From: a virus
Length of the DNA stretch: 42,892 nt
Virus record (IMG/VR): IMGVR_UViG_3300030117_000512
Coordinates: 1 to 42,892 of that record
Strand: one strand, 5' to 3'
Part shown: positions 1 through 42,892 of the stretch, in pieces
How the letters are laid out: each line of letters begins with the position of its first letter
Position numbering within the stretch: the first letter of the stretch is position 1
Made by a program: the position numbers and the translations under genes
Notes under the pieces: generated by a model
Database searches by the model: none
Told to the model about the DNA's origin: nothing
What the model saw: the letters and a program-made list of their open reading frames with translations, nothing else

Positions 1-530
1 CTATCTTTTCTTAGCTTCATGCTTGTCAACAATTCGTCTGAACCTGCAGTTGACACTGCTTTAGTTCCGTTAACTGTTGAGTTAGCTGAACTTGCTACAG
101 CATTGTTAGATGCTTGTGCAAATCCTGACAAATAACCAAGTACGTCTTGGTCGTAGTTATCTTTCAGTCTGTATCCTGCTCTGTCACTTGCTAGTTGAGA
201 GAAGTTTACATGACTGTGAGCCTCTTCAATATCGTCTATCTTAAAAGCAAAGTAGTTTGCTTTGTCAATAGTCAATGTGAAGTCTTCATCGTCAAGGTCT
301 TGAGGCTGTACGTTTGCACCTCTAGCATATTCCTTAACAGTGATCTCTGGCTCTTTAATTATCTTTACGGAGTCACCCATGTTGGCAATTTCACCAAAGT
401 AGTCTGAATTGGTGATATTTTCAACAACGGAGTTCTTCCTGAAGGCTAACTGAACCTGCTTAGAGTAAATAACTGGGGAGAAATTACCATTAGGCAGATT
501 ACCATAACCTGCTGCAGTTTTAAATGCCAT
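1..530 (-). CDS. Major capsid protein, N-terminal part (cut by window edge)
   Basis: Only the first 176 codons are present; the frame is open to the window edge. The ATG at 530 follows a good ribosome-binding site (GGAGATAAAA). The protein begins MAFKTAAGYGNLPNG and continues with QVQLAFRKNSVVENITN and FGEIANMGDSVKI, the pattern of T7-like/marine podovirus coat proteins (HK97-fold group). Position supports the call: it follows portal and scaffold on the same strand and has its own strong promoter just upstream. The rest of the gene is outside the window, so the length cannot be checked. Fold assignment is inference. Confidence 0.8.
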   Translation of the reverse strand, partial: MAFKTAAGYGNLPNGNFSPVIYSKQVQLAFRKNSVVENITNSDYFGEIANMGDSVKIIKEPEITVKEYARGANVQPQDLDDEDFTLTIDKANYFAFKIDDIEEAHSHVNFSQLASDRAGYRLKDNYDQDVLGYLSGFAQASNNAVASSANSTVNGTKAVSTAGSDELLTSMKLRKD

Positions 531-679
531 TTTTATCTCCATTGAAATAAACGAATGTATGTCTGAAACATACTACAGATTTCTTGTTATCGGCTAATAG
601 TATATTGAGGTTGTGCGTCTAGTAGCTATTTAAACGCAGGCTCATACCATCAGGTAGGCTTCCAAGGTTTTTAAGGTGA

Positions 680-709
680 GTGTGAGTGTCCTAGAACTAG
701 GGGTCACAC
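680..709. other. Imperfect hairpin in the capsid-gene leader
   Basis: Arms gtgtga (680-685) and tcacac (704-709) enclose a second pair of arms, cctag (690-694) and ctagg (697-701). It lies between the promoter at 725-752 and the capsid start at 530, so it would be in the capsid mRNA 5' leader. No T-tract follows, so it is not a classic terminator. It may stabilise or process the abundant capsid message. Confidence 0.4.
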
Positions 710-724
710 GTCTAGTTACATATA

Positions 725-752
725 GTTATACTTATAAATAACTATTTGTCAA
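725..752 (-). promoter_or_regulatory. Sigma70-like promoter for the capsid gene
   Basis: Reading minus: TTGACA (752-747), a 16-nt spacer, then TATAAC (730-725), 11 of 12 consensus bases. It sits directly after the scaffold stop codon at 758 and points at the capsid gene, giving a leader of about 190 nt. A dedicated promoter fits the high demand for coat protein. Confidence 0.7.
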
Positions 753-757
753 CACTT

Positions 758-1657
758 TTATCTAGCAGAACCTGATACATCATATATGAAGTTTCCTGCA
801 CGGATTGATTCCATAATTATGTCAGAGTTTTTCTCATATTCATCTGCACTCATGTTCTGCACGTCAGATTCTCTTATCATGTTAGTTTTATTGTTCGCAG
901 TTGGAGTATTCTTTTCAGACTTCGGATTAACTGCCATAGCCGCACTTTCAGTGTTCTTGACCTTATCTTTCTTGCCAATACCTCTGTCTGCCTTGTACAA
1001 GTCAATAGCTCTAGCAGCTGATCTTGCGTCTTCACTATTTTCGTATAGGGCATCTTGTACCCACTTTGGTTGCTCCTCTGCCCACTCATGAAAATCGTCA
1101 CTCTCTCTTATATCTGCAAAGTCTGGATGAATCTTCAGCAATTCTACTTCTGCTCTTTCTTTAGTAGCTTTTGCGTTTAGTTCATCTATCTCTATAATTC
1201 TTTTTTCTAATATGTCAGATTGTTCTTTAGCTTTCTTAATAGCTATTGTCTCTACAATCTTAGCCACATCTGGGTACTCTTTCGCCCATTCTTCTATTTC
1301 TTTTTCTGTTTTTGGAAGCTTAATCTCTTTCTTAGTTGCTTTTTCTAGCTGAGATTTTAATTCATCCAACTGCTTTTGAAACTCTCTTTCTTTTTCTTGG
1401 GAGTGTCTACGTAAGTCTCCATATCTTTTCTTGAAAGTTTTTTCTTCAGCACTCTTTGGTTCTTCTTCTTTTTCTTCTACCACTTCTTCTTTAGTTTCTT
1501 GGGTAGCTTCTTCAGTTTTATCAAGTGCTTGTTTTTTTAGTAGCTCTAACTCTTCCTCATCCTTTTTTATTCTATCTTCATGAGAAGAAGGTTTAGCCAT
1601 AAATGCTGTTTTTTTTGGTGTAGCATCTACCACCATTTCTTGTGCTTGTTCAGCCAT
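758..1657 (-). CDS. Capsid scaffolding-like protein
   Basis: 299 aa, almost wholly charged. A Glu/Lys-rich N-terminal half (about residues 30-115) with strong coiled-coil character is followed by a helical middle segment (KEIEEWAKEYPDVAKIVE) and a C-terminal tail. This composition and the place between portal and capsid genes are typical of podovirus scaffolds, which fill the procapsid during assembly and then leave. The ATG is preceded by AGGAG. No protease is visible beside it. The call rests on composition and position rather than a diagnostic motif. Confidence 0.7.
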   Translation of the reverse strand: MAEQAQEMVVDATPKKTAFMAKPSSHEDRIKKDEEELELLKKQALDKTEEATQETKEEVVEEKEEEPKSAEEKTFKKRYGDLRRHSQEKEREFQKQLDELKSQLEKATKKEIKLPKTEKEIEEWAKEYPDVAKIVETIAIKKAKEQSDILEKRIIEIDELNAKATKERAEVELLKIHPDFADIRESDDFHEWAEEQPKWVQDALYENSEDARSAARAIDLYKADRGIGKKDKVKNTESAAMAVNPKSEKNTPTANNKTNMIRESDVQNMSADEYEKNSDIIMESIRAGNFIYDVSGSAR

Positions 1658-1720
1658 TTTTTTCTCCTAGGGGTTATCGTAGCCATTATTGGGGGATAAG
1701 TAGCCATAATTTAGGACTAT

Positions 1721-1918
1721 TTAAGTTCTTGCGGCTAGTCCTCTACCACGCTTTGATTTAGGCAACATAAATTGTCCTAATGCCCTATCAAAATCTTCTC
1801 CAAAAATTTTACCTATAATAATTCTAGCAGGACCATTCATGAACCTACGTATTGTTTCTTTTTCTTCATCTGATAGTCTTGCATAGTTTTCTCTTATTTC
1901 TTGTAAATTAATTTCCAT
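1721..1918 (-). CDS. Small conserved-type hypothetical protein
   Basis: 65 aa, MEINLQEIRENYARLSDEEK..., ending in a basic tail (KSKRGRGLAART). The ATG overlaps the stop of the gene upstream as TAATG, so the two are translationally coupled. It is probably helical and soluble. It lies in the head-gene block between a large head-associated protein and the scaffold, which suggests an assembly role, but no family is recognised. Confidence 0.65.
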   Translation of the reverse strand: MEINLQEIRENYARLSDEEKETIRRFMNGPARIIIGKIFGEDFDRALGQFMLPKSKRGRGLAART

Positions 1919-4314
1919 TATTTAATTCTTCCTATGATATAACATATTGGCTCAAGTATAGCTCTTTCAATAGAACCTCTTATATGACGCTTACCATGTT
2001 TTTGTAACCATATATCAGCAGTTCTTCTACGTGCTATGCCTTCAAGTGTGTTTTTGAGTAGTTTATTATACCATGCGTCATTTTTGTAGGCAAGTTTTAT
2101 TAGAGGTTTAAATATTCTATGATATCCTTTTTGATACGCAGGGTGCATATTTTTACTATGACTTAGCCATATTGCTTGTCTAAACGAACCAAAACCATAT
2201 GAATTATTCATAGCAGTGCATACTATTTTATCTCCACCACCTCCACTTGATGCTGCATCGTCAGCAAATGTTCTACTCAAGTCTTGACCTTGTGTTGGGT
2301 CTACTACTGTTCCTGAATCAGAATCATCACTCATGGCTTGAGCTGCGATTTCGTCTGCCCTTGCTCTAGCAGCCATTCTATCTGCTTTTGCCCTCTCCTC
2401 TGAAATCTCAAAAGCTGTATCATCTTCTATGTCACTAGCTATTTTACCTAGGCTAACTGCTGTAACTGTTCCTCTATCTTTTGTTTCTTCTTGCTCCATT
2501 TGCTCTGTTGCATAATCATTGTAAGCTTCTTTTTCTGATTTAGATAAGTCGTTGTATGCATCTTCTGCTGATTTACTTATATCAAAACCTAATAAAGATT
2601 TTTCTTTAGTTTCTTTTGTTATTCTATCTGCTATCTCTTTTCCTAAACCTGTCTTAGGATCAGTTATATCTTCGTAACTTACAGGGTTTCCTGTTGTCTT
2701 ATCTGTATATCCTACTTTAGGGTCAAACACAATTTGATCTTTGTTTAATTTGTCTAAAGTGTTCATTCTTTCTGTAAACTTTTTAGCAAAGTCACCTGTT
2801 ACATCATTCTTTATCTTCATAAAATCTGCAAAAGAAACTGTTTTAGTTATGTTGCCTTTAGTAAAGTCTACAGTAGTTCCTTTTGGAGCTTTGCCTCCTA
2901 TTATTCCAGGTAAAGAAGCCAAGCCTAGTATTCCAGGAAGCTGACCCGGAACATTGTATCTTAGGTCAAATGTGGTTGCACCTGTTTGTAGTCCAGGTCT
3001 GTTAGGGTCTTTGTCTCCACCGATTGATAAAGTAGCTGACGATACTTTCGCACTACCACTGTCATCTCCACCAGTATCTACAGGTTTTACTTTAGTAGTT
3101 TCTGTTTTTGTTTTATCGTCTTTCTTAGTGGGAGATATACCAGTGTCAGGTGTAAATCCGTCTGCCTCTAACTGTGCTAACTGTGCGGGATTTAAAGGTT
3201 GACCTGTTCCTACAATAAAAGGAACAAATCTTACTTGACTGCCTTTTGTATATTTTCTACTTTCTGTTTTCACTTGACCTGTAGAGGATTGTGGTAATAG
3301 TGATTTAAATGTAGCTGGAGCATACGGAGTGACACCACCCGGTGTGTACATCTGACCTATATTAGGATTATATACATTAGGGTTATTCATGGTTGTGACT
3401 TGATTAGGCATAGCTGTTGGATTGCCCATAGGGTTAGGCACTACACCACCAACTTGCATTTCTAATGGGTCATCTTCCATGTCTAGATCGTCTATAGTAA
3501 ATGGTATGTCATCAGGAAGTGTTGCTTCATCAGAATTACCCATCTGACCCATCTCTTCCATTTTTTGTAGTCCTGCCTTAGCTCTTTGTCTTAGCTTCAT
3601 TAAAAAGTCTAGACCTAGGTATCTTACAACATCTGCAGGAAAAACAAACTCACCTTCACTAAGTCTAGCTGGTATATCATCTCTTACTTCTTCTTTTGTA
3701 GATCCCGGTGGAACTTCATTGCCTGATTCTTCATCTACTTCTCCACCTTCATCTTTTAGTCCACCCTCACTAAAAGAATAATTTTTCTTTAATAGTTTAT
3801 ACAACTCAACAAAATTTTCTTTTTCTTTAAGAGACAGGTCGTTTATTTTTCCTGAAGTTAACATTTTTGTCATGTTGTCAAATTGAATTTTTCTAGCATC
3901 TTTTTTTTCTTTTGCTTCTTTATCTAGTTTACTAGTGTCAATAGAAGTATCGCCTCCTTCAAACATCTCCATTTGTTTTGGTATGCCACCTTTTTTAAAT
4001 CCTACACTAGGGTTTTTCTTGAGGTCTTCCTTACTTACTACCGTTTTTACACCTCTTATTTTATCTATTAATTTAGCTCTTTTTTCAGATTCTTCGTTTG
4101 GTTCGCTTGGAGGATAATATAATAAATTTCCTGGATTGTTAATAGCTTTATCAGGATTAGTTTTAAACTCTATGATTGAATCATTGTAACCCAAAACATT
4201 TGGATCAGCGGCCATCTCACTAACCATTTTCATGTCATCATCAGGTCGTTTTTTAGGAAGCTCTTGTTTTTGTGTCTCTGCTTTAGCTATATCTTTATCT
4301 TTTTTCTTCGCCAT
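1918..4314 (-). CDS. Large head-associated protein, mostly disordered, with conserved C-terminal domain
   Basis: 798 aa. Residues 1-700 are low-complexity, charged and Gly/Pro/Thr-rich, with one compact motif near residue 215 (RLSEGEFVFPADVVRYLGL) that recurs in marine podovirus virion proteins. The last 100 residues form a distinct domain (CTAMNNSYGFGSFRQAIW ... YQKGYHRIF), rich in aromatic and basic residues. This C-terminal domain occurs in several marine phage proteins without known function. The gene follows the portal gene, which suggests a connector, ejection or virion-bound role. Function is inferred from position only. Confidence 0.65.
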   Translation of the reverse strand: MAKKKDKDIAKAETQKQELPKKRPDDDMKMVSEMAADPNVLGYNDSIIEFKTNPDKAINNPGNLLYYPPSEPNEESEKRAKLIDKIRGVKTVVSKEDLKKNPSVGFKKGGIPKQMEMFEGGDTSIDTSKLDKEAKEKKDARKIQFDNMTKMLTSGKINDLSLKEKENFVELYKLLKKNYSFSEGGLKDEGGEVDEESGNEVPPGSTKEEVRDDIPARLSEGEFVFPADVVRYLGLDFLMKLRQRAKAGLQKMEEMGQMGNSDEATLPDDIPFTIDDLDMEDDPLEMQVGGVVPNPMGNPTAMPNQVTTMNNPNVYNPNIGQMYTPGGVTPYAPATFKSLLPQSSTGQVKTESRKYTKGSQVRFVPFIVGTGQPLNPAQLAQLEADGFTPDTGISPTKKDDKTKTETTKVKPVDTGGDDSGSAKVSSATLSIGGDKDPNRPGLQTGATTFDLRYNVPGQLPGILGLASLPGIIGGKAPKGTTVDFTKGNITKTVSFADFMKIKNDVTGDFAKKFTERMNTLDKLNKDQIVFDPKVGYTDKTTGNPVSYEDITDPKTGLGKEIADRITKETKEKSLLGFDISKSAEDAYNDLSKSEKEAYNDYATEQMEQEETKDRGTVTAVSLGKIASDIEDDTAFEISEERAKADRMAARARADEIAAQAMSDDSDSGTVVDPTQGQDLSRTFADDAASSGGGGDKIVCTAMNNSYGFGSFRQAIWLSHSKNMHPAYQKGYHRIFKPLIKLAYKNDAWYNKLLKNTLEGIARRRTADIWLQKHGKRHIRGSIERAILEPICYIIGRIK

Positions 4315-4504
4315 TTACTTCATCCCTTAGTAGTTTTAGTCTACGCAACATGGCTATTGAGCCTTGACAAGCGTATATGATGTGCATATCTTTTGCCTGT
4401 TCCATTGTCTTATGCTGTTGTTCTATCAGCACATCAATGTATTTATTCAGATGGTGTTGGTGACTGACCAGCGGCTTGAGATTGCTGAGTATCTGTTTGT
4501 CCAC
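4295..4504 (-). CDS. Small helical hypothetical protein between portal and head-associated gene
   Basis: The frame codes up to 69 aa. Its first 20 codons overlap the end of the portal gene (stop at 4443), so the true start may be the GTG at 4432, giving 45 aa, or a downstream ATG. The body (IEQQHKTMEQAKDMHIIYAC ... MLRRLKLLRDEVN) is amphipathic helix. It overlaps the next gene's start at 4314 by 20 bp, showing tight packing. No family is recognised. Start uncertain. Confidence 0.5.
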   Translation of the reverse strand: MDKQILSNLKPLVSHQHHLNKYIDVLIEQQHKTMEQAKDMHIIYACQGSIAMLRRLKLLRDEVNGEEKR

Positions 4505-6575
4505 CTTGTGCTACTCCCGAAAATCCTTGTTCTCCAGGTCTAGGAGCTTGTCCTGTACCTATCGTTCCCCCACCTACACCTGTTGGGTCATTTGGATTAA
4601 GACCTGCGGGTGGTTGTTGTTGTGGCATATCCCCTCTAAATTCTTTTAGTAACTCTGCTTGTCTTGCTGCTTCATCCATATTGTTAGTAACTTTGTCAGG
4701 ATCTAAGTCCATAGCCTTTGCTATTTCACGAATGATAAAGTTAAACTTAGCAAATGGAGCAAGTGCAGGATTAGACGCAGTTTGTAAGAACTGCATAAGT
4801 CTTTGTGACCTAACTTCGTTAGCCATGAGACTTTCTGTTCCTCTTGCTTTGACTTCTAGATCACCTCTTATTTCAGGGTCAAAGTCAAATTGCATATTAA
4901 ATCTAAATAAACCTTCGCCTAAAGGTTTTAATAAATAGTCATCTATATTTTTTATTACAGTCTTTATACTACCACTTGCGGCATTCATCAACATAGATAT
5001 ACCTGATGCAGTTCTACCCACACCTGTTACACCAGTTTGACCATGAGCAAATGATGGAAAGCCAGTGCTTTCGTCTGCTAACACTCTTGCTTTATCAAAC
5101 AACTGCATATTCTCATTTGATACGTTAGGGAACTTAGTTCCAAATATAGCTTGACCCGGAGCACCACCTTGTCTTCTGAATATCTTTCCCGGATATACAG
5201 ATAGATCTTGTCCTGGTACTAGGTTTGTTTCATCTACTTCTATGAGTAAATTGCCTGATAATACTGCGTTGTCTACAGCCATTCTCATAAAGCCATTCAT
5301 TAGAGTTTGTGTGTCATCCATATTCTCTGCTAGACCAACACCAAAGAATGAGTACGGATTTAACTCGTATGGTGCGGCCATGTAAGGTATCTTTGCAGGT
5401 TTGAATGGATTTAACACTGCTCTTAGAACTCTACCACCACATACCCAAATATTAGCTTGTAGTTCGTCAAAGTCTTGTAGTTCTTTTGGTATATCTACTT
5501 CTTGTTCTTCTAGCATTGCAGTATCAATCATACCCCAATACTCAAACACTTCAAATCTTTCTACATAGTTTTCTTGGTTATAGTCTGTTAGATCGTCTTC
5601 CCAATACTTCTTTACGTAGTTCTCTCCATCCATGATAACGCTCTCAATAACGTTTTCTCTAAAGAATGGTCTACGTTTTAAAGAACGTAACTCTGTTCTT
5701 GACATCTTATGTCTTTCAATAACGTATTGTGCTTGATCTATGTTTGTAGAGTCAGGGTCTGGATAGAAGTTCCAAACAGACACATGACTTATCTGTGGTG
5801 TTGTTTTAAATGTAGGATCATACTTGCCTTCTGCATCCCAATTAGGATATTCTTTATCTAAAGCAAAAGGTCCTTTCATAACTCCAGTTCCAAATAGAGA
5901 CATCTCAAATGCAGTGCTTCTTAAATGTTTGTTAGCTCCTGATTCCTCTAGTTGGTCTGTTATTTTCTTTTCCATACTTTTTGCTGCAACCATCGCAGGG
6001 CTGAACGTGATCGCTGTCGGAGTTTTACCCACACCTTCTTCAAGGTTTTTAATTTCCGACAAATCATCTTCCAAAGGTCCAAGCCTATCAAGTAAACTTT
6101 TTTCAGTAGAGCCTTTAGGGAGTTCCATGCCATCACCACTGAAACCATAAGGTGAAGTGATTGGAGAATCTCCACTAAGCTCTTGAGGTTTTTTCGGATC
6201 AAAGTTAACATCTTTCGCTACTCCTTCTGGTAATGTTGTAGGTTCTATGCTAATGGGAAACTTATTTCCAGCAAACAAAACATCAACTATTTGACCATAA
6301 GCAGCCAATGTTTTTGTTTTAGTTATCTTTATAAATACTCTAGATTTTTCTGCTTCAGTAAACTGAACATCAGGACCATAGATCCCTCTGTAGTTTCTGT
6401 AAGCTCTTGTCCATCTAAGTTCATCTTCGTATCTGTAGTCTTCAGACTTTTTGAACTTAGTCATTACATAGTCTGCTAATTTAGAAGCTGAAGAGTCATC
6501 TTCAGTGTCGTTTTCCTTAACGTCATTTAAAGCGATTGCTTCTTCTTCTTCTAGTAAAATATCTTCTTCTGCCAT
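4443..6575 (-). CDS. Portal (head-tail connector) protein
   Basis: 710 aa, within the 500-750 aa range of podovirus portals. It forms the dodecameric ring through which DNA enters and leaves the head. Features: an acidic N terminus, a central alpha/beta region (YRNYRGIYGPD, SVWNFYPDPDSTNIDQAQYV, FEVFEYWGMID), the segment GVGLAENMDDTQTLMNGFMR typical of this portal family, and a Pro/Gln/Gly-rich tail. ATG 6575 is chosen because it has a GGA box 7 nt upstream; the longer TTG start at 6587 would overlap the terminase end. It follows the terminase gene directly. Confidence 0.85.
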   Translation of the reverse strand: MAEEDILLEEEEAIALNDVKENDTEDDSSASKLADYVMTKFKKSEDYRYEDELRWTRAYRNYRGIYGPDVQFTEAEKSRVFIKITKTKTLAAYGQIVDVLFAGNKFPISIEPTTLPEGVAKDVNFDPKKPQELSGDSPITSPYGFSGDGMELPKGSTEKSLLDRLGPLEDDLSEIKNLEEGVGKTPTAITFSPAMVAAKSMEKKITDQLEESGANKHLRSTAFEMSLFGTGVMKGPFALDKEYPNWDAEGKYDPTFKTTPQISHVSVWNFYPDPDSTNIDQAQYVIERHKMSRTELRSLKRRPFFRENVIESVIMDGENYVKKYWEDDLTDYNQENYVERFEVFEYWGMIDTAMLEEQEVDIPKELQDFDELQANIWVCGGRVLRAVLNPFKPAKIPYMAAPYELNPYSFFGVGLAENMDDTQTLMNGFMRMAVDNAVLSGNLLIEVDETNLVPGQDLSVYPGKIFRRQGGAPGQAIFGTKFPNVSNENMQLFDKARVLADESTGFPSFAHGQTGVTGVGRTASGISMLMNAASGSIKTVIKNIDDYLLKPLGEGLFRFNMQFDFDPEIRGDLEVKARGTESLMANEVRSQRLMQFLQTASNPALAPFAKFNFIIREIAKAMDLDPDKVTNNMDEAARQAELLKEFRGDMPQQQPPAGLNPNDPTGVGGGTIGTGQAPRPGEQGFSGVAQGGQTDTQQSQAAGQSPTPSE

Positions 6576-6576
6576 A

Positions 6577-8124
6577 TTAATATCCAAATGTTGCGTCTGC
6601 TACAGGCATACTACTTTTTGGTCTACCTATAGGGTCATAGTCAAATATACTAAATCTAGGTCTTGACATAATGCCATATCTTAATGCGTCATAAATATGG
6701 TCTTCTGCTCTAGTATCCACATCTTCAGGATTCTTTTTGTCTAGAGGTATTGCTGGTAGTTGTGCTATACTATTCATACACGTATTAAAAAATACCATTC
6801 TTGGTTCTTCTGTAAACTCATCTATCTGTAGTCTTCTATGTATCTCGTTTTTACCTGATACTCTACTGCCTTTACTTCTATCAGACGGTCTAAACCTACA
6901 ACCTCTTTGTATCATCTGTTCAGCCAAAGAAGGACCAGTATCGCCACGTTTATGCCAAAGAGAGCTATCCAAAACCCCATACTTAATATTTCCATCTTCA
7001 GACTCTAAATCTAGTATCATATCTGCCAAATCTGTGGCAAGGACTTTGCTAACATACAACTCTCTATATATAATAAGTTGCTCGTCTGGAGAAACAGCAA
7101 ACCACAGCACAGCACTATAAGAACCATAACCATAGTCACAAGCACGAAATTTAACCCAATTTCTTGGAATGTCAAAAGGTTCAATAACGTGAGTATCCCT
7201 ACTAAACTCAGTGAAAGCAGCACCTTCTTTAATATCCCAATCACCCTCAAGCAACTGTTTACGTTGGTGTTCAGGGAGGGATAGAAGCATCGCTTCGTAG
7301 TCTCCTTGACTTGAGAGATATGGGTTGTCAGATAATCTAGCAGGTATGAATCTTCTTTTGAAAAGTGCTTCGCCTGCTTTACTATGCCCATCAGGGTATT
7401 TAAGAACTTGTCCTGTCTCAATGTTTGTGGCATCAAATGCTCTTCCATAAGGTGCTGGGTCAATAAACATCTTCTTAACCCATTGATGACCCGGACCTCC
7501 TGGGTTAGTTGTCGCTCTCATGTACACTGGTAAATCAGCGGCAGTAGAACGTAGTCTTGACCTCATGTAGTTCCAAGCAAATGGTGTTGCCCACTGTGTT
7601 AATTCGTCAAAGCCTATCCAACTAAAAGCTAAACCTTGATATCTTAATACGTCATCATCTCGGTCTAGGTAGGACATCCACAGTCTTGCACCTGATGGAG
7701 CTACCCATTGCATCTTTCTCTCTGACCACTTTATACCCTTGTATATTTGAGGATATAATTCTCTTGACTTCCAAACTAATTCTCTTAGTTCTTCTGTCGT
7801 GTGTCTTAGTAACAATCCACTAAACTGTGGATGATTCATGTAACGTAGTGGGTCTGCTAACATGGCATATGATTTACCACCACCTGCTGAACCACCATAT
7901 AGAACTTCTCTTTCGGGTGATGCCAAGAACTCTGTTTGAGGACCTTCGTTAGGTCTAAAAACGATATTGTGTTCTTCTTGTGGTACAGCCTCTATATCTT
8001 CAACGATACTAGGCTTTTGCACCCGTTCTTTCTTCTTCGTAGGCTTTCGCTTTTTGTATTGCCTTTTCTGCCCATTCAGTCCATGACTTGAGAGTTCTAG
8101 CTTTGTTCTTACGTTGTCGCTCAT
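6577..8124 (-). CDS. terL: Terminase large subunit
   Basis: 515 aa DNA-packaging motor. The ATPase domain shows Walker A GGSAGGGKS (about 77-85) and Walker B SWIGFDE (D173, E174). The C-terminal nuclease domain has the acidic clusters RACDYGYG, YGVLDSS and DHIYDALRYG. It docks on the portal and cuts concatemeric DNA. The first 38 residues are very basic and are encoded within the upstream gene (116-bp overlap). No later start exists before Walker A, so this overlap appears real. Confidence 0.93.
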   Translation of the reverse strand: MSDNVRTKLELSSHGLNGQKRQYKKRKPTKKKERVQKPSIVEDIEAVPQEEHNIVFRPNEGPQTEFLASPEREVLYGGSAGGGKSYAMLADPLRYMNHPQFSGLLLRHTTEELRELVWKSRELYPQIYKGIKWSERKMQWVAPSGARLWMSYLDRDDDVLRYQGLAFSWIGFDELTQWATPFAWNYMRSRLRSTAADLPVYMRATTNPGGPGHQWVKKMFIDPAPYGRAFDATNIETGQVLKYPDGHSKAGEALFKRRFIPARLSDNPYLSSQGDYEAMLLSLPEHQRKQLLEGDWDIKEGAAFTEFSRDTHVIEPFDIPRNWVKFRACDYGYGSYSAVLWFAVSPDEQLIIYRELYVSKVLATDLADMILDLESEDGNIKYGVLDSSLWHKRGDTGPSLAEQMIQRGCRFRPSDRSKGSRVSGKNEIHRRLQIDEFTEEPRMVFFNTCMNSIAQLPAIPLDKKNPEDVDTRAEDHIYDALRYGIMSRPRFSIFDYDPIGRPKSSMPVADATFGY

Positions 8125-8404
8125 TTATTAATCTTTTTCTTAATCCTACGTGAGATATATCTCTACCTGTTTTTGTTGTCAACCAATTTGCAACTTGTCT
8201 GTACGAATATTGCTTTACATATTGTCTAGCAACTTCTATGGCTTCTAACTCAAAAGGTATAGGGTCAAGTAAATTAGAATCTTCTTCATTAACCTTATAA
8301 CCAAAAGGCACTATTCTTGCTATACGTGGTATCTGTATCCACTCTTTATCTTCTTTTAAATCTGTTGGTTGTGGTAGCTTCCACTTACCTAAACTTCTGT
8401 TCAT
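8009..8404 (-). CDS. Helix-turn-helix DNA-binding protein upstream of terminase
   Basis: 131 aa. The motif RIVPFGYKVNEEDSNLL resembles the start of the resolvase/recombinase linker domain, and YSYRQVANWLTTKTGRDISH followed by VGLRKRL looks like a helix-turn-helix. The C terminus is Lys/Arg/Glu-rich helix encoded in the 116-bp overlap with terL. The ATG overlaps the preceding stop (TAATG). It could assist DNA recognition in packaging or be a residual recombinase DNA-binding domain. No catalytic serine-recombinase domain is present. Confidence 0.7.
   Translation of the reverse strand: MNRSLGKWKLPQPTDLKEDKEWIQIPRIARIVPFGYKVNEEDSNLLDPIPFELEAIEVARQYVKQYSYRQVANWLTTKTGRDISHVGLRKRLINERQRKNKARTLKSWTEWAEKAIQKAKAYEEERTGAKA
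8154..8182 (-). promoter_or_regulatory. Possible promoter upstream of terminase large subunit
   Basis: Minus strand TTGACA (8182-8177), 17-nt spacer, TATATC (8159-8154). The -35 is exact and the -10 has 4 of 6 bases. It lies inside the HTH gene, about 30 bp before the terminase start at 8124. Chance occurrence in coding sequence is possible. Confidence 0.35.
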
Positions 8405-8763
8405 TAACTCTTCTTTGGTGGTAATATCATCACACCACCCGATGCCTCTACTTGAACTTTCTCAGTTTTAATTAAACCTACTCTGTCAAGTAATTCTTTT
8501 GCTGCACCGAGTTTATCTCTAATACCTAACTGTGTTGGGTCATCCATACCACTCACCATAGCTACTGCGGCCTTGGGTGCATTTCTACTCATGTATAGCT
8601 GTGTAGCTTCCATGATTTCATCTTTCATGGATGCAACAACTGCTGATGTGGATGAGTTCTCAGAATATCCTGCTAACAACTTAGCTTGTACAGGATCTCC
8701 ATTAGCTTTGTCAAACAAAACTTCTAGAAACAACTTCTGTCTATCTGTTAGTTCTCTACTCAA
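8404..8763 (-). CDS. terS: Terminase small subunit
   Basis: About 119 aa from a TTG at 8763 that overlaps the lysozyme stop (TTGA); the frame stays open to another TTG at 8832, and no ATG is available. The N-terminal LTDRQKLFLEVLF plus AKLLAGYSENSS forms the HTH-type DNA-binding part seen in small terminases. The C terminus (AAKELLDRVGLIKTEKVQV ... GGVMILPPKKS) matches the conserved tail of marine podovirus small subunits. It recognises phage DNA and feeds it to TerL, encoded one gene downstream. Confidence 0.75.
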   Translation of the reverse strand: MSRELTDRQKLFLEVLFDKANGDPVQAKLLAGYSENSSTSAVVASMKDEIMEATQLYMSRNAPKAAVAMVSGMDDPTQLGIRDKLGAAKELLDRVGLIKTEKVQVEASGGVMILPPKKS

Positions 8764-9215
8764 TGTGGTATACCTTGTGTTAAAACTCTGTCTATTAAAC
8801 GTTGTGCTCTGTTGGGTGTCTGTCTGTACCAACGTGAGTCTTCCATCTGATTTGCCATTTCTTGATAGTCATTGTTGTTGACCGCAGCAATCATGTTTTT
8901 AAATTTACTTAGAGTTGGTCTTCCTAATTGAAAAGACATATTTGCCAATACTCTTTGTATCTCTTCAGGTAGTCCATCAAAGTCATCAAAGATTTGTTTA
9001 CAGTCACTTATAGAAACTTGTATGTCTCTTTCAAACCAATCATTAACTTGTTCGTGTGGTACTTTAGTTCCTACAGGTTGCCCATAAAACTCTTCATCCC
9101 ACTCTGTGATTAAATGTCCTATCCCCCCGGTCAAATGCCCTTCTGAACATTTATACAACTCATATTTTATACCCTCGTCATTAGCTATCTCGTCTTGTAG
9201 CTTAACCAAATTCAT
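8760..9215 (-). CDS. Endolysin, T4-type lysozyme (GH24 muramidase)
   Basis: 151 aa, close to the 164 aa of T4 lysozyme, cleaving the MurNAc-GlcNAc bond of peptidoglycan. Catalytic Glu14 in NDEG corresponds to T4 Glu11. Thr29 in LTGGIGH corresponds to T4 Thr26. The position of T4 Asp20 is Cys23 (YKCSEG). The C-terminal part SRWYRQTPNRAQRLIDRV aligns well with T4 SRWYNQTPNRAKRVI. No signal peptide, so export needs the holin-like protein encoded just upstream. RBS AGGA precedes the ATG. Confidence 0.92.
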   Translation of the reverse strand: MNLVKLQDEIANDEGIKYELYKCSEGHLTGGIGHLITEWDEEFYGQPVGTKVPHEQVNDWFERDIQVSISDCKQIFDDFDGLPEEIQRVLANMSFQLGRPTLSKFKNMIAAVNNNDYQEMANQMEDSRWYRQTPNRAQRLIDRVLTQGIPH

Positions 9216-9337
9216 CGTCTAAGTCCTAATTTCATTTGTTGTTTACGTATTTCTTTTACGTGTAGATGCCAAAAATAGTTTCCCACTTTACTAATTATAG
9301 CAGAAATCTTTAAAAATGTCAAGGCTTTCCAACTCAT
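9212..9337 (-). CDS. 41-aa basic protein of the lysis cassette
   Basis: MSWKALTFLKISAIISKVG... with an N-terminal hydrophobic stretch and a basic tail (HVKEIRKQQMKLGLRR). Its ATG overlaps the holin stop (ATGA) and its stop overlaps the lysozyme ATG, so it fits exactly between them. Possible small lysis regulator or membrane-associated peptide. It also contains a perfect promoter sequence (9294-9322), so part of the protein sequence may be constrained by that. Confidence 0.6.
   Translation of the reverse strand: MSWKALTFLKISAIISKVGNYFWHLHVKEIRKQQMKLGLRR
9294..9322 (-). promoter_or_regulatory. Perfect-consensus sigma70 promoter before lysozyme and packaging genes
   Basis: Minus strand TTGACA (9322-9317), exactly 17 nt, TATAAT (9299-9294): 12 of 12 consensus bases with ideal spacing. 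It lies inside the 41-aa gene and would start transcripts near 9287, serving lysozyme, terminases, portal and scaffold. Confidence 0.75.
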
Positions 9338-9726
9338 TTCTTTTTCAACATCTTAGCTGCTTGTCCTACACCCTTGATACCAAATGATGCAGATATGGCT
9401 ATATATAACAGATACTGATACCAATCAGGTAGTGTAGCTAATATCTCAAAGCCTTCTTTTACATATTCTCTCATGCCCGGAATAAAGACTAGTATAGCAG
9501 GAGCTAATAGCACTACTAATGCAAACTCGTCTTTCCACGAATCCACTGTAGCATCTGCCATCTTACCTTCCCACTCAACCTGACCTGTTGCAACCTTTTC
9601 TGCAACAGTAGCACGAGCCTTTGCCTCTGCAACTTTAGCTTGTCCATCTGCCTTTGTTTTTTCTATTTTGTTTTGAAACCACGTTCCTGCGAGATTTGCT
9701 ATTGGTCCTATTAGTGCTTGTATCAT
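9334..9726 (-). CDS. Holin-like membrane protein
   Basis: 130 aa. The N-terminal third is amphipathic. An Ala/Lys-rich coil (ADGQAKVAEAKARATVAEK) leads to VEWEGKMADATVDSWKDEF, a motif common in marine phage holin-like proteins. Two membrane segments follow (about FALVVLLAPAILVFIPGM and YQYLLYIAISASFGIKG), and the tail is basic. The gene lies two positions upstream of the endolysin, which supports a role in letting lysozyme cross the inner membrane. Assignment is by topology and position. Confidence 0.65.
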   Translation of the reverse strand: MIQALIGPIANLAGTWFQNKIEKTKADGQAKVAEAKARATVAEKVATGQVEWEGKMADATVDSWKDEFALVVLLAPAILVFIPGMREYVKEGFEILATLPDWYQYLLYIAISASFGIKGVGQAAKMLKKK

Positions 9727-9773
9727 TTTCTATTTTCTCTTTTATTCTCTCTTGTTTTAATTTTTCTTTTAAC

Positions 9774-10034
9774 TTAGCTGAATCTACGAAAGCTTGATGT
9801 TTTCTTTGCAATCTTGCGGGGTTGTTTAGAAAATTGTTTACCTCTTCTAGTCGCTTTGCGTTTAGCAGCCGAAGAGGCGGCGTATTCAGAGGGCGATAAA
9901 GCCTTAATTGCTTTTTCAGGTAAGTAACGCTCACCAGTTGCTTTACTCCCTTGTGTACTAGGTTTACCAGACTTTGTTCGCCATTTTTGTTTTGTCCACG
10001 CAACTAGTGACCTCTGTGATTTTTTAAGTGCCAT
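9774..10034 (-). CDS. Conserved basic phage protein of unknown function
   Basis: 86 aa, pI clearly high. The core WTKQKWRTKSGKPSTQG ... ATGERYLPEKAIKAL with SPSEYAA and a Lys/Arg-rich tail is a pattern repeated across marine podo- and myoviruses. Probable nucleic-acid contact given about 30% Lys/Arg. Another frame of 122 aa overlaps it but lacks this conserved pattern. It overlaps the DUF1289 gene by 31 bp. Function unknown. Confidence 0.75.
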   Translation of the reverse strand: MALKKSQRSLVAWTKQKWRTKSGKPSTQGSKATGERYLPEKAIKALSPSEYAASSAAKRKATRRGKQFSKQPRKIAKKTSSFRRFS

Positions 10035-10138
10035 TCATATGCTTCCTTAATTTCTTCTATGGTTCTCTTGCATCCTATGCAAACATTGTCCTCTAATTTG
10101 CATATCCCTACGCAAGGTGTTAGATCTTTCCCATCCAT
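10004..10138 (-). CDS. DUF1289-type small zinc-binding-like protein
   Basis: 44 aa. PCVGICKLEDNVCIGCKRT followed by IEEI matches the DUF1289 signature of four cysteines (C9, C13, C20, C23) and the C-x-G-C-x-R-T-x-x-E-I end. Bacterial DUF1289 proteins are short and poorly understood; a metal site is likely. It overlaps the upstream gene's end by 19 bp and the next start by 31 bp. No strong Shine-Dalgarno is visible. The family call comes from the motif. Confidence 0.75.
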   Translation of the reverse strand: MDGKDLTPCVGICKLEDNVCIGCKRTIEEIKEAYEWHLKNHRGH

Positions 10139-10560
10139 TTTGCTAGTAGCCATGCTAATATTCCTGCAAAGAATAATATAAATATAAATGCTATCCCATA
10201 CCCTACATATTCTATTAACTCTTGTTTACGCTTCTCTGCCATCTTTTCTGCATAGCGTCTTGACTTACGAGCCTCTGCTTGAAACCTTTGCCAATCTTGC
10301 CAAAGTCCGGGTCTGCCTAGGTAGATCATTATTTTCTTGAGTTCTTCTTCTTTTTCTCTTATCTGCTCAAGAGCCATGAACTCTTCTAAGTCTCCACCAC
10401 CACCACTAGCTTTTTTCTTACTTGCTTTCTTTTCTAACTGTTCTTTTGAGAATACAAAATCAGATATCTGTTTTACACAACCTGAAAGTTCTTTTCCGTT
10501 TGACACGAAATTTTTTATTATTCCGAAAGCAGCGTTAGCTGCGGCTAGTTCTGCTAACAT
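10120..10560 (-). CDS. Conserved phage protein with C-terminal membrane anchor
   Basis: 146 aa. Small-residue N terminus (MLAELAAANAAFGIIKNFVS), a Lys-rich linker ending in GGGG, then a long helix with GRPGLWQDWQRFQAEARKSR and a C-terminal membrane segment (about YGIAFIFILFFAGILAWLLA). This layout is common in marine T7-like and pelagiphages and is sometimes considered lysis- or ejection-related. Near the holin/lysozyme cassette it could be a second lysis membrane protein. Function unproven. Confidence 0.7.
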   Translation of the reverse strand: MLAELAAANAAFGIIKNFVSNGKELSGCVKQISDFVFSKEQLEKKASKKKASGGGGDLEEFMALEQIREKEEELKKIMIYLGRPGLWQDWQRFQAEARKSRRYAEKMAEKRKQELIEYVGYGIAFIFILFFAGILAWLLAKWMGKI

Positions 10561-10561
10561 T

Positions 10562-10738
10562 TTATTTCCTTATAGGTTTACAATACGCAGTTATTCGCTG
10601 ATTTCCATCCTCTGTTGGTATAGCTGGTTGCTTACGTAGACGTTCTGCAAAATACAGACATCTATCAATATCATCAAAAGTTTGTATTTGATTTATCACT
10701 CTTGTGTCAATCATAAACACAAGAAGAAACTCTATCAT
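10562..10738 (-). CDS. 58-aa hypothetical protein
   Basis: MIEFLLVFMIDTRVINQIQ then FDDIDRCLYFAERLRKQP and a basic end (CKPIRK). The N terminus is hydrophobic and may be a signal or membrane segment. AGGAG lies 7 nt before the ATG, and the ATG overlaps the preceding stop (ATGA), both supporting translation. Related short proteins accompany marine phage late genes; function unknown. Confidence 0.7.
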   Translation of the reverse strand: MIEFLLVFMIDTRVINQIQTFDDIDRCLYFAERLRKQPAIPTEDGNQRITAYCKPIRK

Positions 10739-10854
10739 ATAGGTGCTCCTTGCACCTCTTCTTCATCCTCTTTGTGACAGTCACAGTTGCACTCTTCGCA
10801 ATCACAATCGTAACACTCACAAGTCTCACATCTATTTTTTCTTTTTTCGCTCAT
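10735..10854 (-). CDS. 39-aa cysteine-rich microprotein
   Basis: Residues 9-27 hold eight cysteines and one histidine: CETCECYDCDCEECNCDCH, spaced as C-x2-C or C-x-C, followed by an acidic tail. Such density suggests a metal-binding, metallothionein-like peptide. It sits in frame between two coding neighbours with overlaps of 23 bp and 4 bp, which argues for a real gene. RBS is modest (AAAGAG). No family recognised. Confidence 0.65.
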   Translation of the reverse strand: MSEKRKNRCETCECYDCDCEECNCDCHKEDEEEVQGAPI

Positions 10855-11134
10855 GTGCTCTTTTCAAACTTTCTTTAGCTTTTTTGAATATAGCTACAAC
10901 TTCAGTCTTACCCATCACTTTAGCTCTTTGCTCACCGACTGTAAGTATCTGTATCTTTCTCGCATATGGTTTATTGATCTTTTTAACTTTTGCAACGGTT
11001 GCTCTTGCATCGGCTGGGGTGGCGAACTTGATGCTAACTGTGTCTTTAGGGTTTTCATCCGTATACAGTCTTCTATCGCTACCTTTTGGTTTTTTGCCCG
11101 TACCAACTTTAGGATCTCTTTTCTTTTTTTTCAT
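10832..11134 (-). CDS. Conserved basic phage protein
   Basis: 100 aa. RDPKVGTGKKPKGSDRRLYT then ENPKDTVSIKFATPADARAT and ARKIQILTVGEQRAKVMGK form a conserved pattern found in many marine phages. Lys/Arg-rich at both ends, with a compact alpha/beta middle. The ATG overlaps the upstream stop (TAATG). A nucleic-acid-binding structural role is plausible; function unknown. Confidence 0.75.
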   Translation of the reverse strand: MKKKKRDPKVGTGKKPKGSDRRLYTDENPKDTVSIKFATPADARATVAKVKKINKPYARKIQILTVGEQRAKVMGKTEVVAIFKKAKESLKRAHERKKKK

Positions 11135-11469
11135 TAGTTTCTATACCCACCACCTGCTTTTTTGTAAGCTGCGGCTAACATCTGAGCTTTTCTAGCTGAC
11201 CATTGTCCAGGAGCACCACCTTTGCCTCCCGCTTTAATTCTGTTAAATATTCTTTTTCTCATTTCAGGCTTTGTATAATTACCTGCCTTGTTTACTGTGC
11301 TTTTACTTTTTTTCTTTGTAGTTCTTTTTCTAGTTTTCTTTTTTGCAGAACCACCTTTTCGTAACTCTAGTTCTGATAGAGCTTTTGCTTGACCTGCATG
11401 AGCTTGACTAGCTTTTTTTAGTTTTGACGCTACTTTTTTTATTGTCTTTTTTGCTTTTTTTACTTCCAC
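11134..11469 (-). CDS. Basic protein with conserved C-terminal 'PGQWSARKAQ' domain
   Basis: 111 aa from a GTG with AGGAG 6 nt upstream. The first half is a histone-H1-like Lys/Ala/Thr-rich tail. The second half (KPEMRKRIFNRIKAGGKGG then APGQWSARKAQML) is a domain very common in marine phages, usually as a stand-alone or fused module. Overlaps the preceding gene by 62 bp. Likely DNA-binding or virion-packaged; not proven. Confidence 0.75.
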   Translation of the reverse strand: MEVKKAKKTIKKVASKLKKASQAHAGQAKALSELELRKGGSAKKKTRKRTTKKKSKSTVNKAGNYTKPEMRKRIFNRIKAGGKGGAPGQWSARKAQMLAAAYKKAGGGYRN

Positions 11470-11749
11470 TTCTCTCTCCTAAAGCTACTTTGTACTTCTG
11501 TACTCTTTGTCTGGCTAGACGCTCTTTGGTTTTGTCTTTTTGTTTCAAAGCTTCACCAACATCACGTCTAGCTTTCATTAGTAATTTAACTAGTCTTTCT
11601 TTCTTAGGTCCTTCTTTTAGATTAGATTGTTTGTAACCTGCAGTAGAAAGTGCAATAGCTATAGCTTGTTTGTGAGGTTTACCCTCTTTTTTTAGCTTTC
11701 TTATGTTTTGACTTACTACCTTTTGACTTCTTCCTTTTTTTAGCGGCAC
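11408..11749 (-). CDS. DUF6496-like basic protein
   Basis: 113 aa from a GTG at 11749 (PLKKGRSQKVVSQNIRKLKK), a start that matches the usual 'MPLKKG' beginning of this phage family; an upstream TTG at 11797 is the alternative. The segment VSQNIRKLKKEGKPHKQAIA + IALSTAGYK is the DUF6496-type helical unit. The C-terminal half is Lys/Arg/Ser-rich and disordered. AAGGA precedes the chosen start. Function unknown. Confidence 0.65.
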   Translation of the reverse strand: MPLKKGRSQKVVSQNIRKLKKEGKPHKQAIAIALSTAGYKQSNLKEGPKKERLVKLLMKARRDVGEALKQKDKTKERLARQRVQKYKVALGERSGSKKSKKDNKKSSVKTKKS

Positions 11750-11849
11750 TTGGTAATAATCCTTTGCTAACTGCTCTTGCCCTTTCAGAGAAACCAAGCT
11801 TCTTTTTACTTTTTATTTTTTTTCTTATTGTTTCTAGCTTGGCTACCAT
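11679..11849 (-). CDS. 56-aa Lys/Arg-rich protein
   Basis: MVAKLETIRKKIKSKKKLGF then SERARAVSKGLLPSAAKKRK and a poly-basic tail. The ATG at 11849 lies inside the end of the upstream gene (44-bp overlap) and its end overlaps the DUF6496-like gene by 71 bp. The 'KKLGFSERA' start is a pattern seen in marine phage small basic proteins. No clear RBS. Likely real but weaker than its neighbours. Confidence 0.5.
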   Translation of the reverse strand: MVAKLETIRKKIKSKKKLGFSERARAVSKGLLPSAAKKRKKSKGSKSKHKKAKKRG

Positions 11850-12519
11850 CGGAGTACAAATTGTTAAATGTTACTGAAGGGTCTAAGTAAGACTCATGAG
11901 ATTCTGCAGAGTGTATCCATTGTGATGGTGTAAAATCAGGAGCACCATCTCCAGTTCTCCACAAAGCAGGACTTGTTGCTCTCACTCTATTGTTTGGAAG
12001 TGCAACTATGTTGCCAGTCCATTTACCTGCATCTAACAAATACAGTACGTGTGACTGTTTATGTTGTGCAGGATCATCTGCTATATCGCTATCTGTGTAG
12101 TCTACAGTAAATAAATATTTACCTGTGTAGAAATCATTATCAATCTTACATAGCCACGGAGAAGAACTTACTCTGTCCATAACTATAACTGAATGATGCC
12201 TTGACTCACAATCCCAAGGTTGACACAGATGGTCTTCCATTGGCTCTGCCCAATCATCTACGGGTATGTCTGCGACTAAAGCTTGAATAGGCATTCTTGC
12301 CCACATTGCACCACCATGCACATTTTCTTCAGGTCCTTCTTCCATGTCTATCTCACATCCAGTGAAAACGACTTGGAAACTTAAAGACCTATCTGGTATG
12401 GTGTTTACTGCAAATGCCATTGCGTGAAGGAACTCACCGTGATAGTCTTGATGATTACAAGTGAACTCTCTTCGTACCCAACACTTAAAGTGTGGTACGT
12501 TGCTTATTAGATAAGACAT
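11806..12519 (-). CDS. Conserved phage structural-type protein of unknown function
   Basis: 237 aa. Starts MSYLISNVPHFKCWVRREFT, continues with GEFLHAMAFAVNTIPDRSLS and GAMWARMPIQALV, a pattern seen in many marine T7-like phages. Rich in Trp, His and acidic residues, predicted mostly beta, with a short poly-Lys tail. In related phages it sits among small late genes near terminase. No catalytic motif is evident. Probably virion-associated; function unknown. Confidence 0.75.
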   Translation of the reverse strand: MSYLISNVPHFKCWVRREFTCNHQDYHGEFLHAMAFAVNTIPDRSLSFQVVFTGCEIDMEEGPEENVHGGAMWARMPIQALVADIPVDDWAEPMEDHLCQPWDCESRHHSVIVMDRVSSSPWLCKIDNDFYTGKYLFTVDYTDSDIADDPAQHKQSHVLYLLDAGKWTGNIVALPNNRVRATSPALWRTGDGAPDFTPSQWIHSAESHESYLDPSVTFNNLYSDGSQARNNKKKNKK

Positions 12520-12668
12520 TATCTACGTCTAGCAGCACCACCCCTTGAGTACATTTTTGTTTTCTTTTTCATGCCTGCACCACCTCGTGCATACATTTTT
12601 GTCTTTTTCTTCATTCCCGCACCACCTCTTGCGTACATTTTAGTCTTCTTTTTTCCATGCATCGGCAT
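12519..12668 (-). CDS. Three-repeat basic peptide (49 aa)
   Basis: After MPMHG come three near-identical 14-residue units, KKKTKMYARGGAGM, the last altered to KKKTKMYSRGGAA before RRR. A GGGAGAG ribosome-binding site precedes the ATG and the stop overlaps the next ATG (TAATG). Marine phages often carry short proteins with similar Gly-Gly/Lys repeats. It would bind nucleic acid or membrane through charge; function unknown. Confidence 0.65.
   Translation of the reverse strand: MPMHGKKKTKMYARGGAGMKKKTKMYARGGAGMKKKTKMYSRGGAARRR
12531..12653 (-). repeat. Three tandem 42-bp repeats
   Basis: The DNA encoding the KKKTKMYARGGAGM units repeats every 42 bp with a few third-position changes; the last unit is one codon short. 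Copy number is likely to vary between relatives by slippage. Confidence 0.75.
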
Positions 12669-12681
12669 AGTTGTCTCTCCC

Positions 12682-12933
12682 TTATGACTTTTTATTTTTC
12701 TTACGAGCAGTTTTTGTTCTTGCGTAAGATCTATTTTTAGAACGAGGAACTGCTTTCAACTTACTCTTTTTGTTTGAAGCATCTCCACCCACATGGTGAA
12801 CATCTTTTTTGTCACCTTTTTTAACTAGACCTTTACGTTTCATAATACGTCTAGCTAAATTCCTATTTACACGTTTCTTTTTACGTGCCTTTGATTCGTT
12901 AGCATATTCTTTCTTGTAATCACGTTTAGACAT
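12682..12933 (-). CDS. Basic protein with degenerate HNH-like motif
   Basis: 83 aa from ATG 12933 (a TTG one codon earlier is the other option). RDYKKEYANESKARKKKRVN is followed by DVHHVGGDASNKKSKLKAVP and RSKNRSYA, resembling the D-H-x-x-G-x-x-x-N-x-x-x-x-L core of HNH endonucleases. The residues before the HH are shortened, so activity is uncertain. Small HNH proteins often work beside terminases in packaging, which would fit this late operon. Confidence 0.65.
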   Translation of the reverse strand: MSKRDYKKEYANESKARKKKRVNRNLARRIMKRKGLVKKGDKKDVHHVGGDASNKKSKLKAVPRSKNRSYARTKTARKKNKKS

Positions 12934-13144
12934 CAAACCCCATATTTCTTACAGCACTTCTGCCTTTTTCTGTTTTAGCGAGTGCTCTAAGTCCTTTGTT
13001 TGGTAGGTTATCTATTACAGCAGCTCCTGATGAAGCATATAAATGTTTCTTTCCACTTGCCATTCCACCATAAGCCATGCCTTTAGGTTTGCCTACAGCT
13101 ATCACGATAGCAATCTTACCTTTTTTCATTTTCTTTTTAGCCAT
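12926..13144 (-). CDS. Conserved small basic phage protein
   Basis: 72 aa. MKKGKIAIVIAVGKPKGMAY at the N terminus, a short Gly/Lys linker (GGMASGKK), and a C-terminal LPNKGLRALAKTEKGRSAVR with NMGF. Related proteins occur in many marine phages. The N terminus could be a beta hairpin rather than a membrane segment. Overlaps both neighbours by 8 bp. Function unknown. Confidence 0.7.
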   Translation of the reverse strand: MAKKKMKKGKIAIVIAVGKPKGMAYGGMASGKKHLYASSGAAVIDNLPNKGLRALAKTEKGRSAVRNMGFDV

Positions 13145-13931
13145 AGAACAATCCCCCTTTTCTCATATCTGTGTGTCCTTTTTTAGATTTGCTTTTAATA
13201 TTACCTTGTGTACCTTTCATAGCAGCACGAGCAGCCGCAGAACCTGTACCACCAAACTTTGCCATAAGTCTTTTTCTTTCATCTTCATTAGATGCAAAGA
13301 TGTTACCCTTCAAGCCAAATCCTACATTACCACCTGCTGTGATATTTGTTCTTTTTGGTTTGTCATCAACTTTTTTCTTCTGTTGAAGTGGTTTTGTCTT
13401 GATATCTTTTACTTTAATGTCTCTGAGTTTCTTGAGAGCATCTTGTTTAGGTGCTAATGGTTTAGTCTCTGAGGTCTTCTTGTTGTCGCTAACCTTCACA
13501 TCTTTCTTTTTAGGCATCTTCTCTGTCTTCTCAGGACCTGTAAACTGTCCAGCAACAAATGGTGCAGTTAAAGTTAAGCCTGTAAGTATCTTACCTTTAT
13601 TACGAGTTACAATATTTCCAGGCTTCTTCTGATCTTTAGGCTTTTTGTTTTGTTGAGTTTTTTTCTGTTGAGTTTTAGGTTTAGTTTGCGACTTAGGTTT
13701 AGTCTGTGAAGTAGGCTTAGTCTGTGTTTGTACTTTAGGTTTAGTCTGCTTTAGTTGTTTAATTTTAGTTATGCGAGGAGCATTTTTAACCTTTTTAGCC
13801 GCAGTTTTAGAAAGTTGTTTTGCTGCACCTTTAGCAACCTCTTTTCTAAGATAATTAGCAACAGATCTACTTGCGGCGGCAATAACTATTTTACCTACTT
13901 TGAAGAATATAGGTGCGAACATAGCCGCCAT
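13137..13931 (-). CDS. Lys/Gln/Thr-rich protein with QTKPK repeats
   Basis: 264 aa. A hydrophobic N terminus (MAAMFAPIFFKVGKIVIAAA) is followed by a histone-H1-like region with five or so QTKP repeats (about residues 65-90), a further Lys-rich linker, and a C-terminal part with GFGLKGNIFASNEDERKRLM and DMRKGGLFYG. DMRKGG endings are frequent in marine phage virion proteins. It may bind DNA inside the head or be ejected with it. Unrecognised function. Confidence 0.7.
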   Translation of the reverse strand: MAAMFAPIFFKVGKIVIAAASRSVANYLRKEVAKGAAKQLSKTAAKKVKNAPRITKIKQLKQTKPKVQTQTKPTSQTKPKSQTKPKTQQKKTQQNKKPKDQKKPGNIVTRNKGKILTGLTLTAPFVAGQFTGPEKTEKMPKKKDVKVSDNKKTSETKPLAPKQDALKKLRDIKVKDIKTKPLQQKKKVDDKPKRTNITAGGNVGFGLKGNIFASNEDERKRLMAKFGGTGSAAARAAMKGTQGNIKSKSKKGHTDMRKGGLFYG

Positions 13932-14623
13932 TACATCATCCTCGTCTTTTTTCTACCCATTTTAGGTCCACCTCTACTAGGTTTCGTTACAGGTCCACCT
14001 TTAGCTCCACCACTTAGTACAGTTTTAGTTTTAGTCATAGGCTTCTTGGCAGGCTTTCTTGTCTTGCCTGTCATGAAGTTCATATAGTCTCTCAAAGATA
14101 ATCCACTCTTGTCTAGATCAGCCTTTGTGACTGCGGCCTTTCTTTTACCATCTTTACCCATATAGTATAAAGATCCCGCCTTCTTCGCAGCAGCTATTGT
14201 TTTGTAGTCTCTGAAAGACTTAGCTTTAGATAGTGTTTTGCCTATAGTTTCAGATTTAAGTTTGCCACCTAGTGCTCCCGGAGACTTTCTTGGTGGGAGT
14301 TTTCCTCCAAGTGCTCCTGGTGATTTACCTCTCTTTGGTGCTTCTTTCTTTTTCTTTAGTTTAGGACCTGCAATTATATCCTCAAAGAAAGTGCTTTTCT
14401 TAACATCTTTCTTTTTCATGTTCTGAAACATGGATGTAGGACTTTTTGAACCTTTGCTTGGTTGTGCAGAGCCTAACTTAGAACTTCTAGATTTTTTAGC
14501 TCTAGTTTTAACAATATCTGTTTCAGGACCTATTGTTTTTTTCCTTGAAGCATCTCTTTGTGCTTTTCTTTTCTTTTGTTGCTCTAATATACGTTTTCTT
14601 TTTTCTAAATATGATTCAGCCAT
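13931..14623 (-). CDS. Basic protein with duplicated SPGALGGKL motif
   Basis: 230 aa, about a quarter Lys/Arg. KSPGALGGKL occurs twice within 20 residues (about 103-125). The C-terminal part contains SLYYMGKDGKRKAAVTKADL followed by DKSGLSLRDYMNFM, a small domain found repeatedly in marine phages, and ends in Gly/Lys-rich tail. RBS GGAGATG precedes the ATG. Likely virion or nucleoid-associated; function unknown. Confidence 0.7.
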   Translation of the reverse strand: MAESYLEKRKRILEQQKKRKAQRDASRKKTIGPETDIVKTRAKKSRSSKLGSAQPSKGSKSPTSMFQNMKKKDVKKSTFFEDIIAGPKLKKKKEAPKRGKSPGALGGKLPPRKSPGALGGKLKSETIGKTLSKAKSFRDYKTIAAAKKAGSLYYMGKDGKRKAAVTKADLDKSGLSLRDYMNFMTGKTRKPAKKPMTKTKTVLSGGAKGGPVTKPSRGGPKMGRKKTRMM

Positions 14624-14624
14624 G

Positions 14625-14948
14625 TTAACATCTCCATCTTCTTCTAGCTTGTCGTAATCGGCTATTCGGGTCTTTTGCAGCTTTAGGGAATTTTTTCATC
14701 TGACCTGCACTTCTCGCACAGAAAGACTTGCGTCTTTTAGCTCTAGCTTTAGATGGTGATTTTTCTGTTACTGCTGTCTTTAGTTTACTGCCCGGGTTTT
14801 GCCTTCTATATTTAGCGACACCTTTTTTGGTCATCCCTGCACCACTTTTGGTGGGTCGCATATCTCCACTCTTCTGAGTGAATCCTTTTAATCCTCCACG
14901 CTTCTTAGATTTTCTTGTTTTTCTAGGCTTTTTTGTTTTTTCTGCCAT
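14625..14948 (-). CDS. DUF6321-like protein
   Basis: 107 aa. SGAGMTKKGVAKYRRQNPGS then KLKTAVTEKS, KRRKSFCARSAGQMKKFPKA and a terminal RRRWRC match the DUF6321 family of phage proteins. About one third of residues are Lys/Arg; the two cysteines (one in SFCARS, one terminal) are family features. The family recurs in pelagiphages and cyanophages as a late gene, role unknown. Overlaps the upstream gene by 61 bp. Confidence 0.8.
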   Translation of the reverse strand: MAEKTKKPRKTRKSKKRGGLKGFTQKSGDMRPTKSGAGMTKKGVAKYRRQNPGSKLKTAVTEKSPSKARAKRRKSFCARSAGQMKKFPKAAKDPNSRLRQARRRWRC

Positions 14949-15151
14949 GTTGTTTTAATCTTGCCTTCTTCAAGCATACATTTATATTTTAAAGCATAAT
15001 AGTTTGGCATATATGAGGGTAACTCTACAGCTATCTCATATGCTCTTGTAACACATTGCTTTTCTGTTTTGTATGGACCTTCTAAATCTTCTAGCGTGTG
15101 ACATACATTCGTTGTGCCTACTAGACAAACAAGCACAAATGCTTCAAACAT
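14888..15151 (-). CDS. Small secreted or membrane-anchored protein
   Basis: 87 aa. MFEAFVLVCLVGTTNVCHTL is a short signal/anchor-like start. It is followed by LEGPYKTEKQCVTRAYEIAV and MPNYYALKYKCM, with three further cysteines positioned for disulphides in the periplasm. Similar proteins occur in marine phages. The last 20 residues are encoded in the overlap with the DUF6321 gene and look less conserved. Function unknown. Confidence 0.65.
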   Translation of the reverse strand: MFEAFVLVCLVGTTNVCHTLEDLEGPYKTEKQCVTRAYEIAVELPSYMPNYYALKYKCMLEEGKIKTTWQKKQKSLEKQENLRSVED

Positions 15152-15356
15152 CCTCTAACATTCCTTCTGCTTTCATAGCGTTCTCTACGTGCTTCAGCGT
15201 ATAACGTTTACCTGTCTTTGCTTCTATCGCAGCACGAGTGTAAAATACGGAACTGTGAGGAATATGTAACTTATGTAAAGTATTTGTACGAATCGCATCG
15301 TAAAATGATTCTAAAATATTCTCTGGTGTATATAGTTTTACTGATTTTTTACTCAT
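15144..15356 (-). CDS. First gene of the leftward late operon, conserved hypothetical
   Basis: 70 aa from ATG 15356 (a TTG two codons earlier is less likely). LYTPENILESFYDAIRTNTL then IPHSSVFYTRAAIEAKTGKR and LKHVENAMKAEGML suggest a small helical, winged-helix-like fold. It is preceded by a 116-nt leader from a perfect promoter. No clear Shine-Dalgarno. Its first position suggests a regulatory or early-late role; function unknown. Confidence 0.7.
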   Translation of the reverse strand: MSKKSVKLYTPENILESFYDAIRTNTLHKLHIPHSSVFYTRAAIEAKTGKRYTLKHVENAMKAEGMLEDV

Positions 15357-15478
15357 TGTCAAGAAACAATTTATTTAGCACGGAATTTATTGGGGTAATT
15401 TTAGTTTTACTATGTAGTTATAGTGTTTATTATAGTTATATACTACTTATAGTTGACTACTTAGTTTTACTATACATA

Positions 15479-15507
15479 ATTATACTCGGTTTTTGACTTT
15501 TTGTCAA
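15479..15507 (-). promoter_or_regulatory. Perfect-consensus sigma70 promoter of the leftward late operon
   Basis: Minus strand TTGACA (15507-15502), exactly 17 nt, TATAAT (15484-15479): all 12 bases match. It points at the gene starting at 15356 and the whole 15-kb late operon. The -35 is part of a TTGAC-TTTTT-GTCAA palindrome, which could also bind a regulator. Confidence 0.8.
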
Positions 15508-15683
15508 GTAAAATATTTTATCTGCGTTTTTACTGCCTAAAATATACCTTTTTTTATATGCTAATCTGCAGCATTTCAACAGTTAGTTAAGTGGTTAACA
15601 CTTGAAATACCTAATCTGTGTATATATCCATGATACGTACTACTACCAGGGGTGTACCCCCAGCCCCCCTATGCCAAAAAAGT

Positions 15684-15690
15684 GTCATAG
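15684..15690 (+). promoter_or_regulatory. Half-site of the GTCATAG palindrome
   Basis: GTCATAG with the usual upstream context (AAAAAAGT) but a right arm reading CTAGCCA in place of CTATGAC. Looks like a decayed or half site. Confidence 0.35.
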
Positions 15691-15735
15691 TCTAGCCAAA
15701 AATAAAAAATATTCTATTGATATTGCTTAAAATTA

Positions 15736-15829
15736 TCTAATTTCTAGAAACTGATAAGAAAACAGTTTATAGTTATAGCTTAAATCGTCATAGGCTATGA
15801 CGTTTTTACTATGATAGTTTCTAATTAGA
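15736..15829. repeat. Inverted repeat flanking palindrome copy 1
   Basis: TCTAATTTCTAGAAACTGAT at 15736 is matched in inverted orientation by CTATGATAGTTTCTAATTAG at 15809, with a 3-base gap. The exact palindrome at 15787-15801 lies between the arms. Confidence 0.45.
15787..15801. promoter_or_regulatory. GTCATAG palindrome, copy 1
   Basis: GTCATAG-G-CTATGAC, flanked by C and G to give a 17-bp palindrome, followed by TTTTT. Lies in the noncoding control region. Confidence 0.7.
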
Positions 15830-15838
15830 ATATTTAAA

Positions 15839-15937
15839 CATATATCTATATATTTTTATGAGCTTCAAAATAAACTATCTATACACATATTAATTTTATA
15901 AGCTCATACTCTATTACATACGCATATATAGATATAT
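15839..15937. repeat. Nested AT-rich inverted repeats
   Basis: Outer arms ATATATCTATATAT (15840-15853) and ATATATAGATATAT (15924-15937) are exact complements. Inner arms TATGAGCTT (15857-15865) and AAGCTCATA (15900-15908) are exact too. The right outer arm directly abuts a TTGACA box at 15939. Could be an unwinding element or cruciform of an origin. Confidence 0.6.
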
Positions 15938-15938
15938 A

Positions 15939-15966
15939 TTGACACTAAACGTAAATGCTTTAATAT
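15939..15966 (+). promoter_or_regulatory. Rightward promoter for the first early gene
   Basis: TTGACA (15939-15944), 16-nt spacer, TAATAT (15961-15966; 4 of 6 bases). It begins TTGACACTA, as do four other early promoter candidates. Start of transcription would be about 50 bp before the ATG at 16026. Confidence 0.55.
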
Positions 15967-16025
15967 TTATATTGAAGCTTAAAAAGTTTCATAATTTTAA
16001 TTTAACAATATGAAAGGTAAAAATT

Positions 16026-16778
16026 ATGTTAAATTTATTTAAAAACAAAAAGACTAAAAACGAAAACGTAAAGCCAAAATTATCAATAGCTAAACAAATA
16101 AATAATCTTAGTAGTTTTGATAATATTAAATCTACTGTTAAAACTTGTTTAGATAATCGTCAAAATACCTATAAGAGTTTTATTGATAATTTACCATATG
16201 AGATAGCACTAGGTAGTTATTTAAATAATCTAGATAGTGAAGCTTCTAATCAAAAGAATAGAAATAAATGGAAGCATAACGAATTAGCTAAAAATGGATT
16301 TGGTATTCATACGACTAATGAGAAAAATCAAAGTAAATTTGAGTATACAGTTTTTACAAAACAAGAATTGAATGTGAGAAAACAAGCTTTTAAACATTCT
16401 ACTATGTTTTATAATTACTGTAGTAAAAACGATTACACTAGTTTTGTTTATGCTTGGCAGAATTTTAGAAAAGATAATATTGAATTATTTGCTACAAGTG
16501 ATAATTCAAAACAAGCTTCACATAATCGTAAAACTACTAAACAATCTAAAACTAATAAAAAAGAAGCTTCTAAAAATACAGTTTCTTTTGATAGTCAGAA
16601 AATGCTAGAGAAAATTGTTAGTAATAAATCTTATAAAGAATTATCTAATGAAGCACTTGCAAAGCAATGTTTAGTTTTAGTGCAAGTTATGTATGCCGAA
16701 AATGGTATGGATTTTGACAAGCTTATGACTAACGATAAAACTAAAACCCCAATATTAAAAGCTTTAAAAATAGCATAA
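16026..16778 (+). CDS. Isolated early gene, Asn/Lys-rich hypothetical protein
   Basis: 250 aa with very high Asn, Lys and Ser and strongly AT-biased codons, more so than neighbouring genes. Hydrophilic throughout: a basic N terminus, a central segment with FEYTVFTKQELNVRKQAF and YTSFVYAWQNFRKDNIEL, a Ser/Lys/Thr linker (about 158-185), and a helical C terminus (ELSNEALAKQCLVLVQVMYA). AAAGG precedes the ATG. It has its own promoter and two terminators. First early gene or acquired 'moron'; a host-takeover factor is possible. Family not recognised. Confidence 0.75.
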   Translation: MLNLFKNKKTKNENVKPKLSIAKQINNLSSFDNIKSTVKTCLDNRQNTYKSFIDNLPYEIALGSYLNNLDSEASNQKNRNKWKHNELAKNGFGIHTTNEKNQSKFEYTVFTKQELNVRKQAFKHSTMFYNYCSKNDYTSFVYAWQNFRKDNIELFATSDNSKQASHNRKTTKQSKTNKKEASKNTVSFDSQKMLEKIVSNKSYKELSNEALAKQCLVLVQVMYAENGMDFDKLMTNDKTKTPILKALKIA

Positions 16779-16802
16779 CTTAAAAATACAAACTTTAAAA
16801 TT

Positions 16803-16829
16803 AGCCTAGTTTTTTACTAGGCTTTTTTT
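16803..16829 (+). terminator. Rho-independent terminator 1 after the isolated gene
   Basis: Stem AGCCTAGT / ACTAGGCT (8 bp, perfect), 5-nt T loop, then seven T. Begins 25 bp after the stop codon. Confidence 0.88.
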
Positions 16830-16860
16830 ATGCCTTAAATTAATTACAATATATTCTTAT

Positions 16861-16892
16861 AGCTATCATTTTTTAGTGATAGCTTTTTTTTT
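16861..16892 (+). terminator. Rho-independent terminator 2
   Basis: Stem AGCTATCA / TGATAGCT (8 bp, perfect), 8-nt loop, then a run of T. A second terminator within 35 bp isolates the upstream gene from the rightward operon. Confidence 0.85.
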
Positions 16893-16905
16893 ATCTTTAA
16901 AAAGT

Positions 16906-16920
16906 GTCATAGCCTATGAC
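16906..16920. promoter_or_regulatory. GTCATAG palindrome, copy 2
   Basis: GTCATAG-C-CTATGAC, preceded by AAAAAGT and followed by GTTTTT. Lies 14 bp after the second terminator. Confidence 0.7.
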
Positions 16921-16951
16921 GTTTTTCTTTCCCTATGCTCATAAAGGTCGT

Positions 16952-17047
16952 GACTACGGTCATAACTAGAGAGGTCTTGAGCAGATCAACTGTAGCAAAA
17001 TCCAGGACTTGTTGCAGTTTCCCTAACTACGGTCTTAACTAGAGAAG
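16952..17047 (+). repeat. Two direct repeats, 73 bp apart
   Basis: ACTACGGTCATAACTAGAGA at 16953 recurs as ACTACGGTCTTAACTAGAGA at 17026, one mismatch in 20. They lie in a 384-bp stretch (16779-17162) without genes, which otherwise holds two terminators, two palindromes and a promoter module. Possible regulator sites or parts of a small RNA. Confidence 0.5.
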
Positions 17048-17061
17048 CAATCGGCTATGGC

Positions 17062-17101
17062 TTGACACTACCTACTGCTATGCTAGGCTTATAGATAATC
17101 A
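17062..17101 (+). promoter_or_regulatory. TTGACACTAC...ATAATCA module, copy 1
   Basis: TTGACACTAC, 23 variable bases containing CTATGCTAGGCT, then ATAATCA. The -35-like box is exact, but a -10 at the usual distance is unclear (TTATAG is 21 nt away). Precedes the rightward small-gene cluster starting at 17163. Confidence 0.55.
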
Positions 17102-17118
17102 CAGTAGTGGTTACTGTG
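17100..17118 (+). other. Hairpin before palindrome copy 3
   Basis: CACAGTA / TACTGTG, 7-bp stem with a 5-nt loop, 10 bp upstream of the palindrome. No T-tract. Confidence 0.45.
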
Positions 17119-17128
17119 GTGCAAAAGT

Positions 17129-17143
17129 GTCATAGACTATGAC
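17129..17143. promoter_or_regulatory. GTCATAG palindrome, copy 3
   Basis: GTCATAG-A-CTATGAC, preceded by AAAAGT and followed by GATTTT. Lies 19 bp before the start of the gene at 17163, in its leader. Confidence 0.75.
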
Positions 17144-17162
17144 GATTTTAGAAAGGTATATT

Positions 17163-17384
17163 ATGAGAATACATTATAACGACAGACCGAACTTAGCTAA
17201 GAGTGCTATTGGCAGACTATATATGCATCAGCCTAGAGGTAGGTACTACACGTATTACGAGATGGATCGTATAGGTGCATATGAAGCTACGTTTGTTATA
17301 GAAGCAGAAAAGCGAAAGTATCATCAGAAAAGAATTAAGCAATTCAGTAACGAGTTAGATCAACTATTAGAGGGGGAAGACTAA
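17163..17384 (+). CDS. Early hypothetical protein
   Basis: 73 aa, starting MRIHYNDRPNLAKSAIGRLY. Start 17163 is chosen because AAAGG stands upstream; a further in-frame ATG at 17139 lies inside the palindrome without RBS. Tyr/Arg-rich N-terminal half (RGRYYTYYEMDRIGAYEA), then a charged helix. No family recognised. First gene of an early cluster with overlapping stops and starts. Confidence 0.7.
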   Translation: MRIHYNDRPNLAKSAIGRLYMHQPRGRYYTYYEMDRIGAYEATFVIEAEKRKYHQKRIKQFSNELDQLLEGED

Positions 17385-17608
17385 TGGAAGACTTTGAGAA
17401 TACCTATATAGGCAAACTGTGGTATATTCTTTTGAGTGATGACAAGAGATCATTCAATGAATATTTCTCAGAGGAGCATGGCATCACATTAAATGATGAC
17501 ATCACAGATAAACAATTAACTTTTCTGTGTAAGCTTCTAATGAGATTAGGCGATAAGAAATTAATTCAAGTTGATTCAATTAGAGAATATATGAAGGAGG
17601 AACTATAA
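17384..17608 (+). CDS. Early hypothetical acidic protein
   Basis: 74 aa, MEDFENTYIGKLWYILLSDD..., acidic and helical. ATG overlaps the previous stop (TAATG) behind an AGGGGGAAG ribosome-binding site. Soluble, no membrane segment. Small acidic early proteins often inhibit host enzymes, but nothing here identifies a target. Confidence 0.7.
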   Translation: MEDFENTYIGKLWYILLSDDKRSFNEYFSEEHGITLNDDITDKQLTFLCKLLMRLGDKKLIQVDSIREYMKEEL

Positions 17609-17760
17609 TGTTTATTAACTTAGAAAACGTCATAGACTATGACGATAATACTATCCAAGAAGAGCAATCACAAATGCTTTACACCACATGGGAAGAAGCA
17701 ACTGAGATAAGCTTTGATGAAGCACAACAACAACTAGAAAGGAAACAGTTATGGATATAA
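17608..17760 (+). CDS. 50-aa early protein carrying the palindrome in frame
   Basis: MFINLENVIDYDDNTIQEEQ then SQMLYTTWEEATEISFDEAQ and a short basic end. GGAGGAAC lies before the ATG. Codons 8-13 (N-V-I-D-Y-D) are made by the GTCATAG palindrome at 17629. Highly acidic. The reading frame continues correctly across the palindrome, and the next gene starts inside its end (17751). No family recognised. Confidence 0.65.
   Translation: MFINLENVIDYDDNTIQEEQSQMLYTTWEEATEISFDEAQQQLERKQLWI
17629..17643. promoter_or_regulatory. GTCATAG palindrome, copy 4 (inside a gene)
   Basis: GTCATAG-A-CTATGAC preceded by AAAAC and followed by GATAA. Lies in the coding sequence of the 50-aa gene, 19 bp after its start codon. 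Confidence 0.75.
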
Positions 17761-17927
17761 GAGATATGTTATGTGATATGTATGATATTAGAAGGCAAGT
17801 AAAACAAGCTAAATTATTTGATGCACCAAAAGATAATGAGGGCAGTTCCATTACTGTTGGTGAATGTATTGACAATGTTATTGAGCAATTATCAGATAAG
17901 CTTGAAACAGTAGAGGAGATTTCGTAG
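17751..17927 (+). CDS. 58-aa early protein with a fused paralog tail
   Basis: MDIRDMLCDMYDIRRQVKQA and onwards, ending KLETVEEIS. AAAGGAAAC precedes the ATG. The last nine codons share exact DNA with two separated parts of the gene at 19233 (its LETV near the start and its VEEIS end), joined at GTA. The tail therefore looks like the scar of an internal deletion in a second copy of that gene. No family recognised. Confidence 0.65.
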   Translation: MDIRDMLCDMYDIRRQVKQAKLFDAPKDNEGSSITVGECIDNVIEQLSDKLETVEEIS

Positions 17928-17934
17928 TGCTAAA
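17909..17934 (+). repeat. 26-bp direct repeat, copy A
   Basis: Identical to 19490-19515. Contains the end of VEEIS, its stop, a GAGGAG ribosome-binding site and a GTG start. Here the GTG opens only a five-codon frame (17927-17944), so the downstream gene is missing. Confidence 0.8.
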
Positions 17935-17967
17935 TGAGTTTTGACTAGTCTAGGATTTTGGTTGGTA

Positions 17968-18008
17968 TTGACACTACCCATAACTATGATAGGCTATTTA
18001 CATAATCA
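17968..18008 (+). promoter_or_regulatory. TTGACACTAC...ATAATCA module, copy 2
   Basis: TTGACACTAC, 24 bases containing ATAACTATGATAGGCTAT, then ATAATCA and AACGA. Lies in the 110-bp gap before the gene at 18038 and probably drives it. Confidence 0.6.
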
Positions 18009-18037
18009 AACGACTAACTTTTATAGGAGATATTATT

Positions 18038-18310
18038 ATGATTAAGTTTGATATTTTAGAAAGAGTGAAAGCAGAAAACACTCTACGACTTCTTAGAAAA
18101 GAAGGTTACTTTCCTACTTTCAAGAATACTAGAAGCTACAAGGTACGACTACATGAGATTACACTTACTAAAAGTGGCTTACATTATGTAGTGCATAAGA
18201 GTAAAGAAAGCTTTTACTTTCCTACTACTTATAAGAACTCTTGTACTCTTATTAAGAACTACAAGGGCAAGGGGTTTATACAAAAGCCTTTAATTAAAAA
18301 AGTGTCATAG
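18038..18310 (+). CDS. Early hypothetical basic protein
   Basis: 90 aa, MIKFDILERVKAENTLRLLR..., Lys/Tyr/Thr-rich with probable beta-rich middle (YKVRLHEITLTKSGLHYVVH). ATAGGAG lies before the ATG. Its stop TAG is itself the last three bases of the left arm of palindrome copy 5. Net basic, so nucleic-acid binding is possible. No family recognised. Confidence 0.7.
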   Translation: MIKFDILERVKAENTLRLLRKEGYFPTFKNTRSYKVRLHEITLTKSGLHYVVHKSKESFYFPTTYKNSCTLIKNYKGKGFIQKPLIKKVS

Positions 18311-18318
18311 ACTATGAC
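18304..18318. promoter_or_regulatory. GTCATAG palindrome, copy 5 (across a stop codon)
   Basis: GTCATAG-A-CTATGAC preceded by AAAAAAGT and followed by GATTT. The upstream gene stops within it (TAG 18308-18310); the next gene starts 21 bp downstream. Confidence 0.75.
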
Positions 18319-18338
18319 GATTTACAAGGGGAAAAACT

Positions 18339-19019
18339 ATGTCATATAAATTATTTGGGGTTGGTACTAATACCAAAGTTGTCAAAGGTGATGGTTCAGA
18401 ATACATGACTGCCATCATGCACCTCAAACCTAAAAACAAAAGAGTGTGTCCATTTCAAGATGTAGCTAACTGTAAAGATGCTTGTTTAGATTCTGCTGGT
18501 CGTGGTGTATTCACAAGTGTGCAAAGTGCTAGAGAAAGAAAGACTGATCTTTGGCTTACTGATAAAGTTACATTCATGGAGTATATGTATCAAGACATGA
18601 CTGTCTTTAGACGTAGAATGCACAATAAAGGTGTTCAACCTTGTGCTAGACCTAATGGCACTAGCGACATACCTTTTGAGAGAACTAATCTCATGTATGA
18701 CTTTAGCGACATACAGTTCTATGATTACACCAAGACTTATAAGAGAGTGTATAGTAAGTTACCACCTAACTACCATCTCACACTATCTTATAGTGAAGCT
18801 AACATGGATTATGCAGAAAAGATATATCAAGCAGTTCTTGACACAAACACGAACATGGCAGTTGTGTCTACTCTACCTATGCCTAAAAAGTTCAGAGATT
18901 TAGATTGCATCAATGGAGATGAAGATGATCTACGATTCCTTGATCCTCAAGGTGTAGTTGTGTGGTTGTCTGCCAAGGGCAAAGCTAAAAAAGACACAAG
19001 TGGCTTTGTTATACATTAA
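18339..19019 (+). CDS. GP88-family protein
   Basis: 226 aa. MHLKPKNKRVCPFQDVANCK followed by DACLDSAGRGVFTSVQSARE, a KTDLW segment and RPNGTSDIPFERTNLM are the signature of the phage 'gene product 88' family (Cys-rich N terminus, then R-x-N-G-T-S-D). Four cysteines in the N-terminal part may hold a metal or iron-sulphur site. Widely spread in phages and some plasmids; biochemical role unknown. Lies between two palindrome copies, in the early block. Confidence 0.8.
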   Translation: MSYKLFGVGTNTKVVKGDGSEYMTAIMHLKPKNKRVCPFQDVANCKDACLDSAGRGVFTSVQSARERKTDLWLTDKVTFMEYMYQDMTVFRRRMHNKGVQPCARPNGTSDIPFERTNLMYDFSDIQFYDYTKTYKRVYSKLPPNYHLTLSYSEANMDYAEKIYQAVLDTNTNMAVVSTLPMPKKFRDLDCINGDEDDLRFLDPQGVVVWLSAKGKAKKDTSGFVIH

Positions 19020-19026
19020 TCAAAAC

Positions 19027-19041
19027 GTCATAGACTATGAC
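19027..19041. promoter_or_regulatory. GTCATAG palindrome, copy 6
   Basis: GTCATAG-A-CTATGAC preceded by AAAAC and followed by GAATTTT. Lies 7 bp after the GP88 stop and 22 bp before the next ATG. Confidence 0.75.
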
Positions 19042-19063
19042 GAATTTTAATAGGAGAAATAAA

Positions 19064-19231
19064 ATGCTTATAAAAATAATAACAATAGTAACTCTAATCA
19101 TGGCAACTGTAATAGGTGTCCTATCTTTTTCTGAACTATCAGAACATAGTGGTATCTTGTACATAGGTACGTGGACATTTTCAGTATTAGCTATAAGCGA
19201 AACATTTAGAAGATTAGTAAAGGGGATATAA
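19064..19231 (+). CDS. Small two-TM membrane protein
   Basis: 55 aa: MLIKIITIVTLIMATVIGVL forms one membrane segment and GILYIGTWTFSVLAI a second, with a basic C terminus (RRLVKGI). Start 19064 is preceded by AGGAG; an earlier in-frame ATG lies inside the palindrome and has no RBS. Possible superinfection-exclusion or membrane-modifying protein, no family recognised. Confidence 0.65.
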   Translation: MLIKIITIVTLIMATVIGVLSFSELSEHSGILYIGTWTFSVLAISETFRRLVKGI

Positions 19232-19232
19232 G

Positions 19233-19508
19233 ATGACTAAAAAAACTATGCTTGAAACAGTATTTCCAAATGCGAATACCAACAATGGTGTTACATTTAC
19301 TGAAGAAAATATAGATCAAGACTACAAAGATGGTTGGAGATATATAGTTTGGGTAGGTGGTAATGATGACTACTACAAGAACTATAAAGATGCCAAGCGA
19401 GATGCTGAAGAATGGAAAGACAAAGGCTATGATGATGTTATCATTGAGGAAATAGTAAAAAAACCTTCAGGTTGTTTTGTACATAAAAAAGTAGAGGAGA
19501 TTTCGTAG
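19233..19508 (+). CDS. Early hypothetical acidic protein
   Basis: 91 aa. The middle (GWRYIVWVGGNDDYYKNYKD then AKRDAEEWKDKGYDDVIIEE) looks like a compact beta-alpha-beta domain rich in Asp and Tyr. AGGGG lies upstream. Parts of its sequence recur at the end of the 17751 gene, suggesting an earlier second copy. No family recognised. Confidence 0.65.
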   Translation: MTKKTMLETVFPNANTNNGVTFTEENIDQDYKDGWRYIVWVGGNDDYYKNYKDAKRDAEEWKDKGYDDVIIEEIVKKPSGCFVHKKVEEIS

Positions 19509-19515
19509 TGCTAAA
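19490..19515 (+). repeat. 26-bp direct repeat, copy B
   Basis: Identical to 17909-17934. Here the GTG at 19508 opens a real 46-aa frame, so this copy appears to be the intact source. Confidence 0.8.
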
Positions 19516-19648
19516 AAAGAACTATAAAGAATCCTGGAAATTTCAGAGAAAGATGATCAACAGAATCAGAGAGAATAGAATAAGACTACTTGTCAAGACT
19601 TGTATTAGAAAACTAAAAAGGGAGAAAAGATATGCTACAAGTAACTAG
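19508..19648 (+). CDS. 46-aa basic microprotein (GTG start)
   Basis: VLKKNYKESWKFQRKMINRI then RENRIRLLVKTCIRKLKREK, over one third Lys/Arg, a probable single amphipathic helix. The GTG shares its G with the preceding stop (TAGTG) and has GAGGAG 9 nt upstream; its end overlaps the next gene's start. Could bind RNA or DNA. No family recognised. Confidence 0.55.
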   Translation: MLKKNYKESWKFQRKMINRIRENRIRLLVKTCIRKLKREKRYATSN

Positions 19649-19859
19649 AAAATCTATCTTGACGGGCAACACGACTACAATGTCATTGCCTATCACACAA
19701 GAGCAACTAGATTTGTATGAGAACAGTAAAGTCTTCATACAAGATGCTTTTCCTAACTTGGATAAGCATGACAGAGAGTTCATTAAAACTGGAATAACCA
19801 AACAAGAATGGACTAAATTAATATTAGATAATAGCACAATGAATGAAGGAGAAATCTAA
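19632..19859 (+). CDS. Conserved phage hypothetical protein
   Basis: 75 aa. RKSILTGNTTTMSLPITQEQ then LDLYENSKVFIQDAFPNLDK and HDREFIKTGITKQEW form a pattern shared with many marine and T7-like phages: short beta-hairpin start and helical end that includes the F-I-x-T-G-I-T turn. GGAG precedes the ATG. Function unknown; probably a small regulator or inhibitor in the early block. Confidence 0.75.
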   Translation: MLQVTRKSILTGNTTTMSLPITQEQLDLYENSKVFIQDAFPNLDKHDREFIKTGITKQEWTKLILDNSTMNEGEI

Positions 19860-20398
19860 TGAAAGTAAATAAACATTTAAAGATTGATGCGATAACCAAC
19901 TCAACAGGTAGACTACCAAGAGACATGGAGAACTTGGAGATATACCATTACCCATCATCTAAGAAAGAGCCTATCAACGTAGGCGAGATGGACTTGACGT
20001 ATCTCATACGAGCATTCGCTAAGTGTCAGAGGACTCTCATGGAGAACAGTCCTACCGAGCAGTATCACGATCTGCATGGCAAGATAGCAAAGCTAGAGGA
20101 GATGCTTGAAGAGAAAGATGAGATCATAGATAAGTTTGTTAAAGAAGAACATAGATGGAGAAAAGCATATCATGATAACTTCAATCTTGAAGGACATAGA
20201 TATATCTTCAGCGACATACCCAACGATGCTAGTGGTAGGGCATTCGTTGCACAACTAAGAGAATATCTTAACACAGATTCCTACAAGATAAGAGTGCGTG
20301 GTCAGTATCTAATTGATGGCGAAGATTGGAAAAGATATTCTTATGGTCAGCCTATAGAAAAGTCCAAGTGTCTAAGAGTATATGTGGACAAGAAATGA
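19859..20398 (+). CDS. Early hypothetical protein with central coiled coil
   Basis: 179 aa. N-terminal part unclear; central heptad-like helix (HGKIAKLEEMLEEKDEIIDK, about 89-115); C-terminal part with GHRYIFSDIPNDASGRAFVA and VRGQYLIDGEDWKRY, likely a small alpha/beta domain. ATG overlaps the previous stop (TAATG). Soluble. No family recognised. Confidence 0.65.
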   Translation: MKVNKHLKIDAITNSTGRLPRDMENLEIYHYPSSKKEPINVGEMDLTYLIRAFAKCQRTLMENSPTEQYHDLHGKIAKLEEMLEEKDEIIDKFVKEEHRWRKAYHDNFNLEGHRYIFSDIPNDASGRAFVAQLREYLNTDSYKIRVRGQYLIDGEDWKRYSYGQPIEKSKCLRVYVDKK

Positions 20399-20649
20399 GA
20401 ATAGCTTCACTAGAAAAACCACAAGGGATAACTTGGAGAACTGCTAAAAGATTCAAGGCAGATTTCTATCATGCCAAGTTTCCCATATGTGGTGGTTATT
20501 TAGTCTACGCAGTTGTAGGTCGCAAGTGGGTACGTGTTACACAAGGGGATTTAGTTTCTACTGATAAGAGTACACGCACCCATCTTGCTAGATTCAAAAT
20601 GCCACTAAGTGAATGGCAACAGTTAAACAAGGAGAAGTTCAATGAGTAA
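20395..20649 (+). CDS. Early hypothetical basic protein
   Basis: 84 aa from ATG 20395, whose stop/start overlap with the previous gene (ATGA) supports it over a start 69 bp upstream. MRIASLEKPQGITWRTAKRF and GGYLVYAVVGRKWVRVTQGD suggest a small beta-barrel-like fold with basic surface. No family recognised. Confidence 0.65.
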   Translation: MRIASLEKPQGITWRTAKRFKADFYHAKFPICGGYLVYAVVGRKWVRVTQGDLVSTDKSTRTHLARFKMPLSEWQQLNKEKFNE

Positions 20650-20860
20650 AGTATTATACCAAGTACGTAAAGGTACTCACGTTCAATGGAGTTTAGATAA
20701 GTATGATCTTCAGAAAGTTACAAATGGAAACTCAATGATACCTCAACTAGATGGTGTCAAAATAGAGAAGATAAAATTTGATTCATACAAACAGATGGTT
20801 GATCACATGAGTAATATTATTCAACTCATATCCTATTTAAGAAACAGAGGGGTAAATTAA
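20642..20860 (+). CDS. Early hypothetical protein
   Basis: 72 aa, MSKVLYQVRKGTHVQWSLDK..., ending SNIIQLISYLRNRGVN. AAGGAG lies before the ATG, inside the previous gene. Mixed beta/alpha, soluble. No family recognised. Confidence 0.65.
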   Translation: MSKVLYQVRKGTHVQWSLDKYDLQKVTNGNSMIPQLDGVKIEKIKFDSYKQMVDHMSNIIQLISYLRNRGVN

Positions 20861-20861
20861 A

Positions 20862-21044
20862 ATGACTTTAAAAGAAAAGATTGAGTTTATAGTTCAACAA
20901 GAGAAAGCTTCCAACAATTCCTGGAAATGGATAGCATTTGCAGATGCGAAAACTATAAATGATTTGTATGAATATTGGACTCAAGAAGAGAACCCCAACG
21001 AGGGGATTGACACTACTGATAACTGTAGTAGTATAAACACATAA
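20862..21044 (+). CDS. Early hypothetical protein, end overlaps a promoter module
   Basis: 60 aa: MTLKEKIEFIVQQEKASNNS then WKWIAFADAKTINDLYEYWT and an Asn/Thr/Asp-rich tail encoded by the TTGACACTAC module at 21007. The N-terminal part looks like a helix pair. GAGGGG precedes the ATG. No family recognised; the tail may be there only because the promoter lies in it. Confidence 0.6.
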   Translation: MTLKEKIEFIVQQEKASNNSWKWIAFADAKTINDLYEYWTQEENPNEGIDTTDNCSSINT

Positions 21045-21047
21045 TCA
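21007..21047 (+). promoter_or_regulatory. TTGACACTAC...ATAATCA module, copy 3
   Basis: TTGACACTAC, 24 bases with a small ACTAC/GTAGT palindrome and TATAAA (19 nt after TTGACA), then ATAATCA and AAACGA. Lies at the end of the 60-aa gene, just before the gene at 21064. Confidence 0.6.
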
Positions 21048-21063
21048 AAACGAGGAGAGTGTA

Positions 21064-21423
21064 ATGAAAGCTTATTTCATAAATGCAAAAGACGAACTTA
21101 TAGTAGAAACTGACATCAAGAATTGGGATCATAAGAAAGAACTCATAGGTGCTCGTATGCTAGAGAGATACCCATACTCTGTAAATGGTAACGATCTATG
21201 GACAAACGAAGAAGCATTGTTTGGAGATTATTCATATGACTTTGTTATTGATAACTGTATCGTGCATGGTAACGCAGTAGTGCTAGGCACAGATGACGAG
21301 AAGCATGAATCCATAGATGTGAATCACTTGGCTTTGATCAATCTTAAATCAAGAGTTAAGTTCTTAGGCAAGAGATGGATTGATCATGATAAAATAAAGT
21401 TCCAAGTAATGGAATGGAAGTAA
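21064..21423 (+). CDS. Early hypothetical protein, DUF3846-like layout
   Basis: 119 aa. MKAYFINAKDELIVETDIKN start, NGNDLWTNEEALFGDYSYDF middle and IDNCIVHGNAVVLGTDDE later resemble the arrangement of DUF3846-type phage proteins (small beta-rich domain with a 'D-E-A-L' turn and a conserved G-x-A-x-V-x-G). The family match is weak. RBS GAGGAG. Function unknown. Confidence 0.6.
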   Translation: MKAYFINAKDELIVETDIKNWDHKKELIGARMLERYPYSVNGNDLWTNEEALFGDYSYDFVIDNCIVHGNAVVLGTDDEKHESIDVNHLALINLKSRVKFLGKRWIDHDKIKFQVMEWK

Positions 21424-21435
21424 GGAGTATCAGTA

Positions 21436-21522
21436 ATGTTTCCTAATGATAAAGATACATTAGTAATATTAATTGTGAGTGGAATAGTTATGCTATTCCT
21501 CTCATGCTACATGGGAGTGTAA
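21436..21522 (+). CDS. 28-aa single-TM microprotein
   Basis: MFPNDKDTLVILIVSGIVML then FLSCYMGV: a short acidic head and one membrane helix. AAGGAG lies 8 nt before the ATG, and the stop is 1 bp from the next gene's ATG. Very small membrane peptides of this kind may modulate the host envelope. No family recognised. Confidence 0.55.
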   Translation: MFPNDKDTLVILIVSGIVMLFLSCYMGV

Positions 21523-21523
21523 C

Positions 21524-22693
21524 ATGAATGTACTAAGTTTATTTGATGGCATGAGTTGTGGACAACTTGCCTTACAGAGGATAGGTGCAAAAGTAAACAA
21601 CTACTTTGCTTCAGAGATTGATCCATATGCAATCAAGATAGCCAAGAAAAACTTCCCTAATATGGTGCACGTAGGAGATGTAACCAATGTTATGAAAGGT
21701 ATTCCTATAGATAAGGTCAAGGATGATTGTCTGCTAGAAATGATGGCTACAGAGATAGACCTAATACTTGCAGGATCACCTTGCCAAGGTTTTTCTTTTG
21801 CTGGTAAACAACTTAATTTTGATGATCCTCGTAGCAAATTATTCTTTGAGTTTATTAGGATTGTTAATAATATCAATACGAGAAAAGCACAGTTGGGTAA
21901 ACCACAAGTCAAGTTCTTGTTAGAAAATGTGCGTATGAAGAAAGAGTCACAAGATGTGATTACAAAAGCTCTAGGTGTTGAGCCTATGCTAATCAACTCT
22001 GCTCTTGTATCAGCACAGAATCGTAACAGATTATATTGGACTAACATACCTAATGTTACACAACCACAAGACAAAGGTATTGTGTTGTCAGACATACTAG
22101 AAGACTTACCATTTGACGAGCCACCAAACTATCTCAAGGGCAAGTGGTGTGGCAGAGTGCGAGGAGATCTTGTCAAGTCTGTTGATGATGACAAAGCACA
22201 TTGTCTTACTGCGTCTATGTGGAAAGGTCAGATACCTACGTTTGTCAAAAGCAAGAAGCCTATACAAGTTGGTGTGGCTAGTGACATCAAAGGGTATGAC
22301 ATAATCAAACGAGTGTATTCGCCACAAGGCAAGTCACCTACACTTACGACCATGCAAGGTGGACACAGAGAACCTAAAGTTGCTATTGGTCGCATTGTTA
22401 ATCGTAGGCTAGACGAGAATGGTACTAGAAAAGATGATCAACTTGAGTTGCCTTTCACGAGACAACTTGAAGTGAGTGCAGATACAAAGTCTAACTGTCT
22501 TACCACAGTTCAGAAAGATAACGTGGTAGTTAGTGAGAACTTGTATAGAAAGCTTACACCACTAGAGTGTGAGAGACTACAAACTTTACCCGACAACTAC
22601 ACAGAAGGTGTTTCCAAGACTCAACGATACAAGATGATTGGTAACGGTTGGACAGTAGATGTCATAACACATATCTTGAAGGAGATTGTATAA
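21524..22693 (+). CDS. DNA (cytosine-5-)-methyltransferase
   Basis: 389 aa. Motif I LFDGMSCG (6-13), motif II-like ASEIDPYA, motif IV GSPCQGF with catalytic Cys87, motif VI ENV (134-136), motif VIII QNRNRLYW (165-172), a target-recognition region around 200-320, and motif X GNGWTVDV near the end. All main C5-MTase motifs are present, so it is probably active, transferring methyl from SAM to cytosine. No partner restriction enzyme is nearby, which suggests protection of phage DNA from host restriction. Target sequence cannot be read from the gene. Confidence 0.92.
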   Translation: MNVLSLFDGMSCGQLALQRIGAKVNNYFASEIDPYAIKIAKKNFPNMVHVGDVTNVMKGIPIDKVKDDCLLEMMATEIDLILAGSPCQGFSFAGKQLNFDDPRSKLFFEFIRIVNNINTRKAQLGKPQVKFLLENVRMKKESQDVITKALGVEPMLINSALVSAQNRNRLYWTNIPNVTQPQDKGIVLSDILEDLPFDEPPNYLKGKWCGRVRGDLVKSVDDDKAHCLTASMWKGQIPTFVKSKKPIQVGVASDIKGYDIIKRVYSPQGKSPTLTTMQGGHREPKVAIGRIVNRRLDENGTRKDDQLELPFTRQLEVSADTKSNCLTTVQKDNVVVSENLYRKLTPLECERLQTLPDNYTEGVSKTQRYKMIGNGWTVDVITHILKEIV

Positions 22694-22815
22694 TGTTTCA
22701 TAGAATAGTAGATTTTTTTAACGTTAACTATGGCGAAGGTACTAGATACGACCTAGACTATGGTAAATTATTAATTATAGCATTGTGTATTTACATAGCA
22801 GTAAAGGTGTCATGA
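22693..22815 (+). CDS. 40-aa single-TM microprotein
   Basis: MFHRIVDFFNVNYGEGTRYD then LDYGKLLIIALCIYIAVKVS: aromatic head and one C-terminal membrane helix. The ATG overlaps the methyltransferase stop (TAATG) with GGAG upstream; the stop overlaps the next ATG. No family recognised. It lies before a wall hydrolase and could help its export, but that is speculation. Confidence 0.6.
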   Translation: MFHRIVDFFNVNYGEGTRYDLDYGKLLIIALCIYIAVKVS

Positions 22816-23252
22816 TGATTATGGAAGCTCTAACGTGCCTAGCACTTAACGTCTATCACGAAGCTAAGAATCAAAGTTTCATTGGACAAGTGGCAGTTGC
22901 ACAAGTTGTGATGAACAGAGTCAAAGATTCACGATACCCTAACGATGTGTGTGATGTAGTCAAACAAGGTTTAACTTACAAGTGGAAGCCTACACTCCCT
23001 ATCAAGAACAGATGCCAATTTAGTTGGTACTGTGATGGTAAGAGTGATAAGCCACGAGAAGCTAAAGCATGGGAGACTGCCTTACACGTTGCTAATGGTG
23101 TGTACAATGGACACTTAGATGACTTTGTGGAAGGTGCTACACATTATCATGCTCACTATGTTAATCCTAGTTGGGCAGAAACAAAAACTTATATAACTAG
23201 AATAGATGACCACATATTTTATAGGTGGGATATTGAGAGAGGTAGAAAGTGA
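22812..23252 (+). CDS. SleB-like cell wall hydrolase
   Basis: 146 aa. LALNVYHEAKNQSFIGQVAV then AQVVMNRV carries the catalytic Glu17 (Y-H-E-A) of the SleB/Hydrolase_2 family, muralytic enzymes acting as transglycosylases or amidases. CQFSWYCDG and GATHYHAHYVNPSWA are further family marks. No signal peptide. Start 22812 overlaps the previous stop (ATGA). It is the second peptidoglycan enzyme of the phage; its place in the early block rather than the lysis cassette is notable. Confidence 0.88.
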   Translation: MMIMEALTCLALNVYHEAKNQSFIGQVAVAQVVMNRVKDSRYPNDVCDVVKQGLTYKWKPTLPIKNRCQFSWYCDGKSDKPREAKAWETALHVANGVYNGHLDDFVEGATHYHAHYVNPSWAETKTYITRIDDHIFYRWDIERGRK

Positions 23253-23386
23253 AACAAAAAAAGTATCACGATTGGGTTTACATGGCAGATGACTCAATGA
23301 ACAAAGTATTAAAAACAGTAGTGGTGGCACTTCATATCTATGGACTTTGGGTGTTCCTACAAGCGATATGGGAGAAGTATATATGA
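23249..23386 (+). CDS. 45-aa single-TM microprotein (GTG start)
   Basis: VKQKKYHDWVYMADDSMNKV then LKTVVVALHIYGLWVFLQAI and WEKYI: basic head and one membrane helix. GTG overlaps the hydrolase stop (GTGA), with GAGAGG upstream; the stop overlaps the next ATG. Likely coupled to the wall hydrolase. No family recognised. Confidence 0.6.
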   Translation: MKQKKYHDWVYMADDSMNKVLKTVVVALHIYGLWVFLQAIWEKYI

Positions 23387-23568
23387 ACTTAATAGAACTA
23401 GAGAAAAAAATAAAAGAGCATGAGATCATACAAAAGTTTAAGGATGGTGTTACGGATGCTATGTTACATGGCACGAGAGATGAAAAACAATCACATCATT
23501 ATTATAAACAAGGCTATGATTTTGGTATAGATTTGTTTTGTAAACAAGAGGAGTGGACACATGAATAA
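23383..23568 (+). CDS. Early hypothetical protein
   Basis: 61 aa from ATG 23383, chosen for its overlap with the previous stop and GGAGAAG upstream. MNLIELEKKIKEHEIIQKFK is helical; then EKQSHHYYKQGYDFGIDLFC. Soluble. No family recognised. Confidence 0.65.
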   Translation: MNLIELEKKIKEHEIIQKFKDGVTDAMLHGTRDEKQSHHYYKQGYDFGIDLFCKQEEWTHE

Positions 23569-23917
23569 AATAGTACACGATACATGGCAATCTGTCATGA
23601 ATCATGAACGCAATCCACTACGACACATACCTGATTTAAATACAAGGCATATGGTCATGCAAGTGTTAGCATGGATGTGGTGCATAGTATTTTCTATGTA
23701 CTTTGGGAGTATGTGGATTTTTGGAATAACTGCGATTGCTCATGTATTTATTATATGTGCAGTTGTAATAACAGTAGCTACCTTTGAGGCCGCAAAGCGA
23801 AAGCCTACATTCTTCTTAAAGAAAGGTTATCACACACCAAGTAGAAGTAGGTATATGTACTACAAAGGTAAAAGAATTAAATATGACGATAACGATAGAG
23901 GGGGAGAGCATGAATAG
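23561..23917 (+). CDS. Conserved two-TM phage membrane protein
   Basis: 118 aa. NHERNPLRHIPDLNTRHMVM leads into two membrane segments (about VLAWMWCIVFSMYFGSMW and GITAIAHVFIICAVVITVA), with a basic cytoplasmic tail. The 'N-P-L-R-H-I-P' head and 'W-M-W-C' turn recur in marine phage proteins. GAGGAG precedes the ATG. Possible role in membrane remodelling or exclusion; unknown. Confidence 0.7.
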   Translation: MNKIVHDTWQSVMNHERNPLRHIPDLNTRHMVMQVLAWMWCIVFSMYFGSMWIFGITAIAHVFIICAVVITVATFEAAKRKPTFFLKKGYHTPSRSRYMYYKGKRIKYDDNDRGGEHE

Positions 23918-24419
23918 ATTTATAATAGAACAAACACCATACTTAATATCAAGATCTTTATGTGATCAGCACATAGTAAAGATGCCACTAGAAGAAACAC
24001 AGATGCTTTGTACTGCTCTGTGGCATCGTGCTCCACATTTTGCTGAGAAGCATAACTTATACAAACCTGTTCACGAAAAGCATCCTTGCACATTGTGGGC
24101 GATGAAGAATCAGAGCAACTATGAGTTCGCCTGGTCTTTGCTTGGACATATGTTATATGAGTACGAGGACAGATTTAAGAAGAAGCATGGTTGTTCAGTG
24201 CATTATTTAACTTTACAAAAGGGTATATATCTAATGCCAAAAGGTAAAATGTCACCACACCCACAATGTTTCAGTGGACTAGATCATCTCAAGACAGACG
24301 AGTTTATGCCCATAGAAGCATACAGAAAATTTTATATTGTAGACAAATCTAGGTTTGCAAGGTATAACTATACAGAAAAACCACATTGGATGGAAGAAGA
24401 TGAACTTAAAAGAGCTTAG
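23910..24419 (+). CDS. Conserved phage protein with DQH motif
   Basis: 169 aa from ATG 23910 (RBS GGGGGAG; an upstream ATG has none). LCDQHIVKMPLEETQMLCTA then HPCTLWAMKNQSNYEFAWSL and SPHPQCFSG are conserved in many marine phages and a few bacteria. D-Q-H near the N terminus recalls pyrimidine-dimer glycosylases, but the rest does not fit clearly. A DNA- or nucleotide-related enzyme is possible. Next to integrase and replication genes. Confidence 0.7.
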   Translation: MNRFIIEQTPYLISRSLCDQHIVKMPLEETQMLCTALWHRAPHFAEKHNLYKPVHEKHPCTLWAMKNQSNYEFAWSLLGHMLYEYEDRFKKKHGCSVHYLTLQKGIYLMPKGKMSPHPQCFSGLDHLKTDEFMPIEAYRKFYIVDKSRFARYNYTEKPHWMEEDELKRA

Positions 24420-25293
24420 TGAAAAGTATTATTTATCTAGCGACTTCAGTAGTTTAGCAGATAAAACTAAAGTAGATTATCAATATTGTTGTTCAAGATT
24501 ATTGGACACTAAAGTTGATGGCAATTTGATGGCAAAAATGTGTCTTACAAAACTAAACGGTGCGATGGCTAGACGAGGGTATGAAGTGTGGCTATCTAGA
24601 GGTACTTTCTCAGCCAATGCTATATGTTCTGTGGCTAGAAAGATATATTCGTTTGCTATGGAGATGGGTTATGCAGAGTCTAACCCTTTTTCCACCTTCA
24701 AAAGAAAGACCACACAAGTTAGGAAGGTTGTTTGGACAAAAGAACAAGTCAAACAGTTTCTTGATACCTCTTATTCTAAGTTTAGATGGAGAAATATAGG
24801 TCTGATTGTGCAAATGGCATACGAGTGGTGTCAAAGAGTAGGCGATATGCGAATGTTGGAGTTTCAAAACATAGATTTTGACAAACAGATACTAAATTTA
24901 GAACAATCTAAGAGAAGAGCATTAGTTCATCTGCCAATAAGTGATTCTTTGTTAGAAATGTTACAACAACAGAGAGAAGAATTTGGTTTTCAGAAATATG
25001 TCGCACCATATCCCTATCCATTTCAAGGCTCATACAAGCCATATTCACTTACTAGGCTCTCAAAGGTAGCTAGAGATGTAATGAATGCCTCAGAGCTTCC
25101 CAAAGAGCTACGAATAGCCGATTTAAGACGGACAGGAACTACAGAAATGGTTGAGGCTGGTGTATCTATGGGTCAAATAATGTCTGTCACAGGTCACGCA
25201 AATCCAAGTAGTGTGAAGCCTTATATGAAAAATACTTTCGCATCTGCAGAAAGTGCGTTGACAAAAAGAGAAAGCTATGGTAAAAGCATTTAA
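24400..25293 (+). CDS. int: Tyrosine recombinase (phage integrase)
   Basis: 297 aa from ATG 24400 (GGAAGAAG upstream). N-terminal core-binding domain (1-110), catalytic domain (111-297). Arg146 in CQRVGDMR, Arg243 in ADLRR, His266 in VTGHANPSS and the nucleophile Tyr275 in KPYM are in place. Position 240, usually His of the H-x-x-R box, is Ala. The enzyme would join phage and host att sites, suggesting a temperate life style, though no repressor or attP was recognised. Pelagiphages and HMO-2011-type phages often carry such a gene. Confidence 0.88.
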   Translation: MNLKELSEKYYLSSDFSSLADKTKVDYQYCCSRLLDTKVDGNLMAKMCLTKLNGAMARRGYEVWLSRGTFSANAICSVARKIYSFAMEMGYAESNPFSTFKRKTTQVRKVVWTKEQVKQFLDTSYSKFRWRNIGLIVQMAYEWCQRVGDMRMLEFQNIDFDKQILNLEQSKRRALVHLPISDSLLEMLQQQREEFGFQKYVAPYPYPFQGSYKPYSLTRLSKVARDVMNASELPKELRIADLRRTGTTEMVEAGVSMGQIMSVTGHANPSSVKPYMKNTFASAESALTKRESYGKSI

Positions 25294-25313
25294 CTGCCGA
25301 GGGGGTCTAATAC

Positions 25314-26081
25314 ATGAAACTACAGAAAACGATAGACTCTACTGACCTAAAAGTAGGGCAAACTAAGAGAATGAACTGCCCAGTATGCGATGGAGATAAG
25401 ACTTTCACAATAACTAATGCGATGGGAAAGATAATTTGGAACTGCTACAAGGCATCTTGTAAAGTTTCAGGTGCAAAAACAGGAAACGTATCAGCCGAGA
25501 CTATAGAGAAAGCCATGCTAGGTAAAAACGTCATAGACTATGACGAATTTGAACTGCCTAGTTACATTGTTTATGGTGGTCTGCGAGTTCAAGTCAAAAA
25601 ATTTGCATACGACTATAAGTTAGTTCCTGGAAGTGTGCCTCTTTACTTTGATGTGAAAGAAAACAGAATAGTATTTCTCATTCGTGATGGCAAACGAGTT
25701 GTAGATGCGATTGGTCGTGCTACAGACAGAAGACAACCTAAATGGAAGAGATACGGAAAAAGTGACACACCATACAGTTTTGGTAGTGGTAGTGTTGCAG
25801 TAATTGTTGAGGATTGCATAAGTGCTACGGTCATAGGAAGCCACAGAGTTCGTGGGGTAGCTTTGCTTGGCACAACACTATCTGATGCACATAGAGATTT
25901 TCTCATGCAGTTCTCAACAATCATAGTAGCCTTAGACCCCGATGCACTACGTAAAACACTTAGTATTGCTAACGAGCTACGAGCCTACAAGAATAATGTA
26001 AAAGTTTTAAAGCTAAAAGATGATCTAAAATATCGTAATGAAGAAGATATAAATAATCTAAATAAACTCATAGGAGATTGA
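25314..26081 (+). CDS. DNA primase (T7 gp4 N-terminal type)
   Basis: 255 aa. Zinc site Cys22, Cys25, Cys44, Cys49 (NCPVC ... NCYKASC). The TOPRIM core has E166 (VAVIVEDC) and D208-x-D210 (IVALDPDA), binding the metal ions for primer synthesis. T7 fuses this with the helicase; here the next gene is the helicase. Residues 72-77 (N-V-I-D-Y-D), between zinc and RNA-polymerase domains, are encoded by palindrome copy 7. AGGGGG precedes the ATG. Confidence 0.88.
   Translation: MKLQKTIDSTDLKVGQTKRMNCPVCDGDKTFTITNAMGKIIWNCYKASCKVSGAKTGNVSAETIEKAMLGKNVIDYDEFELPSYIVYGGLRVQVKKFAYDYKLVPGSVPLYFDVKENRIVFLIRDGKRVVDAIGRATDRRQPKWKRYGKSDTPYSFGSGSVAVIVEDCISATVIGSHRVRGVALLGTTLSDAHRDFLMQFSTIIVALDPDALRKTLSIANELRAYKNNVKVLKLKDDLKYRNEEDINNLNKLIGD
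25530..25544. promoter_or_regulatory. GTCATAG palindrome, copy 7 (inside primase)
   Basis: GTCATAG-A-CTATGAC preceded by AAAAAC and followed by GAATTT, the same flanks as copy 6, although this copy is coding sequence 6.5 kb away. Confidence 0.75.
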
Positions 26082-26083
26082 TA

Positions 26084-27307
26084 ATGGAGTTATCATTAAT
26101 AAGAAGCCTAATGGACAAAGGCTTCTATGACGAACATAAAGGCTCAAAGTGTCCAACTAGACTTTTTAGTAAAGACGTACAGAAGATAAAGAAGACAATA
26201 GATAATGCTATGGAGTCCTATAATAGAACAGTCACCCCAGAAGAGATAGAAGCATTATTCTTTGCACAAAACCCATCAATTACAACTGCACAGAAAACTG
26301 CTTATAGTGGTTTGTTTGCATCTATCAAGAGAGAGAAACCTATGGGTAAAGATATCTCACAAGAGATACTATCCAAGTTATTCAGACAAGTTGTTGGAGA
26401 AGATGTAGCCAACCTAGGCTTTGAGTATGTCAATGGCACAAAGAACTCACTAGAGCCTCTTAGAAACATATTAGAAAATCACGCAGATGACTTTACACCA
26501 AACCTAAACATAGAATGGGATGACATAAGTCTTGAGTGTTTGCTTACCAAGAATGACTTGGAGACAAAGTGGTCGTTCAACATACCTACGCTAGTGTCTA
26601 AACTAGAGGGAGTGAATGGTGGGCATCTGATAGAAGTGGGTGCTAGACCTAATACTGGAAAAACTTCCTTTCATGCATCACTCATAGCAAGTGAGAATGG
26701 TTTTGCTAGACAAGGAGCATTATGTATAGTCTTGTGTAACGAGGAGTCATCCTACAGAGTTGGCTCAAGGTATCTGACTGCGGCCACTGGAATGAATATG
26801 TTTCAGATAAAAGAAAACATGGCACGAGCAAAAGAGCTTTACACACCTGTAAAGAACAACATCAAGATAAAAGATGCGATGAACAAAGACATGAATTGGG
26901 TAGAGAGTGTCTGTAAAACTTACAAGCCTGATGTTGTAGTTCTAGACATGGGTGACAAGTTTGTCTCTCATGGTAGCTTTGCAAGACAAGACGAAGCACT
27001 CAAAGCTAACGCAGTCCATGCTAGGCAGATAGCCAAAGCACATGGGTGTGCGATGTTCTATATGTCACAGTTATCAGCAGAAGCTGAAGGTAAAGTATTA
27101 CTCAACCAAGCCATGATGGAAGGCAGTCGTACAGGTAAAGCTGCAGAAGCTGACGTGATGATATTGATAGCGAAGAATCCACCCGTAGAGGGAAAGGATG
27201 AAGATGATCTACAAAGACATCTCAACGTTGTGAAGAACAAGGTCACTGGATGGCATGGTAAGATTGTCTGCGAGTTGGACTACAAGACTGCGAGGTATCA
27301 AGCTTGA
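26084..27307 (+). CDS. Replicative DNA helicase (DnaB/T7 gp4 C-terminal type)
   Basis: 407 aa from ATG 26084, preceded by TAGGAG; a TTG two codons earlier is less likely. The N-terminal half is helical. The RecA-like domain has Walker A GARPNTGKTS (about 186-195) and Walker B PDVVVLDMGD, with later SQLS and the C-terminal K-N-x-x-T-G segment typical of the SF4 family. It would form a hexamer unwinding the fork with the separate primase. Confidence 0.9.
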   Translation: MELSLIRSLMDKGFYDEHKGSKCPTRLFSKDVQKIKKTIDNAMESYNRTVTPEEIEALFFAQNPSITTAQKTAYSGLFASIKREKPMGKDISQEILSKLFRQVVGEDVANLGFEYVNGTKNSLEPLRNILENHADDFTPNLNIEWDDISLECLLTKNDLETKWSFNIPTLVSKLEGVNGGHLIEVGARPNTGKTSFHASLIASENGFARQGALCIVLCNEESSYRVGSRYLTAATGMNMFQIKENMARAKELYTPVKNNIKIKDAMNKDMNWVESVCKTYKPDVVVLDMGDKFVSHGSFARQDEALKANAVHARQIAKAHGCAMFYMSQLSAEAEGKVLLNQAMMEGSRTGKAAEADVMILIAKNPPVEGKDEDDLQRHLNVVKNKVTGWHGKIVCELDYKTARYQA

Positions 27308-27747
27308 GCCAATATCCACTCTTCAAAGAATTACCTGAACTTGAAGATCCTATTGAAGATGGAGTAGTATGCATCAAGTGTGGTATAAGACAACCCATCT
27401 CAAAGTTTTCTGTTATGAAAGCTGGAGAGATAAAACGAACTTGTAGATCTTGTAGAAGAGGACATAGACAAGTAATACAAAAACTAAGATCAGAAAACGA
27501 GTATCCTAATCAGGACTATTCTTGTGCTATATGTAATAGAACTTTAGACGAGTTAAGTAAGTTTGGACAAATAAGATTGAAGTCGTGGGTTCTTGATCAT
27601 TGCCATGATACGAATACATTTCGTGGATGGATATGTCACAAGTGTAATACTGGACTTGGGGGGTTCTCAGATAGTTTGACTATTTTAAAGAAAGCAGTTA
27701 CATATTTAACAAAACATAGGGAGAAGTTAGATGAAACTAACGATTGA
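27304..27747 (+). CDS. Recombination endonuclease VII-like Holliday junction resolvase
   Basis: 147 aa from a TTG at 27304 that overlaps the helicase stop (TTGA) with GAGG upstream; no ATG is available before the zinc motifs. N-terminal extra zinc ribbon: Cys23, Cys26, Cys47, Cys50. Endonuclease VII domain: Cys74, Cys77, D98, H99 and H101 (LDHCHD), Cys111, Cys114, N115 (CHKCNTGLGGF). In T4 this nuclease cuts branched DNA before packaging. It sits between helicase and polymerase genes. Confidence 0.9.
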   Translation: MSQYPLFKELPELEDPIEDGVVCIKCGIRQPISKFSVMKAGEIKRTCRSCRRGHRQVIQKLRSENEYPNQDYSCAICNRTLDELSKFGQIRLKSWVLDHCHDTNTFRGWICHKCNTGLGGFSDSLTILKKAVTYLTKHREKLDETND

Positions 27748-29770
27748 CGTAGAGAATACAGTAACCAAACGAGATGATAAAATGCATCTTGATCCTTTTG
27801 AGCCTACTAATAAATTAGTTATGGTAGGTTGCCTAACAGATACAGGTAAAGAGTATCTATACAGTATGGACACAGACGAGAATGAGTTTGTTGGTGCTTT
27901 CGCAGGTGTACAAGAGTTACTTGACCAAGCAACCATACTCATAGGTCACAACATTGCGTATGACTTAATGTGGTTGTGGGAGTGTGGCTTCACGTATCAA
28001 GGACCTGTTTTTGATACAATGTTAGCAGAGTATGTCTTACAGAGAGGTATCAAAGAACCATTGCACTTAAAAGATTGTGCTGAAAGGTATGACCTAGAGA
28101 CTAAGAAAGAAGATACTCTCAAGGAATACTTTGCCAAGGGTTATGCTACAGACGAGATACCAAGAGATGAACTATCACAGTATCTATCAGCAGACCTACA
28201 CGCAACACAACAACTGTCTGATGCTCAGTTCAAAAGACTAAATAGTAAAGAAGATGGTGGACTACTAGAAGTCGTAATGTTTACCAATCGTGTATGTTTC
28301 TGCCTTGCCAAGATATACAAGAGAGGTTTTCAAGTAGACCAAGAAGCACTTAACAAAGTGCGAGAAGAGTTTAACAAAGAGAAGTTTGACATAGAACAAA
28401 GACTAAAAGAACAAGTAAGAGAGCTTATGGGAGACACTCCTATCAATCTCAACAGTCCTGAACAGATGTCCTCAATTATCTATAGTAGAAAACCTAAAGA
28501 CAAAGCTATGTGGACTAATCACTTTGTTAGAGGTATGAAAGACCAGGAGTACAGACAAACTGTAAAACAACATACAGACATCTTGTACAAGACACGAGCA
28601 GAGCAATGCACAGTATGCAAGGGAGTTGGAACTATCAGAAAGATAAAGAAAGATGGCACTCCATATGCTAATGCTACCAAGTGCACCAACTGTGGTGGAC
28701 ACGGTTACCTTTTCATTCCTACTGACAGAGTTGCTGGACTCAAGTTTACTGCACCCAATCCTAGTTGGGTAAGTGCTCATGGATTTAGTGTTAACAAAAA
28801 CAATTTAGCTATCCTACAGAATACTGCGAAGTCAAAGGGCATGGATACTGCTCACAAGTTTCTAGAAGATATACAAAGACTGTCTGCACTAGATACTTAC
28901 TTGTCTTCCTTTGTAGAGGGCATACAGACACACACTAAGCCTGATGGTAAGCTTCATGTTAGATTATTGCAACACAGAACCTCTACAGGTAGATTTAGTG
29001 GTGCTGATCCTAATATGCAAAATATGCCTAGAGGTGGCACATTCCCTGTCAAGCGAGTGTTTGTATCAAGATGGGAAGGTGGCAAGATATTGGAAGCAGA
29101 CTTTGCTCAGTTAGAGTTTAGAACTGCTGCTTTTCTATCACAAGATAAAACTGCAATGAAGGAGATTGAAGATGGATTTGATGTGCATAGTTATACTGCT
29201 AGTGTTATTACTAATGCTGGGGAGAAAACTTCTAGGCAAGAAGCGAAAGCACACACGTTTGCACCCTTGTACGGAGCAACAGGATTTGGGAGATCGCCTG
29301 CTCAAGCTACATATTATAAACACTTCACGAAAAAGTACAAAGAGATTGAGCTATGGCACTCCCGATTGGCTAAAGAAGTTTTAAATCATGGTGTGATAAC
29401 TACACCTAGTGGTAGAGAGTTTGAGTTTCCCGATGTTCAAAGGTATTCAAGTGGTAAAATATCACACTTTACACAAGTAAAAAATTACCCAGTGCAGTCA
29501 TTTGCTACTGCTGATATTGTGCCATGTGTTCTCTTGGACATTGAAGATAAACTTAAAAATTTAAAATCATGTATAGTTAATAGTGTGCATGATAGTATAG
29601 TAATTGATGTGCATCCAACAGAGGAGCAACAAGTATTATCTATAATGAGAACTGTGAATAGTATTTTGAAACAATTAATTCAAATGCAATTTAAAATAGA
29701 GTTCAATGTTCCACTAAAATTAGATGTAAAGTTAGGGGATAATTGGCTTGACACTAAAGATGTTGTATGA
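27731..29770 (+). CDS. Family-A DNA polymerase with DnaJ-like zinc insertion
   Basis: 679 aa. Proofreading exonuclease: D6-x-E8 (IDVENT), D78 (HNIAYD), D155 (SADLHATQ). Between exonuclease and polymerase lie C293, C296 (CTVCKGVG) and C318, C321 (CTNCGGHG), two C-x-x-C-x-G-x-G repeats as in DnaJ. Polymerase motifs: A with D457 (DFAQLEFR), B with R502, K506, F510 and Y514, C with H620-D621-S622. Phe at the Pol I 762 position. This insertion is the known hallmark of HMO-2011-type phages. GGGAG before ATG. Confidence 0.95.
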   Translation: MKLTIDVENTVTKRDDKMHLDPFEPTNKLVMVGCLTDTGKEYLYSMDTDENEFVGAFAGVQELLDQATILIGHNIAYDLMWLWECGFTYQGPVFDTMLAEYVLQRGIKEPLHLKDCAERYDLETKKEDTLKEYFAKGYATDEIPRDELSQYLSADLHATQQLSDAQFKRLNSKEDGGLLEVVMFTNRVCFCLAKIYKRGFQVDQEALNKVREEFNKEKFDIEQRLKEQVRELMGDTPINLNSPEQMSSIIYSRKPKDKAMWTNHFVRGMKDQEYRQTVKQHTDILYKTRAEQCTVCKGVGTIRKIKKDGTPYANATKCTNCGGHGYLFIPTDRVAGLKFTAPNPSWVSAHGFSVNKNNLAILQNTAKSKGMDTAHKFLEDIQRLSALDTYLSSFVEGIQTHTKPDGKLHVRLLQHRTSTGRFSGADPNMQNMPRGGTFPVKRVFVSRWEGGKILEADFAQLEFRTAAFLSQDKTAMKEIEDGFDVHSYTASVITNAGEKTSRQEAKAHTFAPLYGATGFGRSPAQATYYKHFTKKYKEIELWHSRLAKEVLNHGVITTPSGREFEFPDVQRYSSGKISHFTQVKNYPVQSFATADIVPCVLLDIEDKLKNLKSCIVNSVHDSIVIDVHPTEEQQVLSIMRTVNSILKQLIQMQFKIEFNVPLKLDVKLGDNWLDTKDVV

Positions 29771-29776
29771 TAAAAC
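29748..29776 (+). promoter_or_regulatory. Possible promoter for the ssDNA-binding gene
   Basis: TTGACA (29748-29753), 17-nt spacer, TAAAAC (29771-29776; 4 of 6). Starts TTGACACTA like the other early elements. Lies across the polymerase stop, 30 bp before the next gene. Confidence 0.5.
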
Positions 29777-29805
29777 TATAGAACTTTTAAAAGGAGAATT
29801 ATGAT

Positions 29806-30702
29806 ATGAATAATGTTGTAAGTATTAATACAGATAACTACTCGGCTATGGCAAAAGCTATGGGTCTAGAGCAAGAGAGTAATAAGCCATCAAGTAATTT
29901 AGCTAGGCTAAAAGTTTCATCTTTACCTATTATGGGGGAAGAAAAAAATGCTCAAGGTAAAATTTTAAAAGCAGAAAGAGTTCCTGCTGGTTCATTTTTT
30001 CTTGAATTACCTGACGAAGATAAAGCACATTTCTATGGAGATGGTGTTGTCATAAGACCATTTATGCAAAGATTCTCATTAAGAAAATGGCAGAAGGATG
30101 GAGATAAAGGTTTTTTTATAAAAAGCATGATGGCAGATAACCTAAACATAGATTTAAAAGATACAAACGGTACATTTAATTGTGGTAGACCTGCTGGTTA
30201 TATTAAAGATTTTAAGAGTTTATCCGAAGATGTACAAAAACAAATCACTGCTATTGCTAGAATGAGGTCTGTTTTTGGCACTGTGACTTTTAATAAAGTT
30301 ATAAATAGTGATGGTACAGATTCAGATAGAGAGTTCAAAGATGTTCCTTTTATATGGGAGATTACTAGTGCTACTGCTTTCAAGATAGTTGGAGAAACAT
30401 TTAAAACATTGTCAGGTATGAAAAGACTACCAGTACAACATAAAATTTCATTAAATACTAATGAGATGAAATCTCCTAAAGGAAATTTTTTTGTTCCTAA
30501 ACTCAATATAAATTATGATCAAGTGTTAACTGTTAGTGAAAAAGATCAAGAAATTTTTGGTAATTTTATTTCTTGGATAGAAAATTTTAATCAATATGTA
30601 TCAACTTCGTGGGATGAAAAAACTCGCAACAAAGTATCTGAAGAAGACATGAAAGTTGTTGACGAGTTTATTGAAGTTGATGATGATGCCGAGAAGCAAT
30701 AA
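29806..30702 (+). CDS. Single-stranded DNA-binding protein candidate
   Basis: 298 aa with a strongly acidic C-terminal tail (EEDMKVVDEFIEVDDDAE), the typical partner-binding end of phage SSBs such as T7 gp2.5. The middle is beta-rich with several aromatic residues (FMQRFSLRKWQKDGDKGFFI). It lies directly after DNA polymerase and before a nuclease, the place of SSB in related phages. AAGGAG lies 9 nt before ATG 29806; an ATG 5 bp earlier stops after two codons. No sequence motif is decisive. Confidence 0.65.
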   Translation: MNNVVSINTDNYSAMAKAMGLEQESNKPSSNLARLKVSSLPIMGEEKNAQGKILKAERVPAGSFFLELPDEDKAHFYGDGVVIRPFMQRFSLRKWQKDGDKGFFIKSMMADNLNIDLKDTNGTFNCGRPAGYIKDFKSLSEDVQKQITAIARMRSVFGTVTFNKVINSDGTDSDREFKDVPFIWEITSATAFKIVGETFKTLSGMKRLPVQHKISLNTNEMKSPKGNFFVPKLNINYDQVLTVSEKDQEIFGNFISWIENFNQYVSTSWDEKTRNKVSEEDMKVVDEFIEVDDDAEKQ

Positions 30703-31438
30703 CCCCTTCAAAGTTCACAACATTAATTACCTATCCCCTAGTAGCATCAATACATATATCACGGATACTCCCATGTGGGTAGCTAGATATTTGTTTGATG
30801 CTAAATCACAAGGTGGTGCTGGTGCTATGCGAGGTATAGCTGAAGAGTTTGTACTATCTAACAAATATGAAAAAGGTTTTTTTGACTTTGATCTTTTAGA
30901 TTTTAAATTTATGTCACTATGTGCAGAATCTAATATTGATTTAGGGGATGTAAAAACAATCAAAGAAAAGAAAGTCTTGAAAGACTATGGTAATATAATA
31001 GATAAAAACTTTGACTATGAATCTCTTGAGGATTACCAAGAGAAAGTTGAGGTAGAAGTTGAGGATCTACCCGTGCCAATAATGGGATATATTGACTTCA
31101 GATTTAAAGACACTATAGTGGATCTCAAGACAACAAGTAGGATGCCTTCAAAGCCAACTGAAGCACAACATAGGCAAATGGCTTTATATTCTATGGCATA
31201 TCCTAAAAAGAAAGTGGAACTGTTCTTTGCTAGTCCAAAAGACTACAAAAAGTTTCCGTTAAAGAATCTGTCTGCATACAAGAAGCAACTAAAGAAAGTG
31301 GCTTTTAGTATACAGAAGTTTTTGTCTATCAGTGATGATAAACATGAGTTAGCATCTCTCATGTATCCTAACTATGATTCTTGGATGTGGTCTAGTGATA
31401 TGAAAGAGAAAGCTAAAAAAATATGGAGCGATAAATAG
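30680..31438 (+). CDS. PD-(D/E)XK nuclease (Cas4/RecB-like exonuclease)
   Basis: About 252 aa; three ATGs in a row (30680, 30683, 30686) make the exact start uncertain. The N-terminal part has YLSPSSINTYITDTPMWVAR and GAMRGIAEEFVLS, the helix with G-x-x-x-E. The core has GYIDFRFKDTIVDLKTTSRM (D-x15-D-x-K) and QMALYSMAYP, the Q-x-x-x-Y motif of RecB-type nucleases. It probably degrades host DNA or processes ends in recombination. Confidence 0.85.
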   Translation: MMMPRSNNPFKVHNINYLSPSSINTYITDTPMWVARYLFDAKSQGGAGAMRGIAEEFVLSNKYEKGFFDFDLLDFKFMSLCAESNIDLGDVKTIKEKKVLKDYGNIIDKNFDYESLEDYQEKVEVEVEDLPVPIMGYIDFRFKDTIVDLKTTSRMPSKPTEAQHRQMALYSMAYPKKKVELFFASPKDYKKFPLKNLSAYKKQLKKVAFSIQKFLSISDDKHELASLMYPNYDSWMWSSDMKEKAKKIWSDK

Positions 31439-31656
31439 TGACAGAAAAAATAGATGAACTTAAAAAATCTATAGAAACTATGGAAAAAGAATTAGCTGAA
31501 GCTAAAAAAGCTTATCGTGAAATGAAAACGAAAAGTTTAAGAGAGGCTATGGAAGCTAAGAAGTTGGCAGATGAAGCAGTCAAAGAAGAACTAAGAGCAC
31601 TTGGCTACACATCAACTGCTACTAATTTTAATTGGTATTGGAGAGACTTAACGTAG
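31438..31656 (+). CDS. Coiled-coil hypothetical protein
   Basis: 72 aa from GTG 31438, sharing its G with the previous stop (TAGTG) and with GGAG 9 nt upstream. Residues 1-55 are one long heptad helix (KIDELKKSIETMEKELAEAK); the end (ATNFNWYWRDLT) is aromatic. Coupled with nuclease and resolvase genes; perhaps an adaptor. No family recognised. Confidence 0.65.
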   Translation: MTEKIDELKKSIETMEKELAEAKKAYREMKTKSLREAMEAKKLADEAVKEELRALGYTSTATNFNWYWRDLT

Positions 31657-32105
31657 TGTCTCCTCACAGAGCGTATCGCAACGCATTGAAGAATGGGTAT
31701 AGGAGTGGCTTAGAGCATAAACTTTCTCTTTATCTTAAAAGTCTAAAGTATAAATTTGCATACGAGACTATAAAAATAGAGTGGCAAGACTTAGCTTATC
31801 GCACCTATACTCCAGACTTCATACTTAAAAACGGAATAATAATAGAGACAAAAGGTAGATTTATAGCTGCCGATAGAAGAAAACACATCGCTATAAAAAA
31901 GCAACACCCATCTTTAGATATTAGATTTGTTTTTGAAAATAGTAGAAACAAACTTAGAAAAGGTGCTAAGTCAACCTATGCACAGTGGTGCATCAAGTAT
32001 GGCTTTCGTTATTACGATAGAATAATACCTGAAGATTGGCTAAAAGAAAAGGGTAAGGATAGACACCCAAAGTTTATCAAGTATAATGGAATTAAAATAA
32101 AATAG
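31656..32105 (+). CDS. T7 endonuclease I-like Holliday junction resolvase
   Basis: 149 aa from GTG 31656 (TAGTG overlap with the previous stop), the same length as T7 gp3. Catalytic residues align: E20 (GLEHKL), D54 (YTPDFIL), E64 and K66 (IIIETKGRF), matching T7 E20, D55, E65, K67. Further DIRFVFENS and YAQWCIKYGF are family marks. It cuts four-way junctions, freeing branched DNA for packaging and helping break down host DNA. Confidence 0.93.
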   Translation: MSPHRAYRNALKNGYRSGLEHKLSLYLKSLKYKFAYETIKIEWQDLAYRTYTPDFILKNGIIIETKGRFIAADRRKHIAIKKQHPSLDIRFVFENSRNKLRKGAKSTYAQWCIKYGFRYYDRIIPEDWLKEKGKDRHPKFIKYNGIKIK

Positions 32106-32116
32106 GGAGACTACAT

Positions 32117-32452
32117 ATGAAAGATAGACAAGGCAAACCACCAGGAAGAGATGATTTTTTCTTAGTAGTGAGTCCAAAAGTGGATGATGAAAATAGGTGG
32201 ATTGGTGACTTTCACGTAAATATAATTACTCAGCATGACAACCAACTAGATAGAGAAGACTTTTTAGCAATCATGGATTACGTAAGATATACTGCGGCCT
32301 CATTGTCATTAATGGATACTAATCCTAGATATAAAGAGATGTTGGAAGAACAAGCAGATATGTATTTACCTAGAGATGAAATTAAAAAGTCGTTGAAAGA
32401 TGTTAAAACTGATGGTAATGTCATAAGAGTTGATTTCACAAACAAAGAGTAA
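32117..32452 (+). CDS. Conserved phage hypothetical protein
   Basis: 111 aa. GRDDFFLVVSPKVDDENRWI then GDFHVNIITQHDNQLDREDF and VRYTAASLSLMDTNPRY: alpha/beta domain seen in marine podoviruses next to nucleotide metabolism genes. AGGGAG precedes the ATG. No catalytic motif. Function unknown. Confidence 0.7.
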   Translation: MKDRQGKPPGRDDFFLVVSPKVDDENRWIGDFHVNIITQHDNQLDREDFLAIMDYVRYTAASLSLMDTNPRYKEMLEEQADMYLPRDEIKKSLKDVKTDGNVIRVDFTNKE

Positions 32453-32474
32453 CACGTTGAGGCATTTAGAATAT

Positions 32475-32747
32475 ATGAAAATGAAAGCAAAACAAGCATC
32501 AGAACAGTCTGATAGTGTAGAGATACAAGACATGGTAAATAGTCCACCCCATTATAACAAGAGTGGTATAGAGTGCATTGAAGCTATCAAAGCTATGACT
32601 GGTGATGGATTTAAATTTTATTTACAAGGAAATATTATGAAATATCTTTGGAGATACCTATATAAAAATGGTGTAGAAGATCTAAAAAAAGCAAAGTGGT
32701 ATCTCAGTGAGCTTATAGACAACGTTGAGGAAGATGATACAACTTAA
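32475..32747 (+). CDS. DUF3310 protein (T7 gp1.7-like nucleotide kinase domain)
   Basis: About 90 aa from ATG 32475 (a TTG upstream remains possible). VNSPPHYNKSGIECIEAIKA then FYLQGNIMKYLWRYLYKNGV and DLKKAKWYLSELI match DUF3310, the domain found in T7 gp1.7, a nucleotide kinase affecting dTMP/dGMP. Fits the ribonucleotide reductase two genes downstream. Activity of the stand-alone domain is inference. Confidence 0.82.
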   Translation: MKMKAKQASEQSDSVEIQDMVNSPPHYNKSGIECIEAIKAMTGDGFKFYLQGNIMKYLWRYLYKNGVEDLKKAKWYLSELIDNVEEDDTT

Positions 32748-32901
32748 AGTTTTGTGTACTATTATTGTAGACGAAGAGGAATACCCAATACCCGCAGATG
32801 GCAAGGTTGAGATTGAAGTAGAGGATTACTTACAAGATGTGTTTCACGACATGGAAGGTTTGAAAGTAAAAAGTTTGAAAGTTATTAGGAGTGACAGATG
32901 A
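32734..32901 (+). CDS. 55-aa acidic hypothetical protein
   Basis: MIQLKVLCTIIVDEEEYPIP then ADGKVEIEVEDYLQDVFHDM: a beta-rich start and acidic helix. GAGG stands 4 nt before the ATG; the stop overlaps the reductase ATG (ATGA). It may be a small partner of the reductase. No family recognised. Confidence 0.65.
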   Translation: MIQLKVLCTIIVDEEEYPIPADGKVEIEVEDYLQDVFHDMEGLKVKSLKVIRSDR

Positions 32902-34826
32902 ATAATTATTTACCAACAGATTATCAAAATTTTATTGCATTGTCTCGTTATGCAAGATGGAAAGATGACGAGCAAAGAAGAGAGACATGGTTGGAGACTG
33001 TGGATAGATATTCTGACTATATGGAAAAACATCTAAAAAGTAAGCATGGGTATGATCTTACAAAAGCTCTGAAAGAAAAACTAAACAATGCTATTGTGTC
33101 CTTGGGGGTTATGCCTAGTATGAGAGCACTAATGACTGCTGGTGTAGCTTTAGATAGATGCCATGTCGCAGGATATAACTGTAGCTATATACCTGTTGAT
33201 AGTCTTCGTAGCTTTGATGAATGTATGTATATACTTATGTGTGGAACTGGAGTAGGCTTTTCTGTTGAAAGAGAGAATGTAGACAAACTACCTATAGTCA
33301 ATGAACACTTTGAAGATAGCACTACAGTTATATCTGTTGCAGATAGCAGACCAGGGTGGGCGAAAGCTTTGCGAGAGATGATTGCTATGTTGTATGTAGG
33401 ACAGATACCTAAGTGGGATGTCTCACAAGTTAGACCAGCAGGTGCTAGATTAAAAACATTTGGTGGTAGAGCATCAGGTCCTGCTCCACTAGAAGATCTA
33501 TTTAAGTTTTGTATTGAGAAGTTCAAGGCCGCAAAAGGTAGAAGACTCTATCCTATAGAGTGCCATGATATCATGTGTAAGATAGGAGAGGTTGTAGTAG
33601 TTGGTGGTGTAAGACGTTCTGCACTTATATCTCTGTCTAACTTAGGTGATGATCAAATGCGTCATGCTAAGTCAGGTCAATGGTGGGAGAACGAAGGACA
33701 GAGAGCACTAGCTAATAACTCTGTGGCTTTCAAAGGTAAACCTGAGATGGGTACATTCATGAGAGAGTGGACTGCTCTGTATGAATCTAAGTCAGGAGAA
33801 CGTGGTATCTTTAATCGTCAATCTGCTAAAGTAAAAGCAAGTGAGAATGGTAGAAGGGATGACAATTATTACTTTGGTTGTAATCCTTGTAGTGAGATTA
33901 TTCTTAGACCATATCAGTTCTGTAATTTAACTGAAGTTGTTGCTCGTGAAACAGACGATATACTATCTCTAAAAGACAAAGTTCGCATGGCTACAATCTT
34001 AGGCACATTTCAGTCTACACTAACTGACTTTAAATACTTACGTAAAGTATGGAAAGATAATACAGAAGAAGAAAGACTTCTAGGTGTATCTCTAACGGGC
34101 ATACTTGACTGCCCTGTTTTATCGCCTGACAATAGTAATCTAAAGTCTAACTTAGAAATGCTGAGAGCAGTTGCAGTAGAGACTAATAAGAAGATATCTA
34201 AAGATTTAGGTATACCACAGTCAACTGCTATCACTTGTGTTAAGCCTAGTGGTACAGTGTCTCAGCTAGTTGACAGTGCAAGTGGCATACACGCAAGGCA
34301 TAGTCCTTTTTATATTAGAACTGTACGTGGTGACAACAAAGACCCCCTCACACAGTTTATGAAAGAGGCAGGCATACCTATAGAGCCTGATGTTATGAAG
34401 CCTGATAGTGTATCTGTATTTAGTTTTCCGATGAAGTCACCAAGTGGTGCTATTACTAGAACTAAGATGACTGCTATAGAGCAACTAGACTATTGGCTAT
34501 TGTTTCAAAGACATTGGTGTGAGCATAAACCTTCTGTCACTATCTCTGTTAAGGAACACGAATGGATGGATGTAGGAGCTTGGGTGTATAGAAACTTTGA
34601 CGAGGTGTCTGGTATATCTTTCTTACCTTTTAGTGATCACACTTACGCACAAGCACCCTATCAAGATATTGATGAAAAAGAATACATAGAGTTGACAAAA
34701 AAAATGCCATCTGCTATAGATTGGAGTAAGCTTCAAGAGTTTGAGAAAGAAGACACAACTACAGGAACTAAAGACTTAGCTTGTGTTGCAGGTTCTTGTG
34801 AAATTGTAGATATTGAAGGGAGATAG
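32898..34826 (+). CDS. nrdJ: Class II (adenosylcobalamin-dependent) ribonucleotide reductase
   Basis: 642 aa, single chain. Cys95 (GYNCSY) and Cys342 (QFCNLTE) form the redox pair; Cys331 in NPCSEI is the thiyl-radical cysteine; E333 follows. The 331-342 spacing and the C-terminal shuttle pair Cys629/Cys634 (ACVAGSCE) match the monomeric Lactobacillus-type class II enzyme. PSGTVSQLVDSASGIH is the substrate loop. It makes deoxynucleotides for replication and needs the host's vitamin B12. No separate small subunit is present, as expected. AGGAG before ATG. Confidence 0.93.
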   Translation: MNNYLPTDYQNFIALSRYARWKDDEQRRETWLETVDRYSDYMEKHLKSKHGYDLTKALKEKLNNAIVSLGVMPSMRALMTAGVALDRCHVAGYNCSYIPVDSLRSFDECMYILMCGTGVGFSVERENVDKLPIVNEHFEDSTTVISVADSRPGWAKALREMIAMLYVGQIPKWDVSQVRPAGARLKTFGGRASGPAPLEDLFKFCIEKFKAAKGRRLYPIECHDIMCKIGEVVVVGGVRRSALISLSNLGDDQMRHAKSGQWWENEGQRALANNSVAFKGKPEMGTFMREWTALYESKSGERGIFNRQSAKVKASENGRRDDNYYFGCNPCSEIILRPYQFCNLTEVVARETDDILSLKDKVRMATILGTFQSTLTDFKYLRKVWKDNTEEERLLGVSLTGILDCPVLSPDNSNLKSNLEMLRAVAVETNKKISKDLGIPQSTAITCVKPSGTVSQLVDSASGIHARHSPFYIRTVRGDNKDPLTQFMKEAGIPIEPDVMKPDSVSVFSFPMKSPSGAITRTKMTAIEQLDYWLLFQRHWCEHKPSVTISVKEHEWMDVGAWVYRNFDEVSGISFLPFSDHTYAQAPYQDIDEKEYIELTKKMPSAIDWSKLQEFEKEDTTTGTKDLACVAGSCEIVDIEGR

Positions 34827-34828
34827 AT

Positions 34829-35074
34829 ATGAGAGAGATGTTATTATCAGCTTTAAAATCCTATTATGTAGGACATATAAATAAACATATTGCTAATGTT
34901 GAGATATACTTGAGTAGGTCTACTGGTATTGGAGAACACTCTGATATTATAGAAGCTATGGACAAAGAGATAGGAGAGATTGGTAAATATGATGATAGGT
35001 TATCAATGATACTAAAGTACCTTGAGAGAAAGCCAAATGTCCAAGAAGAAGAAAAGAAATCCAAATCTAAGTAA
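34829..35074 (+). CDS. Conserved phage hypothetical protein
   Basis: 81 aa. MLLSALKSYYVGHINKHIAN then VEIYLSRSTGIGEHSDIIEA, a pattern with 'V-G-E/G-E-H-S-D-I' that recurs in marine phages. Helical, with a basic tail (KKSKSK). AGGGAG precedes the ATG. Function unknown. Confidence 0.7.
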   Translation: MREMLLSALKSYYVGHINKHIANVEIYLSRSTGIGEHSDIIEAMDKEIGEIGKYDDRLSMILKYLERKPNVQEEEKKSKSK

Positions 35075-35291
35075 GTATGATGCACCTCTACGTATACAGT
35101 TTGATAGAGGTGTCAATGCTTTCAAAGGTAAGCAGTATATAAAGAATGTGAAAGGACACAAAGTCATAGCGACAGAGAGTCCATATCATCTAAACTCTAT
35201 GCAGTACAGAGAATGGCAAAGAGGTTTTAACCAAGCTTACTTTAAGCAGTTGGAGAAAGTAAAAAAGGATGAGGCTGGAAGAGGAAGCTAA
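35037..35291 (+). CDS. Basic hypothetical protein with YREWQRGFN motif
   Basis: 84 aa from ATG 35037, behind GAGAGAAAG. MSKKKKRNPNLSKYDAPLRI then QYREWQRGFNQAYFKQLEKV. The 'W-x-x-G-x-x-x-A' helix recalls ribosome-modulation-factor-like small proteins, but similarity is slight. Overlaps both neighbours. Function unknown. Confidence 0.6.
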   Translation: MSKKKKRNPNLSKYDAPLRIQFDRGVNAFKGKQYIKNVKGHKVIATESPYHLNSMQYREWQRGFNQAYFKQLEKVKKDEAGRGS

Positions 35292-35433
35292 AAAGTATAT
35301 GGAAAAGCATAATAAAACTTTTCCTAAAAGATTAGAAGAAATTATAGAGAACTTGAAGCGAATAGAAACAATCGCTGAAGTTACATTAAAAAAGTTAAAG
35401 GAGTTAAATGCAAAAAATAACTCCAACACATGA
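35269..35433 (+). CDS. 54-aa helical hypothetical protein
   Basis: MRLEEEAKKYMEKHNKTFPK then RLEEIIENLKRIETIAEVTL: one or two charged helices, coiled-coil-like. AAAAGG stands just before the ATG. It overlaps the previous gene by 23 bp and the next by 26 bp. No family recognised. Confidence 0.6.
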   Translation: MRLEEEAKKYMEKHNKTFPKRLEEIIENLKRIETIAEVTLKKLKELNAKNNSNT

Positions 35434-35656
35434 TCTGTCTTGGTATCTTAAATGGACAGGTTCAATGTTCATCATGTCAGGGATAGTATGTAGAGCAGTA
35501 GGAGTTTTCCCCTTGTTTGACCTCTGCTCTTCATTCATAGGCACTGGGTTGTTATCAGCTATGGCTTATCTCTGGCATGATAGAGCATTACTGATGGTTA
35601 ATGGGGTAGCTTGTGCCGCATTAGCTATGGGTATTCTTAGACATATATCTACTTAA
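35408..35656 (+). CDS. DUF6552-like membrane protein
   Basis: 82 aa. MQKITPTHDLSWYLKWTGSM begins a family seen in marine phages and some Alphaproteobacteria. Three membrane segments are likely (about 15-31, 40-57, 60-77), with LWHDRALLMVNG between the last two. AAAGGAG precedes the ATG. Last gene of the rightward block; its stop overlaps the stop of the convergent gene. Function unknown. Confidence 0.75.
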   Translation: MQKITPTHDLSWYLKWTGSMFIMSGIVCRAVGVFPLFDLCSSFIGTGLLSAMAYLWHDRALLMVNGVACAALAMGILRHIST

Positions 35657-38600
35657 TTATCTTTACCTATATTCTTTGGTAGTGGTTGCTGATTCTTGTA
35701 TGTCTTCCTCATATGTTCAGGTAAATTATCCCAATAAGGTGTTAACCTTCTATCTTCAAAATAGTTTAATCTAGCTTTTTTATAAATCTCAATACCATGA
35801 GACTGTAATACCATTTCCTTACCAAAAGCATTTGCAGCTCTTTTAATTTGCTCAATCATTGTTTTCTTTTCAGGTGGTAATGCCTTTTTGTATTCTCTAG
35901 TTTGTATTAATTCTAATCCAAGTTGATGAAAATGTGCTCCTGTATATCCCTCTAACATAGCATACTGTTTTAAATCTAATTCAACTCTAGTGCCTTCAAA
36001 CCCTGTAATGTTCATCTTTCTAGATGGTCTAGAATGTGCATATTCCATCTTAATTAATTCTTTTGCAAGAGGATCATCTTTTATAGAATAAACTCTAGAT
36101 ATACTTCCTACAACTTCTAGCACATCATTTGGAAGTCCTTTATCTCCATATTGCTCTAAGTACATTATTCTACCAAACATATCATGTCTTATTGGCAAAT
36201 TATGTCTAAGGAAAGGCATTGCGTCTTTTATAACATCTAATGCAGTGTAAGTATCTCTGACAAAAGGATCACTTGCCCTACCATACATTCTAAGAACGTT
36301 AGGTGTTACTGCACGAGCTGCTTGTTGTGCAAACTTATTTAAAGCATATTCGTAAGTGTCTGTTCCACCCTCTATAACTTTAGTAAACTGCTCTATGTCT
36401 TTTGATAATTGAGCTATACCTGTTAACATTGCTTTATCTGCTACATTTGCCCACAAAGAAGCTCCTGTCATGGCAATCGCTGTTTTTAGATATCTCTCTA
36501 AATCTGCATACTGATCTGTATCCTTTATAGCACCCATGCGTTTATATATTGCATATATGTCTGCACCAAATCCTATTGGTGTGGCAAAAGGGTCAAAGCG
36601 ATTAAAACTATACGTTTTATCTCCTATTCTAATAGCTTTGTCTTGAAAACCTAAACCTTGAGTTTTTACTACATCTTGTCTATAACCATCTCCAGTTCCT
36701 GTAATCACACCTTGAGATGCTAGTATAGTTCCACCTGCTATAACACCACTACCTGCAAGTATTCTGCCTATAGCTTCATCAGCTTCTGCACCACCCTTTG
36801 CTATAGCTCTAACTACGGCAGGGTTTGCTACACCGAAAAATGAATTGTTTATTGAATATCCAGCTAAGTTTAATGGGGTTCTTACGAATGGTAAATATGT
36901 GGCAGTTATGTTTCCTAATACAGGAACTCTTTTTATTTTAGCTACACTAGAAGCTATTTTATTATCTTTTGTAAAAGTTATTCTTGCGGCATCTTCAAGA
37001 GCTGCTTTCTCTAGTTGAGCTGGAGTTTTATTTATTATTTTACTTACAAACTCTCCGTGTGCTCTTGTTCCTGGGGTTAATCCTTTTTGAGCTGCACCCC
37101 TATATGCTTGTTGATATATAAAAGCTGACTTACCCATTGTTTTAAACAAAGCATCAGTAGCCAACAATATCTTTCCAGGAAATCTAATAACACCCCCAAC
37201 TATTCTTCTACCTATCCCAGCACCCTCTTGAGCACCAACTCCGACTATCTCTTCATATTCACTTCTACTCATTCTTTTTAGTTCAGGTGGTAGATCACCA
37301 TCTCTTAATACTCTTAAAAAGTTTTTACTTGCTTCAAGCATAGAATGTGCAGTTCCCATAGTTCTACCAGCAACTTCACTAAAATAAACTCTGTCTTTTG
37401 GAGCTTTGAGAAAAGGAGAACGAATAGCACCGACTACTGCTGCAGTAGGTGTTGCTACAAGTGTTTCATACAGTTGTGTAAATGCGTTACCAACAGTGTT
37501 AACTAAATATGTGCTTGGAGAGGATAGGTAGTTAAAATATATAAACTGATTTAGTTTGTCTGTTTTGGTATCCGTAAACTTATCTTTCATGAGTTTACCT
37601 AGAGCTTCATCTGTATTGGTTGCTAAGTCTTGAGCGGCCTTACTTATTTTTCCTATATCACCACCTAACACAGCGGCAGTTAGTTCACTAATCTGTTTGT
37701 TTCTAATACTACTATTATTACCTACAGGTATGTTAAATGCGTTTAATGTCCTACCTGCATTCGCTTTTAAACCTAATAGTTTTTCTTGTATGGCTCTATG
37801 CCTTAGTACAGCTTTAGCCAACTGTCCTTGTGCTTGTGCTCCACCTTCGCCTGATGCTATTAGTTTTGCTATAGATTGAACTTTGTCTGCAGAACCAATA
37901 AATAACATTCTTGCTGCTGTTACGTACTCTGGTGTAGTACCTATACCTGCTTGTTTAAAAAAACTTTCAAAATTATCTTCACCTAGACCTAACTTTTTTG
38001 CTCTTTCTACAGTCTTTGGTTGTGGTGCTCTTGTTCCTGTTGCTTTTGCTAGTCTTTTCTTTTCTTCATTAGACTTAAATATGGTATTGACCATATCCTC
38101 TACACCGTCATTTACAGTTTCAAATAATTCTTTACCGTCTTTATTTTTAAATTTTATCTTTAAATTAGCAGTGGCTATATTCATTTCATCAAACAGAGGA
38201 TTAGGTAGCAACGCTTTAGAGTTTCCAGTATTCTCTAATAAATCTACAGTTTCATCAGATGCTTTCTTAGCATTTATAGCATCCTCTGCAGAATCAACTG
38301 TCTCTTTACTAAATGCTTTTCTTATAGGGTCTTTTGATCCTTTAAATAATAGTTTAGCTGCTTTCACACCTATCTCTATAGGAAAAGCCACCACAGCATC
38401 TTCTATAGCCATCTTTAATCTAGACTGTGCTTCTGTATCTTTAGGGTTTGACTTCAATGCATCTATAGCATCATTTACACCAGGAACCTCGGTCAGTTCA
38501 GGTATCTGTGCTAATATATCAGATAAACGACCTTCATCTCCTGCAGATACAAGTTGTGATCCTACAACAGAGTCTCCTACGTTAAGCAAAAAGTTTGTTG

Positions 38601-39168
38601 TTTTCTTACCAAGTTTTTTAAATCCTTTATCATCTTTACTTACCTTAAATCCTTTGAGTGGTTTTACTTTTTTAGCCACAGCCAATCTACTGCCTCTAGC
38701 TAAAAATGTACCTGCGATAAAACGTGTCAAGTCACGACCAATCTGACCTGCTATAGTTTCGTTTTTGTCTACTTCGGGAAGAATAAAAGGATTATCAGAA
38801 GTTTCTATTTCTACTTCTTCGTCTGTCATCCTTTTTATGGTAGGAACTCCATCACTAAAATTAACATCATAAGGTACTTTTTTAGTGAAGTAGTCTGTTA
38901 TTGTATCTTCTAAATTAAGAACACCTTGAGCAGCATCTCTAATACCACCAAAGAATGCTTTTGCTGTCTCACCTACAACTGTAGGTTCTTCAGCTTCTTT
39001 TTTCTCATAGTATGCTAATGACTCGTTAAGTTTGAGATTTTGATTAACCTTATCTATTGGGTCACGATTGTCGTTTTCTTCTGTCAGCTTATCTTGTATA
39101 TCGTCTAGATAACTTCTAGGTGCTTCATTATTAAGTTTTTCTTGTATAGCGTCTAAGTAGCTACTCAT
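35653..39168 (-). CDS. Very large internal virion (ejection-type) protein
   Basis: 1171 aa, the largest protein here. Its N terminus has a near repeat: SYLDAIQEKLNNEAPR followed by SYLDDIQDKLTEEN. Then come a Glu-rich linker, FFGGIRDAAQGVLNLEDTIT, several Ala/Gly-rich possibly membrane-active helices (about 770-900) and an acidic/basic C terminus. No transglycosylase motif was seen. Size, position at the end of a structural operon and helical composition resemble podovirus proteins ejected into the cell to form the DNA channel. AGAGAG precedes the ATG. Confidence 0.65.
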   Translation of the reverse strand: MSSYLDAIQEKLNNEAPRSYLDDIQDKLTEENDNRDPIDKVNQNLKLNESLAYYEKKEAEEPTVVGETAKAFFGGIRDAAQGVLNLEDTITDYFTKKVPYDVNFSDGVPTIKRMTDEEVEIETSDNPFILPEVDKNETIAGQIGRDLTRFIAGTFLARGSRLAVAKKVKPLKGFKVSKDDKGFKKLGKKTTNFLLNVGDSVVGSQLVSAGDEGRLSDILAQIPELTEVPGVNDAIDALKSNPKDTEAQSRLKMAIEDAVVAFPIEIGVKAAKLLFKGSKDPIRKAFSKETVDSAEDAINAKKASDETVDLLENTGNSKALLPNPLFDEMNIATANLKIKFKNKDGKELFETVNDGVEDMVNTIFKSNEEKKRLAKATGTRAPQPKTVERAKKLGLGEDNFESFFKQAGIGTTPEYVTAARMLFIGSADKVQSIAKLIASGEGGAQAQGQLAKAVLRHRAIQEKLLGLKANAGRTLNAFNIPVGNNSSIRNKQISELTAAVLGGDIGKISKAAQDLATNTDEALGKLMKDKFTDTKTDKLNQFIYFNYLSSPSTYLVNTVGNAFTQLYETLVATPTAAVVGAIRSPFLKAPKDRVYFSEVAGRTMGTAHSMLEASKNFLRVLRDGDLPPELKRMSRSEYEEIVGVGAQEGAGIGRRIVGGVIRFPGKILLATDALFKTMGKSAFIYQQAYRGAAQKGLTPGTRAHGEFVSKIINKTPAQLEKAALEDAARITFTKDNKIASSVAKIKRVPVLGNITATYLPFVRTPLNLAGYSINNSFFGVANPAVVRAIAKGGAEADEAIGRILAGSGVIAGGTILASQGVITGTGDGYRQDVVKTQGLGFQDKAIRIGDKTYSFNRFDPFATPIGFGADIYAIYKRMGAIKDTDQYADLERYLKTAIAMTGASLWANVADKAMLTGIAQLSKDIEQFTKVIEGGTDTYEYALNKFAQQAARAVTPNVLRMYGRASDPFVRDTYTALDVIKDAMPFLRHNLPIRHDMFGRIMYLEQYGDKGLPNDVLEVVGSISRVYSIKDDPLAKELIKMEYAHSRPSRKMNITGFEGTRVELDLKQYAMLEGYTGAHFHQLGLELIQTREYKKALPPEKKTMIEQIKRAANAFGKEMVLQSHGIEIYKKARLNYFEDRRLTPYWDNLPEHMRKTYKNQQPLPKNIGKDN

Positions 39169-39178
39169 TTTAAACTCT

Positions 39179-40108
39179 CTATTTTGTTTTTTTCAAAGTG
39201 TCTACAACAGCTTGAGCTAAGTTTTGACCACCTGGACTATTTTTTATTTGATCAATTATTTTATCTATTTTTTGTTGTGCATCTTTTGCATCGGGGTCAT
39301 TACTAATAGCCTTTTTATGTAGTCTATTTAATAAGTTCATATCTATAGGTATGCTAGTTTGTTTTGCACCTCCACCAAAAAAAGGTGATACATTTATTTT
39401 ATCTAAGGCAGTTTTACCATATTTCAGATCAGTAATTTCTTTTAATAAAGTTTCTTCTCCCGGAGTTATTGTTCCAGCTATTTTCCTTTTAGATAGTTTA
39501 AGTATTGTTTGATCTATATTGTCTGACGATGTTGATATTAAACTTTTTCCTGCTTTAGTCAAACCACCCGGCATGATCGCTACATCATCTCTAGTAGTGG
39601 TTGTAGCACCTGTGTCACCAACTCTTGTAGCAATACCTTCTCTTATATCTTTACTTATATCTCTTTGTAGTCCTAGGGCAGACAGTAATCCCTCTTTTGG
39701 TTGTTGTACTTTTAGATTACCTACCTCAAACTTAGGTGTCTTTACTAGTTTGTCTAGTACATCATTGACAGTTAGACCCTTTTCTTCTGCAAACTTTGTA
39801 GTGCCATCCCATAAGTCATTAGGGTCTGCACCTGTATATCTGTTAGTCAACTTAATTACGTTAGCTGTTTGACCTGCTCTGATTATAGATGCAGCTTTAG
39901 GTAAACTAAACTTTAATGCTCTTAACATATCTAGTTCATCTCTAATAGTTTTCTTTTCTGTTTTTATTTCTTGTTCGTTTTCTAGATATTTATTTACACC
40001 TATTTTTACAGTATCCTTAACTATTTCAGCATCTGTATCAACTGCTTTGTCAACACCTTTTCCTAATTCAGTTGCAAATCCTTCTACAAAACCTCCCCAA
40101 AAACTCAT
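39179..40108 (-). CDS. Virion-associated hypothetical protein
   Basis: 309 aa. MSFWGGFVEGFATELGKGVD looks like an amphipathic start seen in phage internal proteins. The rest is helical and Lys/Asp/Thr-rich, with a repetitive GATTTTRDD stretch near 170. It lies between an acidic protein and the 1171-aa protein; its ATG overlaps the previous stop. Probably part of the internal or tail structure. No family recognised. Confidence 0.6.
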   Translation of the reverse strand: MSFWGGFVEGFATELGKGVDKAVDTDAEIVKDTVKIGVNKYLENEQEIKTEKKTIRDELDMLRALKFSLPKAASIIRAGQTANVIKLTNRYTGADPNDLWDGTTKFAEEKGLTVNDVLDKLVKTPKFEVGNLKVQQPKEGLLSALGLQRDISKDIREGIATRVGDTGATTTTRDDVAIMPGGLTKAGKSLISTSSDNIDQTILKLSKRKIAGTITPGEETLLKEITDLKYGKTALDKINVSPFFGGGAKQTSIPIDMNLLNRLHKKAISNDPDAKDAQQKIDKIIDQIKNSPGGQNLAQAVVDTLKKTK

Positions 40109-40611
40109 GATGTTCTCCTAGACATTAAACCCATAGGCTCTTCTTCAGCCTCTACAGTTTCTTCTTCCATCATTTCTTCTTCGTTCTCGTCTAGACTTTG
40201 CTCTAGCTCTTCTAACACGGAAGCTATAGCAGCATCTTTAGTTTCTTCTTTTACGTCTTCTTCCATACCAGTGTTATATTTAACACCTGTCTTGTCACCT
40301 ACAAGCATCATCATTTCCATGAGTACAGGTAATACTAACATACCTGTATCAATAGTGTGTCTGCCTTCCATAACACCTGCAAGTTGTATTGTATTAGCTA
40401 ATGTTGTTATTGGCACACCTGACTCAAGAACACCCACTAGCTGTTGTATAAAAGATGGGTCTTGCATTTTTGTTAGGTAATCTTGTGCAACCTCATCAAC
40501 CGTTACAAGTTTAGGTGGTGTTTGCCAAGGTCTAGCTCCCACTTCATGAGTAAGTGCCATTCCCGGTGTTGGTGCGTCAAATCTAGGCTGTTCCTGTTCC
40601 ATTTCTCTCAT
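40105..40611 (-). CDS. Acidic virion-associated hypothetical protein
   Basis: 168 aa; ATG 40602, preceded by GAGAG, is an alternative start to 40611. TPGMALTHEVGARPWQTPPK followed by LVTVDEVAQDYL is a motif common in marine podovirus structural operons. Helical middle, and a C-terminal run of Glu (about 130-158). Acidic tails of this kind mimic DNA or bind basic partners. Function unknown. Confidence 0.65.
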   Translation of the reverse strand: MREMEQEQPRFDAPTPGMALTHEVGARPWQTPPKLVTVDEVAQDYLTKMQDPSFIQQLVGVLESGVPITTLANTIQLAGVMEGRHTIDTGMLVLPVLMEMMMLVGDKTGVKYNTGMEEDVKEETKDAAIASVLEELEQSLDENEEEMMEEETVEAEEEPMGLMSRRTS

Positions 40612-40810
40612 CTTCTATTCTCATAAGTAGTTTAGCCATCTTGACATTTTCTTCTATGCCTTGAGGCTGTTTATTATTTTTCATGGCTAGTGATTTTCTT
40701 ATCATTAAACCATCGCCTTTATCTGATAACTGATTAGATTCATTATTTCTCATACGAGAAACTAACTGTTTCATATTCTTATATATTCTACTTGACGGAT
40801 TTGTTTCCAT
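40583..40810 (-). CDS. Small hypothetical protein of the structural operon
   Basis: 75 aa, METNPSSRIYKNMKQLVSRM then IRKSLAMKNNKQPQGIEENV: polar, helical, Lys/Asn-rich. AGGAGAG lies 6 nt before the ATG. Overlaps the next start by 29 bp. No family recognised. Confidence 0.6.
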   Translation of the reverse strand: METNPSSRIYKNMKQLVSRMRNNESNQLSDKGDGLMIRKSLAMKNNKQPQGIEENVKMAKLLMRIEDERNGTGTA

Positions 40811-40821
40811 ACACTACTCTC

Positions 40822-42774
40822 CTAAAAGAATTTACCGATTGCCACCGATCCAAGTTTACCTATTAGACTTCCAACTGCGTTTCCTCTTTGTCCTGACGCA
40901 GCCCTTGCAGCGGCTTCTTTCTGTGCGTCTGCACTAATATTTGCAACAGTCATATCTCTTATTCTATCAAACTCACTCTCAGAACTCTTCCATGCCCATT
41001 CCATAGTGTCTGCATAGAATTGCCATAAGTTATTGTATTGTTCGTTAGATACATCTAATACAGCTTTGGCATTAAGCTCGTTGGCACGATTGACTATCGC
41101 AGTATCTGCTGTAGCTAGTTCTCTTCGCCATACTGCATTGTTTTGTGCTATAGCTAACTGATTAGTAGCGTTGAATTGGTCACGTTGATTAGCAATCTCA
41201 CTGTTAAATCTTTGTAGTGTGTTTAGCTCTCCTGCGTTGAACTGTGCTTGTGCATTTGCTTGAGATGCATTTGCTTGTCCTACTGTAGCCGCAAGGTTAG
41301 CAAAAAACTGTTCTACTTGATTCTGTGATGTTGCGTTGAACTGTCTAGCAGCATTCTCAGCAGCTTGATCTGTAAAGAGTGACTGTATTCTTTGCTGTGC
41401 ATTAAACATATCCATCTGCTGTCTATTAGTTAAATTAGCCATGTCCATCTGTAGAAAAGACTGTGCGTTCTGCACCGCTGCTTGTTGTCTGTTTGTTAAG
41501 TTAGACATATCCATATTAGCTAGTGCAGAGGCTTGAGCTATAACTAAAGCTTGTCTATTAGATAAGTTGTTTAGATTTACAGTGTTTGATAGTCTGCTGT
41601 TTTCTAAAAGCACTTGCTGTTCAGATGTAAAGTTCTGATTTGCTATGTCACTTATCTTTGCGGCATTTTGCACTCTCGCTTGGAAAGCTTGATCAAACTC
41701 TATGCCTATGAACTGTGCTCTTTGTTGAGCCGCTAACATAGCTCTCTGTTGTCTGTTGGATAAGTTTTGTGTCTCAAACTGTGCTTGTACACTTGCATCT
41801 GCTTGTGCTATTGGAAGTGCTGACTCCATAGCAGCTTGTATTAGAGCTTGACCTGCAATACTAGATGCACCCAAACCTCTTTGTTGCATTACTGCATTAA
41901 CACCTCTAATTGCTCCTGCCGCCCATGACGGTGGATTAGTGGCATCAAAATTAGAAGTTAATGTGGCAAGTTGTCCTGCTACAGTTGCTTTATCGCTAGG
42001 AGTAGCAGTAGCTGCTTGTACTTGCTCAGTAAACTTTTTAGCAGTCTCTGCATTAGCTACCTCATTTATAAGCTCTCCTTCACGTACTTGTCTTTGTACA
42101 GGATTCTCTATAAGTATAGCGTTACCTTGAGCAGCTTGTAGGTTACCCACACTTGAAGCAGTTTCTTGTGCGGCCACAACTTGTGCCTTGTTGCTTATGT
42201 CACCTTGAGCGGCTTGATTAGCGTCTATTGCTTTATTTACTTCGGGAGCAACTTTCTCTACTTGTAGTGCATCTGCTTGTGCTTTTTCGGGTGTGAGTGT
42301 TTGTGTGGTAGTTGCTTGGAAAGTTTGTGCTTGAGTAGGCTGTTGTAACTGACCTTCTCTTGGATCAATAAACTGTCCTGGCTGTTGTAAAGTCAACTGT
42401 GGCTGCGTAACAGCACCTACGGGTATAGCTCCTGTTTGTGCTAACGTTGCAGATACTTGTCCTATGTCTTGAGGTTCACCACCAGTCCTCCCATATGCAG
42501 CTATCTGACCTTGTGCTTCTCCTAGTGTAGGCACATAAGATTGCGTTAGTGGATTGAATTGACCAACTTGATTAGGAACGTTACCACCTACTTGCATTCT
42601 AACAACACCACCACGAGCCATTTGCTTTGCAGCATCTTGGAAGACAATCATCTGTCTTTTCTTCTCAGGGTTTTGTTCTAGGTAATTATCAAAGTTTTCC
42701 ATAGCACCTGAATAACCGAGCCTATTGGCTATCTTTTGTAATCCTTGTGGCTTAAAGCCTCTGAACATTGCCAT
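40822..42774 (-). CDS. Gln/Ala/Asn-rich internal virion-type protein with NLSNRQQ repeats
   Basis: 650 aa. The start (RGFKPQGLQKIANRLGYSGA then ARGGVVRMQVGG) is seen in many marine phage virion proteins. Residues 85-230 are Gln/Thr/Pro-rich and disordered. From about 330 to 470 the motif NL-S/T-NRQQ recurs about every 20 residues, within long Gln/Ala helices that probably form a coiled fibre or bundle. The C terminus has QFYADTMEWAWKSSESEFDR and ends in Gly-rich IGKLGSVAIGKFF. No enzyme motif. Likely internal core or tail component. Confidence 0.65.
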   Translation of the reverse strand: MAMFRGFKPQGLQKIANRLGYSGAMENFDNYLEQNPEKKRQMIVFQDAAKQMARGGVVRMQVGGNVPNQVGQFNPLTQSYVPTLGEAQGQIAAYGRTGGEPQDIGQVSATLAQTGAIPVGAVTQPQLTLQQPGQFIDPREGQLQQPTQAQTFQATTTQTLTPEKAQADALQVEKVAPEVNKAIDANQAAQGDISNKAQVVAAQETASSVGNLQAAQGNAILIENPVQRQVREGELINEVANAETAKKFTEQVQAATATPSDKATVAGQLATLTSNFDATNPPSWAAGAIRGVNAVMQQRGLGASSIAGQALIQAAMESALPIAQADASVQAQFETQNLSNRQQRAMLAAQQRAQFIGIEFDQAFQARVQNAAKISDIANQNFTSEQQVLLENSRLSNTVNLNNLSNRQALVIAQASALANMDMSNLTNRQQAAVQNAQSFLQMDMANLTNRQQMDMFNAQQRIQSLFTDQAAENAARQFNATSQNQVEQFFANLAATVGQANASQANAQAQFNAGELNTLQRFNSEIANQRDQFNATNQLAIAQNNAVWRRELATADTAIVNRANELNAKAVLDVSNEQYNNLWQFYADTMEWAWKSSESEFDRIRDMTVANISADAQKEAAARAASGQRGNAVGSLIGKLGSVAIGKFF

Positions 42775-42892
42775 TATCTACTTCCCATCAATACTTTGTC
42801 TAACTTATCTTCTAATCTTCTTAGTGCATCCATCAACTCATGCACATCATCTTTTACATCATCTTTACGTGCATACTCTTCTCGTGTCTTGT
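42774..42892 (-). CDS. C-terminal end of a helical protein (cut by window edge)
   Basis: Only the last 38 residues are seen (TREEYARKDDVKDDVHELMD, then ALRRLEDKLDKVLMGSR). Coiled-coil-like, acidic and basic alternating. Its stop overlaps the next ATG (TAATG), so it belongs to the same structural operon. The start lies outside the window; identity unknown. Confidence 0.55.
   Translation of the reverse strand, partial: KTREEYARKDDVKDDVHELMDALRRLEDKLDKVLMGSR

Follow-up and report, generated by a model that had tools for sequence, protein, structure and literature searches.

Organization of the Early Region

The window (the whole 42,892-nucleotide stretch analyzed here, positions 1 to 42,892 of IMG/VR virus record IMGVR_UViG_3300030117_000512) has a divergent control region, flanked by the first leftward gene (72 aa; 15144..15362, minus strand), which served as our anchor, and by the first early gene (250 aa; 16026..16778, plus strand), a candidate operator-binding regulator. 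The first early gene has its own predicted promoter, P1 (TTGACA-N16-TAATAT; 15939..15966, plus strand), and is followed 25 nt past its end by an intrinsic terminator (16803..16823, plus strand) and then by a second one (16861..16884, plus strand). Beyond these lies a predicted early promoter, P2 (TTGACA-N16-TAGGCT; 17062..17089, plus strand); the same promoter is found in the relative L223, at position 9911 of the reverse complement.

Seven exact copies of the palindrome GTCATAG-N-CTATGAC, numbered here as putative operators 1 to 7, are dispersed along the rightward early side. Operator 1 (GTCATAGGCTATGAC, 15787..15801) lies at about -179 from the predicted P1 start, within the divergent control region, and has a counterpart at the matching position in L094/L223; an isolated half-site, GTCATAG (15684..15690, plus strand), lies in the same region, as had been claimed. 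Operators 2 and 3 stand on either side of P2: the former (GTCATAGCCTATGAC, 16906..16920) is past the first-gene terminators, about -183 from the predicted P2 start, and the latter (GTCATAGACTATGAC, 17129..17143) is centered at about +40 from that start, with the next gene beginning 19 nt on. Operator 4 (17629..17643) is within ORF 17608-17760, close to its start, and is conserved in L051, L087, L090 and L094. Operator 5 (18304..18318) overlaps the end of ORF 18038-18310, with gene 18339 starting 20 nt later, and operator 6 (19027..19041) has a gene start 22 nt downstream with the Shine-Dalgarno sequence in between. Operator 7 (25530..25544) lies where the primase gene encodes a loop not conserved in other phages. 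The copies within reading frames, operators 4 and 7, both encode VIDYD.

The original prediction described these seven copies from the letters alone, and we located all of them; none of 100 shuffled sequences equaled that number, and our own estimate for exact copies is about 2e-4 per window. When up to three mismatches were allowed, 11 matches were found vs. 1.9 expected (the highest shuffle had 7, and 0 of 100 reached 11). The entire 50,156-base record holds the same seven and none extra, and a reversed control pattern searched over the whole record gave no matches. The clustering and the restriction to the early side also stood, with six of the seven within 3.3 kb and no copies in the leftward late block, as did the variation of the central base (G, C, then A five times, in order). 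The proposed flank bias was borne out in part: the 5′ side is A-rich and the G directly after the 3′ arm is invariant (the -1/+1 pair is C-G or T-G), but the T-tract is inconsistent. Rfam and tRNA scans of the window returned no matches.

Conservation and Lineage-Specific Versions

All seven sites recur at matching places in close relatives; the loss of the palindrome amid conserved flanking sequence, which would have spoken against a function, was not seen. The primase-internal copy keeps every base at 76% protein identity, while other phages have unrelated residues in that loop.

A search of HMO-2011-type genomes found dispersed palindromes of shared architecture whose sequence differs by lineage. 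These are perfect palindromes of 14–17 bp, with versions such as TGTCCCAA-N-TTGGGACA, TGTCTGA-N3-TCAGACA and GTCCAA-N2-TTGGAC, and AGTCCG-N4-CGGACT in HMO-2011 itself; randomized genomes yielded 1–2 copies at most for 6-base arms. One unrelated siphovirus carries a similar palindrome set in the same layout. No comparable site family was found in CRP-603, CRP-2, CRP-207, CRP-3, CRP-738, HTVC033P or CRP-9; for CRP-235, the scan covered its first 22 kb. An exact pattern search of viral contigs gave mostly lone chance matches, and multi-copy contigs alone are informative. The original prediction knew of no described element with this sequence, which holds true as to sequence, and the comparison paper on HMO-2011-type phages mentions neither promoters nor repressors. 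Since each of these related lineages has its own version of the site, the lineage-specific sites suggest a widespread, undescribed control or immunity system.

Position Relative to Promoters and Genes

The sites occur upstream of promoters, within genes and between genes. In the early region, 114 of 146 sites are intergenic by our own gene calls, vs. 36.5 expected, and over half of these precede a start codon by about 35 nt or less, directly ahead of the Shine-Dalgarno sequence. At 11 of 28 predicted sigma-70-like promoters, in 9 of 14 non-redundant lineages (related to one another, L043 excepted), a site is centered at +35 to +55; a shifted null had a mean of 1.0 and a maximum of 6 in 5000, although the p-value is optimistic because the promoter window of +30 to +59 was picked in the light of earlier results. 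No promoter with a downstream site was found in CRP-345, CRP-1, L242, L259 or L139, several lineages had no clear terminator, and many internal sites had no recognizable promoter close by. In the TGTCCCAA lineage, a site adjoins the P1 -35 box at a nearly invariant spacing (centered about -44 from P1), and helical phasing is seen in the spacings of operators 1 and 2 (R 0.89, p 0.004, six values).

The layout recurs: a site, the first early gene (200–320 aa), often an intrinsic terminator, and finally the next early promoter, which has a site downstream of it. The first gene is bracketed by sites, and at least five operator types have a terminator behind it; no other gene was seen bracketed in every operator-bearing lineage.

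The First Early Gene as Candidate Regulator

The first gene holds the same position in all operator-bearing lineages that have the control region, and its sequence family tracks the operator type. Two first-gene family profiles, searched against every ORF of 32 genomes, were each other’s top outsider (E 0.0027 and 6e-4), and neither had a credible match in 12 operator-less genomes. The window protein, on the other hand, had no detectable kinship with the other first-gene families (profile comparison not significant), and Pfam and PHROG searches of the first-gene products gave nothing credible. Structure models of moderate confidence (mean pLDDT 67.5 and 59.9) had no significant match to any solved or viral structure; that of the window protein predicts an N-terminal folded part, a disordered linker and a C-terminal helical part. 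Its weak structural matches include many winged-helix regulators (PefR, MarR, ArsR, MecI and PadR types), all at Z 3.5 or less and Foldseek E 1 or more, which we do not count as evidence. Homology thus bears out the earlier statement that no repressor gene is recognizable, but by position there is a candidate at 16026-16778, and its product probably runs the operators as their cognate protein.

Two other binders were considered. The 72-aa product of the first leftward gene was rejected because that gene is present in phages with and without the sites. A common host factor is unlikely because CRP-1, which has sites, and CRP-2, which has none, both infect strain FZCC0023.

Discussion

We directly observed the sites and their conservation, the sequences specific to each lineage, the placement of the sites with respect to predicted promoters and genes, and the shared layout. 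The reading that we favor, and think fairly likely, is that the palindromes are DNA operators of a phage-encoded dimeric transcription regulator, most likely the first-gene product, that act as dispersed, stoperator-like roadblocks. Such a regulator would bind just downstream of P2 and again ahead of successive early genes, where it would most likely stop initiation or early elongation by the host RNA polymerase. With a promoter to itself, sites on both sides and, in many lineages, a terminator at its end, the first gene could stay on while later genes are silenced. We infer both that the first-gene product binds the sites and that its binding represses.

A different protein might occupy the same DNA sites, namely a phage activator or an early-to-late switch factor other than the first-gene product. 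The first-gene product is a candidate by position, and the site next to P1 in the TGTCCCAA lineage is in an activator-like position; most promoter-associated sites, however, fall between +35 and +55, a range in which activators normally do not act, and no gene but the first was seen bracketed by sites in every operator-bearing lineage. We regard this explanation as improbable.

The site could instead act in RNA, as a small leader hairpin for translation control, mRNA processing or weak early termination. The closeness of many copies to start codons, ahead of the Shine-Dalgarno sequence, would suit such a role; the window copies can fold into a 6–7-bp stem with a 3-base loop, and their -1/+1 pair is wobble-compatible. 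The U-G wobble was dropped as a hint of an RNA hairpin once broken pairs appeared in other genomes (C opposite A in at least four L043 sites and one L258 site; A opposite G in L132 and L139). Sites are also present upstream of predicted promoters and within genes, and the loop occurs in both orientations within one genome (4 ACAG and 1 CTGT in HMO-2011; ACT/AGT and ACA/TGT in L146), its sequence varying while the conserved information sits in the stems. The window stems have little stability (-4.7 to -6.7 kcal/mol) and no constant T-run; an intrinsic terminator was rejected, the stem not being a stable G+C-rich one with a U-run and the true terminators being separate (at 16803 and 16861). The terminator and mRNA-processing alternatives raised originally do not agree with the weak hairpins, the inconsistent T-tract and the broken pairing in many relatives, and an RNA role is unlikely; in their behavior the sites resemble DNA operators rather than RNA hairpins or terminators.

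A role in DNA maintenance (parS-like partition, replication or packaging), also raised originally in part, is very unlikely: centromere sites do resemble dispersed 15–17-bp palindromes, one window copy is within primase, a replication gene, and the control region of one lineage holds a perfect bacterial parS, but that motif differs in sequence and is confined to that lineage, no ParA/ParB-like genes were recognized near the sites in the part of the early ORFs screened, and the significant spacing to predicted promoters and the link to gene starts are not expected of partition sites. The window sites themselves are unrelated to parS (TGTTTCACGTGAAACA, with ParB), the nearest parS-like match being at 33938 with 2 mismatches.

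Dispersed operators for a phage repressor are familiar from other systems. In the Streptomyces phage phiC31, the conserved inverted repeats (CIRs) are dispersed, palindromic early-region operators of about 17 bp bound by the phage repressor; going by that general description, they are probably the closest working parallel to the roadblock operators proposed here. Phage P1 likewise has many scattered C1 operators for one repressor, which are asymmetric and 17 bp long. The L5 analogy was the best-fitting suggestion of the original prediction, in that the sites are early-only and placed between genes, with a site just downstream of early promoters, but they are symmetric and not fixed in orientation. 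The stoperators of Cluster A mycobacteriophages (in L5, sites of the repressor gp71) are numerous and scattered over promoters and short gaps between genes; repressor bound there is thought to halt both initiation and elongation, with specificities that differ among relatives (PMC9283540). The sites described here have a similar spread over early-region promoters and intergenic gaps; the L5 stoperators, however, are 13 bp, asymmetric, monomer-bound and oriented with transcription, whereas ours are 14–17-bp palindromes with non-palindromic centers in both orientations (HMO-2011, L146). No L5-type repressor was recognized; the candidate regulator matches no Pfam/PHROG family. The start-associated sequences (SAS) of Cluster K are repeats limited to the non-structural half and placed tightly upstream of gene starts, and the extended SAS inverted repeats, whose consensus differs by subcluster, were suggested to be bound by DNA-binding proteins (PMC3203893). 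SAS are 13 bp and asymmetric (GGGATAGGAGCCC) and include the Shine-Dalgarno core, with extended SAS arms of 17 bp and a variable spacer; the present sites are compact palindromes of different sequence, ahead of the Shine-Dalgarno sequence.

The purpose of the proposed operators may be either lysogeny and immunity or, during lytic growth, switching the early genes off at a set time. The divergence of operator sequences between lineages is as expected if immunity groups diverge. Counting against a lysogeny role, CRP-3, the sole HMO-2011-type phage shown to integrate, is without such sites; a scan of bacterial genomes returned one MAG contig, which gives no evidence of a prophage because the stretch examined carries no repeated palindrome. 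More tentatively, the first early gene of HMO-2011-type phages, and of one or more unrelated siphoviruses, might encode an undescribed, fast-diverging repressor family that acts on dispersed, lineage-specific operators by roadblock (perhaps with looping) and defines many immunity groups.

HMO-2011-type phages are among the dominant, most abundant marine phages, and to our knowledge their early-gene control is undescribed. The operators proposed here would point to an unrecognized regulator family, and their lineage-specific sequences may serve as tags by which uncultured phages can be sorted, from sequence, into regulatory or immunity groups; the question of lysogeny becomes directly testable in the isolates CRP-1, CRP-345 and HMO-2011.

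Conserved palindromes in the window and its relatives

All seven exact copies of GTCATAG-N-CTATGAC (15787, 16906, 17129, 17629, 18304, 19027 and 25530) and the half-site (15684) of the original prediction are present, and the whole record of 50,156 bases holds the same seven; by our own estimate about 2e-4 exact copies per window would be expected, and none of 100 shuffles gave the observed count at up to 3 mismatches. The window belongs to an HMO-2011-type phage: it shares 50-69% identity with Puniceispirillum phage HMO-2011 in DNA polymerase, helicase, primase and integrase. A cytosine-5 DNA methyltransferase-like gene lies among its early genes (21524-22693; relatives in CRP-603 and contig L139), and two small genes carry at their ends a 30-bp repeat, AAACAGTAGAGGAGATTTCGTAGTGCTAAA, with 97% identity between the copies (17905-17934 and 19486-19515).

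Close relatives share the palindrome: L051, L087, L090, L094 and other viral contigs carry it at matching places, with the copies at 17129, 17629, 18304, 19027 and 25530 kept in L051 and those at 15787, 16906, 17129 and 17629 kept in L094. The 18304 copy is retained in L051 and L087 despite replacement of the next gene (34% identity), and the primase-gene copy, in a loop whose residues are unrelated in more distant phages, keeps 15 of 15 bases at 76% protein identity; it is thus the DNA itself, not the VIDYD peptide, that is conserved.

Lineage-specific palindromes

De novo searches of HMO-2011-type loci covering the early region found similar-sized dispersed palindromes in most of them, with a sequence particular to each lineage: TGTCCCAA-N-TTGGGACA (8-11 copies in longer loci), TGTCTGA-N3-TCAGACA (10), ATCCCAA-N-TTGGGAT (6-7), TTATAAG-N-CTTATAA (6), GTTCC[CT]AA-N-TT[AG]GGAAC and GTC[GA]GATATC[CT]GAC (5 each), TTCCTAA-N-TTAGGAA, TGTCCGA-N2-TCGGACA and a GTACTCA-N2-GAGTAC type (4 each), and, among isolates, GTCCAA-N2-TTGGAC in CRP-1 (5) and CRP-345 (6) and AGTCCG-N4-CGGACT in HMO-2011 (5). 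In randomised genomes no family with 6-base arms exceeded 2 copies. The palindromes of different lineages often share their outer GTC...GAC, the variation falling in the inner bases. Contigs L256 and L246 have TGTCAA-N4-TTGACA palindromes clustered in the control region, a local rather than dispersed array (8572-8735 and 3865-3922, respectively; reverse-complement coordinates).

Scans of CRP-603, CRP-2, CRP-207, CRP-3, CRP-738 and HTVC033P found no such family. Since strain FZCC0023 is host to both CRP-1, with sites, and CRP-2, without them, the operator binder is most simply phage-encoded.

Placement of the sites

With related genomes each counted separately, our own gene calls place 114 of 146 sites between genes, where 36.5 would be expected, and more than half of these intergenic sites are no further than about 35 nt from the start of the following gene. 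Among 28 predicted early-region promoters (TTGACA-N16-18-TAnnnT; one genome per operator type), 11, from nine lineages, are followed by a site whose centre falls at +35 to +55 relative to the predicted start, whereas 5000 circular shifts averaged 1.0 and never exceeded 6; the distance range was picked after inspecting promoter and site layouts, so the p-value is optimistic, although the excess is still large. In the window, the predicted promoter at 17062 has the 17129 site centred at about +40. Promoter-like copies of TTGACACTAC...TAG(G/T)(C/A)T occur in a repeated segment at 17062, 17968 and 21007, with an operator near the first only; the stretch from operator 2 to operator 3 contains, upstream of the predicted promoter at 17062, a 20-bp direct repeat, ACTACGGTCATAACTAGAGA, with 95% identity between the copies (16953-16972 and 17026-17045); and a minus-strand sigma-70 promoter (15479-15507; TTGACA-N17-TATAAT, 12/12 consensus) is directed into the leftward late block.

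In the TGTCCCAA lineage the promoter of the first gene has an extra site adjoining its -35 box, at almost invariant spacing (nine loci). Operator 1-2 spacings there (239, 249, 250, 260, 261 and 262) are helically phased (R 0.89, p 0.004), which hints at looping, although this result is post hoc as well. A perfect bacterial parS, TGTTTCACGTGAAACA, lies between these operators in L238 (5754-5769), L234, L236, L229, L227, L237 and L233, with one mismatch in L240; scrambled palindromes gave 0 matches in 2.8 Mb. Host ParB might bind this control region.

DNA site or RNA hairpin

That the sites act as RNA hairpins is suggested by the many copies directly 5' of Shine-Dalgarno sequences and by the window's -1/+1 flank pair, C-G or T-G, but this fails on relatives, where C stands opposite A in at least four sites of L043 (an unrelated siphovirus record), A opposite G in L132 and L139, and both U-G and C-A variants occur in L258. 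Loops differ in sequence and can be found in either orientation within one genome, sites also lie inside genes and upstream of predicted promoters, and the window hairpins are weak. A symmetric DNA site to which a dimer binds accounts for all of them: pairing breaks, loop variation, placement and weak hairpins.

The phiC31 conserved inverted repeats may be the closest parallel. Cluster K start-associated sequences share the placement and have subcluster-specific inverted repeats, but differ in sequence type (PMC3203893). The present sites would work much as L5 stoperators do, yet they are not stoperators of that type, because those of L5 are asymmetric, monomer-bound and oriented (PMC9283540). 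The words "promoter" and "repressor" are absent from the text of an HMO-2011-type comparison (PMC9038755).

A candidate binder and proposed mechanism

Wherever the control region is present, sites flank the first rightward early gene (window 16026-16778, plus strand, 250 aa) on both sides, the second directly after the gene or within its linker-encoding stretch. A strong intrinsic terminator lies 10-30 nt beyond the gene in the window, the TGTCCCAA lineage, L223, L146, L231, L254 and L250, and the L043 siphovirus (47.7 kb) repeats the arrangement, with a site, then a strong promoter, a first gene of 212 aa and a further site. Over 38 bp (15328-15365), where the 72-aa first leftward gene starts, the window is identical to Roseobacter phage CRP-1, the surrounding DNA being unrelated at this sensitivity.

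Operator type is tracked by first-gene family. When every ORF of 32 genomes was searched, the profiles of two families retrieved each other (E 0.0027 and 6e-4), and the 12 operator-free genomes gave no credible match; profile comparison detected no relation of the window's family to the others. The products matched no known family, and their models, which predict a folded N-terminal domain, a disordered linker and C-terminal helices, had no significant structural match. From position and co-occurrence, the first-gene product is a candidate operator binder.

The window phage has an integrase gene; CRP-3, the one phage of the HMO-2011 type for which integration has been shown (PMC6918029), is without dispersed sites, and integration was not found for CRP-1 (PMC6918029). 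The best-supported reading is a phage repressor that acts at dispersed operators to block early transcription: once bound, it would block at about +40 of the promoter and again before later early genes, serving either lysogeny and immunity or a timed shut-off.

Follow-up and report, generated by a model that had tools for sequence, protein, structure and literature searches.

Three copies of an element of about 41 bp stand before early gene groups in a stretch of viral DNA (42,892 nucleotides of IMG/VR record IMGVR_UViG_3300030117_000512, hereafter the window), which raises the question of whether they are ordinary promoters for the host's RNA polymerase or, as a first-pass annotation had proposed, depend on an activator or contain an operator in their spacer. 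The carrier is a marine bacteriophage of HMO-2011 type, to which both its polymerase features and its gene order fit: its DNA polymerase is 63% identical to that of HMO-2011 over 100% of the polymerase and bears centrally placed DnaJ CxxCxGxG motifs, and its gene order is that of HMO-2011. The modules P1, P2 and P3 (Table 1) begin at the places given by that annotation and form a co-oriented family, all on the + strand. A search of the window for TTGACACTAC-N(20-27)-ATAATCA, which represents the common ends at their nearly equal distance, returns these three copies only, and none in 100 dinucleotide shuffles. The block TTGACACTA occurs six times in the window compared to 0.62 expected, and six occurrences were reached in 0 of 100 shuffles. 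Five of these occurrences mark the beginnings of P1, P2, P3 and the sites P4 and P5, while the sixth, at 3941 on the - strand, lies within a coding frame. That the modules are three strong AT-rich promoters resembling each other by chance has a practically negligible probability: although 38 of 49 stretches found by a pattern scan of a large collection were judged chance-like, this explanation is refuted by the shuffles together with the orthologues of the modules, which in sister contigs occupy the same junctions between genes.

Table 1. Coordinates of the modules, their orthologues and neighbouring features (positions in the window).
Feature	Position	Strand	Details
Leftward consensus sigma70 promoter	15479..15507	-	TTGACA-17-TATAAT
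P4, separate sigma70-type promoter	15939..15966	+	TTGACA-16-TAATAT; before ORF at 16026; without ATAATCA
Two terminator-like hairpins with T-runs	16803..16884	+	16803-16823; 16861-16884
P1 module	17062..17101	+	-35 TTGACA 17062-17067; TG-extended -10 TAGGCT 17084-17089
P1 predicted start	17095 (A)	+	ATAATCA 17095-17101; predicted leader about 68 nt
15-bp dyad GTCATAGnCTATGAC	17129..17143		in P1 leader
P2 module	17968..18008	+	-35 TTGACA 17968-17973; TG-extended -10 TAGGCT 17990-17995
P2 predicted start	18002 (A)	+	predicted leader 36 nt, up to ATG 18038
P3 module	21007..21047	+	-35 TTGACA 21007-21012; -10 TAGTAT 21029-21034
P3 predicted start	21041 (A)	+	predicted leader 23 nt, up to ATG 21064
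P5, separate promoter	29748..29776	+	3' end of DNA polymerase gene
P1 orthologues			L014, L033, L036
P2 orthologues			L014, L051, L055
P3 orthologues			L014, L051, L011, L028

The -35 had been described as exact, and it matches TTGACA at six of six bases in each module. The -10, in contrast, which had been considered unclear or located at 19-21 nt, is a TAnnnT hexamer found 16 nt past TTGACA in all three copies and preceded by TG-n in two of them (P1 and P2). ATAATCA begins 6 nt past this hexamer in P2 and P3, where the presumed start site has the signature C-A, and 5 nt past it in P1, where the signature is G-A. With an exact -35, a TAnnnT hexamer at 16 nt and TG-n before it in two copies, the need for an activator is not supported. 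If an activator were required, the true -10 could be (C/G)ATAAT at 17094, 18001 and 21040, with a phage protein bound at the TTGACACTAC region or in the spacer taking the place of a -35 contact. Such an arrangement, which we consider very improbable, would profit from ATAAT being closer to the -10 consensus than TAGGCT and from the two ends being the best conserved parts of the module. Transcription of P3, however, would then start within the Shine-Dalgarno stretch, as merely 18 nt separate CATAAT from the ATG; ATAATCA as the true -10 was rejected on account of this spacing. Moreover, TTGACA is exact and TAG..T, itself invariant, regularly follows it at 16 nt, whereas activator-dependent phage promoters would be expected to show a degenerate or missing -35. 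Finally, in L045, a distant HMO-2011-type phage whose DNA polymerase is 37% identical, a full TATAAT occupies the place of the -10 (TTGACACTAC, TATAAT at 17 nt, ATAATCA).

Conservation was counted by column over nine distinct module copies from sister phages. Invariant are TTGACACTA, T at position 20, TAG..T (thus four of the six -10 bases), ATAATCA and column 43, while only one of 12 columns of the inner spacer and none of the six discriminator columns is invariant. As the -35 block, the -10 bases and ATAATCA are fixed and the inner spacer is not, the two ends of the module correspond to a -35 box and a start site. An operator in the spacer is to be rejected since the inner spacer is, apart from the discriminator, the least conserved part of the module and since the imperfect ACTAC/GTAGT symmetry reported for it belongs to P3 (21007) and its orthologues, P1 and P2 being free of it. 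Among sister phages the flank 5' of the TTGACA of P2 and P3 varies while module and leader are kept. It is therefore conceivable, albeit distinctly improbable, that the modules are a mobile or recombinational repeat, a 41-bp unit spread by duplication or serving as a recombination joint, whose likeness reflects descent. Conservation of P2 and P3 indeed starts just 5' of TTGACA, the upstream gene is exchanged between sister phages and the unit has defined ends common to three copies. Yet, shared descent alone is insufficient because otherwise diverged orthologues retain a promoter-like pattern in which the ends and the -10 are fixed and the inner spacer is free. Both ends are thus kept in sister phages, which supports a related promoter family standing before early gene groups, but a motif search did not find the module in the wider HMO-2011 group, even in relatives retaining the neighbouring genes, with the exception of L045.

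Taken together, P1-P3 are probably paralogous host-sigma70 promoters, each at the head of one of three successive rightward transcription units in the early region. The holoenzyme of the host would bind TTGACA and the TAGnnT -10 located 16 nt away, which TG-n precedes in P1 and P2, and would begin transcription on the A of ATAATCA, so that all three mRNAs would open alike (AUAAUCA). We infer from the sequence that the modules are active, that they act early and that host RNA polymerase would suffice for them. P1 stands, in agreement with this assignment, after two terminator-like hairpins, which set the P1 unit apart from the ORF at 16026. Likewise, a start 6 nt past the -10, as predicted for P2 and P3, has the commonest distance in the transcription start data presented in the relevant part of PMC8407463. 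Several features fit less well. TAGGCT, the -10 of P1 and P2, matches the consensus at three of six positions only, P1 has a discriminator of 5 nt and, at -1, G in place of a pyrimidine, and the module is missing from the HMO-2011 group at large. Furthermore, TTGACACTA exceeds the length needed for a -35 box, and T+5, C+6 and A+7 are invariant beyond the needs of an initiator, so that an additional binding constraint on the modules is possible. Most simply, the common CTA(C) 3' of the -35 and the first seven transcribed bases are the trace of duplication together with promoter constraint; a lineage-specific regulator is possible but not needed.

The start sequence itself reflects a preference of wider distribution, which speaks for the promoter assignment. 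Y-A-T-A is favoured at the same register in 285 non-seed viral promoters from ATAATCAA loci, and also in 250 viral promoters from loci picked without regard to ATAATCAA. A scan for TTGACA-TGn-TATAnT-ATAATCAA yields at least 120 contigs, compared to seven with the reversed start sequence. Nevertheless, a universal phage "ATAATCAA box" was rejected: the one-base control ATAAACAA, in which A replaces T, likewise gives at least 120 contigs, and the position frequencies of 250 other promoters predict a ratio of ATAATCAA to AACTAATA of about 14, so that the excess represents the ordinary Y-A-T-A start preference. CTAC after TTGACA does not belong to the wider viral class, being seen in one of the 127 matches listed for it and in two of 120 for the control. 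In genome contigs the strict pattern was found in 87 stretches, whose titles point mostly to candidate phyla and AT-rich Firmicutes and to no marine host group in particular, and in the 50 kb inspected of each of three T4-like phages the relaxed pattern matched twice in Melnitz and not at all in HTVC008M and Syn9.

ATAATCA might also serve after initiation. Accordingly, P1-P3 would be sigma70 promoters with a sigma70-dependent promoter-proximal pause, (C/G)ATAAT acting as a second -10-like hexamer which makes RNA polymerase halt around +15 to +18 and perhaps allows a phage factor to load, as lambdoid Q does. We regard this as unlikely. (C/G)ATAAT agrees with TATAAT at five of six positions, better than the -10 of P1 and P2, and begins 11 bp past the -10 in P2 and P3 (10 bp in P1), 11 bp being the distance given for the -10-like element of E. 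coli G1d pauses in a section of PMC7876045. NATAAT, moreover, peaks at that offset in the 285 non-seed viral promoters (18 versus 1-8 elsewhere). The layout resembles that of lambdoid PR' as outlined in parts of PMC6606751, with a -10-like hexamer about 11 bp past the -10 and a conserved block directly 3' of the -35, where Q promoters have a binding site in the spacer. Unlike those late promoters, however, the modules stand before early genes, their spacer has no visible direct repeat and no Q homologue is found with PF03589 (Antiterm), which matched its E. coli control and nothing in the 50156-base record. In addition, the bases at +5 after YATAA in the non-seed promoters are T 25, G 21, A 21 and C 5, the frequency of T at +5 is 0.22 in the 250 independent promoters, and the control scan with A replacing T likewise gives at least 120 contigs. 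The T of the -10-like element is thus invariant in the nine sister copies but not favoured in the wider viral sample; a pause fits P2 and P3 and is not supported by that sample. There is a slim chance of a regulon in which ATAATCA is the sigma70 pause element and CTA(C) the place where an antiterminator particular to this lineage docks. If true, a phage group ranking with the most abundant in the ocean would have transferred a Q-like mechanism to its early genes.

The candidates at 15939 and 29748, formerly counted with the family, share TTGACACTA with it; both are separate promoters. TTGACACTAA at 29748 codes for the end of the DNA polymerase, where TTGACACTAAAGATG encodes L-D-T-K-D, and the -10 region of P5, TGATAAAAC, follows just 3' of the stop codon. 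This placement is kept in 11 of 11 aligned HMO-2011-type relatives, in most of which the -10 region reads TGATATAAC. The leftward promoter has a counterpart with the same tail AAAACCGAGTATAAT at 48421-48449 of the 50156-base record. The dyad GTCATAGnCTATGAC is present in seven copies (15787, 16906, 17129, 17629, 18304, 19027 and 25530). Several related lineages carry palindromes different from it, and these lineage-specific palindromes may be the regulatory sites proper. An Rfam search of 15300-22000 and a tRNA search of the whole window gave no match.

The early promoters A1-A3 of T7 are read by the host sigma70 polymerase. P1-P3 resemble them in forming a series of near-consensus -35/-10 promoters with which the early region opens, and differ from them by a TAGGCT-type -10 and common first transcribed bases. 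In contrast to T7, no phage RNA polymerase for a later takeover was found here, as the T7-type profile PF00940 matched nothing in the 50156-base record, although the control for this profile remained without a match as well. With the alphaproteobacterial sigma70 promoters described in parts of PMC8407463, which may not be those of the host, P1-P3 share the TTG of the -35 and, in P2 and P3, the predicted start 6 nt past the -10. Most alphaproteobacterial promoters lack T at -7, as does P5 (TATAAC/TAAAAC), whereas P1-P3 retain it.

HMO-2011-type phages are reported, in passages of PMC6918029, to be one of the marine viral groups of highest abundance, and the word "promoter" does not occur in the main text of either this paper or PMC9038755, both devoted to the HMO-2011 group. 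The P1-P3 modules supply three predicted start sites in a phage of this type. To judge from their sequence, they seem to be ordinary promoters for the host's RNA polymerase, which apparently needs no special activator to use them.

Judged from their sequence, P1, P2 and P3, the three modules on the plus strand of the window, are genuine and conserved, and appear to be sister sigma70 promoters of an ordinary type, carried by a marine phage lineage. The pattern TTGACACTAC-N(20-27)-ATAATCA matches the window exactly three times, precisely where the first-pass annotation had placed its three copies, and such a triplet was seen in none of 100 shuffles; TTGACACTA is present six times (0.62 expected). 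The −10 element, previously regarded as unclear, stands 16 nt past TTGACA in all three modules and had been overlooked because TAGGCT, its form in P1 and P2, is far from TATAAT. TAGGCT possesses T1, A2 and T6 at this spacing of 16 nt and is preceded by TG-n.

Coordinates and architecture of promoters, repeats and dyads (window positions unless marked)
Feature	Position	Strand	Sequence or layout	Copies
P1	17062	+	TTGACA-16-TAGGCT-5-ATAATCA	
P2	17968	+	TTGACA-16-TAGGCT-6-ATAATCA	
P3	21007	+	TTGACA-16-TAGTAT-6-ATAATCA	
Separate promoter, before AT-rich ORF at 16026	15939	+	TTGACA-16-TAATAT	
Leftward consensus promoter	15507-15479	−		
Leftward consensus promoter	9322	−		
Leftward consensus promoter	record 48449-48421	−		
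Direct repeats just 5' of P1, 73 bp apart	16953-16972, 17026-17045		actacggtc(a/t)taactagaga	2
15-bp dyad, early region	15787, 16906, 17129, 17629, 18304, 19027, 25530		GTCATAGnCTATGAC	7
L078 dyad			TGTCTG-n5-CAGACA	10
L128 dyad			TTAACCAA-n-TTGGTTAA	6
L131 dyad			TTACCAA-n-TTGGTAA	6
L065 dyad			TCCTAA-n-TTAGGA	4
L058 dyad			GTACTC-n3-GAGTAC	4
L045 dyad			TACTCA-n-TGAGTA	3
HMO-2011 dyad			AGTCCG-n4-CGGACT	3
CRP-345 and CRP-1 dyad			GTCCAA-n2-TTGGAC	5 and 4

The window, covering 42892 of the 50156 bases of its IMG/VR record, belongs to an HMO-2011-type podovirus, since its DNA polymerase shares 63% identity along the full length with the enzyme of Puniceispirillum phage HMO-2011 (62-53% with those of five Roseobacter CRP phages) and its genes, with integrase, primase, helicase and polymerase rightward and structural genes leftward, follow the HMO-2011 order. 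According to their host fields, named members infect SAR116, Roseobacter-group and SAR11 bacteria. When the collected HMO-2011-type loci (L-numbers, from other viral contigs) were searched with mismatches allowed, 15 matches deviated by no more than one base: the window's own three, and 12 spread over nine loci of eight other contigs, L055 and L127 being one contig. The next-best matches carry at least three mismatches, a level also reached by shuffles. P1 is kept at the same gene junction in L014, L033 and L036, P2 in L014, L051 and L055, and P3 in L014, L051, L011 and L028; for P2 and P3 the likeness begins a few bases 5' of TTGACA, the upstream gene being exchanged. Nine distinct copies were aligned, leaving out L033, L051, L028 and L127 (identical or same contig) and L045 (spacer one longer). 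Invariant are TTGACACTA, position 20 (the T of TG), the −10 as TAG..T, ATAATCA and one base after it, compared to one of 12 columns in the inner spacer and none of six in the discriminator. Conservation distributed in this way is that of a promoter, with the −35 and the predicted start site as the two ends noted earlier.

In the excerpted TSS data of PMC8407463 the commonest distance from −10 to start is 6 nt, which is why transcription from P2 and P3 is predicted to begin with the A of ATAATCA. At positions 6-9 downstream of the −10, 285 non-seed viral promoters prefer T/C, A, T, A, and so, at the same register, do 250 promoters whose loci were picked without regard to ATAATCAA; the preference is weaker in a third, small set (n=36). 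This general viral preference supports the placing of −10 and start. Because it also accounts for the surplus of ATAATCAA relative to its reversed form in viral scans (at least 120 contigs vs 7), the idea of a special ATAATCAA box was dropped. L195, L259, L498, L554 and other marine phages possess small promoter families of their own which share spacers (AAnnYTATT or CGAATCRTG) and end in ATAATCAA. A minority reading, confined to P1-P3, sees in (C/G)ATAAT a sigma70-dependent pause element: it lies 10, 11 and 11 bp after the −10 of P1, P2 and P3, which is the layout of E. coli sigma70-dependent pauses (PMC7876045, excerpt) and of Q-dependent late promoters (PMC6606751, excerpt). The critical T at +5, however, is not favoured elsewhere, following YATAA in 25 of 72 other viral promoters (G 21, A 21) and reaching a frequency of 0.22 in 250 independent ones, and A in its place is likewise common. 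No description of a module of the P1-P3 type was found among the papers listed on ATAATCAA with phage (15 of 210) or on HMO-2011 (15 of 49); the terms promoter, repressor, palindrom- and inverted repeat never occur in the main text of PMC9038755.

The motif, whose search in relatives' early regions had been proposed, is present in the sister phages; wider relatives keeping the neighbouring genes (L131, L132, L128, L085, L065 and L078) have no module upstream of them. One distant HMO-2011-type phage departs from this: L045 (polymerase identity 37%), found by a pattern demanding both ends and not the −10, carries TTGACACTAC, a TATAAT without mismatch at a spacing of 17 nt and, 6 nt further, ATAATCA. 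The same scan revealed one module sequence, with TATAGT at 17 nt, common to the contigs L001, L004, L012 and L021, L004 looking T4-like by its ORFs; the remaining 38 of its 49 stretches seem to match by chance. Two further candidates, 15939 and 29748, are promoter-type sites, but the former is without ATAATCA and the likeness of the latter to the modules is a coding coincidence, as TTGACACTAAAGATG encodes the final residues of DNA polymerase. At 29748-29776, TTGAC and, just 3' of the stop codon, TGATA-n-AACT are invariant in all 11 aligned HMO-2011-type relatives (chosen from more, including HMO-2011, CRP-345 and CRP-1), which marks a predicted promoter lying across the end of this gene. Its last −10 position is without T, as is common in Alphaproteobacteria (PMC8407463, excerpt).

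The direct repeats 5' of P1 are also kept in L036. The predicted P1 leader (17095-17165) forms two hairpins 5' of the Shine-Dalgarno sequence (−16.1 kcal/mol, z about −2), the first of which keeps its CACAG/CTGTG stem in L036 with a changed loop. The arms of the GTCATAGnCTATGAC dyad are invariant and its central base is variable; in 10 shuffles no dyad is repeated more than twice. These dyads hold their positions in sister phages, and other HMO-2011-type lineages have different repeated dyads of 13-17 bp in similar places, none being found in CRP-603, CRP-2, CRP-207 and HTVC033P. Many sit directly 5' of a Shine-Dalgarno sequence. Two window dyads are intragenic, coding V-I-D-Y-D; the codons of that in the primase gene are unchanged in L053, L054 and L055, the protein being 76% identical. 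Of the other codons for identical residues these relatives retain 64%, so that all five would stay unchanged by chance with a probability of about 0.1, which hints weakly at selection on the site. At about 51% identity (L057, L062, L072) this dyad is lost. The dyads fail to explain the P1-P3 module, because only the P1 leader holds one and none is near P2 or P3. They resemble target sites for a regulator particular to each lineage, possibly operators or stoperators. The AT-rich ORF 16026-16778 (250 aa), situated between dyads and followed by terminators, is an unproven candidate for this regulator; it has no Pfam or PHROG match, HTH_3 was not found in the record, and the first ORFs at comparable places in other lineages hardly resemble it (55% in L036, otherwise 13-19%). 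In L131, TTGGCATGGATATTGCAT at about 5210-5250, 5' of an ORF at 5287, resembles, in a single instance, a sigma54 −24/−12 element.

The leftward promoters at 15507 and record 48449 share the tail AAAACCGAGTATAAT and constitute a second family, on the minus strand; TTGAC-AAAAA-GTCAA lies over the −35 of the former. A phage RNA polymerase was not detected in the record by a profile whose control matched nothing either, and this together with the leftward promoters fits a reliance of the phage on host sigma70.
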